In this document: positions 1 to 64,000 of the stretch, piece by piece | How positions within the stretch are numbered: position 1 is the first letter of the stretch | How the letters are laid out: each line of letters starts with the position of its first letter | NCBI GenBank assembly: GCA_963971305.1 | Contig: CAXARO010000193.1 | Coordinates: 1-64,000, forward strand | Direction of reading: 5' to 3' | From: Arcuatula senhousia | Lineage: Eukaryota; Mollusca; Bivalvia; Mytilida; Mytilidae | Length of the DNA stretch: 64,000 nucleotides | Program-made: the position numbers and the translations under genes | Notes under the pieces: model-generated | Told to the model about the DNA's origin: nothing | Seen by the model: only the letters and a program-made list of their open reading frames with translations | Database searches by the model: none

Positions 1-55
1 CATATTGATAATATGATGCAGGTTCAACCTGATAAGCTCCCGCAGATATATTTTA

Positions 56-321
56 GGGGATGATATATTTGATTCTCATGGGGGTGAGTGGCGGTTCTTG
101 TAAATTAATAATCGTGTCGCAAAAGAATTAGAGATAAATAATCTGGCCTCTACTTCCAAGGTAAAAATGAATGGTTGATTAAAATTTGAAATCGACACTC
201 TTATTATACCCCGTTTAGTGTCCCAAGATCTTTTACTAGTATGGTATAACAAAAATAAATAATCTCGGCTGCACAAAACGGCGGAAAAGACCCCCCTTTT
301 CAGAATCAAATGGTTGTCCCC
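56..321. mobile_element. Decayed terminal-inverted-repeat element (MITE-like)
   Basis: The left end reads GGGGATGATATATTTGATTC and the right end, read on the opposite strand, GGGGACAACCATTTGATTCT, so the two ends form an imperfect inverted repeat around AT-rich DNA. The same type of end (CCATTTGATTTT followed by a G-run) bounds better preserved elements at 35398-35665 and 43423-43703. A diverged copy lies near 42281-42600 in duplication copy B. No coding capacity is seen. Confidence 0.5.
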
Positions 322-977
322 TTATTTCTTTAATAACAGCAAGAAATTCAAGCTTTTGCATGGTTTTAAAAAGGAGTACACCTGCAAACAGAACGAGGAA
401 GTGGATTTATTTTCTCAGACTAAAAATGACCTCATAATACATGCTTAAAAAAAACGATAGAACCGGACGTCATAGAGGGCACCTTAAAAAGTTTCTACTT
501 TCATTTTCGAATGTAAAGTTAGAGAAGAAACAATATCATATACTTCTCAAGACACAACATGAAATGTTTATAATTTTACGACTGCAGAAATATTTCGGCA
601 GACTATTTATTTAGTTGCCATGTACAATACGCTTTGTGTTATCCCACGAAAATTTGAATTAAAGTTTTCCGCCATTCTGTAATTTTTTTTTGAACAATTA
701 TGACGTCAATGAAATATAAACCGTTTTCATTAAAAAAATCTTTACATGCATCTCTATAGCTAGAAATATTTCAAAATATTCATATCAATACAATATTTAC
801 GTATTTTAATTTTAGAAATACAAATTACAAAGTAGAAAATTAATTTTGCATTCCGTGCCATTGGGTGCGGATATGTCGACTAGCTTATACCTATTCCGGT
901 TTAATGCATCATAGTATGTATACTCAGGCAATTTAGCTTATTATTTCTATAAATGACAAACAAAACCATTCAATGCT

Positions 978-1015
978 TGTGAAGCGCTTTCCTGGAGTAA
1001 CCTTCATCAGAACTA
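978..1015 (-). ncRNA. Hammerhead-ribozyme-like relic (copy A)
   Basis: On the minus strand the core box CTGATGA is followed by a GGTTACTCC loop region and then GAAA and a short palindrome (AGCGCT). These are the order and spacing of a type I hammerhead, but the outer pairs of stem II are mismatched and stem I is weak. The copy at 43240-43283 keeps slightly more stem I pairing. I regard it as a probable relic. Confidence 0.3.
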
Positions 1016-1183
1016 GGGGTCGAAAAATTGGAATACCGGTATGATATTAGAACACTAAAGCCAAAAAATATATTTACAATGACTTCAACTAGATCTTGTA
1101 GCATTTGTTTAGTCTAGCCATTTGACATGTTTAACGTTATGTTCGAGTACATTTGATATTAAAACAATCGTTAAAATTTGTAG

Positions 1184-1233
1184 ATGACGCCGAGCGGGCG
1201 CCTGCGTTTTTCGGAAAGAGACAAGCAGGATAG
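1184..1233 (+). CDS. Terminal exon of a peptide-precursor gene (copy A, partial)
   Basis: The exon follows a good acceptor (AAAATTTGTAG) and, in phase 1, encodes [15 protein letters not shown] and a TAG stop. Gly-Lys-Arg after AFF is the standard signal for cleavage and C-terminal amidation, predicting a peptide ending in APAFF-amide. The matching exon in copy B (43751-43800) differs at two codons (GCC/ACC and GGA/GTA) and keeps frame and stop. The upstream exons of this gene would lie left of the window. An ATG-initiated frame over the same bases gives a meaningless overlapping reading. The exon call rests on the family of similar exons at 37541-43800, not on RNA data. Confidence 0.6.
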
Positions 1234-1379
1234 GTGTATGTATATCATTAACAACAAACTTTCAAGCAATAAGTTTTGTAATACGATGAATTCGTTTAAG
1301 AAAAAAAATAATCAGTGGGACATTTATTTTGACATGTTTGAACCGGTTAATTCAGCTGCCGGTTAAAAAATCTGTTTTT

Positions 1380-2745
1380 AGGTGAGCTTTTCCACCACTT
1401 GGCGTCCGTCGTCGTCGTCATCTGTTAACAATTTACAAACATTAACTTGTCCGATACCATAAGTCCAATTGCAACCAAACTTGGTACAGTTGTTAAATGG
1501 AATTATGTGTACAAAACCATCGTTCGGATTTTTTATTCGTAAAAAATATGACCGCCGTTCATAGGGGTCAAATTGCAGTTTTTTTACCAAATAACTTAAA
1601 AACGGTTACAGATATCCAAAATCTGTCATAGTGTAAAAGTGATCAGCACGTCAAGATCTACAAAAATGTAATAGGGTCAATGCTGTAGGATGTTCCATTT
1701 AGGAGTAATACCCCATAGAACTTCAAAATTGACAATTTTTACAGCATTTCCGCATTACAATAAAATCGTTAACTTGTCTAACACCATACATCCAAACTTG
1801 GTGCAGTCGTTCATCAACATTTGAACTACAAAACCGTCGTTTGGATTTTTGATTTGTAAAATAATATGGCCGTCATTGCTAAAAATAGGACATAGGAGTT
1901 AATTGTATTTTTTTGCTAATAACTTGAAAATTGTCACAGGTATGAGAATTCAGATGAAGAACAAAAATGTTCAGTACTTTTAGATATACCTGTCTTGAAA
2001 TTTTCAAGATAATCCAATTAGGAGTAATAACTTATGTAGGAGTTTTTGCCTTTTTTCTGATTCTTTTTCAAAATTTGCACTTTTAAACTCATTATCTTGA
2101 AAGAAGCAGAAGTACCAATGGGGTATCCGAATGTCAAAAGTCCGAAAGGGCAGACACAAAACCAGTAAACACCAACAGGGACGGGACAAAAACAGACAAC
2201 ATGTAAAACATGGAAACACAAAATCTGAATATCAATCAACAACGCGACCTCCAGTCGAAACAAGAGTGAACTCAGGTGCTCCGGAAGAGTAAGCAGTTTT
2301 TGCTTGCTATAGCACTCCCATCGCGTTACCAATAGTCCATTCAGCGTGTGTAATCCGGTAAAGGAAGACAAAACTAAACCCTATGACAAAACAATATCTG
2401 TACTCATCTGAGAGATGAAGTGCATGATTTCTTCCGTAAAATTTCTTGAGTGAAGACAGCAACCAAGAAGCAACATAACCCTGTGTGAGCAATTTTTGCG
2501 TCAGACACGCGACACGCTCTGCTAAGGAAATCGATGTAATCTATTAATGTTATTTGAGAAATTTGAAAATATTGACTTACAAAATTTGTTACAGGATCCA
2601 TGACCATTTCTTTTATGAGTTATTCCCCTTAGAACATCAAAATTCTGTTGTTAACTTAATGACCCTTTCAATGTCAAATAGCTTATAATTCCGGCATTTA
2701 AGTCAGGTGAGCGATTCAGGCTCCTGTGAGCCTCTTGTTCTAGAT
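1380..2745 (+). repeat. Dispersed repeat with GCTCACCTGA-type ends (copy A, 5'-trimmed)
   Basis: The block begins with GTGAGCTTTTCCACCACTTGGCGTCC and ends with TCAGGTGAGCGATTCAGGCT. It is built of recurring phrases such as 'aataactcaaaaatggtgacagat' variants. Other copies lie at 23806-24775, 43949-45309 and 61918-63844. The complete copy at 61918-63844 has short inverted ends (CTCACCTGA against TCAGGTGAG), which suggests a non-autonomous DNA element. A fragment of another retroelement interrupts it at about 2230-2545. It encodes no protein. Confidence 0.6.
2230..2545 (-). pseudogene. Reverse-transcriptase 3' fragment (minus strand)
   Basis: Translated on the minus strand, pieces such as DYIDFLSRACRVSDAKIAHTG and LLSSLKKFYGRNHAL resemble the C-terminal part of the retroelement seen at 3240-3760, with frame changes between them. 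The fragment is short, frameshifted and sits inside another repeat. Copy B lacks most of it at the corresponding place (about 44780). It is not functional. Confidence 0.5.
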
Positions 2746-3239
2746 AAAAATTACTATCCGTTTATTTTGTAGATGAATAGAAGCAGGGACGTCATACACA
2801 TAGATCAATATTGAGCATACAATCATGCATGATTATCTAATTAAATGTTGGATTACAATACATCTTTTTTTAACCGGTAACTATTCAAGAAAAGGTACTG
2901 AGAAATTAAATTGTATTTAAGTTCATTATAACAAGCACATTGAATAATGCACACATGATCTCATTCCTTGACCTCAAATTCAGAAATCAAAATAAACAAA
3001 GAAAGACCAAAAAGAATTTTGAAATCGTAAACAAATTATCTCCTTTGATATTACAGAACATTAGCTAGCCAACAGCATGGTCACACGCAATACCAAAATT
3101 AATTTTGGCTCAACAGATCGATAGAAATGCAGATAGGCGACACGAACTTGATAGCGCTATGCATGGACTCGGCATCGTCTCCGAAGAGTAAGATGGTGTT
3201 AAACGCCCTTGTAACACCATGTGAAATGGGTGATAAAAT

Positions 3240-3760
3240 AAACATGAATGATGACAAACTTTTCCTTCTTGTACAGCAACATTCCTTCCGCTTCAGCTTA
3301 TGGAGTTTACGTATCACAATTGATTCGTTACTCCAGGGCTTGCGGGGATTACATCCATTTCCTTGGGAGATCAACACATCTGACACAAAAATTGCTAACA
3401 CAGGATCATATTGTTCTTTGGTTGCTGTCTTCATTCAAGAAATTTTACTGACAACATCATGCGCTCATAGACAAATATGGGATTCAGATCTCTCAGAGGA
3501 GTGCAGATGTTGGTTTGTAAAAGGCTTTTGTTTTGTCTTCCTTTACCGGATTTGATATACTGAATTGGAAATTGGTAGCGCAACGGGTCGGATGTGCTGA
3601 AGTAAGCACGCACTGCTTACTCTTCCGGGGTACCTGAGTTACGACTTGAGTTCGCGTTAATGATTTCTGTTTTTTTGTGTTCTTCGTGCTGTTCTCTTTT
3701 TTTGTGGTAATGTCGTTGTCCTTTTGGACTTGTGACGCTCTAATGACAATTTGGTGCCTC
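3240..3760 (+). pseudogene. Degraded reverse-transcriptase fragment (copy A)
   Basis: One frame reads NIPSASAYGVYVSQLIRYSR and continues through LTQKLLTQDHI, LLSSFKKFY and KYGIQISQ. From memory of the family, this is the C-terminal part of a reverse transcriptase common in marine invertebrate genomes, whose catalytic part contains GTNCAPLLADLFLYSYE-type motifs. A related catalytic fragment lies at 40330-41090. In-frame stops and frame changes follow. The class of the retroelement (Penelope-like or other) is not assigned. The duplicate lies at 45829-46330. Confidence 0.6.
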
Positions 3761-4206
3761 TTTGCTTCATGAAAAAATATGGGTTGGGATAAGAAACAAA
3801 GGAACAGTCATTTTTCAAGACCACATGAAAAGGGGATAGGTTGATAGGGGCGGAAAATTTAGCCTATGTGGTGCACTACTTGACAGACACAAGGGCATCT
3901 TTTCCGTGCATGAATCGAAGCGTCCAATAAGCTATCCATATACGACAAACATCTCATATTAACTTTGATTCCAGAATGTCTAAATAAAAATTCAAGCTCT
4001 GTAAGTAACATCCCACAAATTCCTCTCCTTTTACCTACTTCTTTTTCGGTGAATGTCAAGTGTCCAAAGTCCGAAAGGGCAACGACAATACCAGTAAACA
4101 CGAACGAAAACAGCATGAAGAAACGCGAAACTTGAAAAAACACAAAATCAACCGAAACGTAGACACATTACATCTACAGATTGGCAACTTAATATCAACG
4201 ACCTAT

Positions 4207-4261
4207 TTACGATAACGTAACCCTCACGGAGAGTAACGGAGTAAGGGTTACGTTATCGTAA
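4207..4261. repeat. Perfect 18-bp-stem hairpin (copy A)
   Basis: TTACGATAACGTAACCCT is followed after 19 bases by its exact reverse complement. The duplicate at 46758-46814 keeps every stem base, extends it by one pair (GTTACG/CGTAAC) and differs only in the loop. No transposon ends or run of T suggest a specific role. Confidence 0.75.
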
Positions 4262-5984
4262 CTATCAACGACCCAGCTGTGTTTACAGGACCACTACTAT
4301 TCATCTTTATAGTAAGTGCAAGGATAAATCCTTAACACCAAAACTCATTGCAACGAGTAGCATCTTGCCTAGGAAATAGAAAACTAGGATTTCGACGACA
4401 TAAACGTGTAGATCTATACCATCAATCAACTACATAAATGTACACCAATTTGTTCATTATTATATTCAAAGTAACAAGTGACATAGAGCTAAACCTGAGA
4501 CAAAAGCAAACATTTAAATTCATTCCCTGTGAGCTATGACAATCACCTGTCGAAAAAAAAAATCCGAAGGGGTGGTCTATTTCTAATAAGCATATTTGCA
4601 CCATAATTGGGTATAGAGTTATGTACTAAAGACGACGAACTACCCCTCAAATGTGACAGTATCAACTTCTTCAACATACCTATTCGTCTAAATTCTTTAT
4701 ATTGATGGTGTTGGTGTCTCTAATACCGGTCTCTACATCTATACCTCATCCATCCAAAAGGTTTCTAACGTTAACGACATCCTTTAGTACCCAACTCAAC
4801 ATGGCTGTAAAAAAGAAACAAGACCAATTACATGCTGACTGCGGCATCATCATCCTAAATTTGAGTTCGCAAAAATGACTCCCGCCACGAAAAACTTTTT
4901 GTAAATTTTATATTAAATTCGTTATAAAAGGAGAAAGAATTCACATCTTCCTGTATTTGATCACCCTGCAAAGTTTGAAGGCTGTATTTGTAAATTGTAC
5001 TTTTTGAGCTATAGGTTGCATATACTTTGTGTGACGGGCGGACTTATATAAATTTCATCTAAATTTATATTGCAGTAAAACAAATATTTTGTGCCTCAAT
5101 CCTCTTCTTTTTCTGGTGGTCGATTTTTTCGGACATAATGATCAGTTATTTGATCTTTTGTGAAAAGTGGTAACAGCATACTAACTCTTGAGCTAGAGCC
5201 CTTGATAGTGTATAGATCTTATTATAACCTACGGCAACAATTGAAATGCACAAGGAAAATAATACATTTTTGGTAAAATGCGCCTTTTTGATAATTTTTT
5301 TGTATATTGTCGTTCATGAAATATACAATATTAACGATTTATAATGTTTTTGTTTTTGCGACATTATCATTTCTTTCATTTTGCGAGTAACAATAATGTG
5401 AGTAATCCTAATTTTATTTTTTATTGTAAGGTTCCAGTCTTGTATTAAAAGTTCTTGCGCGGGTGGACGTCAAAACATTGAGGCTATTAAAATATAGTGC
5501 CTTTCCCCGGAGTCGTTTGCAGCATTACTTTTCATGTTTTCTAACTGTTGGCTAAAATTGAAGGAAAGACACCAAACCTTTTTGAAATGTAAAAATAGTT
5601 ATTAAATAAAACAGTTCTCACGAGAAGGGTTTTTTTTTTGAAATGGAAGACTAAAGTGAAAGTAGGAAAAAACTATTTTTAGTTCAACCAACTGTGGTTT
5701 TCTTATCTTCGTGCGACTTTTTTTCGGCCCACCCTTTAAAATGTTTTCTGACACTTCCTTTATTGAAAAAATATAGCAAAAGTTGCAATGAATCATTTTA
5801 ACCATTTTTTTTAAAAATCAAAAAATCTCGGGCTTACTATAGAAGTCTATGGGAAAAACAATACAAGACTGAGACCGTTACTCGTGTAATTCCGGACTGA
5901 AAAGGTGCCGTATCCGTAAACAGTTCCCGTTTTAGTCAAGCGAGTAACAATAAAAAAATCTTATGGGGGGCTGGACAGGGGGTA

Positions 5985-6065
5985 GCTTTCCCCCTTCTCC
6001 CGCCCCTTTTCTCCCTTCTCCCACCCCTCTTCTCCCTTCTCCCGCCCCTCTTCTCCCTCCCGTTT
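5985..6065. repeat. C/T-rich tract with CTTCTCCCGCCCC units
   Basis: The plus strand carries about seven imperfect repeats of a 14-15-base pyrimidine unit. Open frames over it, proline-serine rich on one strand and glycine-arginine rich on the other, come from the low complexity. Copy B has a diverged equivalent at 48555-48640. Similarity between the duplication copies ends at about this point. Confidence 0.7.
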
Positions 6066-6340
6066 CCGTCTCCCTCACTTTTTTGACAAAATATGAGTAT
6101 ATAAGTAATTTATGTATCTTTGCAAAATACTGTGAAATGAAAAAATAAATCAATATTCACATTATGGAACATACATATTGCCCTTTCATGCAACATATAT
6201 TACCATAAGACCGTACATTAATTTACAAAACAAGATTGGAAACAGTATATGTCTCGTATGAATACGCATGTGGACACAGAGAATAAGGCATCTACAACCC
6301 AAATATGGTTGGTCCTTGGAATCCAATAATCCATTCATTT

Positions 6341-6443
6341 TAGTCCGAGATTGCTCCGACGTCCTCGGCATTTTTCCAGCAAGCTGATGCCGTGGGACCA
6401 GCTTGATGGAAAAATGCCGAGGACGTTGGAGCAATCTCGGACT
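6341..6443. repeat. 38-bp-stem foldback hairpin
   Basis: TAGTCCGAGATTGCTCCGAC and the bases following it to CATTTTTCCA are repeated in reverse complement after a roughly 27-base loop. The arms differ at very few bases. The outer edge TAGTCC/GGACTA would fit a TA-targeting miniature element. It is not present in copy B. Confidence 0.7.
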
Positions 6444-7104
6444 AGTTTGAAAAGTGTTGCCCAACGGATTATCAGCAAATTAGCTGCAATTATCACACTG
6501 TAATTATACCAGCCAGCCTATAGAGGCTTATGATGCACTGTCACATAAATTTCAATTACATATACAAAATAAGAATATAGAAAAACAAATAATTTTATAG
6601 ATATATGAACGAGTTTTAAAACATAGTACTATGAAGTGTTAATGAGTTTAATGGTCACACGAATTGATGGATATTAGCAGGGATGGTTTTATTTCGGTGT
6701 ACAAAAGTTCATGAAGATTTAATCTTATGTTGTTTGAGATATAGGCTCAGCACATTGAGAAAGTCAACAAACAGACAAAAAGTTTTCCAAAATATAAGTT
6801 ATACAAAATTTCATGAAAACACGTATCTTTTAAAGGACAAATGACATGATTACATTTTTTTGTAAAAATCGCTTAAAAGTTTAAATAAAGTTGTTATAAA
6901 TCATTCGTTTATGTAAATGTCGTTACGTTAGCGAGGGATTCAATGTAATAAAGCAATCAATTTCTCTATTTCCGACTTCTGCCGGAAATTATCGACAATT
7001 AATAAGATGAACACACGAACGACCTCTGACGTCATCTTAGGGACTTGTTTATTTGGCAGCCATTACTCGACAAAGAATTTATACGATAAAAGAAAAGGGA
7101 AAGA

Positions 7105-9785
7105 ATGGATTTAAGCGACGATGAATTAAACCAAGAACGTCCACAAAACATCAGACCATATCAATTTGAGCCGAGGCGTAGCCAAATGACATTTGACGAC
7201 GAGAGAAACCCGGACATACCAGAGGAAAGTGAATCTGGGTCTGAGTTTGATGACCATGATGAAGACAACATACCGAATGGAGACAGATTGGATAACTTGG
7301 CTTGGTATGTTTCGTTGATCATGTTGACTTTGTTTACGATTAAATCAATATGTCTGTTGAAAATTATAAGTCCATACGATACAAAAGTTGTGTGCGACAT
7401 ATTGTTTTTCTACATGCATGATGTGCATGTTATGCCCTCAGACAATCATGCATGAAGACTTTATGGTTTGTTGTAATAAATATTGACATACATGTAATTA
7501 CAAAAGGACAAAGACGGTCAACATCCCTTGTCTTAAGTTACCCTTTTTTACTGGAGGCACCATGTTCAAGCCCTTTCTCCTTCACAGACTCTAATTGCTA
7601 CAATCTGCGAAATATCATAATTATTTTCTCAGCAATAATCTTTATAGGCAAGCATTTATATGCTGCTTGCTGTTAATCGTAGATTTATCGCCACTTAATG
7701 ATGTAGGTCTTGGCATGTACACTTGTTCCACATATTCTTCCATCTTGCATTACATGTACATGTATCAGTTGTCTGTGTTTTTTACCCTTCTATTTTTTGG
7801 CATTTCACATAAAAGTTATATATCCTATATTCCAATGTATGTATTATTCATCACAATGAACCCCAAAGCAATTAAATTGTTTTTGCATCATATGTTAAGT
7901 ACATAGAAACTGCACTTAAAATGTTATTATGTTTATTATACAGCTGTATCAGCATACTTTAATATGCACCCCGTTTATTCAATTTTAATATTTCATTTAT
8001 TCAGGTGTGATTGTCAACAGTGTGGGTTGATGCCATCTCAAACAGAATCGGTATGCTGTCACGAAATTGATCCTGTTAATAATAAAATTGAAGAAGAGGG
8101 TGTGACATGCATCACAGAGCATGAAGGGTTCATTGGAAACTGTTTGAATCGGCATGTAGTTGAAACTGCCATGTATCAATTTGTTGAAGTTGATGGTCCT
8201 ATCGACGACAATGAGCCAATTCATGAGTAAGTAAATAAGTGCAATCACTTAACACAAAATGATCAGTCTACATGTAATAATTTATTCATCACACTGCATA
8301 TATTAAAAAGATTGAAGAGCATGTAACAAAACATCATTTTTATTTTTTTAAATAAAACATTTTCTGTTCAATATGATCACAATAAAATACGTAATGTTAT
8401 TTTTTGTTAAGAAATAATAGTTTTATTTAATTAGCAGAGCATTACATAAAATACAACAATATGAAAACAAGAAATAGATATAAACTTTATGGTGGCATAT
8501 TTCTGCCAACACATAATCATATACATAACTAGTTAATTAAGTAGATATCTAGTTATCTAACTAGATAAATATCTAGTTATTTAACTAGATAAATTATCTA
8601 GATATTTAACTAGATAATTAAGTGGTTATCTAGTTATTTAACTAGATATTTAACTAGTTAATTAAGTAGTTATCTAGTTATTTAACTAGATATTTAACTA
8701 GTTAATTTTAATATCATAACGTGAAAAATGCATGTTAGCGCTTGTAACTGCCATTATTATATTATTATTCACCTCTATTTTAAGAGGTTATCTAGATATT
8801 TAACTAGATAACTACTTATTATCTAGATATTTAACTAGATATTTATCTAGATAAATATCTAGATAACTACTTATTATCTAGATAATTATCTAGATATTTA
8901 TCTAGATAAATTATCTAGATATTTATCTAGATAAATATCTAGATAACTACTTATTATCTAGATAATTATCTAGATATTTATCTAGATAAATTATCTAGAT
9001 ATTTATCTAGATAAATATCTAGATAACTACTTATTATCTAGATAATTATCTAGATATTTATCTAGATAAATTATCTAGATATTTATCTAGATAAATATCT
9101 AGATAACTACTTATTATCTAGATAAATTATCTAGATAAATATCTAGATAATTTATCTAGATAAATATCTAGATAATTATCTAGATAATAAGTAGTTATCT
9201 AGATATTTATCTAGATAAATATCTAGTTAAATATCTAGATAATAAGTAGTTATCTAGTTAAATATCTAGATAACCTCTTAAAATAGAGGTGAATAATAAT
9301 ATAATAATGGCAGTTACAAGCGCTAACATGCATTTTTTCACGTTATGATATTAAAATTAACTAGTTAAATATCTAGTTAAATAACTAGATAACTACTTAA
9401 TTAACTAGTTAAATATCTAGTTAAATAACTAGATAACCACTTAATTATCTAGTTAAATATCTAGATAATTTATCTAGTTAAATAACTAGATATTTATCTA
9501 GTTAGATAACTAGATATCTACTTAATTAACTAGTTATGTATATGATTATGTGTTGGCAGAAATATGCCACCATAGTATGGATAAACACACACACAAAATT
9601 CATAAATGATATTTTCTTTTTTTAATAGATTGTACAGATACATTGCATACAGACAGTTTACCAGGTGGATTTGGCATATTTTGGGAAAAGGTAGAAGAAA
9701 GGTGATTCCATCTTGTGCCGTGAAGAAGATACGTGTTACATACCCTTCTGAAGAATACACTGGGTTCAAATATGCCCGACCGTAA
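7105..9785 (+). CDS. P2X7 ballast-domain protein carried by the transposon (three exons)
   Basis: Exons 7105-7304, 8005-8226 and 9629-9785 join in frame with GT/AG borders to give a 192-residue protein. The first 65 residues are acidic (SESGSEFDDHDED). Then follows the domain known from the cytoplasmic tail of P2X7 receptors. Visible marks are WCDCQQC, the CC pair in ESVCCHEI, CITEHEGF, CLNRHVVETA, AYRQFTRW, IPSCAVKKIR and the closing YTGFK. These cysteines and histidines coordinate zinc in P2X7. There are no membrane segments, so it is a free ballast-domain protein and not a channel. Its stop lies 8 bases from the readthrough stop of the convergent transposase. The 1.4-kb second intron contains a giant palindrome. 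The role is unknown; DNA or RNA binding, or help to the transposase, are guesses. Confidence 0.85.
8488..9574. mobile_element. 1.09-kb giant palindromic foldback element
   Basis: The two arms, about 540 bases each, are near-perfect reverse complements. They start at TATGGTGGCATATTTCTGCC (8488) and end at its complement (9574). The arms are filled with TATCTAGATA and TTAACTAGTTAA units. Each holds an identical non-repetitive patch ending in CACCTCTATTTTAAGAGG (8703-8790 and 9275-9365). The outermost TA could be a target-site duplication, giving element ends TGGTGGCA. It lies wholly in the second intron of the ballast-domain gene. It encodes nothing. Confidence 0.85.
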
Positions 9786-9873
9786 TGCCTTACTAGTTGA
9801 CAAATCTGGATTGTCTTTCCCGTATCAGAAAATCTTTGTCAACATTCTGATACAAAGATGTCAGAGGATCAGG

Positions 9874-12800
9874 TTAATCAAAACCCAATCTAAAATCCTC
9901 AGCTGCTGCAGCAATGGAATCATACATATGTCTGCGTCGGAATACTCGTGTCATCAAATCATGTACATAGTCTGGAAAATAATGATAATAAGATACAAAT
10001 GCATTAAATTATGAACATGATAAATGTTCAATTATGAACATAATAAACATGTATATAATTGCTCTCCTGTATTTAAATGTACATTTACATAGAATTCATT
10101 GATCAAGTCTTGAAGAACTAATGATAATATATTAAAACAAAACAAAGCATTATTACTTTTTTTTCTCATGCAACATGTAACTCATGTACATGTAATGAAA
10201 TGAATGATCATTGCGCATGTGTGAACAAGATGTCGAGCATTTTTGAGCTCCCGAAAAAAATATAAATTATCATGGAATTTGATGTGTTTATTGGACAATA
10301 GTGTTTTAATGTGTTTGATATATAGACATTATATATGCCTCCAAAGAAAACGCCAAAGAAGAAAGGAAAATCCACCAGGAAAAGAAAGAAAAGTAATCAA
10401 AACAGTAGCGGTGAGATACCTTATAAGAAACAATTGAACAATACTCGCGATTTAAATGACTCAAATGTAAACAAATCTGCTGATCAAAAGAAGAAAAAGA
10501 AAACTGCTCCAATAAAAAACGATAACTGTTACAGTACAATGATGTCTTCGATGCCAAATACTCCAGTGTACGATTCACAAATTTTACAACAGCAGAGACA
10601 AATACATTGTTCAACATTTCAACCACAACCGCAAACCATTCCACCCCCAAACTTTGTCAACGTATCACCATCTACATCCGCATATGGTTTTCTACCAAGT
10701 ACCCCGCAAAATCAATGTTTGCAACCACTTATGAACTCAACTACCTACCATGATTCAAATAGCAAAATAGATATACTGGTACAGAAGGTGGACATGATGT
10801 GCGAAAAACTCTCACGACTCGACCTGTTAACCGAAAAAATTAACGAAGTCGACAAAACAATGAAAAATGTCGTCAAAAAGGTTGAGGGTATTAGCAAAAG
10901 AGTAGATGAAGTAGAAAAGGGTATGAACTTTATAAACCGTGAATTCGAAACTAACAAGGGGGACGTTGAAGAGATGAAAAACAGGATAGGTAATATGAGA
11001 GTGGACCAAAACAAGGCAAATGAATCATTATCACGTTTGCAGTGCGATCTAGACGACCTTTATGAAAGGCATATCGATCTACAAACAAGATCAATGCGTG
11101 AAAATCTAATATTCACTGGCATACCGATGACCACACAAGATGAAGAGTCTGACGAAACGGAGAGAATCCTAGAAGATTTCTTTAAAACGAAACTGAAAAT
11201 TGACGATCCGGTACATTACCACCGAGCGCATCGCTTTGGTAAAGAGTATACAGAAAAGAGTCGAGAAGGAATCGTCAACTTCAGGACAAAGCCCATCGTT
11301 TGTCGTTTCGCCAATTATAAAGAAAGAGAAAAGGTCAGGAAACAGGCAAGTGAATTAAAAGGAACTAACTTTGGAATAAGTGAGCAATTTCCGAAAGAGG
11401 TCAACGACAGAAGAAAAGCGTTGTGGCCCCACTTTCAAGAAGCTAGGAAACATAAACAGAAAGCTTTCTTTAAAAGAGACCGTCTATTTATCAACGGTAA
11501 AGAGTTCATCCCTTCTCCTGAAGATGAAATGGAACCTATGCGCCAACAGTACGAACGACAGGGTGCGCGACCTAAATCGCCAACACAGAACAGAAGATTT
11601 GAAAAACCCCGTTGGGATCCCCGCACAAACCAACATAAATAGGACGACCGTGGAGGGACAAATACAGTAAAAGATCAATTAAATAGGACAGATGACTTTC
11701 ACAGTTCGCTTGACAGTGAATACGAACTCACAGATACTATTGTAAATAAAGAAAATATAAAAATTTTGACACTAAATGTATGTGGTATTAAAACAAAAAT
11801 TTTATATCCAGAATTTCAATCTTTGTTAATAAACTTTGATATTGTTTGTTTCACAGAAACTAAATTAGATGACCTTGACCATATCGAATGTGATGATTTT
11901 ATTTTTCATTTCAAAAACAGAAAAAAACTTTCAATTCATAGATCAGGTGGAATTGCATTTGGCTATAAGAAGTATCTTGATAAACATATAAAGTTTATTG
12001 AAACAAGTTGCCCTTATGTTTTATGGTTCTCTATTGATAAAACAGTTTTTCATACTCCACAAAATGTAATTATAGGAGTTGTTTATGTTCCACCGATAAA
12101 TACAGCTTACGCATCGGAAGATGCTTTTGATGAAATAGAAGTTGAATTGCAATCTTTTTGTAATAAATCTAATTTTGTCATTTTGACTGGAGATTTCAAC
12201 AGTCGTATTGGTAATTTACCAGATTATTATGAAAATAATGATGAAAGTGATAGATTTATAAATGACTTTTTTGATCAAAATGAGGTTAATGATGTGTATT
12301 TACTTGATGATCTTAGTATTTCAAGATATAGAAATAGTTCAGATAATGTAGTGAATACTTATGGAAGAAAACTATTAGAATTATGTAAAAATAATAACAT
12401 GTATGTACTAAATGGTAGATTAGAAAGAAACAATGTTGGAAAGCCAACATGCAAAAATATCAGTGTTGTAGATTATTTTATAAGCAGTAGTCAATTTCTT
12501 AAACATATTCACAATTTTGAGATTTTTGACTTTAGTAAGCTTTATTCAGACATCCATTGTCCTGTTTCACTAGAAATTAAGAAGAACCAAGGGCTTGAAG
12601 AATCACAAGTTATGAATGACGTAACAAATAATGAACCAAAGATAAAAAGGTGGAATCAGGAAAAAGTTGATGAATTTAGAAGAAACATTGCTGATGAAAT
12701 AATCGACCCAATTCGTTTAAATATTGTCACTGCTAAAAATGATGTAGATCATATAAATAGAGAATGTATAAATAATATTGTTACAGATGTATGTGATATT

Positions 12801-15800
12801 CTGGTAGAATCTGCAAAGGCAACTTTTGGAACATATGTAAAAAGAGAAACAAAACAAAAAAATGTGGAGGTTAAAAACAAGCTATGGTATAATAATGATT
12901 GTAAAAAGGCTAAAAAAGAATATAGAAAATCAAAACGCTTATATAAGCATTATGGGTCAAATATTTTTAAACAAAGATTATGTCAAAGTGAGAAACATTA
13001 TAAGAAAACAATGAACGAATGTATTAGAAAATGTAACGAAAATATGAGCAAAGAAATGAAAGATAAAAGGAAGAAAAATCCAAAAGAATTTTGGAAAATT
13101 TTTAACAAAGGAAATAATAGAAATGTAGAAAATATTATTCCTTTAAATGATTTGTATGATTTTTATAAGGATTTAAATAAAAATAACTTTCAAGATGATT
13201 TTGAAATTATAAATGAAATTGACTCGGACATGACAAATGAGCATTTAAATCGTTCAATTACGAAGGACGATATTTTGAAAGCCGTGAAGAAGGCTCAGAA
13301 TGGCAAATCACCTGGAGAAGATCAAATCATAAACGAATACATTGTTTCTTCTCTAGATAGAATGATTAATATTTATGTTGATATGTTTAATTTGATTTTT
13401 GACTCGGGAATTTTACCCGAAGCTTGGCTGATTGGAAACATTATTCCGATTTATAAACAAAAGGGGGATAAGCTGGAAGCTAAAAATTATAGACCAATAA
13501 CTCTTTTGTCATGTCTAGGTAAAATTTTTACATCTATTCTCAATGATAGACTTGGTGAATATTTAGAAAACTATGAAATCCTTTGCGAAAACCAGGCTGG
13601 CTTTCGAAAGGGATACTCAACAATAGATCATATTTTTGCTTTACATGCACTTTTTGAACTTTTATCTGTAAAGAAGAAAAAGTTAGATTGCGCTTTTATC
13701 GATTTTGAAAAGGCGTTTGATTTTGTACATAGAAATTCGTTATTTTTTAAACTTGCTTCAAACAATGTAAACGGTAAATTTTTGCGTATAGTTCAGAACA
13801 TGTATAATGATGCAAAATCTAAGGTTGTATATAATAACGAGAAATCTGATTTATTTGCTTGTGAAATTGGAGTCAGGCAAGGTGAAAACCTATCTCCTAT
13901 CCTATTTTCCATATTTTTGAACGATTTGCAAAGTTTTCTGGAAAATTCAAACTTATCAGGAATCCAGTCTCTAAACAGAGATATAGAAATTGAGCTCGAA
14001 AAATATTTTAAAATCTTTATTTTACTATATGCTGACGATACAGTTCTTCTGGCAGATAATAGTAAAGATTTACAAAGTTTGCTTAATCATTTTTCAGATT
14101 ATTGCAAACAATGGAAACTTAAGATTAATACAAATAAAACAAAGATTTTGATATTTTCAAAAGGAAGATTATCAAACGCAAAGTTTTATATTGAAAATAA
14201 TGAGATTGAAATCGTTAAAAATTATAAGTATCTAGGTATATTTTTCTCTAGAAGCGGATCTTTTCTTACAACAAGAAAACACTTAGAAAAACAGGCTTTA
14301 AAGGCTATGTATAGTGTTATTAAGAAATGTAGATTTAATAATCTGTCAATACAATGCCAATTAGATATGTTTGACAAAATTGTAGTTCCAATACTCACAT
14401 ATGGATGTGAAGTTTGGGGATTTGAAAATCTTGACGTCATTGAAAGAGTCCATCTTAAATTTTGTAAACATATTCTGAGATTGAAAAAATCGACACCGAA
14501 CTTTTTTGTATATGGTGAGTTGGGCCGATACCCATTATCTATTACAATTAAATTAAAGATGATTAGATATTGGTGTCGCCTCATAAACGGTAAAGAGAAC
14601 AAGATATCTTCCATACTATATAAACTTTTATACATCAATTTTAACAATTATGGGCTTGCTTGTAAATGGATGACATTTATGAAAAACACATTTGATAATT
14701 CTGGAATGTCGAACATTTGGCAAGAACAGAATGTTGGAATTGAAAATTGGCTAATTGATAGCATTGAATTAAGATTAAAAGACCAGTTTCTACAAGAATG
14801 GTCTTCGCTTGTTAATAATTCGTCAAAAGGACTATGTTATCGACTCTTCAAAAATGAATTAAAATTTGAACCCTACTTATCATTTTGCAATTACATTTTG
14901 TAAATTTAGAACATGTAATCATCACCTACCGATAGAGACGGGAAGATGGCAGAATCTTTCAAGAAATGAAAGATTGTGTCATCTTTGTGGCTCTATTGAA
15001 GTTGGTGATGAGTACCATTATATAATGTCTTGTAAGTTTTTCAAGAAAGAGAGACAAAAATTTTTACCACAATATTGTAATAGGAGAAATAATGTTTTGA
15101 AATTTGAAAGGTTATTAATATATAAAATAATGTTATAGAATTAGAAAAACTATGTAGATTCATTAAAATTATAAATGTGATAGTCAACCCTCCTGGTTAA
15201 TTTACTAGTAATTTGTATTTCACACATGTGCACTTTGAATTGTTGTATTATAATTGTTTATTATTTTCTCTGTAACTATGTCATATAGTTTTGTGAGAAT
15301 AAACTTCATTCATTCAATGTTTTACCGAAAGTTGCTGGTACTCTCTGTGCCTTTACAACACAATGTTCCCCCTTTTTTGCCTTCGGGAATGATTTCCTCC
15401 AACGCCCTTCACCATCTCTTGTCTCGGCTTGTTGCCTGTTTCCATTTTCATTGAAATGGAGGGCTGCTACATAGGGTCTGTTAAAAAAATTTAAGCTTAA
15501 GATTTATAAAAGTTATATTGATTTCAATGTACATTTATTTGATAATCAGATGTACATGTATTTTTTTGTCAGGAACTCTATTAGAAAAGAGAGTGAACTT
15601 ATGTGCTCCTGAAGAGTAAGCAGTTTCCAGCAGCACATTATTTGAACATTAAGGTTACAGTATCATGAGTATGCCATGTTTTAGTTGAATTCTGCACACA
15701 TTTGTATTTACCTTGCCATCATAGAAGCATAAAAGAAGTGGGTGCTCTTAGGGGCGAACTGGTTAAGCACTGAATGGTACACCTCTAATCCATAGGTCTG

Positions 15801-18800
15801 ATGGACTTGTGACAGTTTATGAATGTCTCGTAGTAAATATGGACTTTCTACAACATCCTTCACAAGTTTGAAGCTTCTTGAACCTTAAATACATGTAGAA
15901 TAATTATAATCTTTCCATGTACAGCAAACAAGTTTGATATCAATTATAAAATATAACAATCGAAAGACAATTTTACAAGTTTTCTAAGACCACGATAATT
16001 TAAAAAAAGGTTTATAAATTTAAAATTTCTATGAAAAAGAAAACAAAAAGCCATTTTACCATCTTGAAGCCATTCACGGTCTAGATCTTCCTCTAACTGT
16101 CCATGTTCACACTGTGGAAACAATTCTGACTCATGGCGATGGATATCTCTAATTTGGTTTGTGATGGAAGTCCATTTTGCTAGTTTTTCATCTCCATCAT
16201 CTCCACCTGTAGCTGCTACCCAATACGTATGGTTGCTTATACTTCTAATCCAGGGTCTTATATTTCCAGCACCTCTCTTCTTTGCCGCAACTTCAAGCTT
16301 CTTGGACACTCCTGGCAACAAGATAAAAATACGTTTTATTGAAAATTAACTTTCAGTTTGAAAGTATATATTTCTGCTCTAAAATTAAAGTCTGAATAGA
16401 AGAAAAGTTGCACTTTGCTTATCCTTTAATATGAACATCTATGCTACCCCCAACTATAACAAACCAAATAAAAAAAAATTACAAATAAAAATAGATAAAA
16501 GCATAAACTCACCTTTGGCAATATGCCATACGTCGAAGTAGTGCTTAATATTAGGGTAGTTTTCTCGCATGTACTTCTTAATCATTACATGTCTGTCTGT
16601 TACCAGTGCTGTAACATTGACTCGATTGCCAACGCGAGTCAAATAGTCCAACCCTCTTCTTAGACCTTCAAGCTCCATATGTGTCGATCCTTTTACTTCA
16701 TTTGACTGAAATTTTATGTTACCATGTAGTTTGTTAATCATACCTTGAAAAGATTTATTATTTAAGTTTTTTATTTATTACAAAATTGTATTTAAAAAAA
16801 AACATATTTAGCTAGCTTTAAAATATATGTATCTTTATTTTTATCTATAAATGAATCAACCAATATAATATACCTGTATCAAGCGAACATCCACAATTTT
16901 ACATGAATCAAGATCCATCAAGGTGTAGCATCCAAACTTTGCACTGTACCCAGGGCTATCACAGCGTCCATCACCAAGCACAACTTCCTTTCCTGTCGGT
17001 TAAAAGTAAACACTAAAACTAAACACATGTTTAAAGAAGCAGAAAATTCATAGCGAGAGTCAAATCAGGTGCTCCGTTGGGGTAAACAGTAAAAGCAATG
17101 AAAAAACATTTATATTTGCTAAACATCAGATCTGATATTTTTTATTATTAATAACGACAATTTGAATAATTTGTTAATTAAAGTCATTTAAAATGATCAA
17201 AAAGACTAATACCTCGAAGCGTTTGCAATAGACTGGCTTGTTTGTCATCAAATTCCTCTATAGTTGCCGGAACTGTATAAGAGCTCTGTAGTCTGCATTC
17301 TTTACCACATCGTCTACAAAAGGAAAGTATATCTGTTAAGCTGCTTTCCGACACCAAATAATAGTTTTCATTAACTGGGTTATCAGTCTTTTCCAGTTTG
17401 TAGTTTTCAATTTCATCTTGCATTGTCTCATCTTCCTCTGATGACGACTCCAGGAAATCGGACGAAGGATCAAAATCTGGATCTAGATCAGGATCATCTT
17501 GATCTTCACTTGGGCTGCTATGTACAGCCATGTTTAACTCCTCATCTGGCTCTCCATCGCTCACAAAAGTTGATGACATTTGTGGCGTGAAATCATCATT
17601 AACTTGGCTGATGTACTCATTTCTTGTACAATCTAAAGGCACGACCAATTCGCATTGGATACCTATTTCACGGACAGATATAGTTTTTGCTTGAATCCGT
17701 CTTGTCTTCATTTTTGTCATTTTCTCCGTTTGTGTCTTTTGATTTTCCGTTTGTATCAAATCGTTAGTATCTGTACTACAAGAAGCAGGAGCATATGACG
17801 AAGTAGCCAGACCGAAAGTTTCAATTTCAGGTTCAAAAGTTTCAGTGTTGCTTTCGTGATCTAGGTTGGAACTTTCACCCATAGCAGTTTCGAGAATCTA
17901 AAATAAGTTATAATAAATTTGCAATTTTTATGAATAAAACGGACAAAATAATTCATGGTATAAACTAAATAATGCGAAATTTAATTATTTTTTTTACGTA
18001 TCTTTTTTTATATATATTTTCGTTTTATTCAACATTATTCATATATAATGAGCCCATTGTTTACTTTTCATCTTGTATTTATGAAGAAGGATGCACAGAC
18101 AAATCTGATTATGTCAGCATGCTATCATTGGATCGATAATTGGTACATGTCAAACAGGCTTCAAGCTGTGGTCGCTATATGTACATCTCAGTTTGTTTGT
18201 ACATGTATCAAATAGATAATGATTACTTGATCTTTCTTAAATTTCATTATTCACAAAATAAAATCAGTAGCAATACTTGTCACATAAATCTAAAATCGAA
18301 ATTCCCAGATATATAGATAGCGTATGAAAGAGACGCGAGCGTTTTTGTTTTTTTGTTTTTTGTGTTTTTTTTTTTTGAATACGTGGTTTAGAGAACTCCG
18401 ATAAAGTAAAAAAATGTTACTCATATTTAAGTACGAAAATTATATATAGCGGACAGGTCATTATTGACAGATGTTGGAATATTATGTCGAAATGGATTTT
18501 GAACAAATCGTCGGGTCTCGGGAACTCAAATTGCCAGTGAAAGTAAAACACTTAGTTCAACTAAATAAATAAGATAATAAACAAACCTCTAATTTTCGTC
18601 TTTTAGCGTAAGCAACTCTTGGTTTTGCAGCATCTTTCTCCTGTACATCAAAACGAATGTCCGGTATAGCATCGTTTTTCAAACGAATTTGAGCCCCTTC
18701 GTATCCGTATTCCTGCATTTTCACCGGATTACGCGCTATTTGGTTATCCGAAAAGTGTTTGGAGCATATTTTACTATGCTTTGTTGGCTCGAAATTAAGC

Positions 18801-18916
18801 CTTTTGCAATAATGGACCCAAGTTTTTCGTCTATTGTCCTTTGGGAAACTGAAGAATGATATTCCTTTATCCCTTTTTGAATTACTGTTGCACCCAAAAA
18901 CTGCACAATACGACAT
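9874..18916 (-). CDS. THAP-domain DDE transposase (eight exons)
   Basis: Exons 18916-18587, 17897-17213, 16992-16874, 16705-16513, 16311-16060, 15883-15712, 15477-15326 and 9971-9874 all have GT/AG borders and compatible phases, giving 666 residues. Exon 1 is a THAP zinc finger (MSYCAVFGCNSNSK, then FSFPKD, W, KICSKHF). Exon 2 is acidic and ends with a cysteine cluster (FCRRCGKEC). Later exons hold GDGRCDSPG, LVTDRH, HYFDVWHIAKG, SNHTYW and LEVYHSVLNQFAPK, which I take to supply the DDE catalytic residues. Exon 7 has ALHFNEN. The TAA ending exon 8 may be premature, because the same frame continues with family-like sequence to a TAG at 9793. The LINE lies in the last intron, starting about 8 bases past the donor. 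Coding and splice sites look otherwise intact. Confidence 0.85.
10335..11642 (+). CDS. LINE ORF1 protein (L1-type nucleic-acid-binding protein)
   Basis: This 435-residue frame starts at an ATG and opens with a strongly basic segment (PKKTPKKKGKSTRKRKK). A glutamine/proline-rich stretch follows, then a heptad-rich coiled coil at about residues 135-245. Next comes an RRM-like region (SMRENLIFTGIPM, YHRAHRFG) and a basic C-terminal domain (IVCRFANYKEREKV, LFINGKEF). This order matches L1 ORF1p (Transposase_22), an RNA chaperone that trimerises through the coiled coil. It ends at TAG 11640-11642, which is in the same frame as ORF2. Confidence 0.85.
   Translation: MPPKKTPKKKGKSTRKRKKSNQNSSGEIPYKKQLNNTRDLNDSNVNKSADQKKKKKTAPIKNDNCYSTMMSSMPNTPVYDSQILQQQRQIHCSTFQPQPQTIPPPNFVNVSPSTSAYGFLPSTPQNQCLQPLMNSTTYHDSNSKIDILVQKVDMMCEKLSRLDLLTEKINEVDKTMKNVVKKVEGISKRVDEVEKGMNFINREFETNKGDVEEMKNRIGNMRVDQNKANESLSRLQCDLDDLYERHIDLQTRSMRENLIFTGIPMTTQDEESDETERILEDFFKTKLKIDDPVHYHRAHRFGKEYTEKSREGIVNFRTKPIVCRFANYKEREKVRKQASELKGTNFGISEQFPKEVNDRRKALWPHFQEARKHKQKAFFKRDRLFINGKEFIPSPEDEMEPMRQQYERQGARPKSPTQNRRFEKPRWDPRTNQHK
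11643..15138 (+). CDS. LINE ORF2: AP endonuclease, reverse transcriptase, zinc knuckle (frameshifted)
   Basis: The frame is open directly after the ORF1 TAG. The endonuclease is recognisable from LTLNVCGI (11766) through FTETKL, GDFNSRIG and YSDIHCPVSL. The reverse transcriptase follows with GKSPGEDQ, NYRPITLLSCLGK, QAGFRKGYSTIDH, DFEKAFDFV, GVRQGENLSPILFS and the catalytic YADD near 14027. The C-terminal cysteine-histidine motif (CHLCGSIEVGDEYHYIMSC) is in another frame (to 15138), so one frameshift lies at about 14870-14905. There is no in-frame ATG before the middle of the endonuclease domain, so ORF2 has no ordinary start. It primes reverse transcription at a nicked target in known relatives. 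This copy looks young but is probably inactive because of the frameshift. Confidence 0.85.
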
Positions 18917-19248
18917 TTTAATGAAGAATATATAACTTCATTAGATTTTTTTTTCAATTACATTTACTGACTAATCAGGGGGAAACAATACTTTATTATG
19001 ATCACGATAATCTATATATCGCACACAACATGAATCCCATAGATGACGTCAGCAGCCATTTACCGTTATCTTATCTCTAGAAATATGCATACACGTGAAG
19101 CTCCGCCTACTTTGAAATTAGCTGTACTTGTTATCACATTTGCAAGTATTTATGTGTAGACAGAATAAAATAGTTTGTGTACTTTGGCTTGATAGGCTGT
19201 ATACTACTTTTTACAGAAAAATATAAAATCATGTCATTTGTCCTTTAA

Positions 19249-21235
19249 TACTTGGTGAATTGAGAACGCAAACAAAGTTTCATGAATACTTGGTGATTGG
19301 ATGAGACCTTGACAACTAGACCGAAATACTTTACTCCATGAAAAGAGCATGTGCACAAAATTTCATGAATATTTGTTGTTGGTTGAGACTAAGTCAACTG
19401 TCGGACAAACTGACAGAAAAACTTGCGATAAAATTGTCGTCACTTCATTGTATTAACAGTAATCTTAGTGTATTGTCTGAGCATAAGTAGAGATTTCAGT
19501 TTATGTAGAAATTTTGATTTCAATAATGTACCAAAGGTATAAACTGCAAATTTTTAGCTCACCATTTGCCTGATGTATGCCCAAAACTGCAGTAATCTGA
19601 ACCGTCTAAATAATGGACATTTACACCATATCCTCTTCTTTCATACTGACAGTTTCAGCAATATGTCAAACAATTTGTCAATTATAATTGGTATTAAGAT
19701 ACTAAGAACAATAATTAAGCGTACAAAGATTCAGCCTCAGTTTTAAGAAGGTGTTTTAACCTATATGTACAGTTTCAGGCACCAAACAAACAAGCAGTGT
19801 TTCCACAATTTAGTATTTTTATTTAGACATACATTAAATTCAACAAATACATGGAAGTCTGCCCAACCCTTACTCTGAACACTAACATTATAGCTAAAGT
19901 GTGACAAAGGTTTCATGAAGCCTATTGGTCCGGAGTTTGGACTTGTACCTGGAGCAAACACTTATTAATGAGCAACTATATAAGTTTCATGATATGTAAC
20001 ATAATGTTGAAATGAAAGTAACTTGCTAGTAGTTATAGTAAAGTAGTTTGCTATTGTATGCACACCATAGTTAATTGTATATATGGTTGAAAATCTAGTA
20101 AGTCAAAACAAAGACCATGTTATTTCTCTATTTATGCGTGTATGTGTACAGAGCATGGATTGGGAGATCATGGTTATACTGTCAATTTCAATTACTTAAC
20201 GTCAAATTTTCTTCATAAATTTAGAAAGTATAAATTTACAAAATTAATGTCAAACACATAAGGTAGCAACTATTTGGTTTTCTTGGATTGGGCATAGATT
20301 TTTTCCTCTTAACAATTTATTTTCTTTCAAACCTCTTTGAAAACCAACTAATTTATACTTCTATTTAACTTAACATGCTAAAGCAGATAATTAAATTCTA
20401 CACATTTTTCTCCCTGTCAATTTTTTTTACCCAAATAATGAGGAAACAAACTGTTTTCCAAATAAATCCATGGCTCACCCTAGAAAATCAAATGGTTGGT
20501 GCCTAACGAGTAATATTTTTTCGAATCATAGCTGTCCATATCGGTTATCAAATTTTATGTCAGTTCCATTATACCGTATGTATATATAAGAATAAAGCAG
20601 AAATTACAACATGTGTTTGGATTTTTGCCTCTTTAAATACTAGTACATACAAATGTCTAAGACCCTTGTAGATGTATGAACATTATATTTTAATAATAAT
20701 CCCAAAGATAATTTGCATCCACTACGTGTTTTTGTGCTTTCACAAACCAGTTCTGATTCAAAATTGTTTTAGAGCTCGTTTATTTCTTCATCAACAGAAA
20801 CATGTTCCGAATGCTTTCCGATGTTTAATTCATTAAACTTATCATCACCCATGTAATATAGAGGACCAGAAATATGTAAACTGTCTAAAATTGAAGCACA
20901 TGATACTAATGTAGTTGAGGTTTCACAATGAAATTCAAGGGGTTAGTCTTGTTCCTTGTAGAGTAAAACGTTGCAAGTTTCTCACGAATCTTTTACACTT
21001 TCAATCACTTTACCAATTCAGAATTCCCCTTCTATAGTGAAGGCTAGGACCTCATCAGCATGATAATTGAGTAGCATTGCGGACCAGACAGGAACAGAAT
21101 TCGCGTTTTCCAATAGCAGGAACGCGTCGGTAACCGTTACAATATAATTAATATTCAAGTGTCTGATTCATTTTTCCACAAATATATGTGCTTCAAAATA
21201 TAAAGGGGGCTTTTCCACATATGAACATTTTTAGG
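19249..21235. other. No gene seen; AT-rich flank of the transposon
   Basis: I find no supported coding or RNA gene. Near 19270-19430 the phrase AAAGTTTCATGAATACTTG recurs two or three times, a dispersed-repeat style also present on the left flank of the transposon (6790-6830). A piece ending ATCAAATGGTTGGTGCC near 20500 looks like a decayed end of the CCATTTGATT element family. This part is missing from duplication copy B. Confidence 0.6.
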
Positions 21236-22663
21236 ATATCCATTTTGACCTCCCCTAAAAATACAACTTTGATAAATTGAAATCTATATTAGAAGGACAA
21301 CCTTGGACAATAGGCAATTTTACGCATTTTTAATGCAGAAGCTTCCAACCATTTGTCCCCCAAAATTATTTTGCTTGCTTTCCATTTCTTTCAACAAATA
21401 TTTTCATAACAAAAAAAAGGCAAAACTGTGGGACAAAAAGATAAAAAAAGAATGTTATTGATCCCCTTTGGGTCACTGTCTCATGACACATTCCCCGTTT
21501 CCCTTATTTATGCTATGAAACAATTTCTGTTTAAATTTGTGTCAGTATAGTATTATACTTAGATATTTCCCCATGTTTGGGATGTGCAAGGTCTAGTCGT
21601 TTCAACTGTACTATTTTAATATTTTGTATCCGAGTAAAAATATTGAATGATGATCAATTATTTTTTTTTTTTTTGATAATAGTATTAGGGGCCAAATACG
21701 AACAATATTATTAGATCTTATTACCATTGAATATGATATGTAAAAGTTATATTTTCTAAGGAAGCATAATTATCTTTCTTGTCAGAAGCCCTTGTCTTAC
21801 CCTAATTTTTTCTGATTATAGTTATAAACCACACACTTACCTTAGCGTATATCCAATCAATCTATATGTTCCAATTTTGGATATTTTCTCCTCAGACCCA
21901 GGTTTTGGAAAGGGTGCATATAATGACGAAAACGTTTTTAGATCTTTTTAATTATTTTTATTTTCAAGTTATCATGTATATCAATTCTACAATGAATTTA
22001 TTAGTTCTAGCTTAAAATTTTCTAAATATTGTCAAAAATGTTGAAAATCTACAAAATCGTGTTCGTAAAAAAAATCTCAGTTTCCAAAAATAAGGGATTG
22101 ATTGACAAAAATATTGGAAATAAAAACACGCTTTTGAATATACTTTTGTAAAATGTCAGCTCTCTACTCCATTTAGTTTTGAGTTTAGTATACTTACATG
22201 TATTATGGTCAAAACCCCTCCTTTTTATTTAGCCTCGCTACGCTCGGCATCTATGAAAATGAACACATGCTTACATCAAAACCATGAAAACTGGGAATTA
22301 GATTGCTGTTGCTCCCCAATAAACAGGCGACCGCATTTGGAAACAGCTGGAATATCGAACTTTGCAACAATTACCCCACAGCTTAATTCTGGAATATTAA
22401 ATGGGCCCACTATATTTTAATGACATTATTATACGACGTTTTTTACCGGGTCAATTGTCTACCCATATATGATAACCTTTAACATTTTAAATGAATGAAC
22501 TCACATGATAAATTGTGGTAAAAGAGAAACTAGGATTCACAATGTTCAGAACCCTCATTTCTCTTTTTCATATTTTTAAAATCTATATCTTGTAATTATT
22601 GCTCTAATAAAAGTAAACTGATCTTAAAAGCCGGTGCAAATGGCACACCGTTTTTATTTTTAT

Positions 22664-23095
22664 TCAAATTTGAAGATATCTAATTTATCTTATTAAGTAT
22701 TAAGATATCTTTAATTTTCATAAGATATCTTATTTAATTTGAAAGTAAATAAGATATCTCTATTAGTTTATAAGATATATCTGTTAATTAATAAGATATC
22801 GTATAAAGTATATAGAGATATCTTATATATTAAATAAGATATCTTTTATAGTTAATAAGATAGTTCATAAATTAATAGAGATATCTTATATCTTAAATAA
22901 GATATTTTATATATTTAATAAAATATCTTTATAAACATTTTAATAAGATATCTCACTTAATATTAGGATATCTCATTTAATAAATCAGATATCTCAATTA
23001 ATATATAAGATATCTCATTTTGTTATCAAGATATCTCAATTAGTTCATAAGATATCTTATTTAACTAAATAAGATATCTCGAAATTGAATAAAAA
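22664..23095. repeat. Palindromic AAGATATCTT array (copy A)
   Basis: About 25 imperfect units of the form AAGATATCTTA/TTAATAT are spaced 15-25 bases apart. Since AAGATATCTT is its own complement, the array can fold in many ways. It is shorter than the array in copy B (51505-52048 plus 59565-59640). Confidence 0.85.
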
Positions 23096-23805
23096 TTGAT
23101 AATGGCGTGCCATAGGTGCAATCATTTTGGGTAAAAGTTACCTGCTTTTCTTTTTATTTCTTTTTATTTGTCTGTTAACTGTTTTCGCCATTTTTATCAG
23201 GCTATTACATGTTTAGGGAAATTTGCAAAATTTTAACCTTTTAACGGATCCCCTCTTGTCCCCCTCAGAAATTAGGGGCCCAAAAGGGACAAAATCCTAC
23301 TTTTTTATTTGAGGTACGATTTTGAAAGTTTTTTGTCATATATTAGATACAACATGGAGGATAAATTTCTTCTTGACCCTCCTTTTCTGTTTAGCAATTA
23401 GGGGTCAAAAGGGGGCGAAATTAAAACTTAAATTTTTTATCTGTTTTTTTTGTGTGTGTGTTTTTTTATTCTTGTTAGATATAAGAACTAAATATTTTTA
23501 TTTCTAAATATTCATTGTCAGTGTATAAATTGGGTTGCATGTGACAAATATGATTTGTCAGTCCACTATAGGATGCAAGTGTCAAAAACTATTAACTGTC
23601 CATATTGGGACTAGAACATACAGGGTTCAACGTTTTGCCATGCGACACATGGCCAGACATCGATTGGTCTTGTTTTTTAAATACATGTAACTCAAAAACG
23701 GTGACAGATAATTAACATTAAGCAAAAGTGTTCAGCTCCTCACTAGCTACCTGTCCTGAAATTTATGGAAGATATAACCACCAATGTAGGAGTTATTGCC
23801 CTTTT

Positions 23806-24775
23806 TAGCTCAACTGAACCGAAGGGTCATGTGAGCTATTGCCACCACTTGGCGTCCAGCAATTCGAAGCTGGCATTTCTCCTGAAATCAGAGAAATCAA
23901 ACTCGGTATAGTTGTTTATCGGTATATTTGCTACAAAACTATCATTTGGATTTTCGATTCGTAAGAAAACATGGTCGCCTTGGCTAAAAATTGAACATAG
24001 AGGTAAATTTAGTTTATTCACAAATTACTTAAAGAGCAAAAGGTGTTCAGCGCTTCAAGATCTATATGCCCTGAAATTTTGAAGAAGATCCAACAACTCA
24101 TGTAGGAGTTATTGTCCTTATTCTGCATTTTGTTTCAAATTTTGCGCATATTAAGCTCAATATCTTGGAAAGTAGAAAGATTATTTAAAAAATTGATTTA
24201 CATATCGTTAGGCGCACAAAGATCTACACAACCTGTAAAGGATCGAAGTTGGAGAATCGTTGAAGATTCGTTCCTTTTCGGAGTTATTCCCATCAGAACG
24301 TAAAATTGACCATTTTTATAGTCTTTATTCATTAATTCCTTTAATTGCAACCAAACTAAGTATAATTGGCATGAGTGCAACAAAACTGTTGTTTGATTTT
24401 TTTGATTTGTAAAAAAAAACATGGCTTTCATGGCTAAGAATAGAATATAGGGGTAAATTGAAGTTTTTTTTTGCAAATAACTCAAAAATGGTGACAGATA
24501 TCAAAATTCTAATGGGAAACAAAAGTGTTAAGGACCTCAAGATCTACCTGCCCTGAAAGTTTGAAGAAAGATGTAACCACCCATGTAGGAGTCTTTGCCT
24601 TTTTTTCTTGATTTAGAAAATAAATGTACTTATTAAGCACAATATCTCGAAAAATATTAAAGATATATGAGAAATTTAAAGTACATGTCATTAAGCACAT
24701 AAAGATCAACAAAATCTGTCATAGGGTCAAAGTTGTCTGACCCCTACTTTTAGGAGTACTTCACCTTAGAGCGTC
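23806..24775 (+). repeat. Dispersed repeat with CTCAACTGAACC end, truncated (copy A)
   Basis: It begins with AGCTCAACTGAACCGAAGGG and follows the complete copy at 61918-63844 until 24775, where it stops abruptly at the duplication breakpoint. It is non-coding. Confidence 0.6.
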
Positions 24776-25430
24776 TCACAAAAAATAAGATGAGTGTTAT
24801 AATTAAATTTACCACCACAAAGCCGGGATGTATTCAAGAATTCCGACCAGTACCTCCCCGTGGTGGAAAACGGGCCCTGCATCTATCGATAACAAAGGAT
24901 ACTATGGAGCAGCTTACACTGGCGGTGGTGTGTCATGGGCATGACGACCCATGAGACTTAGCGAGTCTTTAGCAGTTATACTGCTATAGTCGCTGCAGAG
25001 GGGCATTTCCCTACAGTCACGACTATAAAATCCAATCAGACAAAGCCGGGTTAGTCTATGGACTTATGCAGTCAACTGAAATTGCGTGGAGGAAATCGGG
25101 ACAAAAGGTCAATCGGGGATTGGATTTTTTATTGCCTTGTAATAAGGAATGATGGATACTGTACGGACATTTTAGCCTTCGGTTGGTCTACAATGGGTTG
25201 CAAATAGCCTTATGACCACGACATTCATTACCGCCTGGGGTACACATCCAAGCCAATTTTTTTCTTAAAGCAGCCTGACCCGATGTCATATTTCATAGCA
25301 AGATTTAGTGTACTGCTGCTGTGGCCCTATTCACCATCCGGAGACCGCATGGGTCCGGTCTAAAATAACGTTCATAAAAAATAGGTAACGGCGTCTAAAG
25401 TAAACAGGAATACGATAAAAGCTTTCTTTA
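24776..25430. other. GC-richer segment of unknown nature
   Basis: This stretch is clearly richer in G and C than its surroundings and contains runs such as CCAGTACCTCCCCGTGGTGG and GTGTGTCATGGGCATGACGA. No open frame of useful length or RNA gene is supported. It may be part of an unrecognised dispersed repeat. It lies just downstream of the C1q gene. Confidence 0.4.
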
Positions 25431-25444
25431 TTAAGATGTTTTTA

Positions 25445-28400
25445 TTAATCAATGGAGAAACCAGAAAAAGAAGTATACCCAGATCCATGAAGAGCTTCTC
25501 CACCAAGACCATGCATGTGACGAACAAATATGACGTCATTTTTACGACACTGGACTACCATATTCATGGTTCCGGAAACGCCGGTGCTGTACCCATAATT
25601 CCTTCCAATGACCTCACCATTCTTCATCACTTCTGTGTGAACGGTTCCTCCTGTAGAAAACATCGTGGTTGAAAAATGGTAAAGTCCATCGCGAGGCACC
25701 GTAAATACACCAGTGTTGTTATTAAAACTTGAGGCCGTGTCGGTGATGGTTTTGTCGAAATGAATCGTCTGTTCTTGTCCTAGATTTGAATGTTGTGAAA
25801 GTGTTGCATAGAAACCAACAGCTTGGTGGTCCGTCCCTAAAAAGATGATTCAAAACTATTCATGACTACACAAATTACTTACTTGAAGTTGCACATCACT
25901 TCTTAAACTCAAGTTACTTATAGTTGCACTTCACTTCTTAAATTTAAGTACAAACCTGCCTTAGCAGCCACCTCTATTAACCTGTCTTATACAGCCACAT
26001 ATTTTTGTCCCTTTCTATGATGAAATCAACAAAAATGAACCTGAATTAAGCAGTCACCTGTCTTAAGTGGCCAATTTTTCACGTCCCAAGGGTGACCTCT
26101 TAAAACAGGTTTGACTGTAGTAACAATTCTAATATTAATGTTTTCATAATGTTCCGATATTGGTGATGTTGTTATATATATCAATCGGTCTTTCTGTGTC
26201 GAGGAATAGCAGAAAAAAACCCAGTTGTACCGTTCCAGGTAAACAAGATTGCTACGCGTAGCCAATGTCCCCCGCCGCAGCATTAAAGTTGAAAACTTAC
26301 GTACTAAAATTTGAATAATTAAAATGGCAGTGCCATATGATTACCTTCATATCATGGCTAACCATCTTACAAAATTTCATGAAAATCTGAGTTCACAAAG
26401 TGTTCCTATGACCTATAAAGTGAACAAATCGATTAAGTCCCACAACTCCTATAAAATTTGTTGAATCAAAATGGTGGTGCGATATGATCAACAACATATC
26501 ATGACAACCAATCCTACAAAATTTCATCAAAATCCGTTCAGCAATCTCAGAGGAGTTGCACTCACAAAGTGGTCCTATGACCTAAAATGGACAAAGTCGA
26601 TAAATGCCCATAACTTCTTAACAATTTGTTGAATCTAACTGGCAGTGCGATATGATCAACTACATATCATGCAAACAATCCTACAAAATTTCATCAAAAT
26701 CCGTTCAGCAGTACAGAGGAGTTGCGCTCACAATGTGTTCATATGGCCTAAAATGGACAAAGTCGATAAATGGCCATAACTTTAAAAAAATGGCGAATAT
26801 AATGGCAGTGCGATATGATCAACTACATATCATGACAAACAATCCTACAAAATTTCAACAAAATCCGTTGAGCGGTCTCAAAGGAGCTGTGCTCACAAAG
26901 TGTTCCTATGACCTAAACTTAACAAAGTCGATAAAGTTCCATAACTCCTATAAATTTTTTATAATCAAAATGGCGGTGCGATATGATCAACTACATATCA
27001 TGACAAACAATCCTACAAAATTTCATCAAAATCTGTTCAGCAGTATCAGAGGAGTTGCGCGCACAAAGTGTTCCTATGGCCTAAAATGGACAAAGTCGAT
27101 AAATGCCCATAAATCCTAAAAAATTGTCGAATCTAAATGGCAGTGCGATTTGATCAACTACATATCATGACAAACAATCCTACAAATTTTCATCAAAATC
27201 CATTGAACGGTCTCAGAGGAGTTGCGCTCACAAAAGTGTGACGGACGCACGGACACACGGACGGACGGACGGACAAAGACCATTTGTATGTCCCTCCGTC
27301 GCGTTGAGGGGACAAAAAGAAAATCGCAATAGTTTAAATATATAATTGTGTTGAGACGCTAACACAAAAGTCATCCAAAATGGCCTTGGATGGTAACCCA
27401 TTTCAATCAGTATAATAAAATATGCCTAGATATCAAATTTCGTTGAAATTGGGAGAAGTTGACTTTTAACTAGGCAGGAGTGTAGTAAAATGGCTACAAT
27501 TTTGAAAAACCAGAAATTTGATCTTTAGTCTGATAGCATCATTGAACTCAGCATACCCATTTGCCCAAAATAACCCATTTTTATTACAACACAACAATTT
27601 TTAACTTTTTCAGTGTTCTATTTTAGTATTAACGATCACCATTTAAAACGGCAACCATTAAAAAAAATCATACGTTGTTTGCTCATCTTTGAGTGACACT
27701 CTTTCATATGATTGAGTATGGCATCTCTGAGAGATAAGGGTACATGTTCAATGTCGAAATCAATGAGTCGCCAAAACTCTGTTTTGCCGGGCGACTTAAC
27801 ACTAAAAGTTCCTAAAATAATTCTTTTTTCGTTATCAGCCACTAGTTGAAAAGTTCAAAATTGAGTTAAAAGATATGGTGGTTAATTGTTTTAATTAGTG
27901 TTTGACTGGCCTGCTGTACTGAGATGATCACCTCAATATCCCTATTGTGTCTCGCAACTATGTTCTATGGTCATTACCGGATCCTAAGATCGCAATGGAA
28001 GAGGGATGTTTGGCCCAATAAAACCTGGTTCAACCCACCATTTCGTTTGAAATGCCTGTACCAAGTCAGGACCATTGCGATCCACCAATTCTCCGGTATG
28101 ACTGATTCGTTTTTGTCATTTTCTCTGGACTATGAGATTGATCATTCAAGTTCGGTAGTTTTGTTCTTACTTTTATCGCATTCCTGATTTGTTTAACGTA
28201 ACCGACTGAAAATATGCATTTTCCACCAAAGTTCAGTTTTTCCACTAAAAAAAAAGTCATTTTCAGTCTCAAATTTCTATATTTCTGACTATCATTTTAC
28301 CATTCTTAGTTCCAATTTAATGTTGAAAAGGACATAAGACCATCAGGCAATTCAAAATCAGTGTACCACATGAACAATTACTCAACAAATATAGGAAAAC

Positions 28401-28573
28401 AAACCTGAGTTAGATTCCAGCTGTGTAACTTTGTCGGTCAGCATACGTATCTGAGCCTCCATCTGATGGTACATTGCAGCCATGTCATTTTCCAGCAACC
28501 GTTTGTCACTGTCTGCAAAGACCGTAATACACGAGAGTAGAAAACAAACGCTAAACCACTTCAGTTCAGACAT
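25445..28573 (-). CDS. Secreted C1q-domain protein (two exons)
   Basis: Exon 1 (28573-28405) encodes a signal peptide (MSELKWFSVCFLLSCITVFA) and a short coiled coil (MEAQIRMLTDKVTQLESN). It ends at a GTTTGT donor. Exon 2 (25836-25445) follows TTTTTAG and encodes about 130 residues of C1q fold: AVGFYATLS, FDKTITDTASSFNNNTGVF, VPRDGLYHFS, and the final HGSGYTSFSGFSID. The total is 186 residues, usual for bivalve C1q-domain proteins, which are secreted trimeric lectin-like factors of innate immunity. There is no collagen stretch. An AATAAA on the minus strand lies about 12 bases past the stop. The 2.6-kb intron holds two repeats. The frame is intact. Confidence 0.92.
25950..26122. repeat. Dispersed repeat with CTGTCTTAAG(C/T)GGCCA phrases
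   Basis: Several versions of 'CCTGTCTTA..CAGCCAC' and 'CTGTCTTAAGTGGCCA' follow each other, ending in AAACAGGTTTGACTGTAG. This pattern is familiar from mollusc genomes as a non-coding interspersed repeat. It sits in the C1q intron. Confidence 0.5.
26325..27240. repeat. Tandem repeat, about 165-bp unit, 5.5 copies
   Basis: The phrase GGCAGTGCGATATGATCAAC recurs at about 26325, 26471, 26641, 26803, 26972 and 27137. Each unit also holds CAATCCTACAAAATTTCATC and GAGGAGTTGCGCTCACAAAG. Apparent reading frames through it come from the periodicity. It sits in the C1q intron. Confidence 0.9.
27241..27300. repeat. (ACGG)n microsatellite
   Basis: A run built on ACGGACGG follows directly on the 165-bp tandem repeat and is followed by CGTCGCGTTGAGGGGAC. 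Confidence 0.8.
27905..28190. repeat. Dispersed repeat shared with 37630-37760
   Basis: GGTTCAACCCACCATTT followed by TGCCTGTACCAAGTCAGGA corresponds to AGTTCAACCCCGCCACAT and TGCCTGTCCTAAGCCAGGA at 37670-37710. The open frame through it has no recognisable product. GTTCAACCC resembles a polymerase III B box, but I cannot show an A box, so a SINE origin stays open. Confidence 0.5.
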
Positions 28574-28649
28574 GGTTGTAATAACGTAGTATCTATAAAA
28601 GTTTAATTCGTCTCTTTGTCGTGTTATCGTTAGAGATAAGAATGACATG

Positions 28650-31322
28650 ACCTAAAATCAGATTCTAAATGTATCTTGACAAGACATATTAACTTTATTA
28701 TTTGATTTGAAAGATGGATTCTGCTTTTTATATTGTAATTGGCGTTATGTCTTCTATTATATATATATTATTTTGTATTGTAGGATATTCATATGAAGAT
28801 GTGACGTTATTTTTATAACGAGTGGCGAATATACCCTCAGTAGAGTCTAGTTTGTCGTAGGAAGCAACTATCGGTCTTAGGAAAAGTGCTTAGCCCATAG
28901 AGCGTCAAATATGTGTACCTTAGGTGGCTAAAAAGGGTGGCTCTCGTCGGGTGTTGTCAGATCTGTCATACGGAAAGCCTGATCGCTGACGATACAAAAA
29001 ATGAAAGAAAAGAAGAAAAAAAAACTACAAACCTTGAGATATGAAAAGATGTTATGTAATGTTTATTTATTTTCAATCATGAGGGAAATTTAGACTTCGT
29101 AGATTTTAAATATATGAGTATGGTAATACAAGTACCACTACATTTTTCTCAGGCTTTTTTTTTACCTTGTGTTCGCTAAAAGGTGTTAGGTAAACTTCAT
29201 ATCAAAGTCGTGGAATCTTAGAACAACCCGAAATTCCCATTAAACCACTGAAGTTGATAGGCAGCAACTTTCTATCCAGCTATAAATTCAAACCTATCGG
29301 CTATCGAAAATCTCCAGTTGGCCCACGGTTAACCTCCGTTACATGCAAGGAAAAAAGAAATTGCACAGCTGTTTAGAGCTGATGATCCATTTGCACTTAT
29401 ATACTCATGGAAAAAAGAAACTATGCATGTCTTTTGGAAATAAATTGTACCCAAATTCCTCTTAATCAGAAAATTGTAAAAAATGCAGTTATCGAGTTGA
29501 AATTTTCACTGAATGTCGAGTGGCCCATGCAGATCATTTTTGGGTAAAAATCCGAACATTTTTGAATTCCAGTTTCTGAGATTTAAAAAAAACCCATTTT
29601 TTTACCCCCAGAAATCAAAATCAAAATTTTCATCCAAAATTTAAGCTTGTTACTTTCAATCACTTCAAAAATGTGTATTGCTTTCAAAATGAGATTTTGT
29701 GAATTTCAAGTTGACACTACCTGATTTCAAACTGCAAACAAAACATCTCTTAGGCGCCTAAAAATTAAGATTTTTGTCAAGATCATTAGGAAAATGGGGG
29801 CCAAAGTGTGTAAAGAGTGCCACGCCTTAAGCATGTAAAAGATCCCTACTACGAACATTTCCCTGGGAAAGTGGTCTAAAAGATTGATTTTTTCAATGTT
29901 TCCCGTTCCGCCCCAACATTTCAAATCATAATTTTATGTTCAAATATTGACAACAATATCATTGAGCTATTTAATAATAACAAATGTGTAGGCAGTTCTG
30001 AAGTAAAACTTTCCTCATGCTTTTAATTTAGTTTTCTTTGTATTGCAGTGCATAAGAGTTATAGTTGGTATTGATTGCAATAATTATTGTCATGTTCTGA
30101 CCCATGCCATTATTGAAGAATCTTACTCGATTAACACTTTTTCGAAAGTACTTGCTGCCCATCAACGCAAAGTTGACGAAAAGTATAGTAAGCTTTTCGT
30201 TTGATTTTCGGCATAAAAAAAATCCGTTTTCTTTTTCTTTTTGTTGTTGTTCAGAACTACAAATAACACCGAAAATAGTGTAAAAAATTGAATGCAAGTT
30301 TTAAAGTACTCAACGACTGTTATTTTCCCGCGAAAGTTGCATGTCATTCATTTAATGGTTAACACAACTTAAATTCTTGATTCTGCCATTAAGTTGAGTG
30401 CTAATAGTATGTTAAATATTAAATACGTTCTTACATCGAAGTAAAAACATGAAATGCAGGACACCCACATGAAATAGTTAACGTGTCATAACAAAGCCGC
30501 TCAAAGTGGGACAAATCTATCATTTGAAGATAAGAAAGTTGATTAAATCTAAGACTGCATGCGTAGATATTGTTATGCATACCAGAAATATAATGATTGT
30601 TTCAACTCATCTTTCTAATAATCATCGGCCTCACGAGTCTTTTAAGACCCAAAGAGGATATTAACATGAATGTGTATGTATTATTGGTATTATTGGAAGG
30701 TCAGTAATAACCAAAAGTGTCAAAAAGATGTACTCTTGCTTTTGTTCAAAAAGAGTTGGTACAAGGAAGCCAACACCTGTCAATTTATAGCCATTTATCA
30801 TTAAGTAAAATATGTGAAAATATTATGCTATGATTAATGTTTAATTTTGAAAAATTAAGAAAAAAAGATTTATGTTATGCAATTTTAGTAATAACAATTA
30901 AATTCTAATATCAGAAATGAGGAAAACATACGTTGATCTAATTTGTATTGTTTTAAAACATAATTGCAATTAGACCTACGATACATTCAAAAGGGCGTTT
31001 GGTTCTTTTGAGAAAAACCTCCACAATTATCCAACAAATATTTTATTTTTAGCACCTTATCATGTTATTGATTTAAATATTTTGTAAGTATAAAAAAGAA
31101 CTTAGAGAAGATATGTGCGTGATCTGTGTAAACTATAATTCCAATTCTTTCCAAAGAGTTAAAAGGTAAATATGACATAAACATACAAGTCGAACGGCTA
31201 CTACTCAAAATACGCAAAAGCTTTTTTATTTGAAAAAAATGTGTTATTGGAATATTTAGATATTGTTTTATGTTGACATCTTTCTTATCTTATCTTGTTC
31301 TACTTGTTGAAACCTTTTTCAG
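28650..31322. other. Intergenic DNA without a supported gene
   Basis: This lies between the C1q first exon and the first coding exon of the peptide gene. A patch near 29800-29860 (AGAGTGCCACGCCTTAAGCA) looks like a dispersed repeat. The untranslated first exon and promoter of the peptide gene should lie here, because its coding exon begins after an acceptor (CCTTTTTCAG), but I cannot place them. Confidence 0.6.
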
Positions 31323-31333
31323 AATCCTGAAGT

Positions 31334-34300
31334 ATGTTTGGGAAATCGTTTCTTATTATTTTGGTAATCGGATTGGTTGCGGTCTCGCTGGTTACAGGGA
31401 TATACACCCGACGTAGAGCGAAGATAAGACTTTCTTATAGCCCGAATAAATATCATATAAGAGGCGTAGGTAAGCAACTTAATCAAATATCTATTTTGAT
31501 ATTAGGGAAAGCGCAGGGATAATGTTTTGCTGTTTAATGCACGTATGTACCGTATGTATGCCGTTCATGTCCAGGATAATGGCAGCAGAAAGTTAAAAAT
31601 GGAGCCATTGATTGCATTGTGGATGGTGATTGTGTCGAATGTTTCGGAATTTTGATAATGCCCCTAGGGGCTGGGCTGCATTGGTAGCCTAAAGACACAT
31701 TATTCTTCTAGGTTATTTGGAATACGGAACTTAAACTTTGCTAAGTAGTTGCACTATGGATGTAAATTTTGCCGAAGATTTCGGAATTTTGATGATGTCC
31801 TAGGGGATGGGCTTCATAGGTAGCACCAGGGCACATAATTCCTTTGTCAAACAACTCCTCCTAGGTTATTTGAAATACAGAACTGAAACTTGGCTCAGTA
31901 ATTGCACTATATGGATGGATATCGTGCTGAAGGTTTGATAATGCCCCAAGCAGAGCTGGGCTAAATAGTTAGCCTAAGGGCACATTATTCCTCAATTCCT
32001 TTGTCATGCAACTCTCTCCAGGTTAATTGGAATATGGAACTTTATATAATGTGTCAGCCAAAATTACCTCAGAAATAGTTTAGATACATGTATTATACAT
32101 AAATTATCTTTATTTCTTATAAAACAATTTGCAGGTTAGTACTTCTGTCAATTCTCTTATTTGCCCCTTATACTATCAACACAAGAGGAGCGCGGGGATA
32201 TGCAGAGTGGCTGCTTCGACTTGGTTTTATCAAAGTACCGCCGGTACAATGTACTTGGAAGTCACATTTGAACGAAGGCAAGCGATTTGTGTTGTGGTTT
32301 ATAACTTTTTCGACAGAACTGAGACAATAATTCGATATGATTCGCAGGACAGCAGAAGGCAATTACTGAATTTAAATATATCTTTATTTATGTATGAATT
32401 ATGCTATCTTACAACGATATGAAATCGATATAACTACATGTTTTTTTCCGGTAACTTTTATCTGAGACAATAATTCGATATGGTTTTCTCAGCTTTTATA
32501 TTAAGCATTAATGGTTTTAATTTCTATAATTTGTATATTTGTATATTCCCGCTAAAATATATTTCCCTATCGCACAGGTGACTAAAGTAACATGATACAC
32601 AAAATGTAGTATTAAAAGGTTATAAAAATATAGCAAATACTATATCATCATTAAAAACGAAAGAAATAAACAAATCAAATAATAATAAGGGGTTATACTA
32701 ACATAGATAAGAAAGCTCGTTGACCAAAAAAAAAATGAATACACTTCTACCGGAGAGAGAATGCACAATAGGATAAGTTATATGTCTCGGGAAAAACGCG
32801 GATTGATTTCTACGAAATCCTTTACTATACTTTGGAATCCTTGACCTTCAAGTAAAAATCATATTGTATTTACTAATTATCGGCAAATCAAGACAAGAGC
32901 TATTTTCTACAAAAGATATAAAAAGACTCATGCGATTTATATGCGAAAGCAAAGCGTTGAACAATCTTTTATGCTTAATTGAATAACGAAAACCCCCATA
33001 ATCTATTAATTCTTACGGTTTAAATATCTATATATACCCTTATTCCCACAAAAAGAGACAATAACATAGAAACCTAGGGATTGGACTTTTATGCAATAAT
33101 GTACATGTTGTACTTGTAAAAAGCTAAGTTTTGAGTTTACGTTGAGTTTCAGTTCAAGGGGCATCGAAGACTTGTAAAAATGTGTCGTATAATTTTCTTT
33201 AATTCTTTAAGAAGGTTAAAGTAACTAAACGTTTAAAAGGAAAGTGGCCGATGGAGATACATGTCACCTATATTTTTAAATATTCGACATAAATCGCTTA
33301 AAACGAAAAAGTATAATATAATGAAACTACAGATGAAATATCAAGAGCCTGCAGAATAAATGTTTTGAAAGAAATTTGTATAAAAGCTAATTGTATATAA
33401 GATATTAGGTCTTCATTTATCATGAAGGTGTATATCGTCTGGAGTATAACCGCTTAATACTCTATAGTAGTATGAGATGAAACCAAATGTAAAGTATCTA
33501 GAATTGTCAAATGCCAATTAATATAAATATAAAGACACTGTTGCACAAAGTTGCTGTGAATTTCTGTGAAAAAATGTTTTGTGGTGCCACAAGACTACGG
33601 GAAATTCCAAAATGATTCTAAAATGTCGCTAGAAAAACGAGTTACATTAAATTTCGAACCACATGTGTTTCAGAAATATTTTCATTGAATTATGTCACCG
33701 TATCTTAAGCGACATTACATCTCAATTCCCCCGCTCAGTTCCAGGCACGTTTATTTTGTAGATCTTTTTTGTACAAATGTTTCTTTTGTCTTTGCCACAA
33801 CCACATGTAACGTTATCAAAGAAATACAAGTATTATTGTTTGGTTCAAATCTATTTTCTACTTTATAGCCCCAATATTTCAACAAAAATGGCATGTAGCG
33901 CGATATTGTTTTCATACTATATGCTATGAACATACACACCATTATTAACCGTAAAAATCTTAAAGAATTATAAGGGGCCTCATATCTCAATGCAAGTCTC
34001 ACTAATATATAGAACGCCATTGCTGACTTATGATGATGTTTTTCATTATGTGATGAGAATTCGTCATTATGTGATGATAATTTGTCAATTTGTGATGATA
34101 CTCTTCATTATGTGATGATACTTTGTCCTTATGTGATGATACTTTGTCATTATGTAATGATACTTTTTTATTATGTGATGATACTTCGTCATTATGTGAG
34201 GATACTTTGTCATTATGTGAGGATAATTTGTCATTAGGTGATGATACTTTGTCATTATGTGATGATACTTCGTCATTATGTGATGATACTTCATCATTAT

Positions 34301-37300
34301 GTGATGGTACTTTTCCCCCATAACATAAACAAACTTAAACAAAATGGCTCTAAAAGTATTTATGAGGTTTTACTAAAAATAGGACTTTCTCATCTGTACA
34401 TTTACTTTGAAAGTGAACAGATAACAGCAGACATTATATCCCTGTTAACTACAGAAGATCTAAAAGCTTAAGTAATTACACAAACCACTAATTTGATGAA
34501 CCTGAGGATAGAATGTGTCAAACTTGGTAGTAAAAATAACAAAACAAATAATGAAAGATTTGACATTCCCAAGTCTTCCGTACAAAGTTGCTAAGACCAA
34601 GGTTTCAAAATATCATACATAGCAAAAATACATGTTGTATTAGAGCGTACAGTGTATCGTAGAATGGCTAGGTTCAATCTCGGTGAACATGACTTCTCAT
34701 CCATAAGTGAAGATTAACTTAATGCCTTATTGTTTGATATACAAATGACAACAAAGTTCCAGACAATAAATTTTGCTACGCCTGACGCGCGTTTCGTCTA
34801 TTCAAGACTCATCAGAGGCGCTCTACCAAAAATTATTAATAAAATTTCAACAAAAATGGCATGTAGCGCGAAGTTGTTTTCATACTATATTATGCTCTGA
34901 ACAGACACCCCATTATCAACTGTAAAAATCTTAAGCAATTATAAGCAATTATAAGCGGCCTTATATCTCAATGCAAGTCACACTTATAGTAGATTATTCT
35001 GCTGATTACAAAATGTTGTCGTGTTCAAATGTGGCGTATGTGAACTAGATTTTACTGAACATTTTTAGTAAAAATTGATGTTGTTCTTTGCAATACGTGC
35101 CATTATGCGCATCGATGGCTGATCAAAAATATGTTTACGAAATTAAAGATTTAGGAAGTATTAAGCACTGGTGCATCCATTGTTCAAACCCGGTTTGAAA
35201 ATATTAATTGTCCGTTTAATAACAGTGTTTCATGCCCTTTAATGCAGCATACAGAATCGAGAAAATCGAGACCTTTTAAAACAATTGTCTTGTGCTCGCA
35301 CCCAAGTTGATCCTGGAACCGCCCATGTTTACCATTATAAAAGAGTAAAGGTTGTTTACAAAGTTTTAATATATAATAAATCATATATTGGTTATTGGAG
35401 GACGACCATTTGATTTTGAGGGGGCCGGCAGTTTTGGTCGAGTCAGATTATTTTTTTTTCAAAATATTCCGGGTCAAAAAAAATAATTGTCCATCGCTAC
35501 GCGGCGGGAATATTTATTTTCTATGTAACACACCAAAAAAAACAACTTGGGACAGATTATTCATTTAATGATTATTTTTTTCCAACTTTTTCCAGGCCAG
35601 AGTATTATTCTTATAAAACTGACAGGCCCAGGCCCCCTCTCATAATCAAATGGTTGTCCCCTTCATTTTAAATGCAAGAAACTGAAAATTTGGAACCATT
35701 TATGGTGGTGGAGGTGAGTGGGTGGGGGTTACACAAAAATTAACTATCCCTTGAAAATATTTGTCATAAAGAATTAATAATTTCTTCAGCGCTGTTCATC
35801 ATCGCCATCGAGACTCACAAAATCAAGCTTCCAACCTTGAGTCAGCAGCGAAACAAGTAGGACTCTACATCAAGTCATCAACCCTGCTAAAACAAAATCC
35901 ATGAGAATAAATGCACATCAACAAAACAAAACAAAAGTTAGAGGCGCAGAAATCGACGACATCCAGGAATTCACCTACCTGGGAAGTGTCATCAGTACAA
36001 CAGGTGGCACTGATGAAGATATCGTAGCAAGAAAAAAGAAAGCAAAACAGGCTTTTGCTATACTGAGACCAATTTGGAAAAGCAAAGCCTTAAGAACATG
36101 CACAAAATTGAGAATCTTTAATACAAATGTGAAGTCCATCCTACTCTATGGGTCAGAAACTTGGAGACTAAATGCAACCACAAAAAAAGACACTACAGGT
36201 CTTTTTAAACAGGTGTCTCCGAAACATCATTGGAATAAAGTGGCCAAATAAAATCAGAAATGAAGATCTTTGGAAGCATACAAAACAAGAGCCAATTGAA
36301 AGAACAATGACAGAAAGACGGTGGAAATGGATTGGTCACACACTGAGAAAAAAACAACAACAACGTGACCAAACAAGCGCTAGAATGGAACCCCCAAGGA
36401 CATCGTAAAAGAGGAAGTCCAAAGAACACCTGGCGGAGTGATCTAACATCAGACCTTCAGAAGATTGGTAAAACATGGGGAGAGGCAAAAACAACAGCCA
36501 AAGACAGGAAGAAATGGAAAGCAGCAGTGGTCGCCCTATGTCCCCCATGGGACGAAGATGATTAAGTCAAGTAAGTCAAGTCAAGCTGTTCATAATAATA
36601 CTATGATCTCATAAAGACAAAGTATCATCACACAATGACAAAGTATCATCACATAATGATACTTTATCACATAATGACAAAATAGCATCACACAATGAAG
36701 AACAAAGTATCATAAAAAAATGCACCTGTAGAAAAATATGGGATTTCTATCTCTCAAATGAGTGCAGATGTTGGTTTGTCGTAGAAAAAAAAATGTTTTG
36801 TGTTCCTTTACCGGATTTGACACACTGAATTAAAAATTAGCAACACGACGGGTGTGCTACAGCAGGCAGGAACCGCTTACTCTTCTGGAGCACTCTTGTC
36901 ACGACGGGTTCGCGTTGTTGTTTTCCGTTCGGTTGATTTTGTGTTTTGTGTTTCTTCGTACTGTTTTTGTTCGTGCTGACCGGTTTCGTCGTTGCCCTTT
37001 CGGACTTTTGACACTTAAATGCCCCATTTGGTGCCTGTTTGCTTCTATCATCACATTATGAAGAAGTATCATCACAAAATGAAGATGTATTATCACAAAA
37101 TGAAGATATATTACCACAAAATGACAAAGTATCATCATTTAATGACAAAATATCCTCACATAATGAAGAAGTATCACCACACAATGAAAAACATCATCAT
37201 GAGGCAGCTATGGCGTTCCATACATATAAAAGGTAAACTTTGTAGAAGGAGGTCATCAAGCATTTTTGGAAATAAATATGATAAAACTTCTAGATACCAT

Positions 37301-40300
37301 AAATTACACTGCGGTAGTCAACATGCTGATGTAATCTTATCATATTTAGGATTATTAGATTACCCATAGACACCAATATACGAAGTTTGGTCTGGAATTG
37401 AAAAAGTCACCAACATTTATTTTCATGTTCTAATCGGTTTGTTTAACTGCGTTTAACTTTTGATGAACTTTAAATTAAACTTATTCAATGTGGCATTACA
37501 TCTCAATTCTATTCCTACTTACAATCTGTTTACTTTATAGCCAACATTTTATCTAAGCGGATCCCCCCAAGAGGCAAGAGAGGTAGGTGTAAAAATTGTA
37601 TGTTTAGTTTTTTGTGCATTGTCTAGTAATGTGATAGGCGGAAGGTTGGGCCAAAAAACTAGTTCAACCCCGCCACATATTATATGTGCCTGTCCTAAGC
37701 CAGGAATCCTTGACAAAGCTTTCGTTTGTACTTGTCTTTTTGATGTTCTGTTCCTTGTTTAAAAAGGGTCTATCTGTGACTATTTCAGGACTGGATTTGA
37801 ATTCTATGCATTTTATTTAGACCATTGGCCAATTGCAGAACCACGGCCTCGTTGAAGGCTGTTGGCGGTTGTCCATTGCGGTTTTTCTAAATTGCCGCTT
37901 GATTGTAGGCTGTGTCGGGTACACTTATTCCACATCTCATTATTTTCTATTTGTAGAGGAAGCTAAGCGTATATCCCCATTATATAATATCAGGTGCGGC
38001 AAGCGAGGTAGGTGTATAAATAAAAATAATATGAGATAGCAATACCCCAATAGCACGCGAAGATAACAAAATAAAATCAATTTCAAGCATCGATTGGGCG
38101 AAATAATTAGGAACTATGGGATAGTATTTCCCGCCATATTTCTGTGCATGTGCATACTTTCTTGGAAACCCGAACGGAGCAGAAAATTATCAATCTCCGC
38201 AACAGATTATAGTCACTCTGTTTCTAAGAGTGGAAAATAATCATTTTTTGGGTCTCGTGCACTTTGACAGACTCTGTACATAAGTGAGTTTCGATAATTA
38301 TTTATATATATTGAAAATACTGTAAACATCTTCCAAAACACCCAATTTTACTCTCTTTACGACTTGAAATCGCATTTTTGATTACTCTTCAGTTGTTTTT
38401 GTATGTTTTGTGGTGTCTGTTTAATCGTGCTCAATCTCAAATGTCCAAGAGAAAAGGCAAAACAAGGAAAACACCAAAGAATTTGAAGATCACAATGGTC
38501 TTGACTTGGTACACCAAATCTCCTTTACATCTAAGGATCAGTTGTAACATAAACAAAACATGGCTGTGAGACATAATATGCATATTAAGGTGGTCGGCAT
38601 CTCAGTACAATTAATCAAACACTAATCGAAACAATCACCAAACATTTCATGATCTCTAACATAATTTTCAAGTACTGTAAACCAACAAACTTTCGCGGCT
38701 ACAAACTTTCACGGTTTCATTACATTGGACGTTTTCACGAAGACAAAAATTCGCGGTTTTCGAAATTCGTTTAATGAATACAATTTCGCAGTGACTTATT
38801 CGCGACTTCAAACTTTCCCAGATGTTAAGTGCTCACGAATCCCGCGAACGTTTATCGCACGCGAAAGTTAATTGGTTAACAGTATTCCATCAGTGGATGA
38901 TTACGAGGAAAGAATTCTTTTGAGGGACTGTAAGAGATGTATTTTCTTATAACCTGGGTCTAATGTCGGTAATGGGCAAGCGGTGTCGGATTAAAAAAAA
39001 AACCTGGCATACAAAACAACATTTGCAGGTGATGAAGGTATGCTACTTTCTAGGTTAGGAAAATTAGATAATTTGAAAATAAAAGCCGTCTCTTTATTCG
39101 TAAACTTTTGCACTGAGATGACCACCCAGGTCAAATTCGCGACAGTGACGTTGAGCAAGTGGATTCGGTGGTTTCTGTTACCTCTAACTCTGGATGATAT
39201 ATTAAATGGATTCATCTAACAAACAATTTGAAGACTACTGAAAAAGGGTAGATGTTGGTAGGGGCTGTATGGTTTTTCATTGACAGCATGGTAGCAGTTT
39301 GGCTTGTTCCAGTATTGCAACACTGTATACACTTAATATGTGTTTTTTTTTCATTATAAAGTTGATATTCTCCCTTTTCTAGTCGATATTGAATACGAAG
39401 TTTAATTCATTTTCCCGATATTTGGCAAAACCCGAAAAATCAAAACATTTTGCTGATGTTAGAAAAAAGGGACCGACCATTTAACTTGGTTTTTAGCTAA
39501 AATATATTCACTTTTTCTTGTAGAGTATAATTGAATATTTCACACCAATTTATCTATTCAAAACAGTCTTTGTTTTGATATTTGAATCAATATCTGAGTT
39601 GCCAATATCAATCATCTTAAAGACGTCAGCGTCATCGAGCGCACTTTTTTTGTCTCCGATTTCTGTAAATTAGCGAGTTTGGTACAGGTATTTAGAGATT
39701 TTAGGTCGGGTTGCTCAGCAAAGAGTTTGAAGAAAACCCTTACATTCTGTTTACTTTGTAGATGAAGCTAAACCATGTAAACGGATGTCCGAGAATGCCA
39801 TGTTCGGCAAGCGAGGTGATGTTTAACTGCAAATACATTTTATACTTATTGAACTGTATTTTTAACTAACTTGGTTTTCGTTATCACACATTTAATTCAA
39901 CTAAACCAGCAATCTATGTTTAGTTCGAGTTTTCGTCAGCAAACATTTACACCCTTACTACATATACTATCTGTTTATTTGTAAATAAAGGTAATATTTT
40001 TTCTACCCTACTGGGAAGATCAATCTCAGTGTCCAAGAAAAAAGACAAAACGAAGAAAACATACCAGAAATTTTTACATCATTTATGCTGTAACAAGTCT
40101 TTAAAACTGAAATATAGGCTAAAAATTTGCAAGATGACTGTAAAAGATGCTCTGTTTTAGAACGCCCAGCCTCCTGAATTCAAAGATTTAACAAAAATAT
40201 TTCATTAATTCATATCCTTTGCGTAATAAATTTGTAAGCCAATTTTCATTTCCAATGGATTAATTTTAAAACTTGTAAGCTTTATAAAAAAACATTACAA

Positions 40301-43300
40301 TAAAATTCAGAATTTGATATTCCTTTCACTATAAGAAATCGACGTGTACAATTAGATTTTTCAATCAGAGATCGATACTTGTGGAAGAATTTTGATAAAG
40401 ATTTTACTAACTTGTGGTATCGATAACTTTGTTTTAATAATTTTTCAGTAATAAAACGGTTTTAATGATTAAAACCAGTAACACCACTGCAGATCTGAGC
40501 ATATCGTACTAACGGTGAAATGTAAACCCTGTATGACGGCGCTAGTGGAACATCTCCTTCAAGAAAAGGGAAATTTATGGTAGGGAAGGTAAAGTTGTCG
40601 CGTTTATCGTATACTTTGGTTTGTAATTTTCCGTCAATAATGCTTAAATCTAAATCGAAAAACCGGTGACGTTAGATTTGTTCAAAATTAATTCAGAAGG
40701 ATATATATCTGTAACAAAATTAAAAAATGAAGGACTGTTGAGTGAAGAATGTCGTCCAACTATCTAAAAGTATTATTAAAAGTTTCGATTAGGTTCTGTT
40801 TGTCGGGGTCTTTTTGTAATTTAGCTATGAATTGTGATTCTAAACAGTATAGGAAAAGGTCAGCTATAAGTGGCGCACAATTGGTACCCATAGTAATACC
40901 AATGATTTGGCGATAAATTTGTTTAACGAAACAAATGTAAATATTATCTAACAAATAATTTAGAGCAGTAATAGTTTCTGCATCAGTCCAGTTAATATAA
41001 CCTTTTTGGGTCTCGTTACTAAAAAATGATTTACTAAATGAGTTTGAAATTCTGGAACTTTGGAACAGATGACGTCATTTTCATTGAACGCACTTGTTTT
41101 GTCGCCCTCCGAGTTATGTAAAATAGCAATATTGTACAGATATAAAGAGAGTTAAGGTCGAGTTGCTCTCAGCAAAGAGTTTGAAGAAGAAAACCCTTAC
41201 ATTTTTTTCACTTTGTAGATGAAGCTAAGCGAAGGTTCGGCAAGCGAGGTGATGTATAAGTAAAAAATAATTTTTTACATAATTATAAATCTGAATTGTA
41301 ACGAGAGAGTGGGTTGACTTTTACGCCCTTGTAACACTATATAAGTTTTATAAAGGCGATGATAATGAATGAAATTAAAATTACATCAAGGTTTCAGACT
41401 TGAATTTTGCTAGGCCTAAAGCACGCTACGTCTATTCAAGACTCATCAAAGGCGCTCTTCCCAAATATTGAAAAAGCCAACGGTTACCAGTATATGATTT
41501 TGAGGAATATTAAATAGTAAATCCAAAAATACCAAACTTGGGAACCAAGTTCCCAAGTTATAACTAAAATCATCAATCTACGTCTAGGGATGGTGTAGAC
41601 AATTTTGAAATTTAAACAGATAATTTATAGCTTTGATGTGTTTCCACGGTTATGTGTTGATAACGTGAATATAAAATGGTGATGGGAAATAAAGGGATGG
41701 GGTGAAGACTACTGATAAAGGGGAGAAGTGGATAGGAATGGAAATTTTAGCGTATGCGGTGCTTGACCATCCTTTAATAATTAACATGCAGTGGGACACT
41801 CTCCACCCACACACGGGGTGAAGACTACTGATAAAGCGGAGAAGTGGATAGGGATGGAAATTTTAGCGTATGTGGTGCTTGACCATCCTTTAATAATTAA
41901 CATGCAGTGGGACACTCTACACCTACACACGTTGGCCTACTATGGTCAGTGGTCAGGATTTCTGAAATTATAGACCTGACAACCCCACAGATGAGGGCCA
42001 TCCTATTCTAGTGTACACATTTGGTCGCTCTGCGGGCTGAGCACTAATCCGATGTAAGAATCCCAAACCCATAGGTCGTATCTTAAGACAAGCTAGACTT
42101 TGCTGTTGACCTATTTGACGCATAGGCCCCGCACGAGACAACTATATTGTAAACATCTAACGTGGTTTCCGTTATCATATATTAAAACGAAAGAATATGG
42201 AATATGTGCCAAAAAGAAAGAATCCACATATTGATAATATGATGCAGGTTCAACCTGATAAGCTCCCGCAGATATATTTTAGGGGATGACATATTTGATT
42301 TTGACGGGGGTGAGTGGCAGTTCTTGTAAATAAATAATCGTGTCGCAAAAGAATTAGATAAATAATCTGGCCTCTACTTCCAAGGTAAAAATGAATTGGG
42401 TCAAAGAAGTATGATTCAGCCGTGGTCAGAATGGTTGATTAAAATTTGAAATCGACACTCTTATTATACCCCGTTTAGTGTCCCAAGATTCTTTACTAGT
42501 ATGGTATATCAAAAATAAATAATCTCGGCGGCACAAAACGGCGGAAAAGACCCCTCCCCTTTTCAGAATCAAATGGTTGTCGAATGTCCCCTTATTTCTT
42601 TAATAACAGCATCTGCATGGTTTTGAAAAGGACCACACCTGCAAACAGAACGAGGAAGTGGTTTTATTTTATCAAACTAAAGATGACGTCATAATACATG
42701 CTTAATATAGACGATAGAACCGGATGTCATAGAGGGCACCTTTAAAGAGTTTCTACTTTCATTTTCGAATGTAATGTTCAGAGAAGAAACAATGTCATAT
42801 ACTGCTCAAGACACAACATGGAATATTTATAATTTTATGACTGCCGAAATATTTCGGCAGAATATTTATTTAGTTGTCATGTACAATACGCTTGTTGTTC
42901 CACGAAAATTTGAATGAAAGTTTCCCGCCATTCTGTAATTTTGTTTTGAACAATTATGACGTCAATGAAATATATAGCGTTTTCATTAAAAAAATCTTTA
43001 CATGCATCTCTATAGCTAGAAATATTTCAAAATATTCTTATTAATATAATATTTACGTATTTTAATTTTAGAAATACAAATTACAAAGTAGAAAATTAAT
43101 TTTGCATTCCGTGCCATTGGGTGCGGATATGTTGACTAGCTTATACCTACCCCGGTTTAATGCATCATAGTACGTATACTCAAGCAAAAAAAATGGCGGG
43201 AGCTTATTATTTCTATGAATGACAAACAAAACCATTCAATCCCTGTGAAGCGCTTTCCTGGACTAACCTTCATCAGACACGCTAGGGGTCGAAAAATTGG

Positions 43301-43800
43301 AACACCGCTATGATATAAGATTTGAACAAACAAAACACGAAAGCCAAAAAATATATTTACAATGACTTCAACTAGATCTTGTAGCATTTGTTTAGTCTAG
43401 CCATTTGACATGTTTAACGTTAGGCACGGACCATTTGATTTTCTGGGGGGGGCCTGGGATTTTTTTGAAAAAAATTTCCCGGCCCTGATTTTTGTAAAAA
43501 AAAATTATCTGGCCAGCACCTAGGTTGAAAAAAATAACCTGGTTTCAATCTTGCCAATTGAAAAAAAAATAATCTTGCCAACAAAATTTTCTTGCTTAGT
43601 ATGTGTGTGAAAAAAATAATCTGGCCCGCAAAGCGGGCGAAAAAAATTTCCCGGCTCAGGGTAAAATCCCAGGCCCCCCCCAGAAAATCAAATGGTCCGT
43701 GCCTTATGTTCGAGTACATTTGATATTAAAACAATCGTTAAAATTTGTAGATGACACCGAGCGGGCGCCTGCGTTTTTCGGAAAGAGACAAGCAGTATAG
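31334..43800 (+). CDS. Multi-exon precursor of amidated secreted peptides (predicted)
   Basis: Six exons join in frame to 120 residues: 31334-31469, 37541-37582, 37957-38007, 39762-39815, 41219-41248 and 43751-43800. Exon 1 follows TTTTTCAG and encodes a signal-like segment ([19 protein letters not shown]) and a basic stretch (YTRRRAK). Each following exon begins and ends in phase 1 and, except the last, ends in GKR before its donor. They read [58 protein letters not shown] and [20 protein letters not shown]. Lys-Arg sites and Gly-Lys-Arg ends predict IPPR-, ISPLYNIRC-, MSENAMF- and APAFF-type amides with DEAKR-like spacers. This is neuropeptide-precursor architecture, one peptide per exon. 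I cannot name the family. The exon 1 link rests on phase and order only. More exons may exist in the 6-kb first intron. Confidence 0.6.
32113..32362 (+). other. Short GC-richer open segment, unidentified
   Basis: After TTTGCAG the sequence is open in two plus frames (one includes [20 protein letters not shown], another [13 protein letters not shown] and a GKR) and differs in composition from its AT-rich surroundings. Neither frame joins in phase with the exon ending at 31469. It could be a relic of a mobile element or an exon of something else. I recognise no domain. Confidence 0.25.
32440..33840. other. AT-rich intron DNA with a possible relic exon border
   Basis: No gene is seen. At 33716-33762 the phrase CATTACATCTCAATTCC and an acceptor GTTTATTTTGTAG closely resemble the approach to the exon at 37541 (CATTACATCTCAATTCT, TTTACTTTATAG), but the bases that follow do not encode a GKR peptide. 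Confidence 0.45.
33870..34020. repeat. Repeat pair member 1 (with 34850-34990)
   Basis: TTTCAACAAAAATGGCATGT and the following roughly 130 bases recur at about 34850-34990 in the same orientation with small differences. The two lie either side of a minisatellite and a hammerhead ribozyme. Confidence 0.8.
34021..34323 (+). repeat. ATTATGTGATGATACTTTGTC minisatellite
   Basis: About fourteen copies of a 21-base unit. Related arrays in the opposite orientation lie at 36593-36720 and 37045-37195, so the units form an inverted pair around 34.3-36.6 kb. Open frames across it on both strands (repeated KYHHIMT, or SLCDDT) come from a unit length divisible by three. Confidence 0.9.
34778..34821 (-). 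ncRNA. Type I hammerhead ribozyme
   Basis: On the minus strand stem I is GCGCCT paired with AGGCGT. It encloses CTGATGA, a perfect stem II (GTCT/AGAC, loop TGAAT), GAAA and a stem III made only of the palindrome ACGCGCGT, then the cleavage triplet GTC. All core bases of the hammerhead consensus are present. Predicted cleavage is between 34784 and 34783. A loopless palindromic stem III is typical of metazoan hammerheads that act as dimers. A decayed relative lies at 41411-41456. The host element is not identified. Confidence 0.85.
34850..34990. repeat. Repeat pair member 2 (with 33870-34020)
   Basis: See the matching copy: TTTCAACAAAAATGGCATGT followed by a shared stretch to TATCTCAATGCAAGTC. 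This copy has a duplicated AAGCAATTAT. Confidence 0.8.
35398..35665. mobile_element. CCATTTGATTTT-ended miniature element
   Basis: The left end GGACGACCATTTGATTTTGA with a G-run faces an inverted right end (CTCATAATCAAATGGTTGTC). The interior has CGCTACGCGGCGGGAATA and T-rich stretches. It belongs to the same family as 43423-43703, which has a demonstrable empty site. Confidence 0.65.
35790..36590 (+). pseudogene. 5'-truncated RTE-like LINE fragment
   Basis: Three overlapping frames make the C-terminal part of a LINE reverse transcriptase. They read [26 protein letters not shown], then [17 protein letters not shown] and [12 protein letters not shown], then [15 protein letters not shown] ending in CPPWDEDD. 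Two frameshifts separate them. The 3' end is AAGTCAAGTAAGTCAAGTCAAG, a simple-repeat tail as in RTE elements. It is dead by truncation and frameshift. It lies in the first intron of the predicted peptide gene. Confidence 0.8.
36593..36720 (-). repeat. Minisatellite, inverted relative to 34021-34323
   Basis: The units AAAGTATCATCACATAATGA are the reverse complement of the 34-kb array. It directly follows the RTE-like fragment. Confidence 0.85.
36725..37040 (+). pseudogene. Retroelement 3' fragment
   Basis: [16 protein letters not shown] can be read near 36750-36790. It is followed by the same 3' flank as 3560-3760 (a CTTTACCGGATTTGA phrase, then the GTTGCCCTTTCGGACTTTTG phrase). It is therefore a third 3' fragment of the family seen at 3240-3760. 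Confidence 0.55.
37045..37195 (-). repeat. Second inverted minisatellite block
   Basis: Seven to eight units of the AAGTATCATCACAAAATGA type, in the same orientation as 36593-36720 and opposite to 34021-34323. Confidence 0.85.
37630..37760. repeat. Dispersed repeat shared with 27905-28190
   Basis: AGTTCAACCCCGCCACATAT and TGCCTGTCCTAAGCCAGGA match the C1q-region copy. It lies between two exons of the peptide gene. Confidence 0.5.
38673..38884. mobile_element. TACTGT-ended miniature inverted-repeat element
   Basis: The left end TACTGTAAACCAACAAACTT and the complement of the right end TACTGTTAACCAATTAACTT form an inverted repeat of about 27 bases. The interior is rich in TTTCGCGG motifs. TA at the borders fits a mariner-like target site. 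It is non-coding and lies in an intron of the peptide gene. Confidence 0.75.
40330..41090 (-). pseudogene. Reverse-transcriptase core fragment (minus strand)
   Basis: The longest piece reads [20 protein letters not shown], the box before the catalytic aspartates. Upstream is [20 protein letters not shown] and downstream LDDIL and [17 protein letters not shown] with stops between. The remainder towards 40330 is heavily decayed. This is the catalytic region of the retroelement family whose C-terminal part is at 3240-3760. A decayed hammerhead lies about 320 bases upstream on the same strand, which may be meaningful. Confidence 0.7.
41411..41456 (-). ncRNA. Decayed hammerhead ribozyme
   Basis: The minus strand matches the ribozyme at 34778-34821 through the stem II hairpin GTCTTGAATAGAC and the flanks. 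CTGATGA has become TTGATGA and GAAA has become GTAG, so both core boxes are broken. The downstream similarity (GCAAAATT..AAGTCTG) shows common descent. Confidence 0.6.
41698..41935 (+). repeat. 118-bp tandem duplication
   Basis: GGGGTGAAGACTACTGATAA to CACCCACACAC occurs twice in a row with a handful of differences (GGGG/GCGG, GCGG/GTGG, CTCC/CTAC). Parts of the unit resemble 3820-3890 (GGAAAATTTAGCCTATGTGG). Confidence 0.85.
41936..42226. other. No gene seen; GC-richer segment before copy B
   Basis: The stretch contains GGTCGCTCTGCGGGCTGAGC and CATAGGCCCCGCACGAGAC but no supported frame. It is the junction region where duplication copy B begins. Confidence 0.5.
43240..43283 (-). ncRNA. Hammerhead-ribozyme-like relic (copy B)
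   Basis: The minus strand carries CTGATGA, a GGTTAGTCC loop region, GAAA, the palindrome AGCGCT and UUC. Three stem I pairs (TGT with ACA) are possible at the predicted cleavage point, more than in the copy at 978-1015. Stem II is imperfect, so activity is doubtful. Confidence 0.35.
43423..43703. mobile_element. 281-bp inverted-repeat element with TTA target duplication
   Basis: The ends GGCACGGACCATTTGATTTT and its complement form a roughly 40-bp inverted repeat including GGGGGGGCCTGGGATTTT. TTA flanks both sides (43420-43422 and 43704-43706). Copy A shows the empty site with a single TTA (TTTAACGTTATGTTCGAG near 1130-1147). Insertion therefore followed the duplication. Confidence 0.9.
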
Positions 43801-43948
43801 GTGTATGTATATCATTTACAACAAACTTTCAAGCAATAAGTTTTGTAATACGATGAATTCGTTTAAGAAAAATAATAATCAGTGGGACATTTATTTTGAC
43901 ATGTTTGAACCGGTTTATTCAGCTGCCGGTTAAAAAATCTGTTTTTAG

Positions 43949-45309
43949 GTGAGCTTTTCCACCACTTGGCGTCCGTCGTCGTCTTTGTCGTCTGTTAATA
44001 ATTTTCAAACATTGACTTGTCCGATACCATAAGTCCAATTGCAACCAAACTTGGTACAGTTGTTAAATGACATTATGTGTACAAATCCATCGTTTGGATT
44101 TTTTATTCGTAAAAAAATATGACCGCCGTTCATAGGGGTCAAATTACAGTTTTTTTCCAAATAACTTAAAAACGGTTAATCAAAAATCTGTCATAGTGTA
44201 AAAGTGATCAGCACGTCAAGATCTACAAAAATGTAATAGGGTCAATGCTGTAGGATGTTCCATTTAGGAGTTATACCCCATAAAACGTCAAAATTGACCA
44301 TTTTTACAGCATTTCCTCATTACAATAAAATCGTGAACTTGTCTAACACCATACATCCAAACTTGGTGCAGTCGTTCATCAACATTTGAACTACAAAACC
44401 GTTGTTTGGATTTTTGATTTGTAAAATAATATGGCCGTCATTGCTAAAAATAGAACATATATAGGGGTTAATTGTATTTTTTTTTGCTAATAACTTAAAA
44501 AATGTTCAGTACTTTTAGATATACCTGCCTTGAAATTTTCAAGATAATCCAATTAGGAGTAATAACCCATGTAGGAGTTATTGCCATTTTTCGGATTTTT
44601 TTTTCCAAATTTGCAATTTAAACTCATTATCTTGAAAGAAGCAGAGGTACCAATGGGGTATCCGAATGTCAAAAGTCTGAACGGGCAGAGACAAAACCAG
44701 TAAACACCAACAAGAACGGGACAAAAACAGACAACATGTAAAACATGGAAACACAAAATCTGAATATCAATCAACAACTGCAAATTGCATATTTCGTCAA
44801 AATTAGTTTTGGCCACATTCCTCGACCATCGTAATTTTTTTATAATTTATTTATGATATCATAATACACATTTCTAGCATAAAATAGGTGTGGTCCATTT
44901 CATATTCGCTAATTTATACATGAAAATCAAGGAAAACTGTCACAAATTGTTATTTTTCACAAAATAGTCTATTTTTAACCTCACTACTCTCTTTTCTGAT
45001 AAATAATTGAAGGAAAAATTATTGAAATTCCTAAAATATAAAGACTTATGAACACTAATGCAGCAACTACAAGCAGATATATCAAAGTTGAATTTTTGGG
45101 CCATTTTCGGGCCTTCGTGGCTCTACTCCTTTGAAAATATTGACTTACAAAATTTGTTACAGGATCCATGACCATTCTTTTTAGGAGTCATTCCCCTTAG
45201 AACATCAAAATTCTGTTAACTTTATGACCCTTTCTATGTCAAATAGCCTATAATTCCGGCATTTAAGTCAGGTGAGCGATTCAGGCTCCTGTGAGCCTCT
45301 TGTTCTAGA
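43949..45309 (+). repeat. Dispersed repeat with TCAGGTGAG end (copy B)
   Basis: This is the counterpart of 1380-2745, starting GTGAGCTTTTCCACCACTTG and ending GTGAGCGATTCAGGCTCCTG. The middle (about 44780-45130) has other AT-rich DNA where copy A has a retroelement fragment. Confidence 0.6.
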
Positions 45310-45828
45310 TAACAATTACTATCCGTTTATTTTGTAGATGAATAGAAGCAGGGACGTCATACACATAGATCAATATTGAGAAAACAGTCATGCATGATTA
45401 TCTAATAAAATGTTGGATTACAATCAATTTTTTTAACTGGTAACTAACTAAGAAAAGGTACTGAGAAATTAAATTGAATTTAAGTTCATTATAACAAGCA
45501 TATTGAATAATGCACACATGATCTCATTCCTTGACCTCAAATTCAGAAATCAAAATAAACAAAGAAAGACCAAAAGAATTATGAAATCGTAAACAAATTA
45601 TCTCCTTTGATATTACAGAACATTAGCTAGCCAACAGCATGGTCACAGGCAATACAAAAATTAATTTTGGCTCAACAGATCAATAGAAATGCAGATACAC
45701 GACACAAACTTGATAGCGCTATGCATGGACTCGGCATCGTCTCCGAAGAGTAAGATGGTGTTAAACGCCCTTGTAACACTATGTACATTATGGCGATGAA
45801 CATGAAATGGGTGATAAAATGAACATGA

Positions 45829-46330
45829 ATGATGACAAACTTTTCCTTCTTGAACAGCAACATTCCTTCCGCTTCAGCTTATGGAGTTTACGTATCACAA
45901 TTGATTCGTTACTCCAGGGCTTGCGGGGATTACATCTATTTCCTTGGAAGATTATCACATCTGACACAAAAATTGCTAACACAGGATCATATTGTTCTTC
46001 GGTTGCTGTCTTCATTCAAGAAATTTTACTGACGACTCATGCGCTCATAGACAAATATGAGATTTCGATCTCTCAGAGGAGTGCAGATGTTGGTTTGTCA
46101 AAGGCTTTTGTTTTGTCTTCCTTTACCGGATTTGATACACTGAATTGGAAATTGGTAGCGCAATGGGTCGGGTGTGCTGTAGTAAGCACGCACTGCTAAC
46201 TCCTCCGGGGTACCTGAGTTACGACTTGAGCTCGCGTTAGTTATTGATTTCTGTTTTTTGTGTTCTTCGTGCTGTTCTCGTTTTTTTGTGGTAATGTCGT
46301 TGCCCTTTTGGACTTGTGACGCTCCAATGC
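45829..46330 (+). pseudogene. Degraded reverse-transcriptase fragment (copy B)
   Basis: This is the duplicate of 3240-3760, reading NIPSASAYGVYVSQLIRYSR and LLSSFKKFY before frame changes. It is no better preserved than copy A, so it was already dead at duplication. Confidence 0.6.
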
Positions 46331-46757
46331 CAATTTGGTGCCTCTTTGCTTCATGACAAATATGGGTTGGGATCAGAAACAAAGGAACAATCATTTTTCA
46401 AGACCACAGGAAAAGGGGATAGGTTGATAGGGGCGGAAAATCTAGCCTATGTGGTGCACTACTTGGCGGACACAAGGGCATCTTTTCCGTGCATGAATCG
46501 AAGCGTCCAATAAGCTATCCATATACGACAAACATCTCATATTAACTTTGATTCCAGAATGTCGAAATAAAAACTCAAGCTCTTACCTACCTTTTTTTCG
46601 GTGAATGTCAAGTGTCAAAAGTCCGAAAGGGCAACGACAATACCAGTAAACACGAACGAAAACAGCATGAAGAAACGCAAAACATGAAAAAACACAAAAT
46701 CAACCGAAACGTAGACACATTACATCTACAGATTGGCAACTTAATATCAACGACCTA

Positions 46758-46814
46758 GTTACGATAACGTAACCCTCACGGAGATTAACGGAGTAAGGGT
46801 TACGTTATCGTAAC
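46758..46814. repeat. Perfect 19-bp-stem hairpin (copy B)
   Basis: This is the counterpart of 4207-4261 with the same stem, one more base pair and one loop change (GAGAGT to GAGATT). Confidence 0.75.
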
Positions 46815-48640
46815 TATCAACGGTCAAGCTGTGTTTACAGGACCACTACTATAAATCTTTCTAGTAAGTGCAAGGATAAATCCTTGACACCAAAAATCAT
46901 TGCAACGAGTAACATCTTGCCTAGGAAAAAGAAAACAAGGATTTCGACGACATAAACCAATATCTCTATACCATCAAACAACTACATAAGTGTACACCAA
47001 CTTGATCATAATAATATTCAAAGTAACAAGTGACATAGAGCTAAACCTAAGACACAAGCAAACATTTAAATTTCTTCCCTGTGAGCTATGAGAATCACCT
47101 ATCGAAAAAAAATTCGAAGGGGTGGGCTATTTCTAATAAGCATATTTGCACCATAAATCATGTATAGAGTTATGTACTAAAGACGACGAACTACCCCTCA
47201 AATGTGACAGTATCAACTTCGTCAACATACCTATTCGTCTAAAATCTTTATATTGATGGTGTTGGTGTCTCTAATACCGGTCTCTACATCTAAACCTCAT
47301 CCTTCCAAAAGGTTTCTAACGTTAACGACATCCTTTAGTGCCCAACTCAACATGGCTGTAAAAAGAAACAAGACCAGTTACATGCTGACTGCGGCATCAT
47401 CATCCTAAAATTGAGTTCGCAGAAAATGACTCCCGCAACGAAAAACTTTTTTGTAAATTTTATATTAAATTCGTTAAAAAGGAGAAAGAATTCACATTTT
47501 CCTGTATTTAAACACTCTGCAAAGTTTGAAAGCCGTATTTGTTAATTGTACTTTTTGAGCTATAGGTTGCATATACTTTGTGTGACGGGCGGACTTATAT
47601 AATTTCTTCTAAATTTATATTGCAGTAAAACAAATTTTTTGTGCCTTAATCATTGTTACTTACCCTCTTCCTTTTCTCGTGGTCCATTTTTTCGGACATA
47701 ATGAACAGTTATTTGATCTTTTGTGAAAAGTGGTAACTGCATACTAACTCTTGAGCTAGAGCCCATGATAGTATAAAGATCTTATTATAATCTACGGCAA
47801 CAATTGAAATGCACAAGGAAAATAATACATTATTGGTAAAATGCGCCTTTTTGATAATTTCTTTGTATATTGCCGTTCATGAAATGTACAATATTTACGA
47901 TTTACAATGTTTTTGTTTTTGCGACATTATCATTTCTTTCCATTTGCGAGTAACAATAAGGCGAGTAATCCTAATTTTATTTTTCATTGTTAGGTACCAG
48001 TCTTGTATTAAAAGTTCTTGCGCGGGTGGGCGTCAAAACATAGGGGCTATTAAATATAGTGCCTTTTCCCTGAGTCGTTTGCAGCATTACTTTTCATGTA
48101 TTTTTTCTAACTTTTGGCTAAAATTGAAGGTAAGACACCAAACTTTGACATCACTAACTTTTTGAAATGTAAAAATTGCATTATTAAATAAGAAAGTTCT
48201 CATGAAAAGGGGGTATTTTTGAAATGGAAGATAAAGTGAAAGTAGGAAGAAAACTATTTTTATTTCAACCAACTATGGTTTTCTTATCTTCGTGTGACTT
48301 TTTTTCGGCCCACCCTTTAAAATGTTTTTGACACTTCCTTTATTGAAAAAAATATAGCAAAAGTTGTATTGAATCATTTAAACTATTTCTTTTTAAAATT
48401 ATAGGATTACTTAAGAAGTCTATGGGAAAAATAATACAAGACTGAGACCGTTACTCGTGAGATTCCGGACTGAAAAGGTGTCGTATCCGGAAACTGTTCC
48501 CGTTTTAGTCAAGCGAATACCAATTAAAAAATCTTATGGGGGCTGGACAAGAAGTAGCCTTTTTTCTCCCTCTTCCCTCCCTCTTTCTCCTTTCTCCCGC
48601 CCCCTCTCTCCCTTCTTCTGCCCCCTCTTTCCCGTGCTCC

Positions 48641-49345
48641 AAAAGTTCCGTCCCGTCCAGGCCCACATGAAACTTTACAGTAAATGTTACTTACAATAAA
48701 AGGAAGGATGGGGATAATTTTGGGTGTCTCTTCTTTTTTCGTTTTGAAATTAGGGGCCAAAAAGGGGCGGCTAAAAATGAAAGTTTTATTAGTTTTCCAC
48801 AATAACTTTAGTTCTGGTCGACTGAATGATATTTTATTTTTCAATAATGTTCATTACCATTAAGTTATTGATTGGCATGAATTTTTAGGTCTCCCCTTTT
48901 GTTTTTTTTCAGAAATGGGGAGGGGGCAGGATCTTTTCTGTTAACGTGTTTTGGGCATTTTTTTCCAAGTTGTGAACTGTTTTTTTTAAATAAAAGACTA
49001 TTATCTGTTTTTGAACCCTTTGCTGTTATCTGTTATCCTAAAAATAATTTTGTTGTTGAATGTTATGAGCATCATGAAAATGCTGTTATCTGTTATTTTT
49101 ATAATGTTGTTTACGAGGTAATTTTTTAATTACAAGTAGCTCTGGATTTTTGCTCGGCAACTCCACACAAATATACTTATATACTTAGCACCACAATGGC
49201 CAAACACACACATGTAAATCACAATAATTAAGTAGCTTGTATTTTAGTGGACACAGGAAAACAAGTTCAATTTAATTTTTATTCCATGCAGCATTCTAAT
49301 AAAATTTGGAGGTGGTATGGTGTGCATGCGCTAGCTAGAGATCCA
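48641..49345. other. No gene seen; copy-B-specific spacer
   Basis: This joins the two duplicated blocks of copy B and has no counterpart in copy A, where a 15-kb stretch including the THAP transposon takes its place. TTGCTGTTATCTGTTAT recurs twice near 49020-49090. No coding signal is supported. Confidence 0.5.
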
Positions 49346-50351
49346 TTTTGACCTCCCCTAAAAATACAACTTTGATAAATTGAAATCTATATTAGAAGGA
49401 CAACCTTGGACAATGGGCAATTTTACGCATTTTTAATGCAGAAGCTTCCAACCATTTGTCCCCCCAAATTATTTTGCTTGCTTTCCATTTCTTTCAACAA
49501 ATATTTTCATAACAAAAAAAAAGGCAAAACTGTGGGACAAAGAGATAAAAAAAGAATGTTAGTGCCCCCCTTTGGGTCACTGTCTCATGACACATTCCCC
49601 GTTTCCCTTATTTATGCTATTAAACAATTTCTGTTAAAATTTTTGTCAGTATAGTATTAAACATAGATATTTCCCCATATTTGAGATGTGCAAGGTCTAG
49701 CCGTTTCAACTGTACTATGTTAATATTTTGTATCCGAGTGAAAAATATTTAATCATGATCAATTATATAAGTTATATTTTCTAAGGAAGCATAATTATCT
49801 TTCTTGTCAGAAGCCCCTTGTCCTACCCAAATTTTTACTAACTATAGTTATAAGCCACACTCACACATTAGCTTATATCCAATCAATCTATATGTTCCAA
49901 TTTTGGATATTTTCTCCTCAGACCCAGGTTTTGGAAAGGGTGCATATAATGACGAAAACGTTTTTAGATCTTTTTAATTATTTTTATTTTCAAGTTATCA
50001 TGTATATCAATTCTACAATGAATTTATTTGTTCTAGCTTAAAATTTTCTAAATATTGTCAAAATGTTGAAAATCTACAAAATCGTGTTCGTAAAAAAAAT
50101 CTCAGCTTTCCCCTAAATATGGGATTGATTGACAAAAATATTGGAAATAAAAACATGCTTTTGAATAATTTTGTAAAATGTCAGCTCTCTACTCCATTTA
50201 GTTTTGAGTTAAGTATACTTATTATGGTCAAAAAGACCTTTTTTTTAGCATCACTACGCTCGGCATCTATAAAAATGAACACATGCTTACATCAAAACCA
50301 TGAAAAACAATACAAATACCAAAACGCGGGTATAAACAGTTAATTTGGATT

Positions 50352-50397
50352 ATGCTATATATCGATATTTCAAGGAGTAACCTCTCATCAGTAGCAT
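50352..50397 (-). ncRNA. Hammerhead ribozyme 1 (intact consensus)
   Basis: Minus strand: stem I ATGCTA pairs perfectly with TAGCAT. The core has CTGATGA, stem II GAGG/CCTT (one G-U pair, loop TTACT), GAAA, then the palindrome ATATCGATAT as stem III and the cleavage triplet ATA (cleavage between 50358 and 50357). All conserved positions are satisfied. The palindromic stem III suggests dimer cleavage. Confidence 0.88.
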
Positions 50398-50736
50398 TTG
50401 AATCGAAAGATTGAAAGGTCAAATTTCAAAACTGTTGAAAACGAAAAGTACTCAAAACCAAAACGTTCGAACAAGGAAGCCAAATCTAGCACCGAGGATA
50501 TCGACCATGTGCATTACAAGGAAAGAAACCTGGTGTTTTAAACAATTTTGAATTTAAAAAGCGGAAATTTCAGCAACAAATATATTAGAAATTTTATGAT
50601 AAATCGTGTCAGACAAGTCTGACGACCAGGCTTGTGATTACCTTCGGGGATCTGTGGTCCACCAGCAGCAGTTATCGCCTAGTGGTTTCAAAATTACAAA
50701 TACCAAAAACGCGGATATAAAGAGTTAATTTGGATT

Positions 50737-50782
50737 ATGCTATGTATCGATATTTCAAGGAGTAACCTCTCATCAGTAGCAT
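50737..50782 (-). ncRNA. Hammerhead ribozyme 2 (one core change)
   Basis: This is identical in layout to ribozyme 1, 385 bases away, with the same stem I, CTGATGA, stem II and GAAA. One base of the cleavage triplet is changed (ACA in place of ATA), so the conserved U before the cleavage base is lost and self-cleavage is probably impaired. Confidence 0.8.
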
Positions 50783-51504
50783 TTGAATCGAAACATTGGA
50801 AGGTCAAATTCCAAAATGTTGAAAACGAAAAAAACCAAAACGTTCGAACAAGGAAGCCAAATCCAGCACCGAGGATATCGACCACGTGCATTACAAGGAA
50901 AGAAACCTGGTATTTTAAACAATTTTGAATTTAAAAAGAGGAAATTTTAGCAACAAATATATTAGAAATTTTATGGTAAATCGTGTCAGACAAGTCTGAC
51001 GACCAGGCTTGTGATTTCCTCGGGACCTCTGGTCCACCAGCAGGGGTTATCGCCTAATGGTTTCAAAATTACAAATACCAAAACGCGGGTATAAACAGTT
51101 AATTTGGATTATGCTATATATAAAGTGGGAATTAGATTGCTGTTGCTCCCCAATAAACAGGCGGCCACGTTTGGAAACAGCTAAAATGTCGAACTTTGCA
51201 ACAATTACCCCAATCGCTTAATTCTGGAATATGGAATGGGCCCACTATATTTGAATGACATTATTATACGACTTTGCTTACCCGGTCAATTGTTTACCAA
51301 TATATGATATACTTTAACATTTTAAATGAATGAACTCACATGATAAATTGTGGTAAAAGAGAAACTACGATTCCCGAAGTTCAGAAGCCTCATTTCTCTT
51401 TTTCATATTTTTAGAATTTAAACCTTGTAATTCTTGCTCTAATAAATGTAAACTGATCTTAAAAACCGGTGCATATGGTACGCCGTTTTTATATTTATTC
51501 AAAT

Positions 51505-52048
51505 TTGAAGATATCTTATTTATTTAACAAGATATTTTATTAAGTAAAAAGATATCTTTGATTTTTATAAGATATCTTATTTAATTTGAAAGTAAATAAG
51601 ATATCTCTATTAGTTTATAAGATATCTCTTTTAGTTTACAAGATATCTCTATTAATTACTAAAATATCTTATAAAGTATATAAGATATCTTACTTCTTTA
51701 TAAAGATATCTTACTTCTTTATACAGATATCTTTATAATACATACTTTATAAGATATCGTATTAATTAATAGAGATATCTTAGATATTAGATAAGACATC
51801 TTTATAACCAATTAAATAAGATATGTTTATAACCAATTAACTAAGATATCTTATATAGTTAATAAGATAATTTATAAATTAATAGAGATATCTTATATTT
51901 CAAATAAGATATCTTATATATTTAATAAGATATCTTTATAAACATTTTGATAAGATATCTTTATAAACATTTTGATAAGATATCTCATTTAATATATAAG
52001 ATATCTTATTTAATAGATCAGATATCTCAATTTATATATAAGATATCT
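51505..52048. repeat. Palindromic AAGATATCTT array (copy B, left part)
   Basis: This is the counterpart of 22664-23095 but longer, with local duplications such as two TATCTTTATAAACATTTTGATAAGA units. It is cut at 52048 by the BEL insertion and resumes at 59565. Confidence 0.85.
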
Positions 52049-52444
52049 TGTTATGTTCGCTGGCTTTCGTAGATAACTCAACGTCTTACAAATTCGTTTA
52101 TTCTTTCAGTTCAAATACAAATGTTACATTGGTTCGCAGGAAAATCAGTTTCAGCAAGTCGGAAAAAGATTACAGAAAATTCGCAGGTGTACGTGAAAAC
52201 TACAAAGAAAAATAAAACAAATGAAAGTCAAATGATCAACCCTACAGTTTTCATACAATAAGAAAATAATATGACATATAAAACAGTAAAAAATAGTACC
52301 TTTTTGGGGTGTTCTACAAATTTTCATAATATCGCACGTTTAGCTTTTTCCAAAAATTCAAAGGGTATAAAAATCACAGGGGAATGAAATACTAAAACAA
52401 GGAAACAAAAAATTAAATTCTAAATTCAAAGAATGTCAGTAACA
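52049..52444 (-). repeat. BEL/Pao 3' LTR
   Basis: This is a 396-bp terminal repeat. On the minus strand it begins TGTTACTGAC and ends CATAACA (TG...CA). It differs from the other LTR at one base by eye (TTTATTC against TTAATTC). It is flanked outside by TATCT (52044-52048). Confidence 0.93.
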
Positions 52445-52505
52445 TGGCTCCTCAAAATTTTGATCTTTAAAAATTTTACAAAAATTGTTATACAACATAG
52501 TCAAA

Positions 52506-55500
52506 TCATGGCTCTTCGGTGGGGAATTCCTCGGTCTCCTTCAGTAACACAAGCTTATGTATTGGACGATCAAATTCTGAAAGTTTGGTTTTCCGCACTC
52601 CATTTCGATCCAAGTTCGAAGTTCCAACAATAAGTCTAACTTTGCGGACAAGTCCATCGTTCTCCGGGTACGTTTTAATGATTCGGCCTAAATGCCAAAG
52701 ATTTCTCGGAGCGTTGTCGTCTTTCACGATAACGATGTCGCCTACACTCATATTCCTCTTCGGAGCAACCCACTTTTGTCTTGATTGTAAAGCCGAAAGA
52801 AATTCCTTTCTCCAACGTGACCAAAACTCATTAACTATGAATTGAACTCTACGCCATCGCTTTGTAGAATAAACGTCGTTTCGTAGAAAATGTCCAGGTG
52901 GAGGTAAGATAATGTTAGTTTTCATCGTTAGGAGGTGATTTGGAGTCAATGGTTCTAAAGAAAGTGGATCGTTAAGATTGTTTACAGTGAGTGGTCGGCT
53001 GTTTACGATTGCAGCGGCCTCTGACATTAAGGTGCGCAACGATTCATCGTCAAGTTGTGTACCAAGTTGGTAAAGTAACGTTGCAAGAACATTTCTCACA
53101 GAACAAATTTGCCTTTCCCAGGCACCACCCATATGACTGGCTGACGGAACGTTCATCTTGAACTGAATAAAGTCGCAGCTTTCTCCACGTAGAAACTGAC
53201 GGATTTGATCCAAGTTCATGTCACTAATTTCACTTCGAAATTCTCGGTCGGCTCCTATAAAGTTTGTGCCTTGGTCGCATCTCAATTGTCGAACGGGTCC
53301 TCTTAGCGAAATAAACCTTCGGAGAGCGTTAATAAAGGAGCTGGTGTCTAATGAATTAGCTGTCTCTAAATGTATCGCTCGAGAAGACAAACATGTGAAT
53401 AGCACACCGTATCTTTTAAGATCTTTACGTCCTTCTCTGATAATAAAAGGTCCAAACAAGTCGACGCCACAATAAGTAAATGGCGGAGCACACTGAAGTC
53501 TGTCTGATGGCAAGTCTGACATTTTCTGAACTTGAGGTGGACTACGTAGTTTGCGGCAAGTAACACATTTCGAAATATAGCTAGAAACTACAGAGTTGCA
53601 GTTGATAATCCAAAATCCACTAGATCTGATCAAGTTCATAGTAATTCCTCGACCTTGATGTTGAGCTTTTGTGTGAAAATATCGCACAATTAAATTAGTA
53701 ATGTGAGACTGTTTTGGTAACAAAATCGGATGTTGCAAGTTTTCGCTGAAATTCGCATGCCGAATACGGCCTCCAACTCGAAGAATACCAAATTCATCTA
53801 TGAACGGATCGAGTTTGTACAGTGACGATTTCTGTTTCATCGCTACATTTCGTGTTCTTACGAATTCTCTGTCATTCGAATCTACTTTATACTTCCGTAA
53901 AATGTCCATTTCTTCCTTAAACACTTTGTTTTGTATAAGTTTAATAACTTCGAGTTCCGCACGTCGCATGTCTTCTACTACTATCGGAAGAACAGATTCG
54001 GTTTTCGTATCAGATTTTAATGTTAAACGATCTTTTAACTTCAAAATAATCGCTATACTTCGTTTGAGTCTATTCCAGTCAGAAAACTGCTCGAAACGAT
54101 CAATAATCGTATCCTGCTCTGGCAAAACCTTAGTCGAACGAACAGAAACTTTCTTAACTTCTGGGTCAGCAGGATCAACATTCGGTTTCGAATCGTCGAT
54201 AGGGAATGGTTCATTCGTCCACAAAAAGTCAGGTCCCTTAAACCAAATGTCCTTGCTGATCAGTTCTTCTGCAAATACGCCTCGTGAAGTCATATCGGCC
54301 GGATTGTTTTTCGTGTCCACATATTTCCACTGCTCCGGATTCGTTCTATCGCGAATTTCCTGGACTCTGTTGGCGACAAAAACATGAAAACGACGGCTTT
54401 CATTCGAGATATATCCAAGAACTATATTACTATCTGTCCAGAACCATTCGGTAAGGTTGTCATACTCTAGCTCATGTGCCAACAGAGAACTAATTTTCAC
54501 TGATGTAACCGCTGCCGATAATTCTAGACGCGGAATCGTGATCGGTTTTCGTGGTACGACCCTCGCTTTACTCATTAAAAGTGAACAATGCGTGTTTCGG
54601 TTTTCATCAATCAGTCTTAAGTACGAGCATTGACCATAACCTGACGTACTGGCATCCGAAAAATGATGGATTTCACAGTTCGTAATGTTTCCAAAGTCAT
54701 CCGGTTTGACGCATCTCGGTATGTTAACATTCGCTAAATGATGAATATCTCTACGCCAATGGTCCCATTGTTGAACAATCGCTTCCGGAAAGGTGTCGTC
54801 CCAATCATGTCCATCGCTACAACATTCTTGAAGAATTCGCTTCCCGATCAAAATCACAGGTGATATGAATCCGAGAGGATCATAAACTGAAGAGAGGACT
54901 GATAAAATACCTCTTCTCGTCGACGGTTTATTGTTCAACGTAATACGAAATTGAAAGGTATCGGATTCGACGCACCACTGAACACCAAGTGTCTTAGTGG
55001 ATGGAAGTTTGTCAACTGAAAGGTCGATGTTCGCTACGTCCTTTGCGCGGTCTTCAACGGGAATTCGCTTAATAACTTCCTTCGAATTCGAACAAAACTT
55101 ATGAAGTCTCAAACCGCCTTCTTCGCATAACTGCTTACTATTCTCAATCAAATGTACAGCGGATTCAACACTAGAAACGGATTTTAAACCATCATCTACG
55201 TAGAAGTTTTTCCGAATGAAGTCGGCAACCTCAGAACCGTACAAGTGTTCATAATCATTCGCGATCTGTTTCAGACCAAAGTTCGCACAACCAGGGGAGG
55301 ACGCGGCCCCAAATAAATGTACTGCCATTCGATATTCACACGGGTCCTTTGTTAAATCGTTATCGTCCCACCACAAAAATTGTAGATAATGGCGATGCTC
55401 AGGTTTGACTCTGAATTGCAGAAACATTTGTTCGATGTCACAAACTACTGCGATCTGCTCTTGTCGAAATCTGCATAATACGCCTATTAAAGAGTTAGTC

Positions 55501-56621
55501 AAATCTGGTCCCTGCAGCAGGTGGTCATTTAATGATTCTCCCTGATATCTCGCGCTACAGTCGAAAACCACACGTATCTTTTCTGGTTTTTGGGGGTGGT
55601 AAACCCCGTGGTGTGGGATATACCACGCGTTTTCACTGTTCGTCGTTTCTACCTTCTCTACAAATCCTTTAGAGATCAAATCAGTCATACTTTTAAAATA
55701 GTCGGGGCGATATCGGATATCCTTGCGGAACCGCTTTTTCAAACATTCCAATCTTTGAATCGCTAAAGACTTGTTATTCGGTAACGTAGGATCTGAACCT
55801 TTGAACGGTAAAGGCATTTCGTAATGCTTTCCATCTCTCTTAATACTATCGGATAGCACATCAAGAAAGCGTCTATCGTCTACGGACAAAGATGGTTTAT
55901 TCAGATGGCGATCGGAAAAGTCAAGTTCAAAGAGTTGGTTTACTTCGATCGGACGTAGTTCTTTGACACAGTTTCTAGAGCAATAAAGGACTGAAGCATT
56001 CTCGGCGTAATCGGTTGCTACGGCATTAGGAACTTCGAGAGAAATAATGCGATGCGAGTATCCAGCGGAATCGTCTTCAACATAATTGGGATCTACAACA
56101 CCTACTATGCCCCAACCTAAATCTGTTCTTTGAGCGTACGGTCCGTTTTCAACGGTCGGAATTACCTCTCTAGGTGTCAGGGCACGAGCGCAGTTATATC
56201 CTATCAATAAACCAAATTCAATGTCTTTCACGGGCATCAGCTTATCTGATATTCGTTCTAACTCGGGCCAACGTCTGGCCATATCGGCTGTCGGAATGTG
56301 CGATTTACTTGCTGGCATAATAGAGCGTGAATACACGGTAGGCAAAGAAATTGTCAAGCTACTATCGAATCCACGAACTTGTAAACCTTTAAGTTTGCGA
56401 CTGTCTACTACGGAATTTTCCGAATGCATAGTGGAAAGAGACAACTTTACATCAGTTCCAGATAGTCCCAGCGCGCGTCGAGTGTCATCTAGAATAAATG
56501 TCGTATCGGACTGCGTATCTAATAAAGCGTACACAAGTTTTTCTCTAGTAGGATTCTCTGAATGGGAAACATAAACAGGCACAATCATTGAGCTTTTACT
56601 TCCAGCTTTGCTATGATTCAA
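52506..56621 (-). CDS. BEL/Pao Pol: protease, reverse transcriptase, RNase H, integrase
   Basis: The frame of 1371 residues from the first methionine holds an aspartic protease (YALLDTQSDTTFI), the Pao-type reverse transcriptase (VFDCSARYQGESLN, catalytic YVDD in FYVDDGLKS) and RNase H (HHFSDASTSGYGQ). The integrase has its zinc finger (HQGRG and CVTCRKLR) and core (VDLFGPF, RCDQGTNFIGA, GGAWER). A C-terminal BEL domain (VGDIVIVKDDNAPRNLWHLG) follows. The same frame is open upstream to the TGA at 56748-56750, and that stretch contains a further Cys-Cys-His knuckle. Pol is therefore probably made as part of a Gag-Pol polyprotein, not from its own methionine. No other break is visible. Confidence 0.95.
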   Translation of the reverse strand: MNHSKAGSKSSMIVPVYVSHSENPTREKLVYALLDTQSDTTFILDDTRRALGLSGTDVKLSLSTMHSENSVVDSRKLKGLQVRGFDSSLTISLPTVYSRSIMPASKSHIPTADMARRWPELERISDKLMPVKDIEFGLLIGYNCARALTPREVIPTVENGPYAQRTDLGWGIVGVVDPNYVEDDSAGYSHRIISLEVPNAVATDYAENASVLYCSRNCVKELRPIEVNQLFELDFSDRHLNKPSLSVDDRRFLDVLSDSIKRDGKHYEMPLPFKGSDPTLPNNKSLAIQRLECLKKRFRKDIRYRPDYFKSMTDLISKGFVEKVETTNSENAWYIPHHGVYHPQKPEKIRVVFDCSARYQGESLNDHLLQGPDLTNSLIGVLCRFRQEQIAVVCDIEQMFLQFRVKPEHRHYLQFLWWDDNDLTKDPCEYRMAVHLFGAASSPGCANFGLKQIANDYEHLYGSEVADFIRKNFYVDDGLKSVSSVESAVHLIENSKQLCEEGGLRLHKFCSNSKEVIKRIPVEDRAKDVANIDLSVDKLPSTKTLGVQWCVESDTFQFRITLNNKPSTRRGILSVLSSVYDPLGFISPVILIGKRILQECCSDGHDWDDTFPEAIVQQWDHWRRDIHHLANVNIPRCVKPDDFGNITNCEIHHFSDASTSGYGQCSYLRLIDENRNTHCSLLMSKARVVPRKPITIPRLELSAAVTSVKISSLLAHELEYDNLTEWFWTDSNIVLGYISNESRRFHVFVANRVQEIRDRTNPEQWKYVDTKNNPADMTSRGVFAEELISKDIWFKGPDFLWTNEPFPIDDSKPNVDPADPEVKKVSVRSTKVLPEQDTIIDRFEQFSDWNRLKRSIAIILKLKDRLTLKSDTKTESVLPIVVEDMRRAELEVIKLIQNKVFKEEMDILRKYKVDSNDREFVRTRNVAMKQKSSLYKLDPFIDEFGILRVGGRIRHANFSENLQHPILLPKQSHITNLIVRYFHTKAQHQGRGITMNLIRSSGFWIINCNSVVSSYISKCVTCRKLRSPPQVQKMSDLPSDRLQCAPPFTYCGVDLFGPFIIREGRKDLKRYGVLFTCLSSRAIHLETANSLDTSSFINALRRFISLRGPVRQLRCDQGTNFIGADREFRSEISDMNLDQIRQFLRGESCDFIQFKMNVPSASHMGGAWERQICSVRNVLATLLYQLGTQLDDESLRTLMSEAAAIVNSRPLTVNNLNDPLSLEPLTPNHLLTMKTNIILPPPGHFLRNDVYSTKRWRRVQFIVNEFWSRWRKEFLSALQSRQKWVAPKRNMSVGDIVIVKDDNAPRNLWHLGRIIKTYPENDGLVRKVRLIVGTSNLDRNGVRKTKLSEFDRPIHKLVLLKETEEFPTEEP

Positions 56622-56747
56622 AAGTACCGCTCCCGATTGAGATGAAACAGTTTCATTTTTATTGTCTCTAGATTCGAGTTTCTCAGATTTAATTCGATCA
56701 CCGTGAAGAGGAGTTGGGTGTCTTTTAGAACAAATACTACATGTTGC

Positions 56748-58664
56748 TCAATTTTGACATAGTTTAGACAAGTGTCCGGTTTCCAAGCATCCAAAGCATA
56801 GACCTTTTTTCTTCGCTATTTCCTTTCGGTCAGCGACGGACTTCTCAAGAAATTGTCTACAAGTGCTAACACTATGACCTTTCAACTCGCAAAAAACACA
56901 AGTCTTGAACTTGGCAGCCTCGGGCTGCGCTGAAGTTGCTAAAGCGGTTCGTCTAGGTGAAAACGGTTTCGGATTCTTATTCGGGTTTCGACTAAAGTTC
57001 TTCGATTCTCCAACCTTGGACATACTAGACGGTTCGGTCTTAATAGAGTTAAGCGATGTCACCGGATCATTGGCAATATTAGATTCCTGGTCTATGAACT
57101 CACAAAAAACCTTGAACGGCGGAAATTCTGCATTATCTCGCTTGTACATACTAACTACACGAGCCCACCGAGTAACTAGCCAGTCTGGCAACTTCAGTAA
57201 TAATTTTCGATTTTCACGATCGTCATTCAATACATTTAAGACTTTCATAGAGTTCATTGCTGACAAACACTGCTTCAAAAAGTCTGAAAATTTTCTAAGT
57301 CCGATACAATCGCGGGAAGGGATTTTCGGCCAATTTTCTAGTCGATCTCGAAATGCGTTGCTAATTACAAAAGGGTCTCCGTATCGTTGATCTAGTAACG
57401 CTTTTGCTTCGGAATAGGCATCATCGCTAGAGACTAAGAAGAAGTTTTCAATAACTTCGCGCACAGATTCGCTTACGTATTTACTTAAGTAATGCATCCG
57501 CTCTAAAGTTGGAATACGTTTTTGTTCAATCAGTGTCTGAAACGAAGCTTTCCATGCGGGGTATTTCAGCGGATCACCATTGAAAATCGGAGGTTCCGGT
57601 GGCGGTAAACGACTGAGATTCACTTGCTCGGCGAAATCCTTACATAAATCGGAAACATCGTTACTAGAATATTTCTGATCGGAAGAACGCGCAATATCGT
57701 CATTTCGAATGTTTCTGTCGTGTACCGGTGCATACTCATCGATTGACTTAGTCGTATTTACCCTTTTAGATGTGTGCTCTGACGATTGTTCTTGTTTTCG
57801 TGCATTATCTGACGGCTTAAATACTCTAGCTTCCGGATTTAAACTAGGTGATGGTTTAATGCCTGACTCGTGAAACTTCGGTTCGATGATTTTTGAACGT
57901 ACCTCCGGTGATTTGTCACGAACTACTGGGCGATAATCAGTCTGATCTAAAAACTTTCCTATCATATCTACTTTCGGTAGTGTACGTTTCGCTTCGTCTA
58001 AAACTGAACCTCCTGTTGACTGCTCCAGTACTTCAAGTTTCGCTTCCGTACTTTCTAGTTCACGTTTCGTTTGAATTTTATCTAATTCTAGTTTCGCTTT
58101 CGATTCTGAGTCCATATACCGTAGTTTCGTTTTCAATTCAACAGCTTTCATAGCGATGTCTGAACGTTGTGACAAATTACTTATACGAGATGTTCTAGAC
58201 AAATGTGATCGTTCTGAACGCCTTGATGTGGAACGGAAGCTTTTAACATCCTGCTTTTCGTCTTCTAAATCACGTAAACAATAACTGATATCAGTAACTA
58301 ACTTCAAATTATCGGTCTCGTAAGCTTCATATTTCTGATTTATTTCTAGTTCAATGTCATGCAAAAGATCTGGATGTTCGTTTACAATACTCTGATTTTG
58401 TGATATCAAACGTCTAATGTGATTCGTTATGTTGGAAATCTCATTGAAGCATTCACCTAAATCATCGCGACCTTTCCGAATTTCATCAATATCTTTACTG
58501 TCACTAAGCAATATTGTCAATGCACTAAATTTTGACCTCCATGCCGACACGGCTCGTCTTAAGTTAGTTTGTAAAGTTTCTAGTTGCCAAAATAGACCTT
58601 TCTCAGTCGGTACACGTGTTCTCTCACTAGAACGTCGCGTTTGTTCTGATTCTGAATTAGCCAT
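56748..58664 (-). CDS. BEL/Pao Gag polyprotein
   Basis: This 638-residue frame starts MANSESEQTRRSSERTRV. It has a long charged coiled-coil half, then the BEL-type Gag domain (PPIFNGDPLKYPAWKASFQ, LLDQRYGDP, LLKLPDWLVTRWAR) and two cysteine knuckles (CVFCELKGHSVSTC and CFGCLETGHLSKLC). It ends in TGA three residues after the second knuckle. The Pol frame continues in the same phase with no other stop, so Gag and Pol are one frame divided by a single stop codon. Confidence 0.93.
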   Translation of the reverse strand: MANSESEQTRRSSERTRVPTEKGLFWQLETLQTNLRRAVSAWRSKFSALTILLSDSKDIDEIRKGRDDLGECFNEISNITNHIRRLISQNQSIVNEHPDLLHDIELEINQKYEAYETDNLKLVTDISYCLRDLEDEKQDVKSFRSTSRRSERSHLSRTSRISNLSQRSDIAMKAVELKTKLRYMDSESKAKLELDKIQTKRELESTEAKLEVLEQSTGGSVLDEAKRTLPKVDMIGKFLDQTDYRPVVRDKSPEVRSKIIEPKFHESGIKPSPSLNPEARVFKPSDNARKQEQSSEHTSKRVNTTKSIDEYAPVHDRNIRNDDIARSSDQKYSSNDVSDLCKDFAEQVNLSRLPPPEPPIFNGDPLKYPAWKASFQTLIEQKRIPTLERMHYLSKYVSESVREVIENFFLVSSDDAYSEAKALLDQRYGDPFVISNAFRDRLENWPKIPSRDCIGLRKFSDFLKQCLSAMNSMKVLNVLNDDRENRKLLLKLPDWLVTRWARVVSMYKRDNAEFPPFKVFCEFIDQESNIANDPVTSLNSIKTEPSSMSKVGESKNFSRNPNKNPKPFSPRRTALATSAQPEAAKFKTCVFCELKGHSVSTCRQFLEKSVADRKEIAKKKGLCFGCLETGHLSKLCQN

Positions 58665-59163
58665 TATGAAAGTTAACTATGGGTTTGAATATGAATGGAC
58701 TATGCAATTTACATGGGATAGTATCAATGCAAAATATAACAATCAGCATAAATCATCAAATACACAATAGGTTCAATGAACAATCAATGTGAAAAAGTTG
58801 TATAAGAACAAATTATACAGATTCAAGTATCAATATGCATAAAATAAATTCAAAATAATGAACACAGTACAATGTTTCAAAATACAGTAAGAATAATATT
58901 CATAACAATTTGACAGCATATTCATAAATAGTATCAACAGATATTGTAATATACAGGTTCATGTCTCTTGCATGATGAGATTCATGTCACAGGAACAATT
59001 GTCATTCATACCAGGTCTGTAAATCATCAGCAATGTTCTGTACAAAAACGGTCGTTTCCAGGCGTAGATTACAATGTCCTGTAAGGTTCCAGTTTAGATC
59101 ATCTACGGATACATTCGGGCGCAATTTCTCAGGACGTCAAATGTAAACACACAAAGTTTTCAC

Positions 59164-59559
59164 TGTTATGTTCGCTGGCTTTCGTAGATAACTCAACGTC
59201 TTACAAATTCGTTAATTCTTTCAGTTCAAATACAAATGTTACATTGGTTCGCAGGAAAATCAGTTTCAGCAAGTCGGAAAAAGATTACAGAAAATTCGCA
59301 GGTGTACGTGAAAACTACAAAGAAAAATAAAACAAATGAAAGTCAAATGATCAACCCTACAGTTTTCATACAATAAGAAAATAATATGACATATAAAACA
59401 GTAAAAAATAGTACCTTTTTGGGGTGTTCTACAAATTTTCATAATATCGCACGTTTAGCTTTTTCCAAAAATTCAAAGGGTATAAAAATCACAGGGGAAT
59501 GAAATACTAAAACAAGGAAACAAAAAATTAAATTCTAAATTCAAAGAATGTCAGTAACA
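59164..59559 (-). repeat. BEL/Pao 5' LTR
   Basis: This is the upstream terminal repeat for the minus-strand genes, 396 bp, TG...CA. The promoter of the element should lie here. TATCT follows it at 59560-59564. Confidence 0.93.
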
Positions 59560-59564
59560 TATCT

Positions 59565-59640
59565 CATTTTGTTATCAAGATATCTCAATTAGTTTAATAT
59601 CTTATTTAACTAAATATGATATCTCGAAATTGAATAGATA
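59565..59640. repeat. Palindromic AAGATATCTT array (copy B, right part)
   Basis: This is the remainder of the split array, with ATATCTCATTTTGTTATCAA matching copy A near 23005-23030. Confidence 0.8.
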
Positions 59641-60254
59641 TAATAAGGCGTGCCATAGGTGTAATCATTTTGGGTAAAAGTTACCTGTTTTTCTTTTTAT
59701 ATGGCTGTTAACTGTTTTCGTCATTTTTATCAGGCTGTTAAATGTTTTAGGGAAATTTGCAAAATGTTAACTTGTTAACGGACCCCCTCTTGTCCCCATC
59801 AGAAATTAGGGGCCCAAAAGGGGCAAAATCCTACTTTTTTATTTGAGGTACGATTTAGAAATTTTTTTTGCAAGTTGATTTTGTCATATATTACATACGA
59901 AATGGAGGATAAATTTCTTCTTGACCCCTCCTTTTCTGTTAAGCAATTAAGGGTCAAAAGGGAGGAACTTCAATTTTTTGTCTGGTTTTGTGTGTGGTTT
60001 TTATATTCTTGTTAGATATAAGGATCTTAAATATTTTTATTTCTAAATATTCATTGTCAGTGTATAAATTGGGTTGCATGTGACAAATATGCTTTGTCAG
60101 TCCACCATAGGATGCAAGTGTCAAAAACTAATAACTGTCCATATTGGAACTAGAACGTACAGGGTTCAACGTTTTGCCATGCGACACAAGGCCAGACATC
60201 GATTGGTCTTGTTTTTTTAAATACATGTAACTCAAAAACGGTGACAGATAATTA

Positions 60255-61828
60255 CAGCTAGTGAAATGTTCATCGTTCCCTCTCGCACGAACCAGACACG
60301 GTGCGAACACGGATACGGCATGAACGATAAACGAACGATTTAAATAGATCAGAATCGTTCCAATCGGTTCATTGCGTGTGACACGATAAAACGCTTTTAA
60401 AGTTCGTGTCGACACGAAATGAACGAACCTATTTCGTGTCCACAAGAATTGATTCCTTCATTTCGTGTCCACACGATACGATCGTTCTCACGATTAAGGC
60501 TGTATTGATTGGTCACACGAAATAAATGATAATTTATATATATATAATATTTATCTATTACACGTTATTTATATAGTAATGAGCACTTCCATGTTTAATT
60601 CATTAAATATGTACTTTTTATTATTATGTGCATTTAATTTTTCATTAGTTTTGTTTCTTTTCTTAATACCTTTGATATTTATTTATTTATTTATTTAGTA
60701 CCTTTAATATATATTTTTTTAGTTATTAATTCATTTTTTAAACATTAATTTATTTATTTAATATTAAATATTAGATATTTATCTATTATTAAATATTTAT
60801 TTATCATTAAATATTTATTTATTTATTAAATATCTATTTATTAATTTAATATTCATTTATTTAATATCTATTAATAAACCCAATATTTATTTATTAAATA
60901 TTTATATAAGTATTAACAATTTATTTATTTAATATTAAATATTAGATATTTATCTATTATTAAATATTTATTTATCATTAAATATTTATTTATTTATTAA
61001 ATATCTATTTATTAATTTAATATTTATTTATTAAATATCTATTAATAAACTCAATATTTATTTATTAAATATTTATATATGTATTAACTACTTATTTATC
61101 TATTAAATACTAATTTATTAACTAAGTATTTATTTATTCATTACATTTAATATTTATTTATTTATTAATTAAACATTTATTTATCTAATACCTTTAATAT
61201 TTATTTATTAAATATCTTTAATATTTATTTATCAGATACCTTTAAAATTTATTCATTATAAACTATTAATATATTTTTAACACCTTTATAAAGTTTATCA
61301 AATATGTTCATTTTTTCGTTAGTTTTATTATTTATTTATTAAATACATTTTTAAATTCTATTAAACGTTATTTTTATATAAGACGTAAAAATGAGAAAAT
61401 GGAAAGTTTGCCTGGAGATTTGCCAACAATATCACAAAAAAATGTCTTTTTATTTACTCAAAATTAATAGTTTTGTGGTCATAATATAATGAAATTAATA
61501 ATCATTCCGACTTCAACCATTTTTAAATAAATACTTCCCTCTTCGTTCAAATACGATTACGTCACTATCTCACGTGACCATGTAATCGTTTCATATCGAA
61601 AAACATGAATCTCGTTCGTGTGGACACGATTTGAATCGTTTGAGAACGAATTTAGATGTGTTGTTCGTGTGGAAACGAATAAAATCGTGTGCAAATGAAA
61701 TAAATGCAGGATGCCTGGAGTGTCCAAAAAATTGCAATAGACGAACGGAATGAACGATACACGCACACCAAATGAATGGTACACAGAATGAACACGGAAA
61801 AAGGGAACGTTGAGCATTTCACTAGCTG
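60255..61828. mobile_element. 1.57-kb TA-flanked inverted-repeat element
   Basis: The ends CAGCTAGTGAAATGTTCATC and (complement) CAGCTAGTGAAATGCTCAAC are inverted. TA flanks both sides (60253-60254 and 61829-61830). Copy A has the empty site (GATAATTAACATTAAG near 23711-23726). Near each end are several copies of TTCGTGTCCACACGA-like palindromes. The centre (60530-61390) is a long ATTTATTTATTAAATATTT low-complexity tract. There is no transposase frame, so the element is non-autonomous. Confidence 0.9.
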
Positions 61829-61917
61829 TAACATTAAGCTAAAGTGTTCAGCTCCTCACAAGCTACCTGTCCTGAAATTAAAGGAAGATATAACCACCAA
61901 TGTTATTGCTCTTTTTA

Positions 61918-63844
61918 ACTCACCTGAACCGAAGGGTCATGTGAGCTATTGCCACCACTTTGCGTCCGGCCATTCGAAGCGGGCATTTCTCCTGAAATCA
62001 GAGAAATCAAACTTGGTACAGTTGTTTATTGGTATATCTGCTACAGAATTATCATTTGGATTTTCGATTCGTAAAAAAACATGGTCGCCTTGGCTAAAAT
62101 AGAATATAAAGGTAAATTGAGTTTATTTACAAATTACTTAAAAGGCAAAAAGTGTTCAGCACTTCAAGATCTATATGCCCTGAAATTTTGAAGAAGATCC
62201 AACGACTCATGTAGGAGTTATTGTCCTTATTCTGCATTTTTTTTCAAATTTTGCGCAAATTAAGCTCAATATATTGGAAAGTAGAAAGGATATTTGATCA
62301 AATTGAATTACATATTGTTAGGCGCACAAAGATCTTCACAACCTGTAAACGATCAAAGTTGGAGAATCGTTGAAGATTCGTTCCTTTTCGGATTTATTCC
62401 CCCTAGAACGTAAAATTGACCATTTTTGTAGTCTTTATTCATTAATTCCTCTTACACCAACAGTTTAATTGCAACCAAACTAAGTATAATTGACATGAGT
62501 GCAAAAAACCTGTTGTTTGATTTTTTTGATTTGTAAAAAAAACATATATAGCCTTCATGGCTAAGAATAGAATATAGGGGTAAATTGAAGTTTTTTCGCG
62601 AATGACTCAAAAATGGTGACAGATATCAAAATTCTAATGGGAAACAAAAGTGTTAAGGACCTCAAGATCTACCTGCCCTGAAAGTTTGAAGAAAGGTGTA
62701 ACCACCCATGTAGAGGTCGTTGCCTTTTTTCTTGATTTAGAAAAAAAATGTACTTATTAAGCCCAATATCTCGAAAACTATTAAAGATATATGAGAAATT
62801 TAAATTACATGATGTTAAGCAAATGAAGATCAACAAAATCTGTCATATGGTCAAAGTTGTCTGACCCCTACTTTTAGGAGTACTTCCCCTTAGAGCGTCC
62901 TAATTTTCCATTTTCACAACCTTTCAATCGTAAAAGCTAGAGGAAAACTTTGTTACAAAACTGTTTAGTAAGTAAGCCCCTTACAAATTCAATATGATGG
63001 TAGTTTTTTATTGGACCTTTATTGAAGTAATGGTCCCTTAAATCTCTTAATTACATTTTAAAGCCTTATCGCTGGTAAACTGTTGAAAAAATAAAAAGCT
63101 TTTGATTTCTAAAATGTTGAACTAATTGAACTCAACACTTTAAGGCATTAAGTTATTCATGTTTTAGATGACCCCTTATTAAACTTGTAGCCCTATCAAG
63201 ACAAAATATGCATTGAAGGAAGGTGAACGATTCAGACTCCTGGGAGCCTCTTGTTCTTCATTTTTCTCACCAAATTGTGCACTTATTTAGCTCAATATCT
63301 TAAAAATCTTTAGAAGATATTTGAGAAATTTAAATTGCATATTGTTAAGCACATTAAGATCTACAAAATATTTAACAGGGTCAAAGTTGTATGACCATTC
63401 CTTTTTAGAAGTTATTCCCTTATTGACCAGTCCAAACATTTCTCACATTGTATTGGGAACTTTAAAAGCAAAAAAAAACCTATTTTAATTGCAACATTTT
63501 TAAGTTAGTTTAGCCCTACAAAAACTCAATATGATGGAAATTTTTATTGACTCCTTAGAACAGTTATGGTCCCTTAAATGTCTATAGAACTTTTTTGACT
63601 AAGTTAAAGTTAGTCAAAAACTGCAGAAAGTAATAAAAAACTTTGATGGCTAAAATGTTCAGCTAATTGAGCTCTAACGCTTTAATGCTTTAGATTAATC
63701 GATGTTGTCAGATGACCCCTTATCAAACTTTTGATGGTTTAACTGTCAAAAATGTTGTTTAAAACTTTTTGCCTGATAGACTAAAAGTTCAGGCATTTTC
63801 AAAGTCAGGTGAGCGAGTCAGGCTCCACGGAGCCTATTGTTTCT
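61918..63844 (+). mobile_element. Dispersed repeat with short inverted ends (complete copy)
   Basis: It begins CTCACCTGAACCGAAGGG and ends TCAGGTGAGCGAGTCAGGCT. The outer CTCACCTGA/TCAGGTGAG are inverted. The interior repeats phrases such as AGATCAACAAAATCTGTCAT and TTATTCCCCTTAGAAC at intervals and has no coding capacity. Truncated copies lie at 1380, 23806 and 43949. Confidence 0.6.
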
Positions 63845-64000
63845 AATAAGAAATTTCTGTTTTTGTTCGTAAAATTTCCGTTAAGTTTATCTTTGTTTCT
63901 TTGATACAAGTAAACGGAGGTTTTGTTGCAATATAGCTTAAACACCGATTTTAACTCCACTAATGATCATCGTTAAAATACTGTTAAAGAGGCATTTAGT
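63845..64000. other. No feature seen
   Basis: The last 156 bases are AT-rich and show no recognisable gene or repeat. Confidence 0.6.

Follow-up and report, generated by a model that had tools for sequence, protein, structure and literature searches.

A predicted tandem family of precursor genes with one amidation-tagged peptide per micro-exon in the mussel Arcuatula senhousia

Introduction

Can a gene for secreted peptides be built from exons so small that each encodes a single peptide? This question is raised by a locus of the mussel Arcuatula senhousia that lies in the first 64,000 bases of contig C199 (70,073 bases), a stretch that we refer to as the window. The usual search for peptide signals looks for repeats within one long open exon. 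A preliminary description of the window proposed something different, a hidden gene made of micro-exons, each encoding one amidation-tagged peptide. Since its exons would be peptide-sized, only one peptide to each 30-54 nt, and would lie amid kilobases of repeat-filled intron, reading-frame or homology searches could easily miss such a gene. Here we examine the locus within the 1,036,387,356-base assembly (1803 contigs) and compare the predicted gene with its relatives and with known peptide precursors.

Results

The six stretches that had been proposed as exons all lie where they were placed, and together they read as 120 residues followed by a stop. The first, a signal-peptide-like exon (31334-31469), ends at a donor in phase 1, and each of the five later exons opens in that phase directly after a T-rich AG. 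Four of the five close with Gly-Lys-Arg and a G before a GT donor, and the last carries GKR and the stop. On the plus strand of the window, we predict exon 1 at 31323-31469, with the acceptor CTTTTTCAG, 11 nt of untranslated sequence, an ATG at 31334, the signal-peptide-like start MFGKSFLIILVIGLVAVSLVTG and a phase-1 donor. Six copies of this exon are available (one on C199 and five on a second contig, C6), and the CTTTTTCAG acceptor sits just 5' of the ATG in all of them; the translation has a hydrophobic start, in a frame that is open in five of the six. Further upstream, a TATA-box-like sequence, TATAAAAAA, lies at 31089-31097 (+), its TATAAA aligning in five of six gene copies and absent in copy I of C6, and an AG/GTAAAT donor block is likewise kept in five of six copies when the sequence upstream of exon 1 is aligned. 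The box and the conserved donor suggest a short 5'UTR exon at about 31119-31165 (+), with an approximate start some 30 nt past the TATA and an end set by the donor.

The predicted micro-exons follow on the same strand. Exon 2 (37541-37582) encodes ANILSKR-IPPR-GKR and exon 3 (37957-38007) encodes EEAKR-ISPLYNIRC-GKR; identical copies of the two are found on C6 at 54171755 and 54170890, respectively. Exon 4 (39762-39815) encodes DEAKPCKR-MSENAMF-GKR, and its C6 relatives read MSENAIF, ISENAMF and MSETAMF (twice); a further one has GKR changed to GER. Exon 5 (41219-41248), DEAKR-RF-GKR, is a shortened duplicate of exon 4, with which it has about 150 bp of upstream intron in common, and it is represented on C6 by five copies with the same protein sequence and one truncated remnant. 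The peptides listed in the preliminary description (IPPR, ISPLYNIRC, MSENAMF and APAFF) are all encoded, and the list was one short, as 41219-41248 encodes only the dipeptide RF; an RF-amide dipeptide would be an unusual product. The internal micro-exons, at 42, 51, 54 and 30 nt, are all multiples of three with phase 1 at both ends.

Predicted exon 6 (43751-43800, +) encodes DDTER-APAFF-GKR-QAV-stop, has GTGTATG directly 3' of its stop, and recurs in four copies on C6 and one in the window at 1184. We also predict a terminal exon 7 (45338-45425, +; 3' end approximate) that reads D-E-stop in phase 1, with the acceptor ttattttgtag (AG at 45336-45337) and an AATAAA at 45404. Its relatives are a window copy at 2773 and four copies on C6 (D-D-stop, AATAAA), each after an exon-6 copy. 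Exon 7 could follow exon 6, via the GTGTATG after the exon-6 stop, or any of the peptide exons; judged by eye, the donors GTGATG and GTGTAT look weak. The joined frame of 120 residues holds five GKR tags, and it is made up of several predicted peptides that are bounded by dibasic sites and tagged with glycine, as are the frames of C6 copies III and V.

The second exon 6 and exon 7 of the window stem from a large tandem duplication, in which 1-6057 corresponds to 42227-48633 and 21235-24775, with insertions, to 49338-62899. The duplication places at the left edge of the window the last two exons of a second, upstream gene copy: an exon 6 at 1184-1233 (+), which reads DDAER-APAFF-GKR-QAG-stop, and an exon 7 at 2773-2860 (+; 3' end approximate), which reads D-E-stop and has an ATTAAA at 2840. 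Exons 1-5 of that copy would lie before the start of the contig. Between the two window copies, exons 6 and 7 are not better kept than their background (46% and 40% of windows, respectively, are as good).

The window holds several mobile or repeated sequences. A palindromic insert at 43443-43703, flanked by TTA, with the ends GGCACGGACCATTTGATTTTCTGGGGGG and lying 47 bp 5' of exon 6, is present only in the right duplicate, the left having an empty site near 1136; it is a MITE-like insertion that postdates the duplication. Intron 1 contains short-period repeats of the TGATGATACTTTGTCATTATG type, in both orientations, at 34028-34314 and 36591-37199, and intron 2 contains a dispersed repeat (37595-37951) with at least 38 occurrences, at 87-90% identity, beyond C199 and the C6 array. 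Tandem repeats with a unit of about 160-170 bp occupy 26305-27239 and have expanded differently in C6. An LTR-type retroelement at 52049-59560, with 397-bp ends that are 99.7% identical and two long minus-strand frames, is presumably BEL/Pao-like. A LINE-like protein encoded in the window has 44 database matches at an E of 1e-50 or below, 11 of them named as Mytilus, 4 as bacterial MAGs and 29 without a name, in keeping with a mussel origin.

When the exon-1 protein was searched against the genome, all eight candidates matched: C199, five copies in a tandem array on C6 (E values of 7e-13, 0.0012, 0.0064, 0.0099 and 0.35) and two weak matches elsewhere on C6 (1.2 and 1.8). The array comprises five gene copies, some incomplete, on the minus strand at 54.112-54.176 Mb, with exon 1 at 54175546, 54152326, 54139255, 54128390 and 54117168 (copies I to V). 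In addition to five signal-peptide-like exons, it contains four terminal exons encoding APAFF, APAFL or APAFY, four last exons, and phase-1 micro-exons for RF, MSENAIF, ISENAMF, MSETAMF, IPENFRI, IPPR and ISPLYNIRC; with C199 included, exons 1, 6 and 7 each occur six times. Exon-1 coding lengths of 136, 148, 76, 151 and 151 nt keep the same phase in five of the six copies, and that of copy IV is 152 nt. Among the 24 longest frames around the array, inspected by eye, several are reverse transcriptase-like and no host gene was recognised.

The copies differ in both content and condition. Copy I has exons 3, 4 (MSENAIF) and 5, no exon 6, and exon 2 three times at a spacing of 215 bp (54171755, 54171540 and 54171325), of which one is intact, one has lost its donor and one has an extra base; this triplet is exon birth and decay at one place. 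In copy II, exon 1 is shortened, two copies of exon 2 are decayed, exon 4 encodes ISENAMF, exon 5 survives as the truncated remnant, and the GKR of exon 6 has become G-stop (APAFLG-stop). Copy III encodes MSETAMF, IPENFRI, RF twice and APAFL. Copy IV, with a frameshift in exon 1 and the GKR of its first module changed to GER, continues with IPENFRI, RF and APAFF, and copy V encodes MSETAMF, IPENFRI, RF and APAFY. The C199 gene, copy III and copy V are fully open through exons 1-5 and their exon-6 frames. Beside decayed exons, the C6 paralogues thus retain most of the set, phases, Lys-Arg sites and GKR tags included, which supports the proposal of a hidden micro-exon gene. That proposal was incomplete in three respects: the gene is a member of a tandem array and not a single gene, it likely has additional 5'UTR and 3' exons, and its exon at 41219 carries nothing but the RF dipeptide.

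A diverged cluster of DEAKR micro-exons lies elsewhere on C6, 12 Mb from the tandem array. Here one of the two weak exon-1 matches (41957386, +) opens with MFGKTFLFTVIFMLVCVTMVQGRFTRKQRAS and has an acceptor AG just 5' of the ATG and a phase-1 donor. It is followed on its 3' side by phase-1 micro-exons at 41961627-41961680 (DEAKRIPDDNSFKFKFLR), 41961958-41961993 (DEAKRIPAFYLR) and 41964314-41964367 (DEAKRIPDDNSFKFKFFR). Another micro-exon at 41962845 has a donor that looks weaker, and two more lie near 41982483 (DEAKRIPDDNSFKFILGR) and near 41985485 (DEAKRIPNDNSFKFYSGK), the latter with an apparent donor out of phase. Just two of these six exons have a glycine tag, one of them being that with the out-of-phase donor. 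As four of the six lack the tag, amidation looks younger or less constant than the DEAKR spacer and the arrangement of the exons. The other distant relative of the signal exon, at 42128640 on the minus strand, reads MFGNSFLITMILGLACVTMVIGRHRQRSNEHYQR, and no DEAKR exon was found within 10 kb of it.

We searched for homologues at several levels. Within a database of 5.8 billion proteins, the 120-residue frame had no match at E of 1 or below among 45 word-sharing candidates. A profile of three precursors, scored against the 7992 candidates with the most words in common, matched a single protein, from Plectus sambesii (E of 0.18); this protein has MMFGKR repeats, and we judged it not homologous. 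Both searches are confined to proteins that have 5-residue words in common with the query and a length 0.55-1.75 times its own; the database includes proteins of Mytilus edulis, M. trossulus and M. coruscus, so the lack of a homologue carries some weight. Pfam returned no family at an E of 1 for two precursors. In the literature, PLYNIRC was absent from article text, and among the matches listed for six other predicted peptide strings none was by its title on such peptides, supplementary tables being beyond the reach of both searches. Neither wording for exon-per-peptide neuropeptides nor microexons together with bivalve peptides found a match.

The predicted gene invites comparison with the precursors of molluscan neuropeptides such as FMRFamide, LFRFamide, Mytilus inhibitory peptide, myomodulin and FFamide/SIF, in which a signal peptide is followed by short peptides that are bounded by dibasic sites and tagged with glycine (PMC4208409, PMC4200219). 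The predicted window gene has dibasic separation and glycine tags as well, behind a hydrophobic start that may be a signal peptide; it differs in giving each peptide its own micro-exon and in belonging to a tandem array. The preliminary description had named no family for the peptides with confidence. The only RF end is the bare dipeptide of DEAKR-RF-GKR, with none of the FM, FL or LF that precede RFamide in the FMRFamide and LFRFamide families, and no FV-Gly, as would be expected of a Mytilus inhibitory peptide (PxFVamide), occurs in the predicted precursors. The APAFF, APAFL and APAFY peptides have five residues, the last of them variable, and are not of the long GMNPNMNSLFFamide type, although APAFF has FF in common with it (PMC4200219). 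As to myomodulins (xG/KFFRIamide, MLRLamide), no MLRL is present and IPENFRI has only FRI in common with the oyster xG/KFFRIamide (PMC4200219); APAFL similarly has FL in common with the scallop ARYFLamide. All three resemblances are leads rather than tests, and agreement with the peptides quoted in PMC4200219, PMC6425005 and PMC5996578 nowhere exceeds the last two or three residues.

This lack of a clear match to the molluscan families, as described in those three papers, is in keeping with a second reading, in which the family is real and its products are exocrine, such as water-borne pheromones or defensive secretions, and not neuropeptides. A tandem array with turnover, peptide variants and pseudo-exons also resembles the skin-peptide cluster of frogs, where duplicated exons and genes form an arsenal (PMC3731216). 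However, the predicted peptides of 2-9 residues, with their acidic spacers and GKR tags, are like those of the molluscan multi-peptide neuropeptide precursors and are not long cationic antimicrobials. We regard exocrine products as possible, if rather unlikely.

Codon changes bear on whether the exons are, or once were, under selection. Taking one pair of intact exons per exon family (two for exon 1), we counted 20.5 silent changes over 130.7 sites and 14.5 replacement changes over 427.3 sites, a pN/pS of 0.22; the pairs were hand-picked and decayed copies were excluded, so this ratio lends support but does not amount to a formal test. Whole units of copies III-V, mostly intron, served as a control and gave 0.69-0.97, the three frames yielding one identical result since the script resets the frame at gaps. 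If replacements arose at these control ratios, a count this low would have a binomial probability of 3e-4 to 6e-6. For exon 1, copies II and IV were excluded entirely, and C199 and copy I past codon 31; for exon 4, we left out copy IV (GER) and the three extra codons of C199 and copy I, and for exons 2 and 5 the decayed copies and the remnant, respectively. Pooled over all intact pairs, pN and pS are 0.064 and 0.189 for exon 4, 0 and 0.143 for the IPENFRI exon, 0 and 0.048 for the RF exon, and 0.027 and 0.079 as well as 0.073 and 0.247 for exon 1; for exons 2 and 3, the one pair available of each shows no difference. Exon 6 goes the opposite way to the other exons, with pN (0.080) above pS (0.059) among its six copies. 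Apart from exon 6, intact exons differ from each other preferentially at silent sites, which further supports the micro-exon gene.

Indels and plain identity were compared as well. In the alignment of copies III, IV and V, 321 bp of coding sequence lack indels except for one extra base in exon 1 of copy IV, whereas 45-62 indels per pair fall outside it. Exon identity exceeded that of the flank in 18 of 19 comparisons, the exons being only slightly better kept, and fewer than 5% of flank windows matched the exon in only four of the 19, one of these being an exon 1 with barely aligning flanks. We consider plain identity weaker evidence for coding than codon changes and indels. It could be argued that the array was formerly functional, is now mostly pseudogene, and keeps its exons through recent duplication alone; intron identity among copies III-V is indeed 87-96%, against 95-97% for coding sequence, and copies I, II and IV contain broken exons. 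Set against this are the depletion of replacement changes among intact exons, the six silent changes to one replacement change that separate two exons of the far cluster, and the three copies that are fully open. We therefore judge wholesale decay to be improbable.

The arrangement is also distinctive in statistical terms. The strict GKR-G/GT junction occurs four times on the plus strand of the window, only in the four exons for which it had been claimed, and never on the minus strand, whereas 200 Markov-1 simulations of the same dinucleotide make-up predict 0.05 per strand; given that the exons also lie where they were first placed, the observation is real and not a product of chance. On C6, the 140 kb examined first had the junction 15 times on the gene strand and never on the other; 14 of these sites close a phase-1 exon, and the fifteenth is the exon-2 copy with one extra base. 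A relaxed scan of C6 (150 kb) and C199 (70 kb) found no further GKR-G/GT exons. Two exon-like matches on the opposite strand of C6 (EVHHLQEKGNLQLGKK and DVMIFQGKR) have neither spacer nor G/GT junction and were judged to be chance. Genome-wide, the acceptor-plus-spacer pattern TTTGTAGATGAAGMNAARCG had 13 exact matches in 1.04 Gb, 12 in the C6 array (one being the GER exon) and one on C199, and the pattern TTTAGATGAAGCNAARCG had six, all in the far cluster; both reversed-pattern controls gave none. Being exact, these scans would overlook diverged modules, and window exons 2-4, which differ from the TTTGTAGATGAAGMNAARCG pattern, are outside its 13 matches. Although the introns are rich in mobile repeats, with that of intron 2 widely dispersed, the excess of junctions, the confinement of the exact exon-start patterns and the agreement of phases and tags across several copies make it extremely improbable that unspliced look-alikes, arisen by chance or from repeats, account for the exons.

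Discussion

We consider it very probable, from the sequence evidence above, that the window gene is one copy of a tandem family in which a predicted signal-peptide-like exon and 30-54-nt phase-1 cassettes would be joined in a transcript whose product would likely be cut into short amidated peptides. Recurrence, unique patterns and protein-sparing substitutions together argue for a real, fast-turning-over family of predicted one-peptide-per-exon precursors. As predicted here, it is a real gene family of unusual layout that was not found annotated in the searches that we made.

By our model, the transcript would join the signal exon to a run of cassettes and end in exon 6 or exon 7, the latter providing a stop (D-E-stop or D-D-stop) in the cassette phase. 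The secreted precursor would be cut by prohormone convertases after Lys-Arg, freeing the acidic DEA spacers and glycine-ended peptides, and amidation of the latter would give IPPR, ISPLYNIRC, MSENAMF, RF and APAFF amides from the window copy, with a presumed role in signalling. Symmetric cassettes of this kind, each a multiple of three and in phase 1 at both ends, can be duplicated (as with exons 4 and 5), lost or skipped without harm to the reading frame. The family grows through duplication of exons and of whole genes, with copies later decaying or diverging, and copy I of C6, for want of its own exon 6, could splice into its neighbour, copy II. More speculatively, the locus may be a toolkit of the mussel lineage whose pharmacological unit is the exon, cassettes being spliced variably onto shared signal and stop exons, and across gene copies, to produce peptide cocktails particular to individuals or tissues; we offer this idea only tentatively.

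The exons of the Lymnaea FMRFamide gene hold many peptide copies each. In that gene, a common 5' exon is spliced to alternative peptide exons, as E1+E2 or E1+E3+E4+E5 (PMC4208409); it differs from the gene predicted here in encoding FMRFamide-related peptides, and not one peptide per 30-54-nt exon. Similarly, in Drosophila multiple peptide copies are often on the same exon (PMC2575521), in contrast to one peptide per micro-exon. The skin peptide genes of pipid frogs (caerulein, magainin) form a tandem cluster with tandem-repeated peptide exons, and one of them, cpf-St4, has no terminal exon and splices into that of its neighbour (PMC3731216), which is what copy I may do. The frog peptides listed there are longer antimicrobials or hormone mimics, and the likeness concerns how the genes are arranged rather than common descent. 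Schistosoma micro-exon genes (MEG) encode secreted proteins with many short exons, mostly multiples of three, and long introns that defeat annotation (PMC10526429). The internal micro-exons of the window are multiples of three as well, a likeness of layout only; the schistosome exons are mostly 15 bp, and the string "amidat" is absent from the main text of that paper (PMC10526429). By layout, then, the nearest systems among the published descriptions are the frog skin-peptide genes, the Lymnaea FMRFamide gene and the schistosome micro-exon genes.

If genes of this kind are common in bivalves, published peptide inventories would be incomplete. Exons that have newly arisen, diverged or died can be compared within the one array, which makes it well suited to testing how new peptide signals originate.
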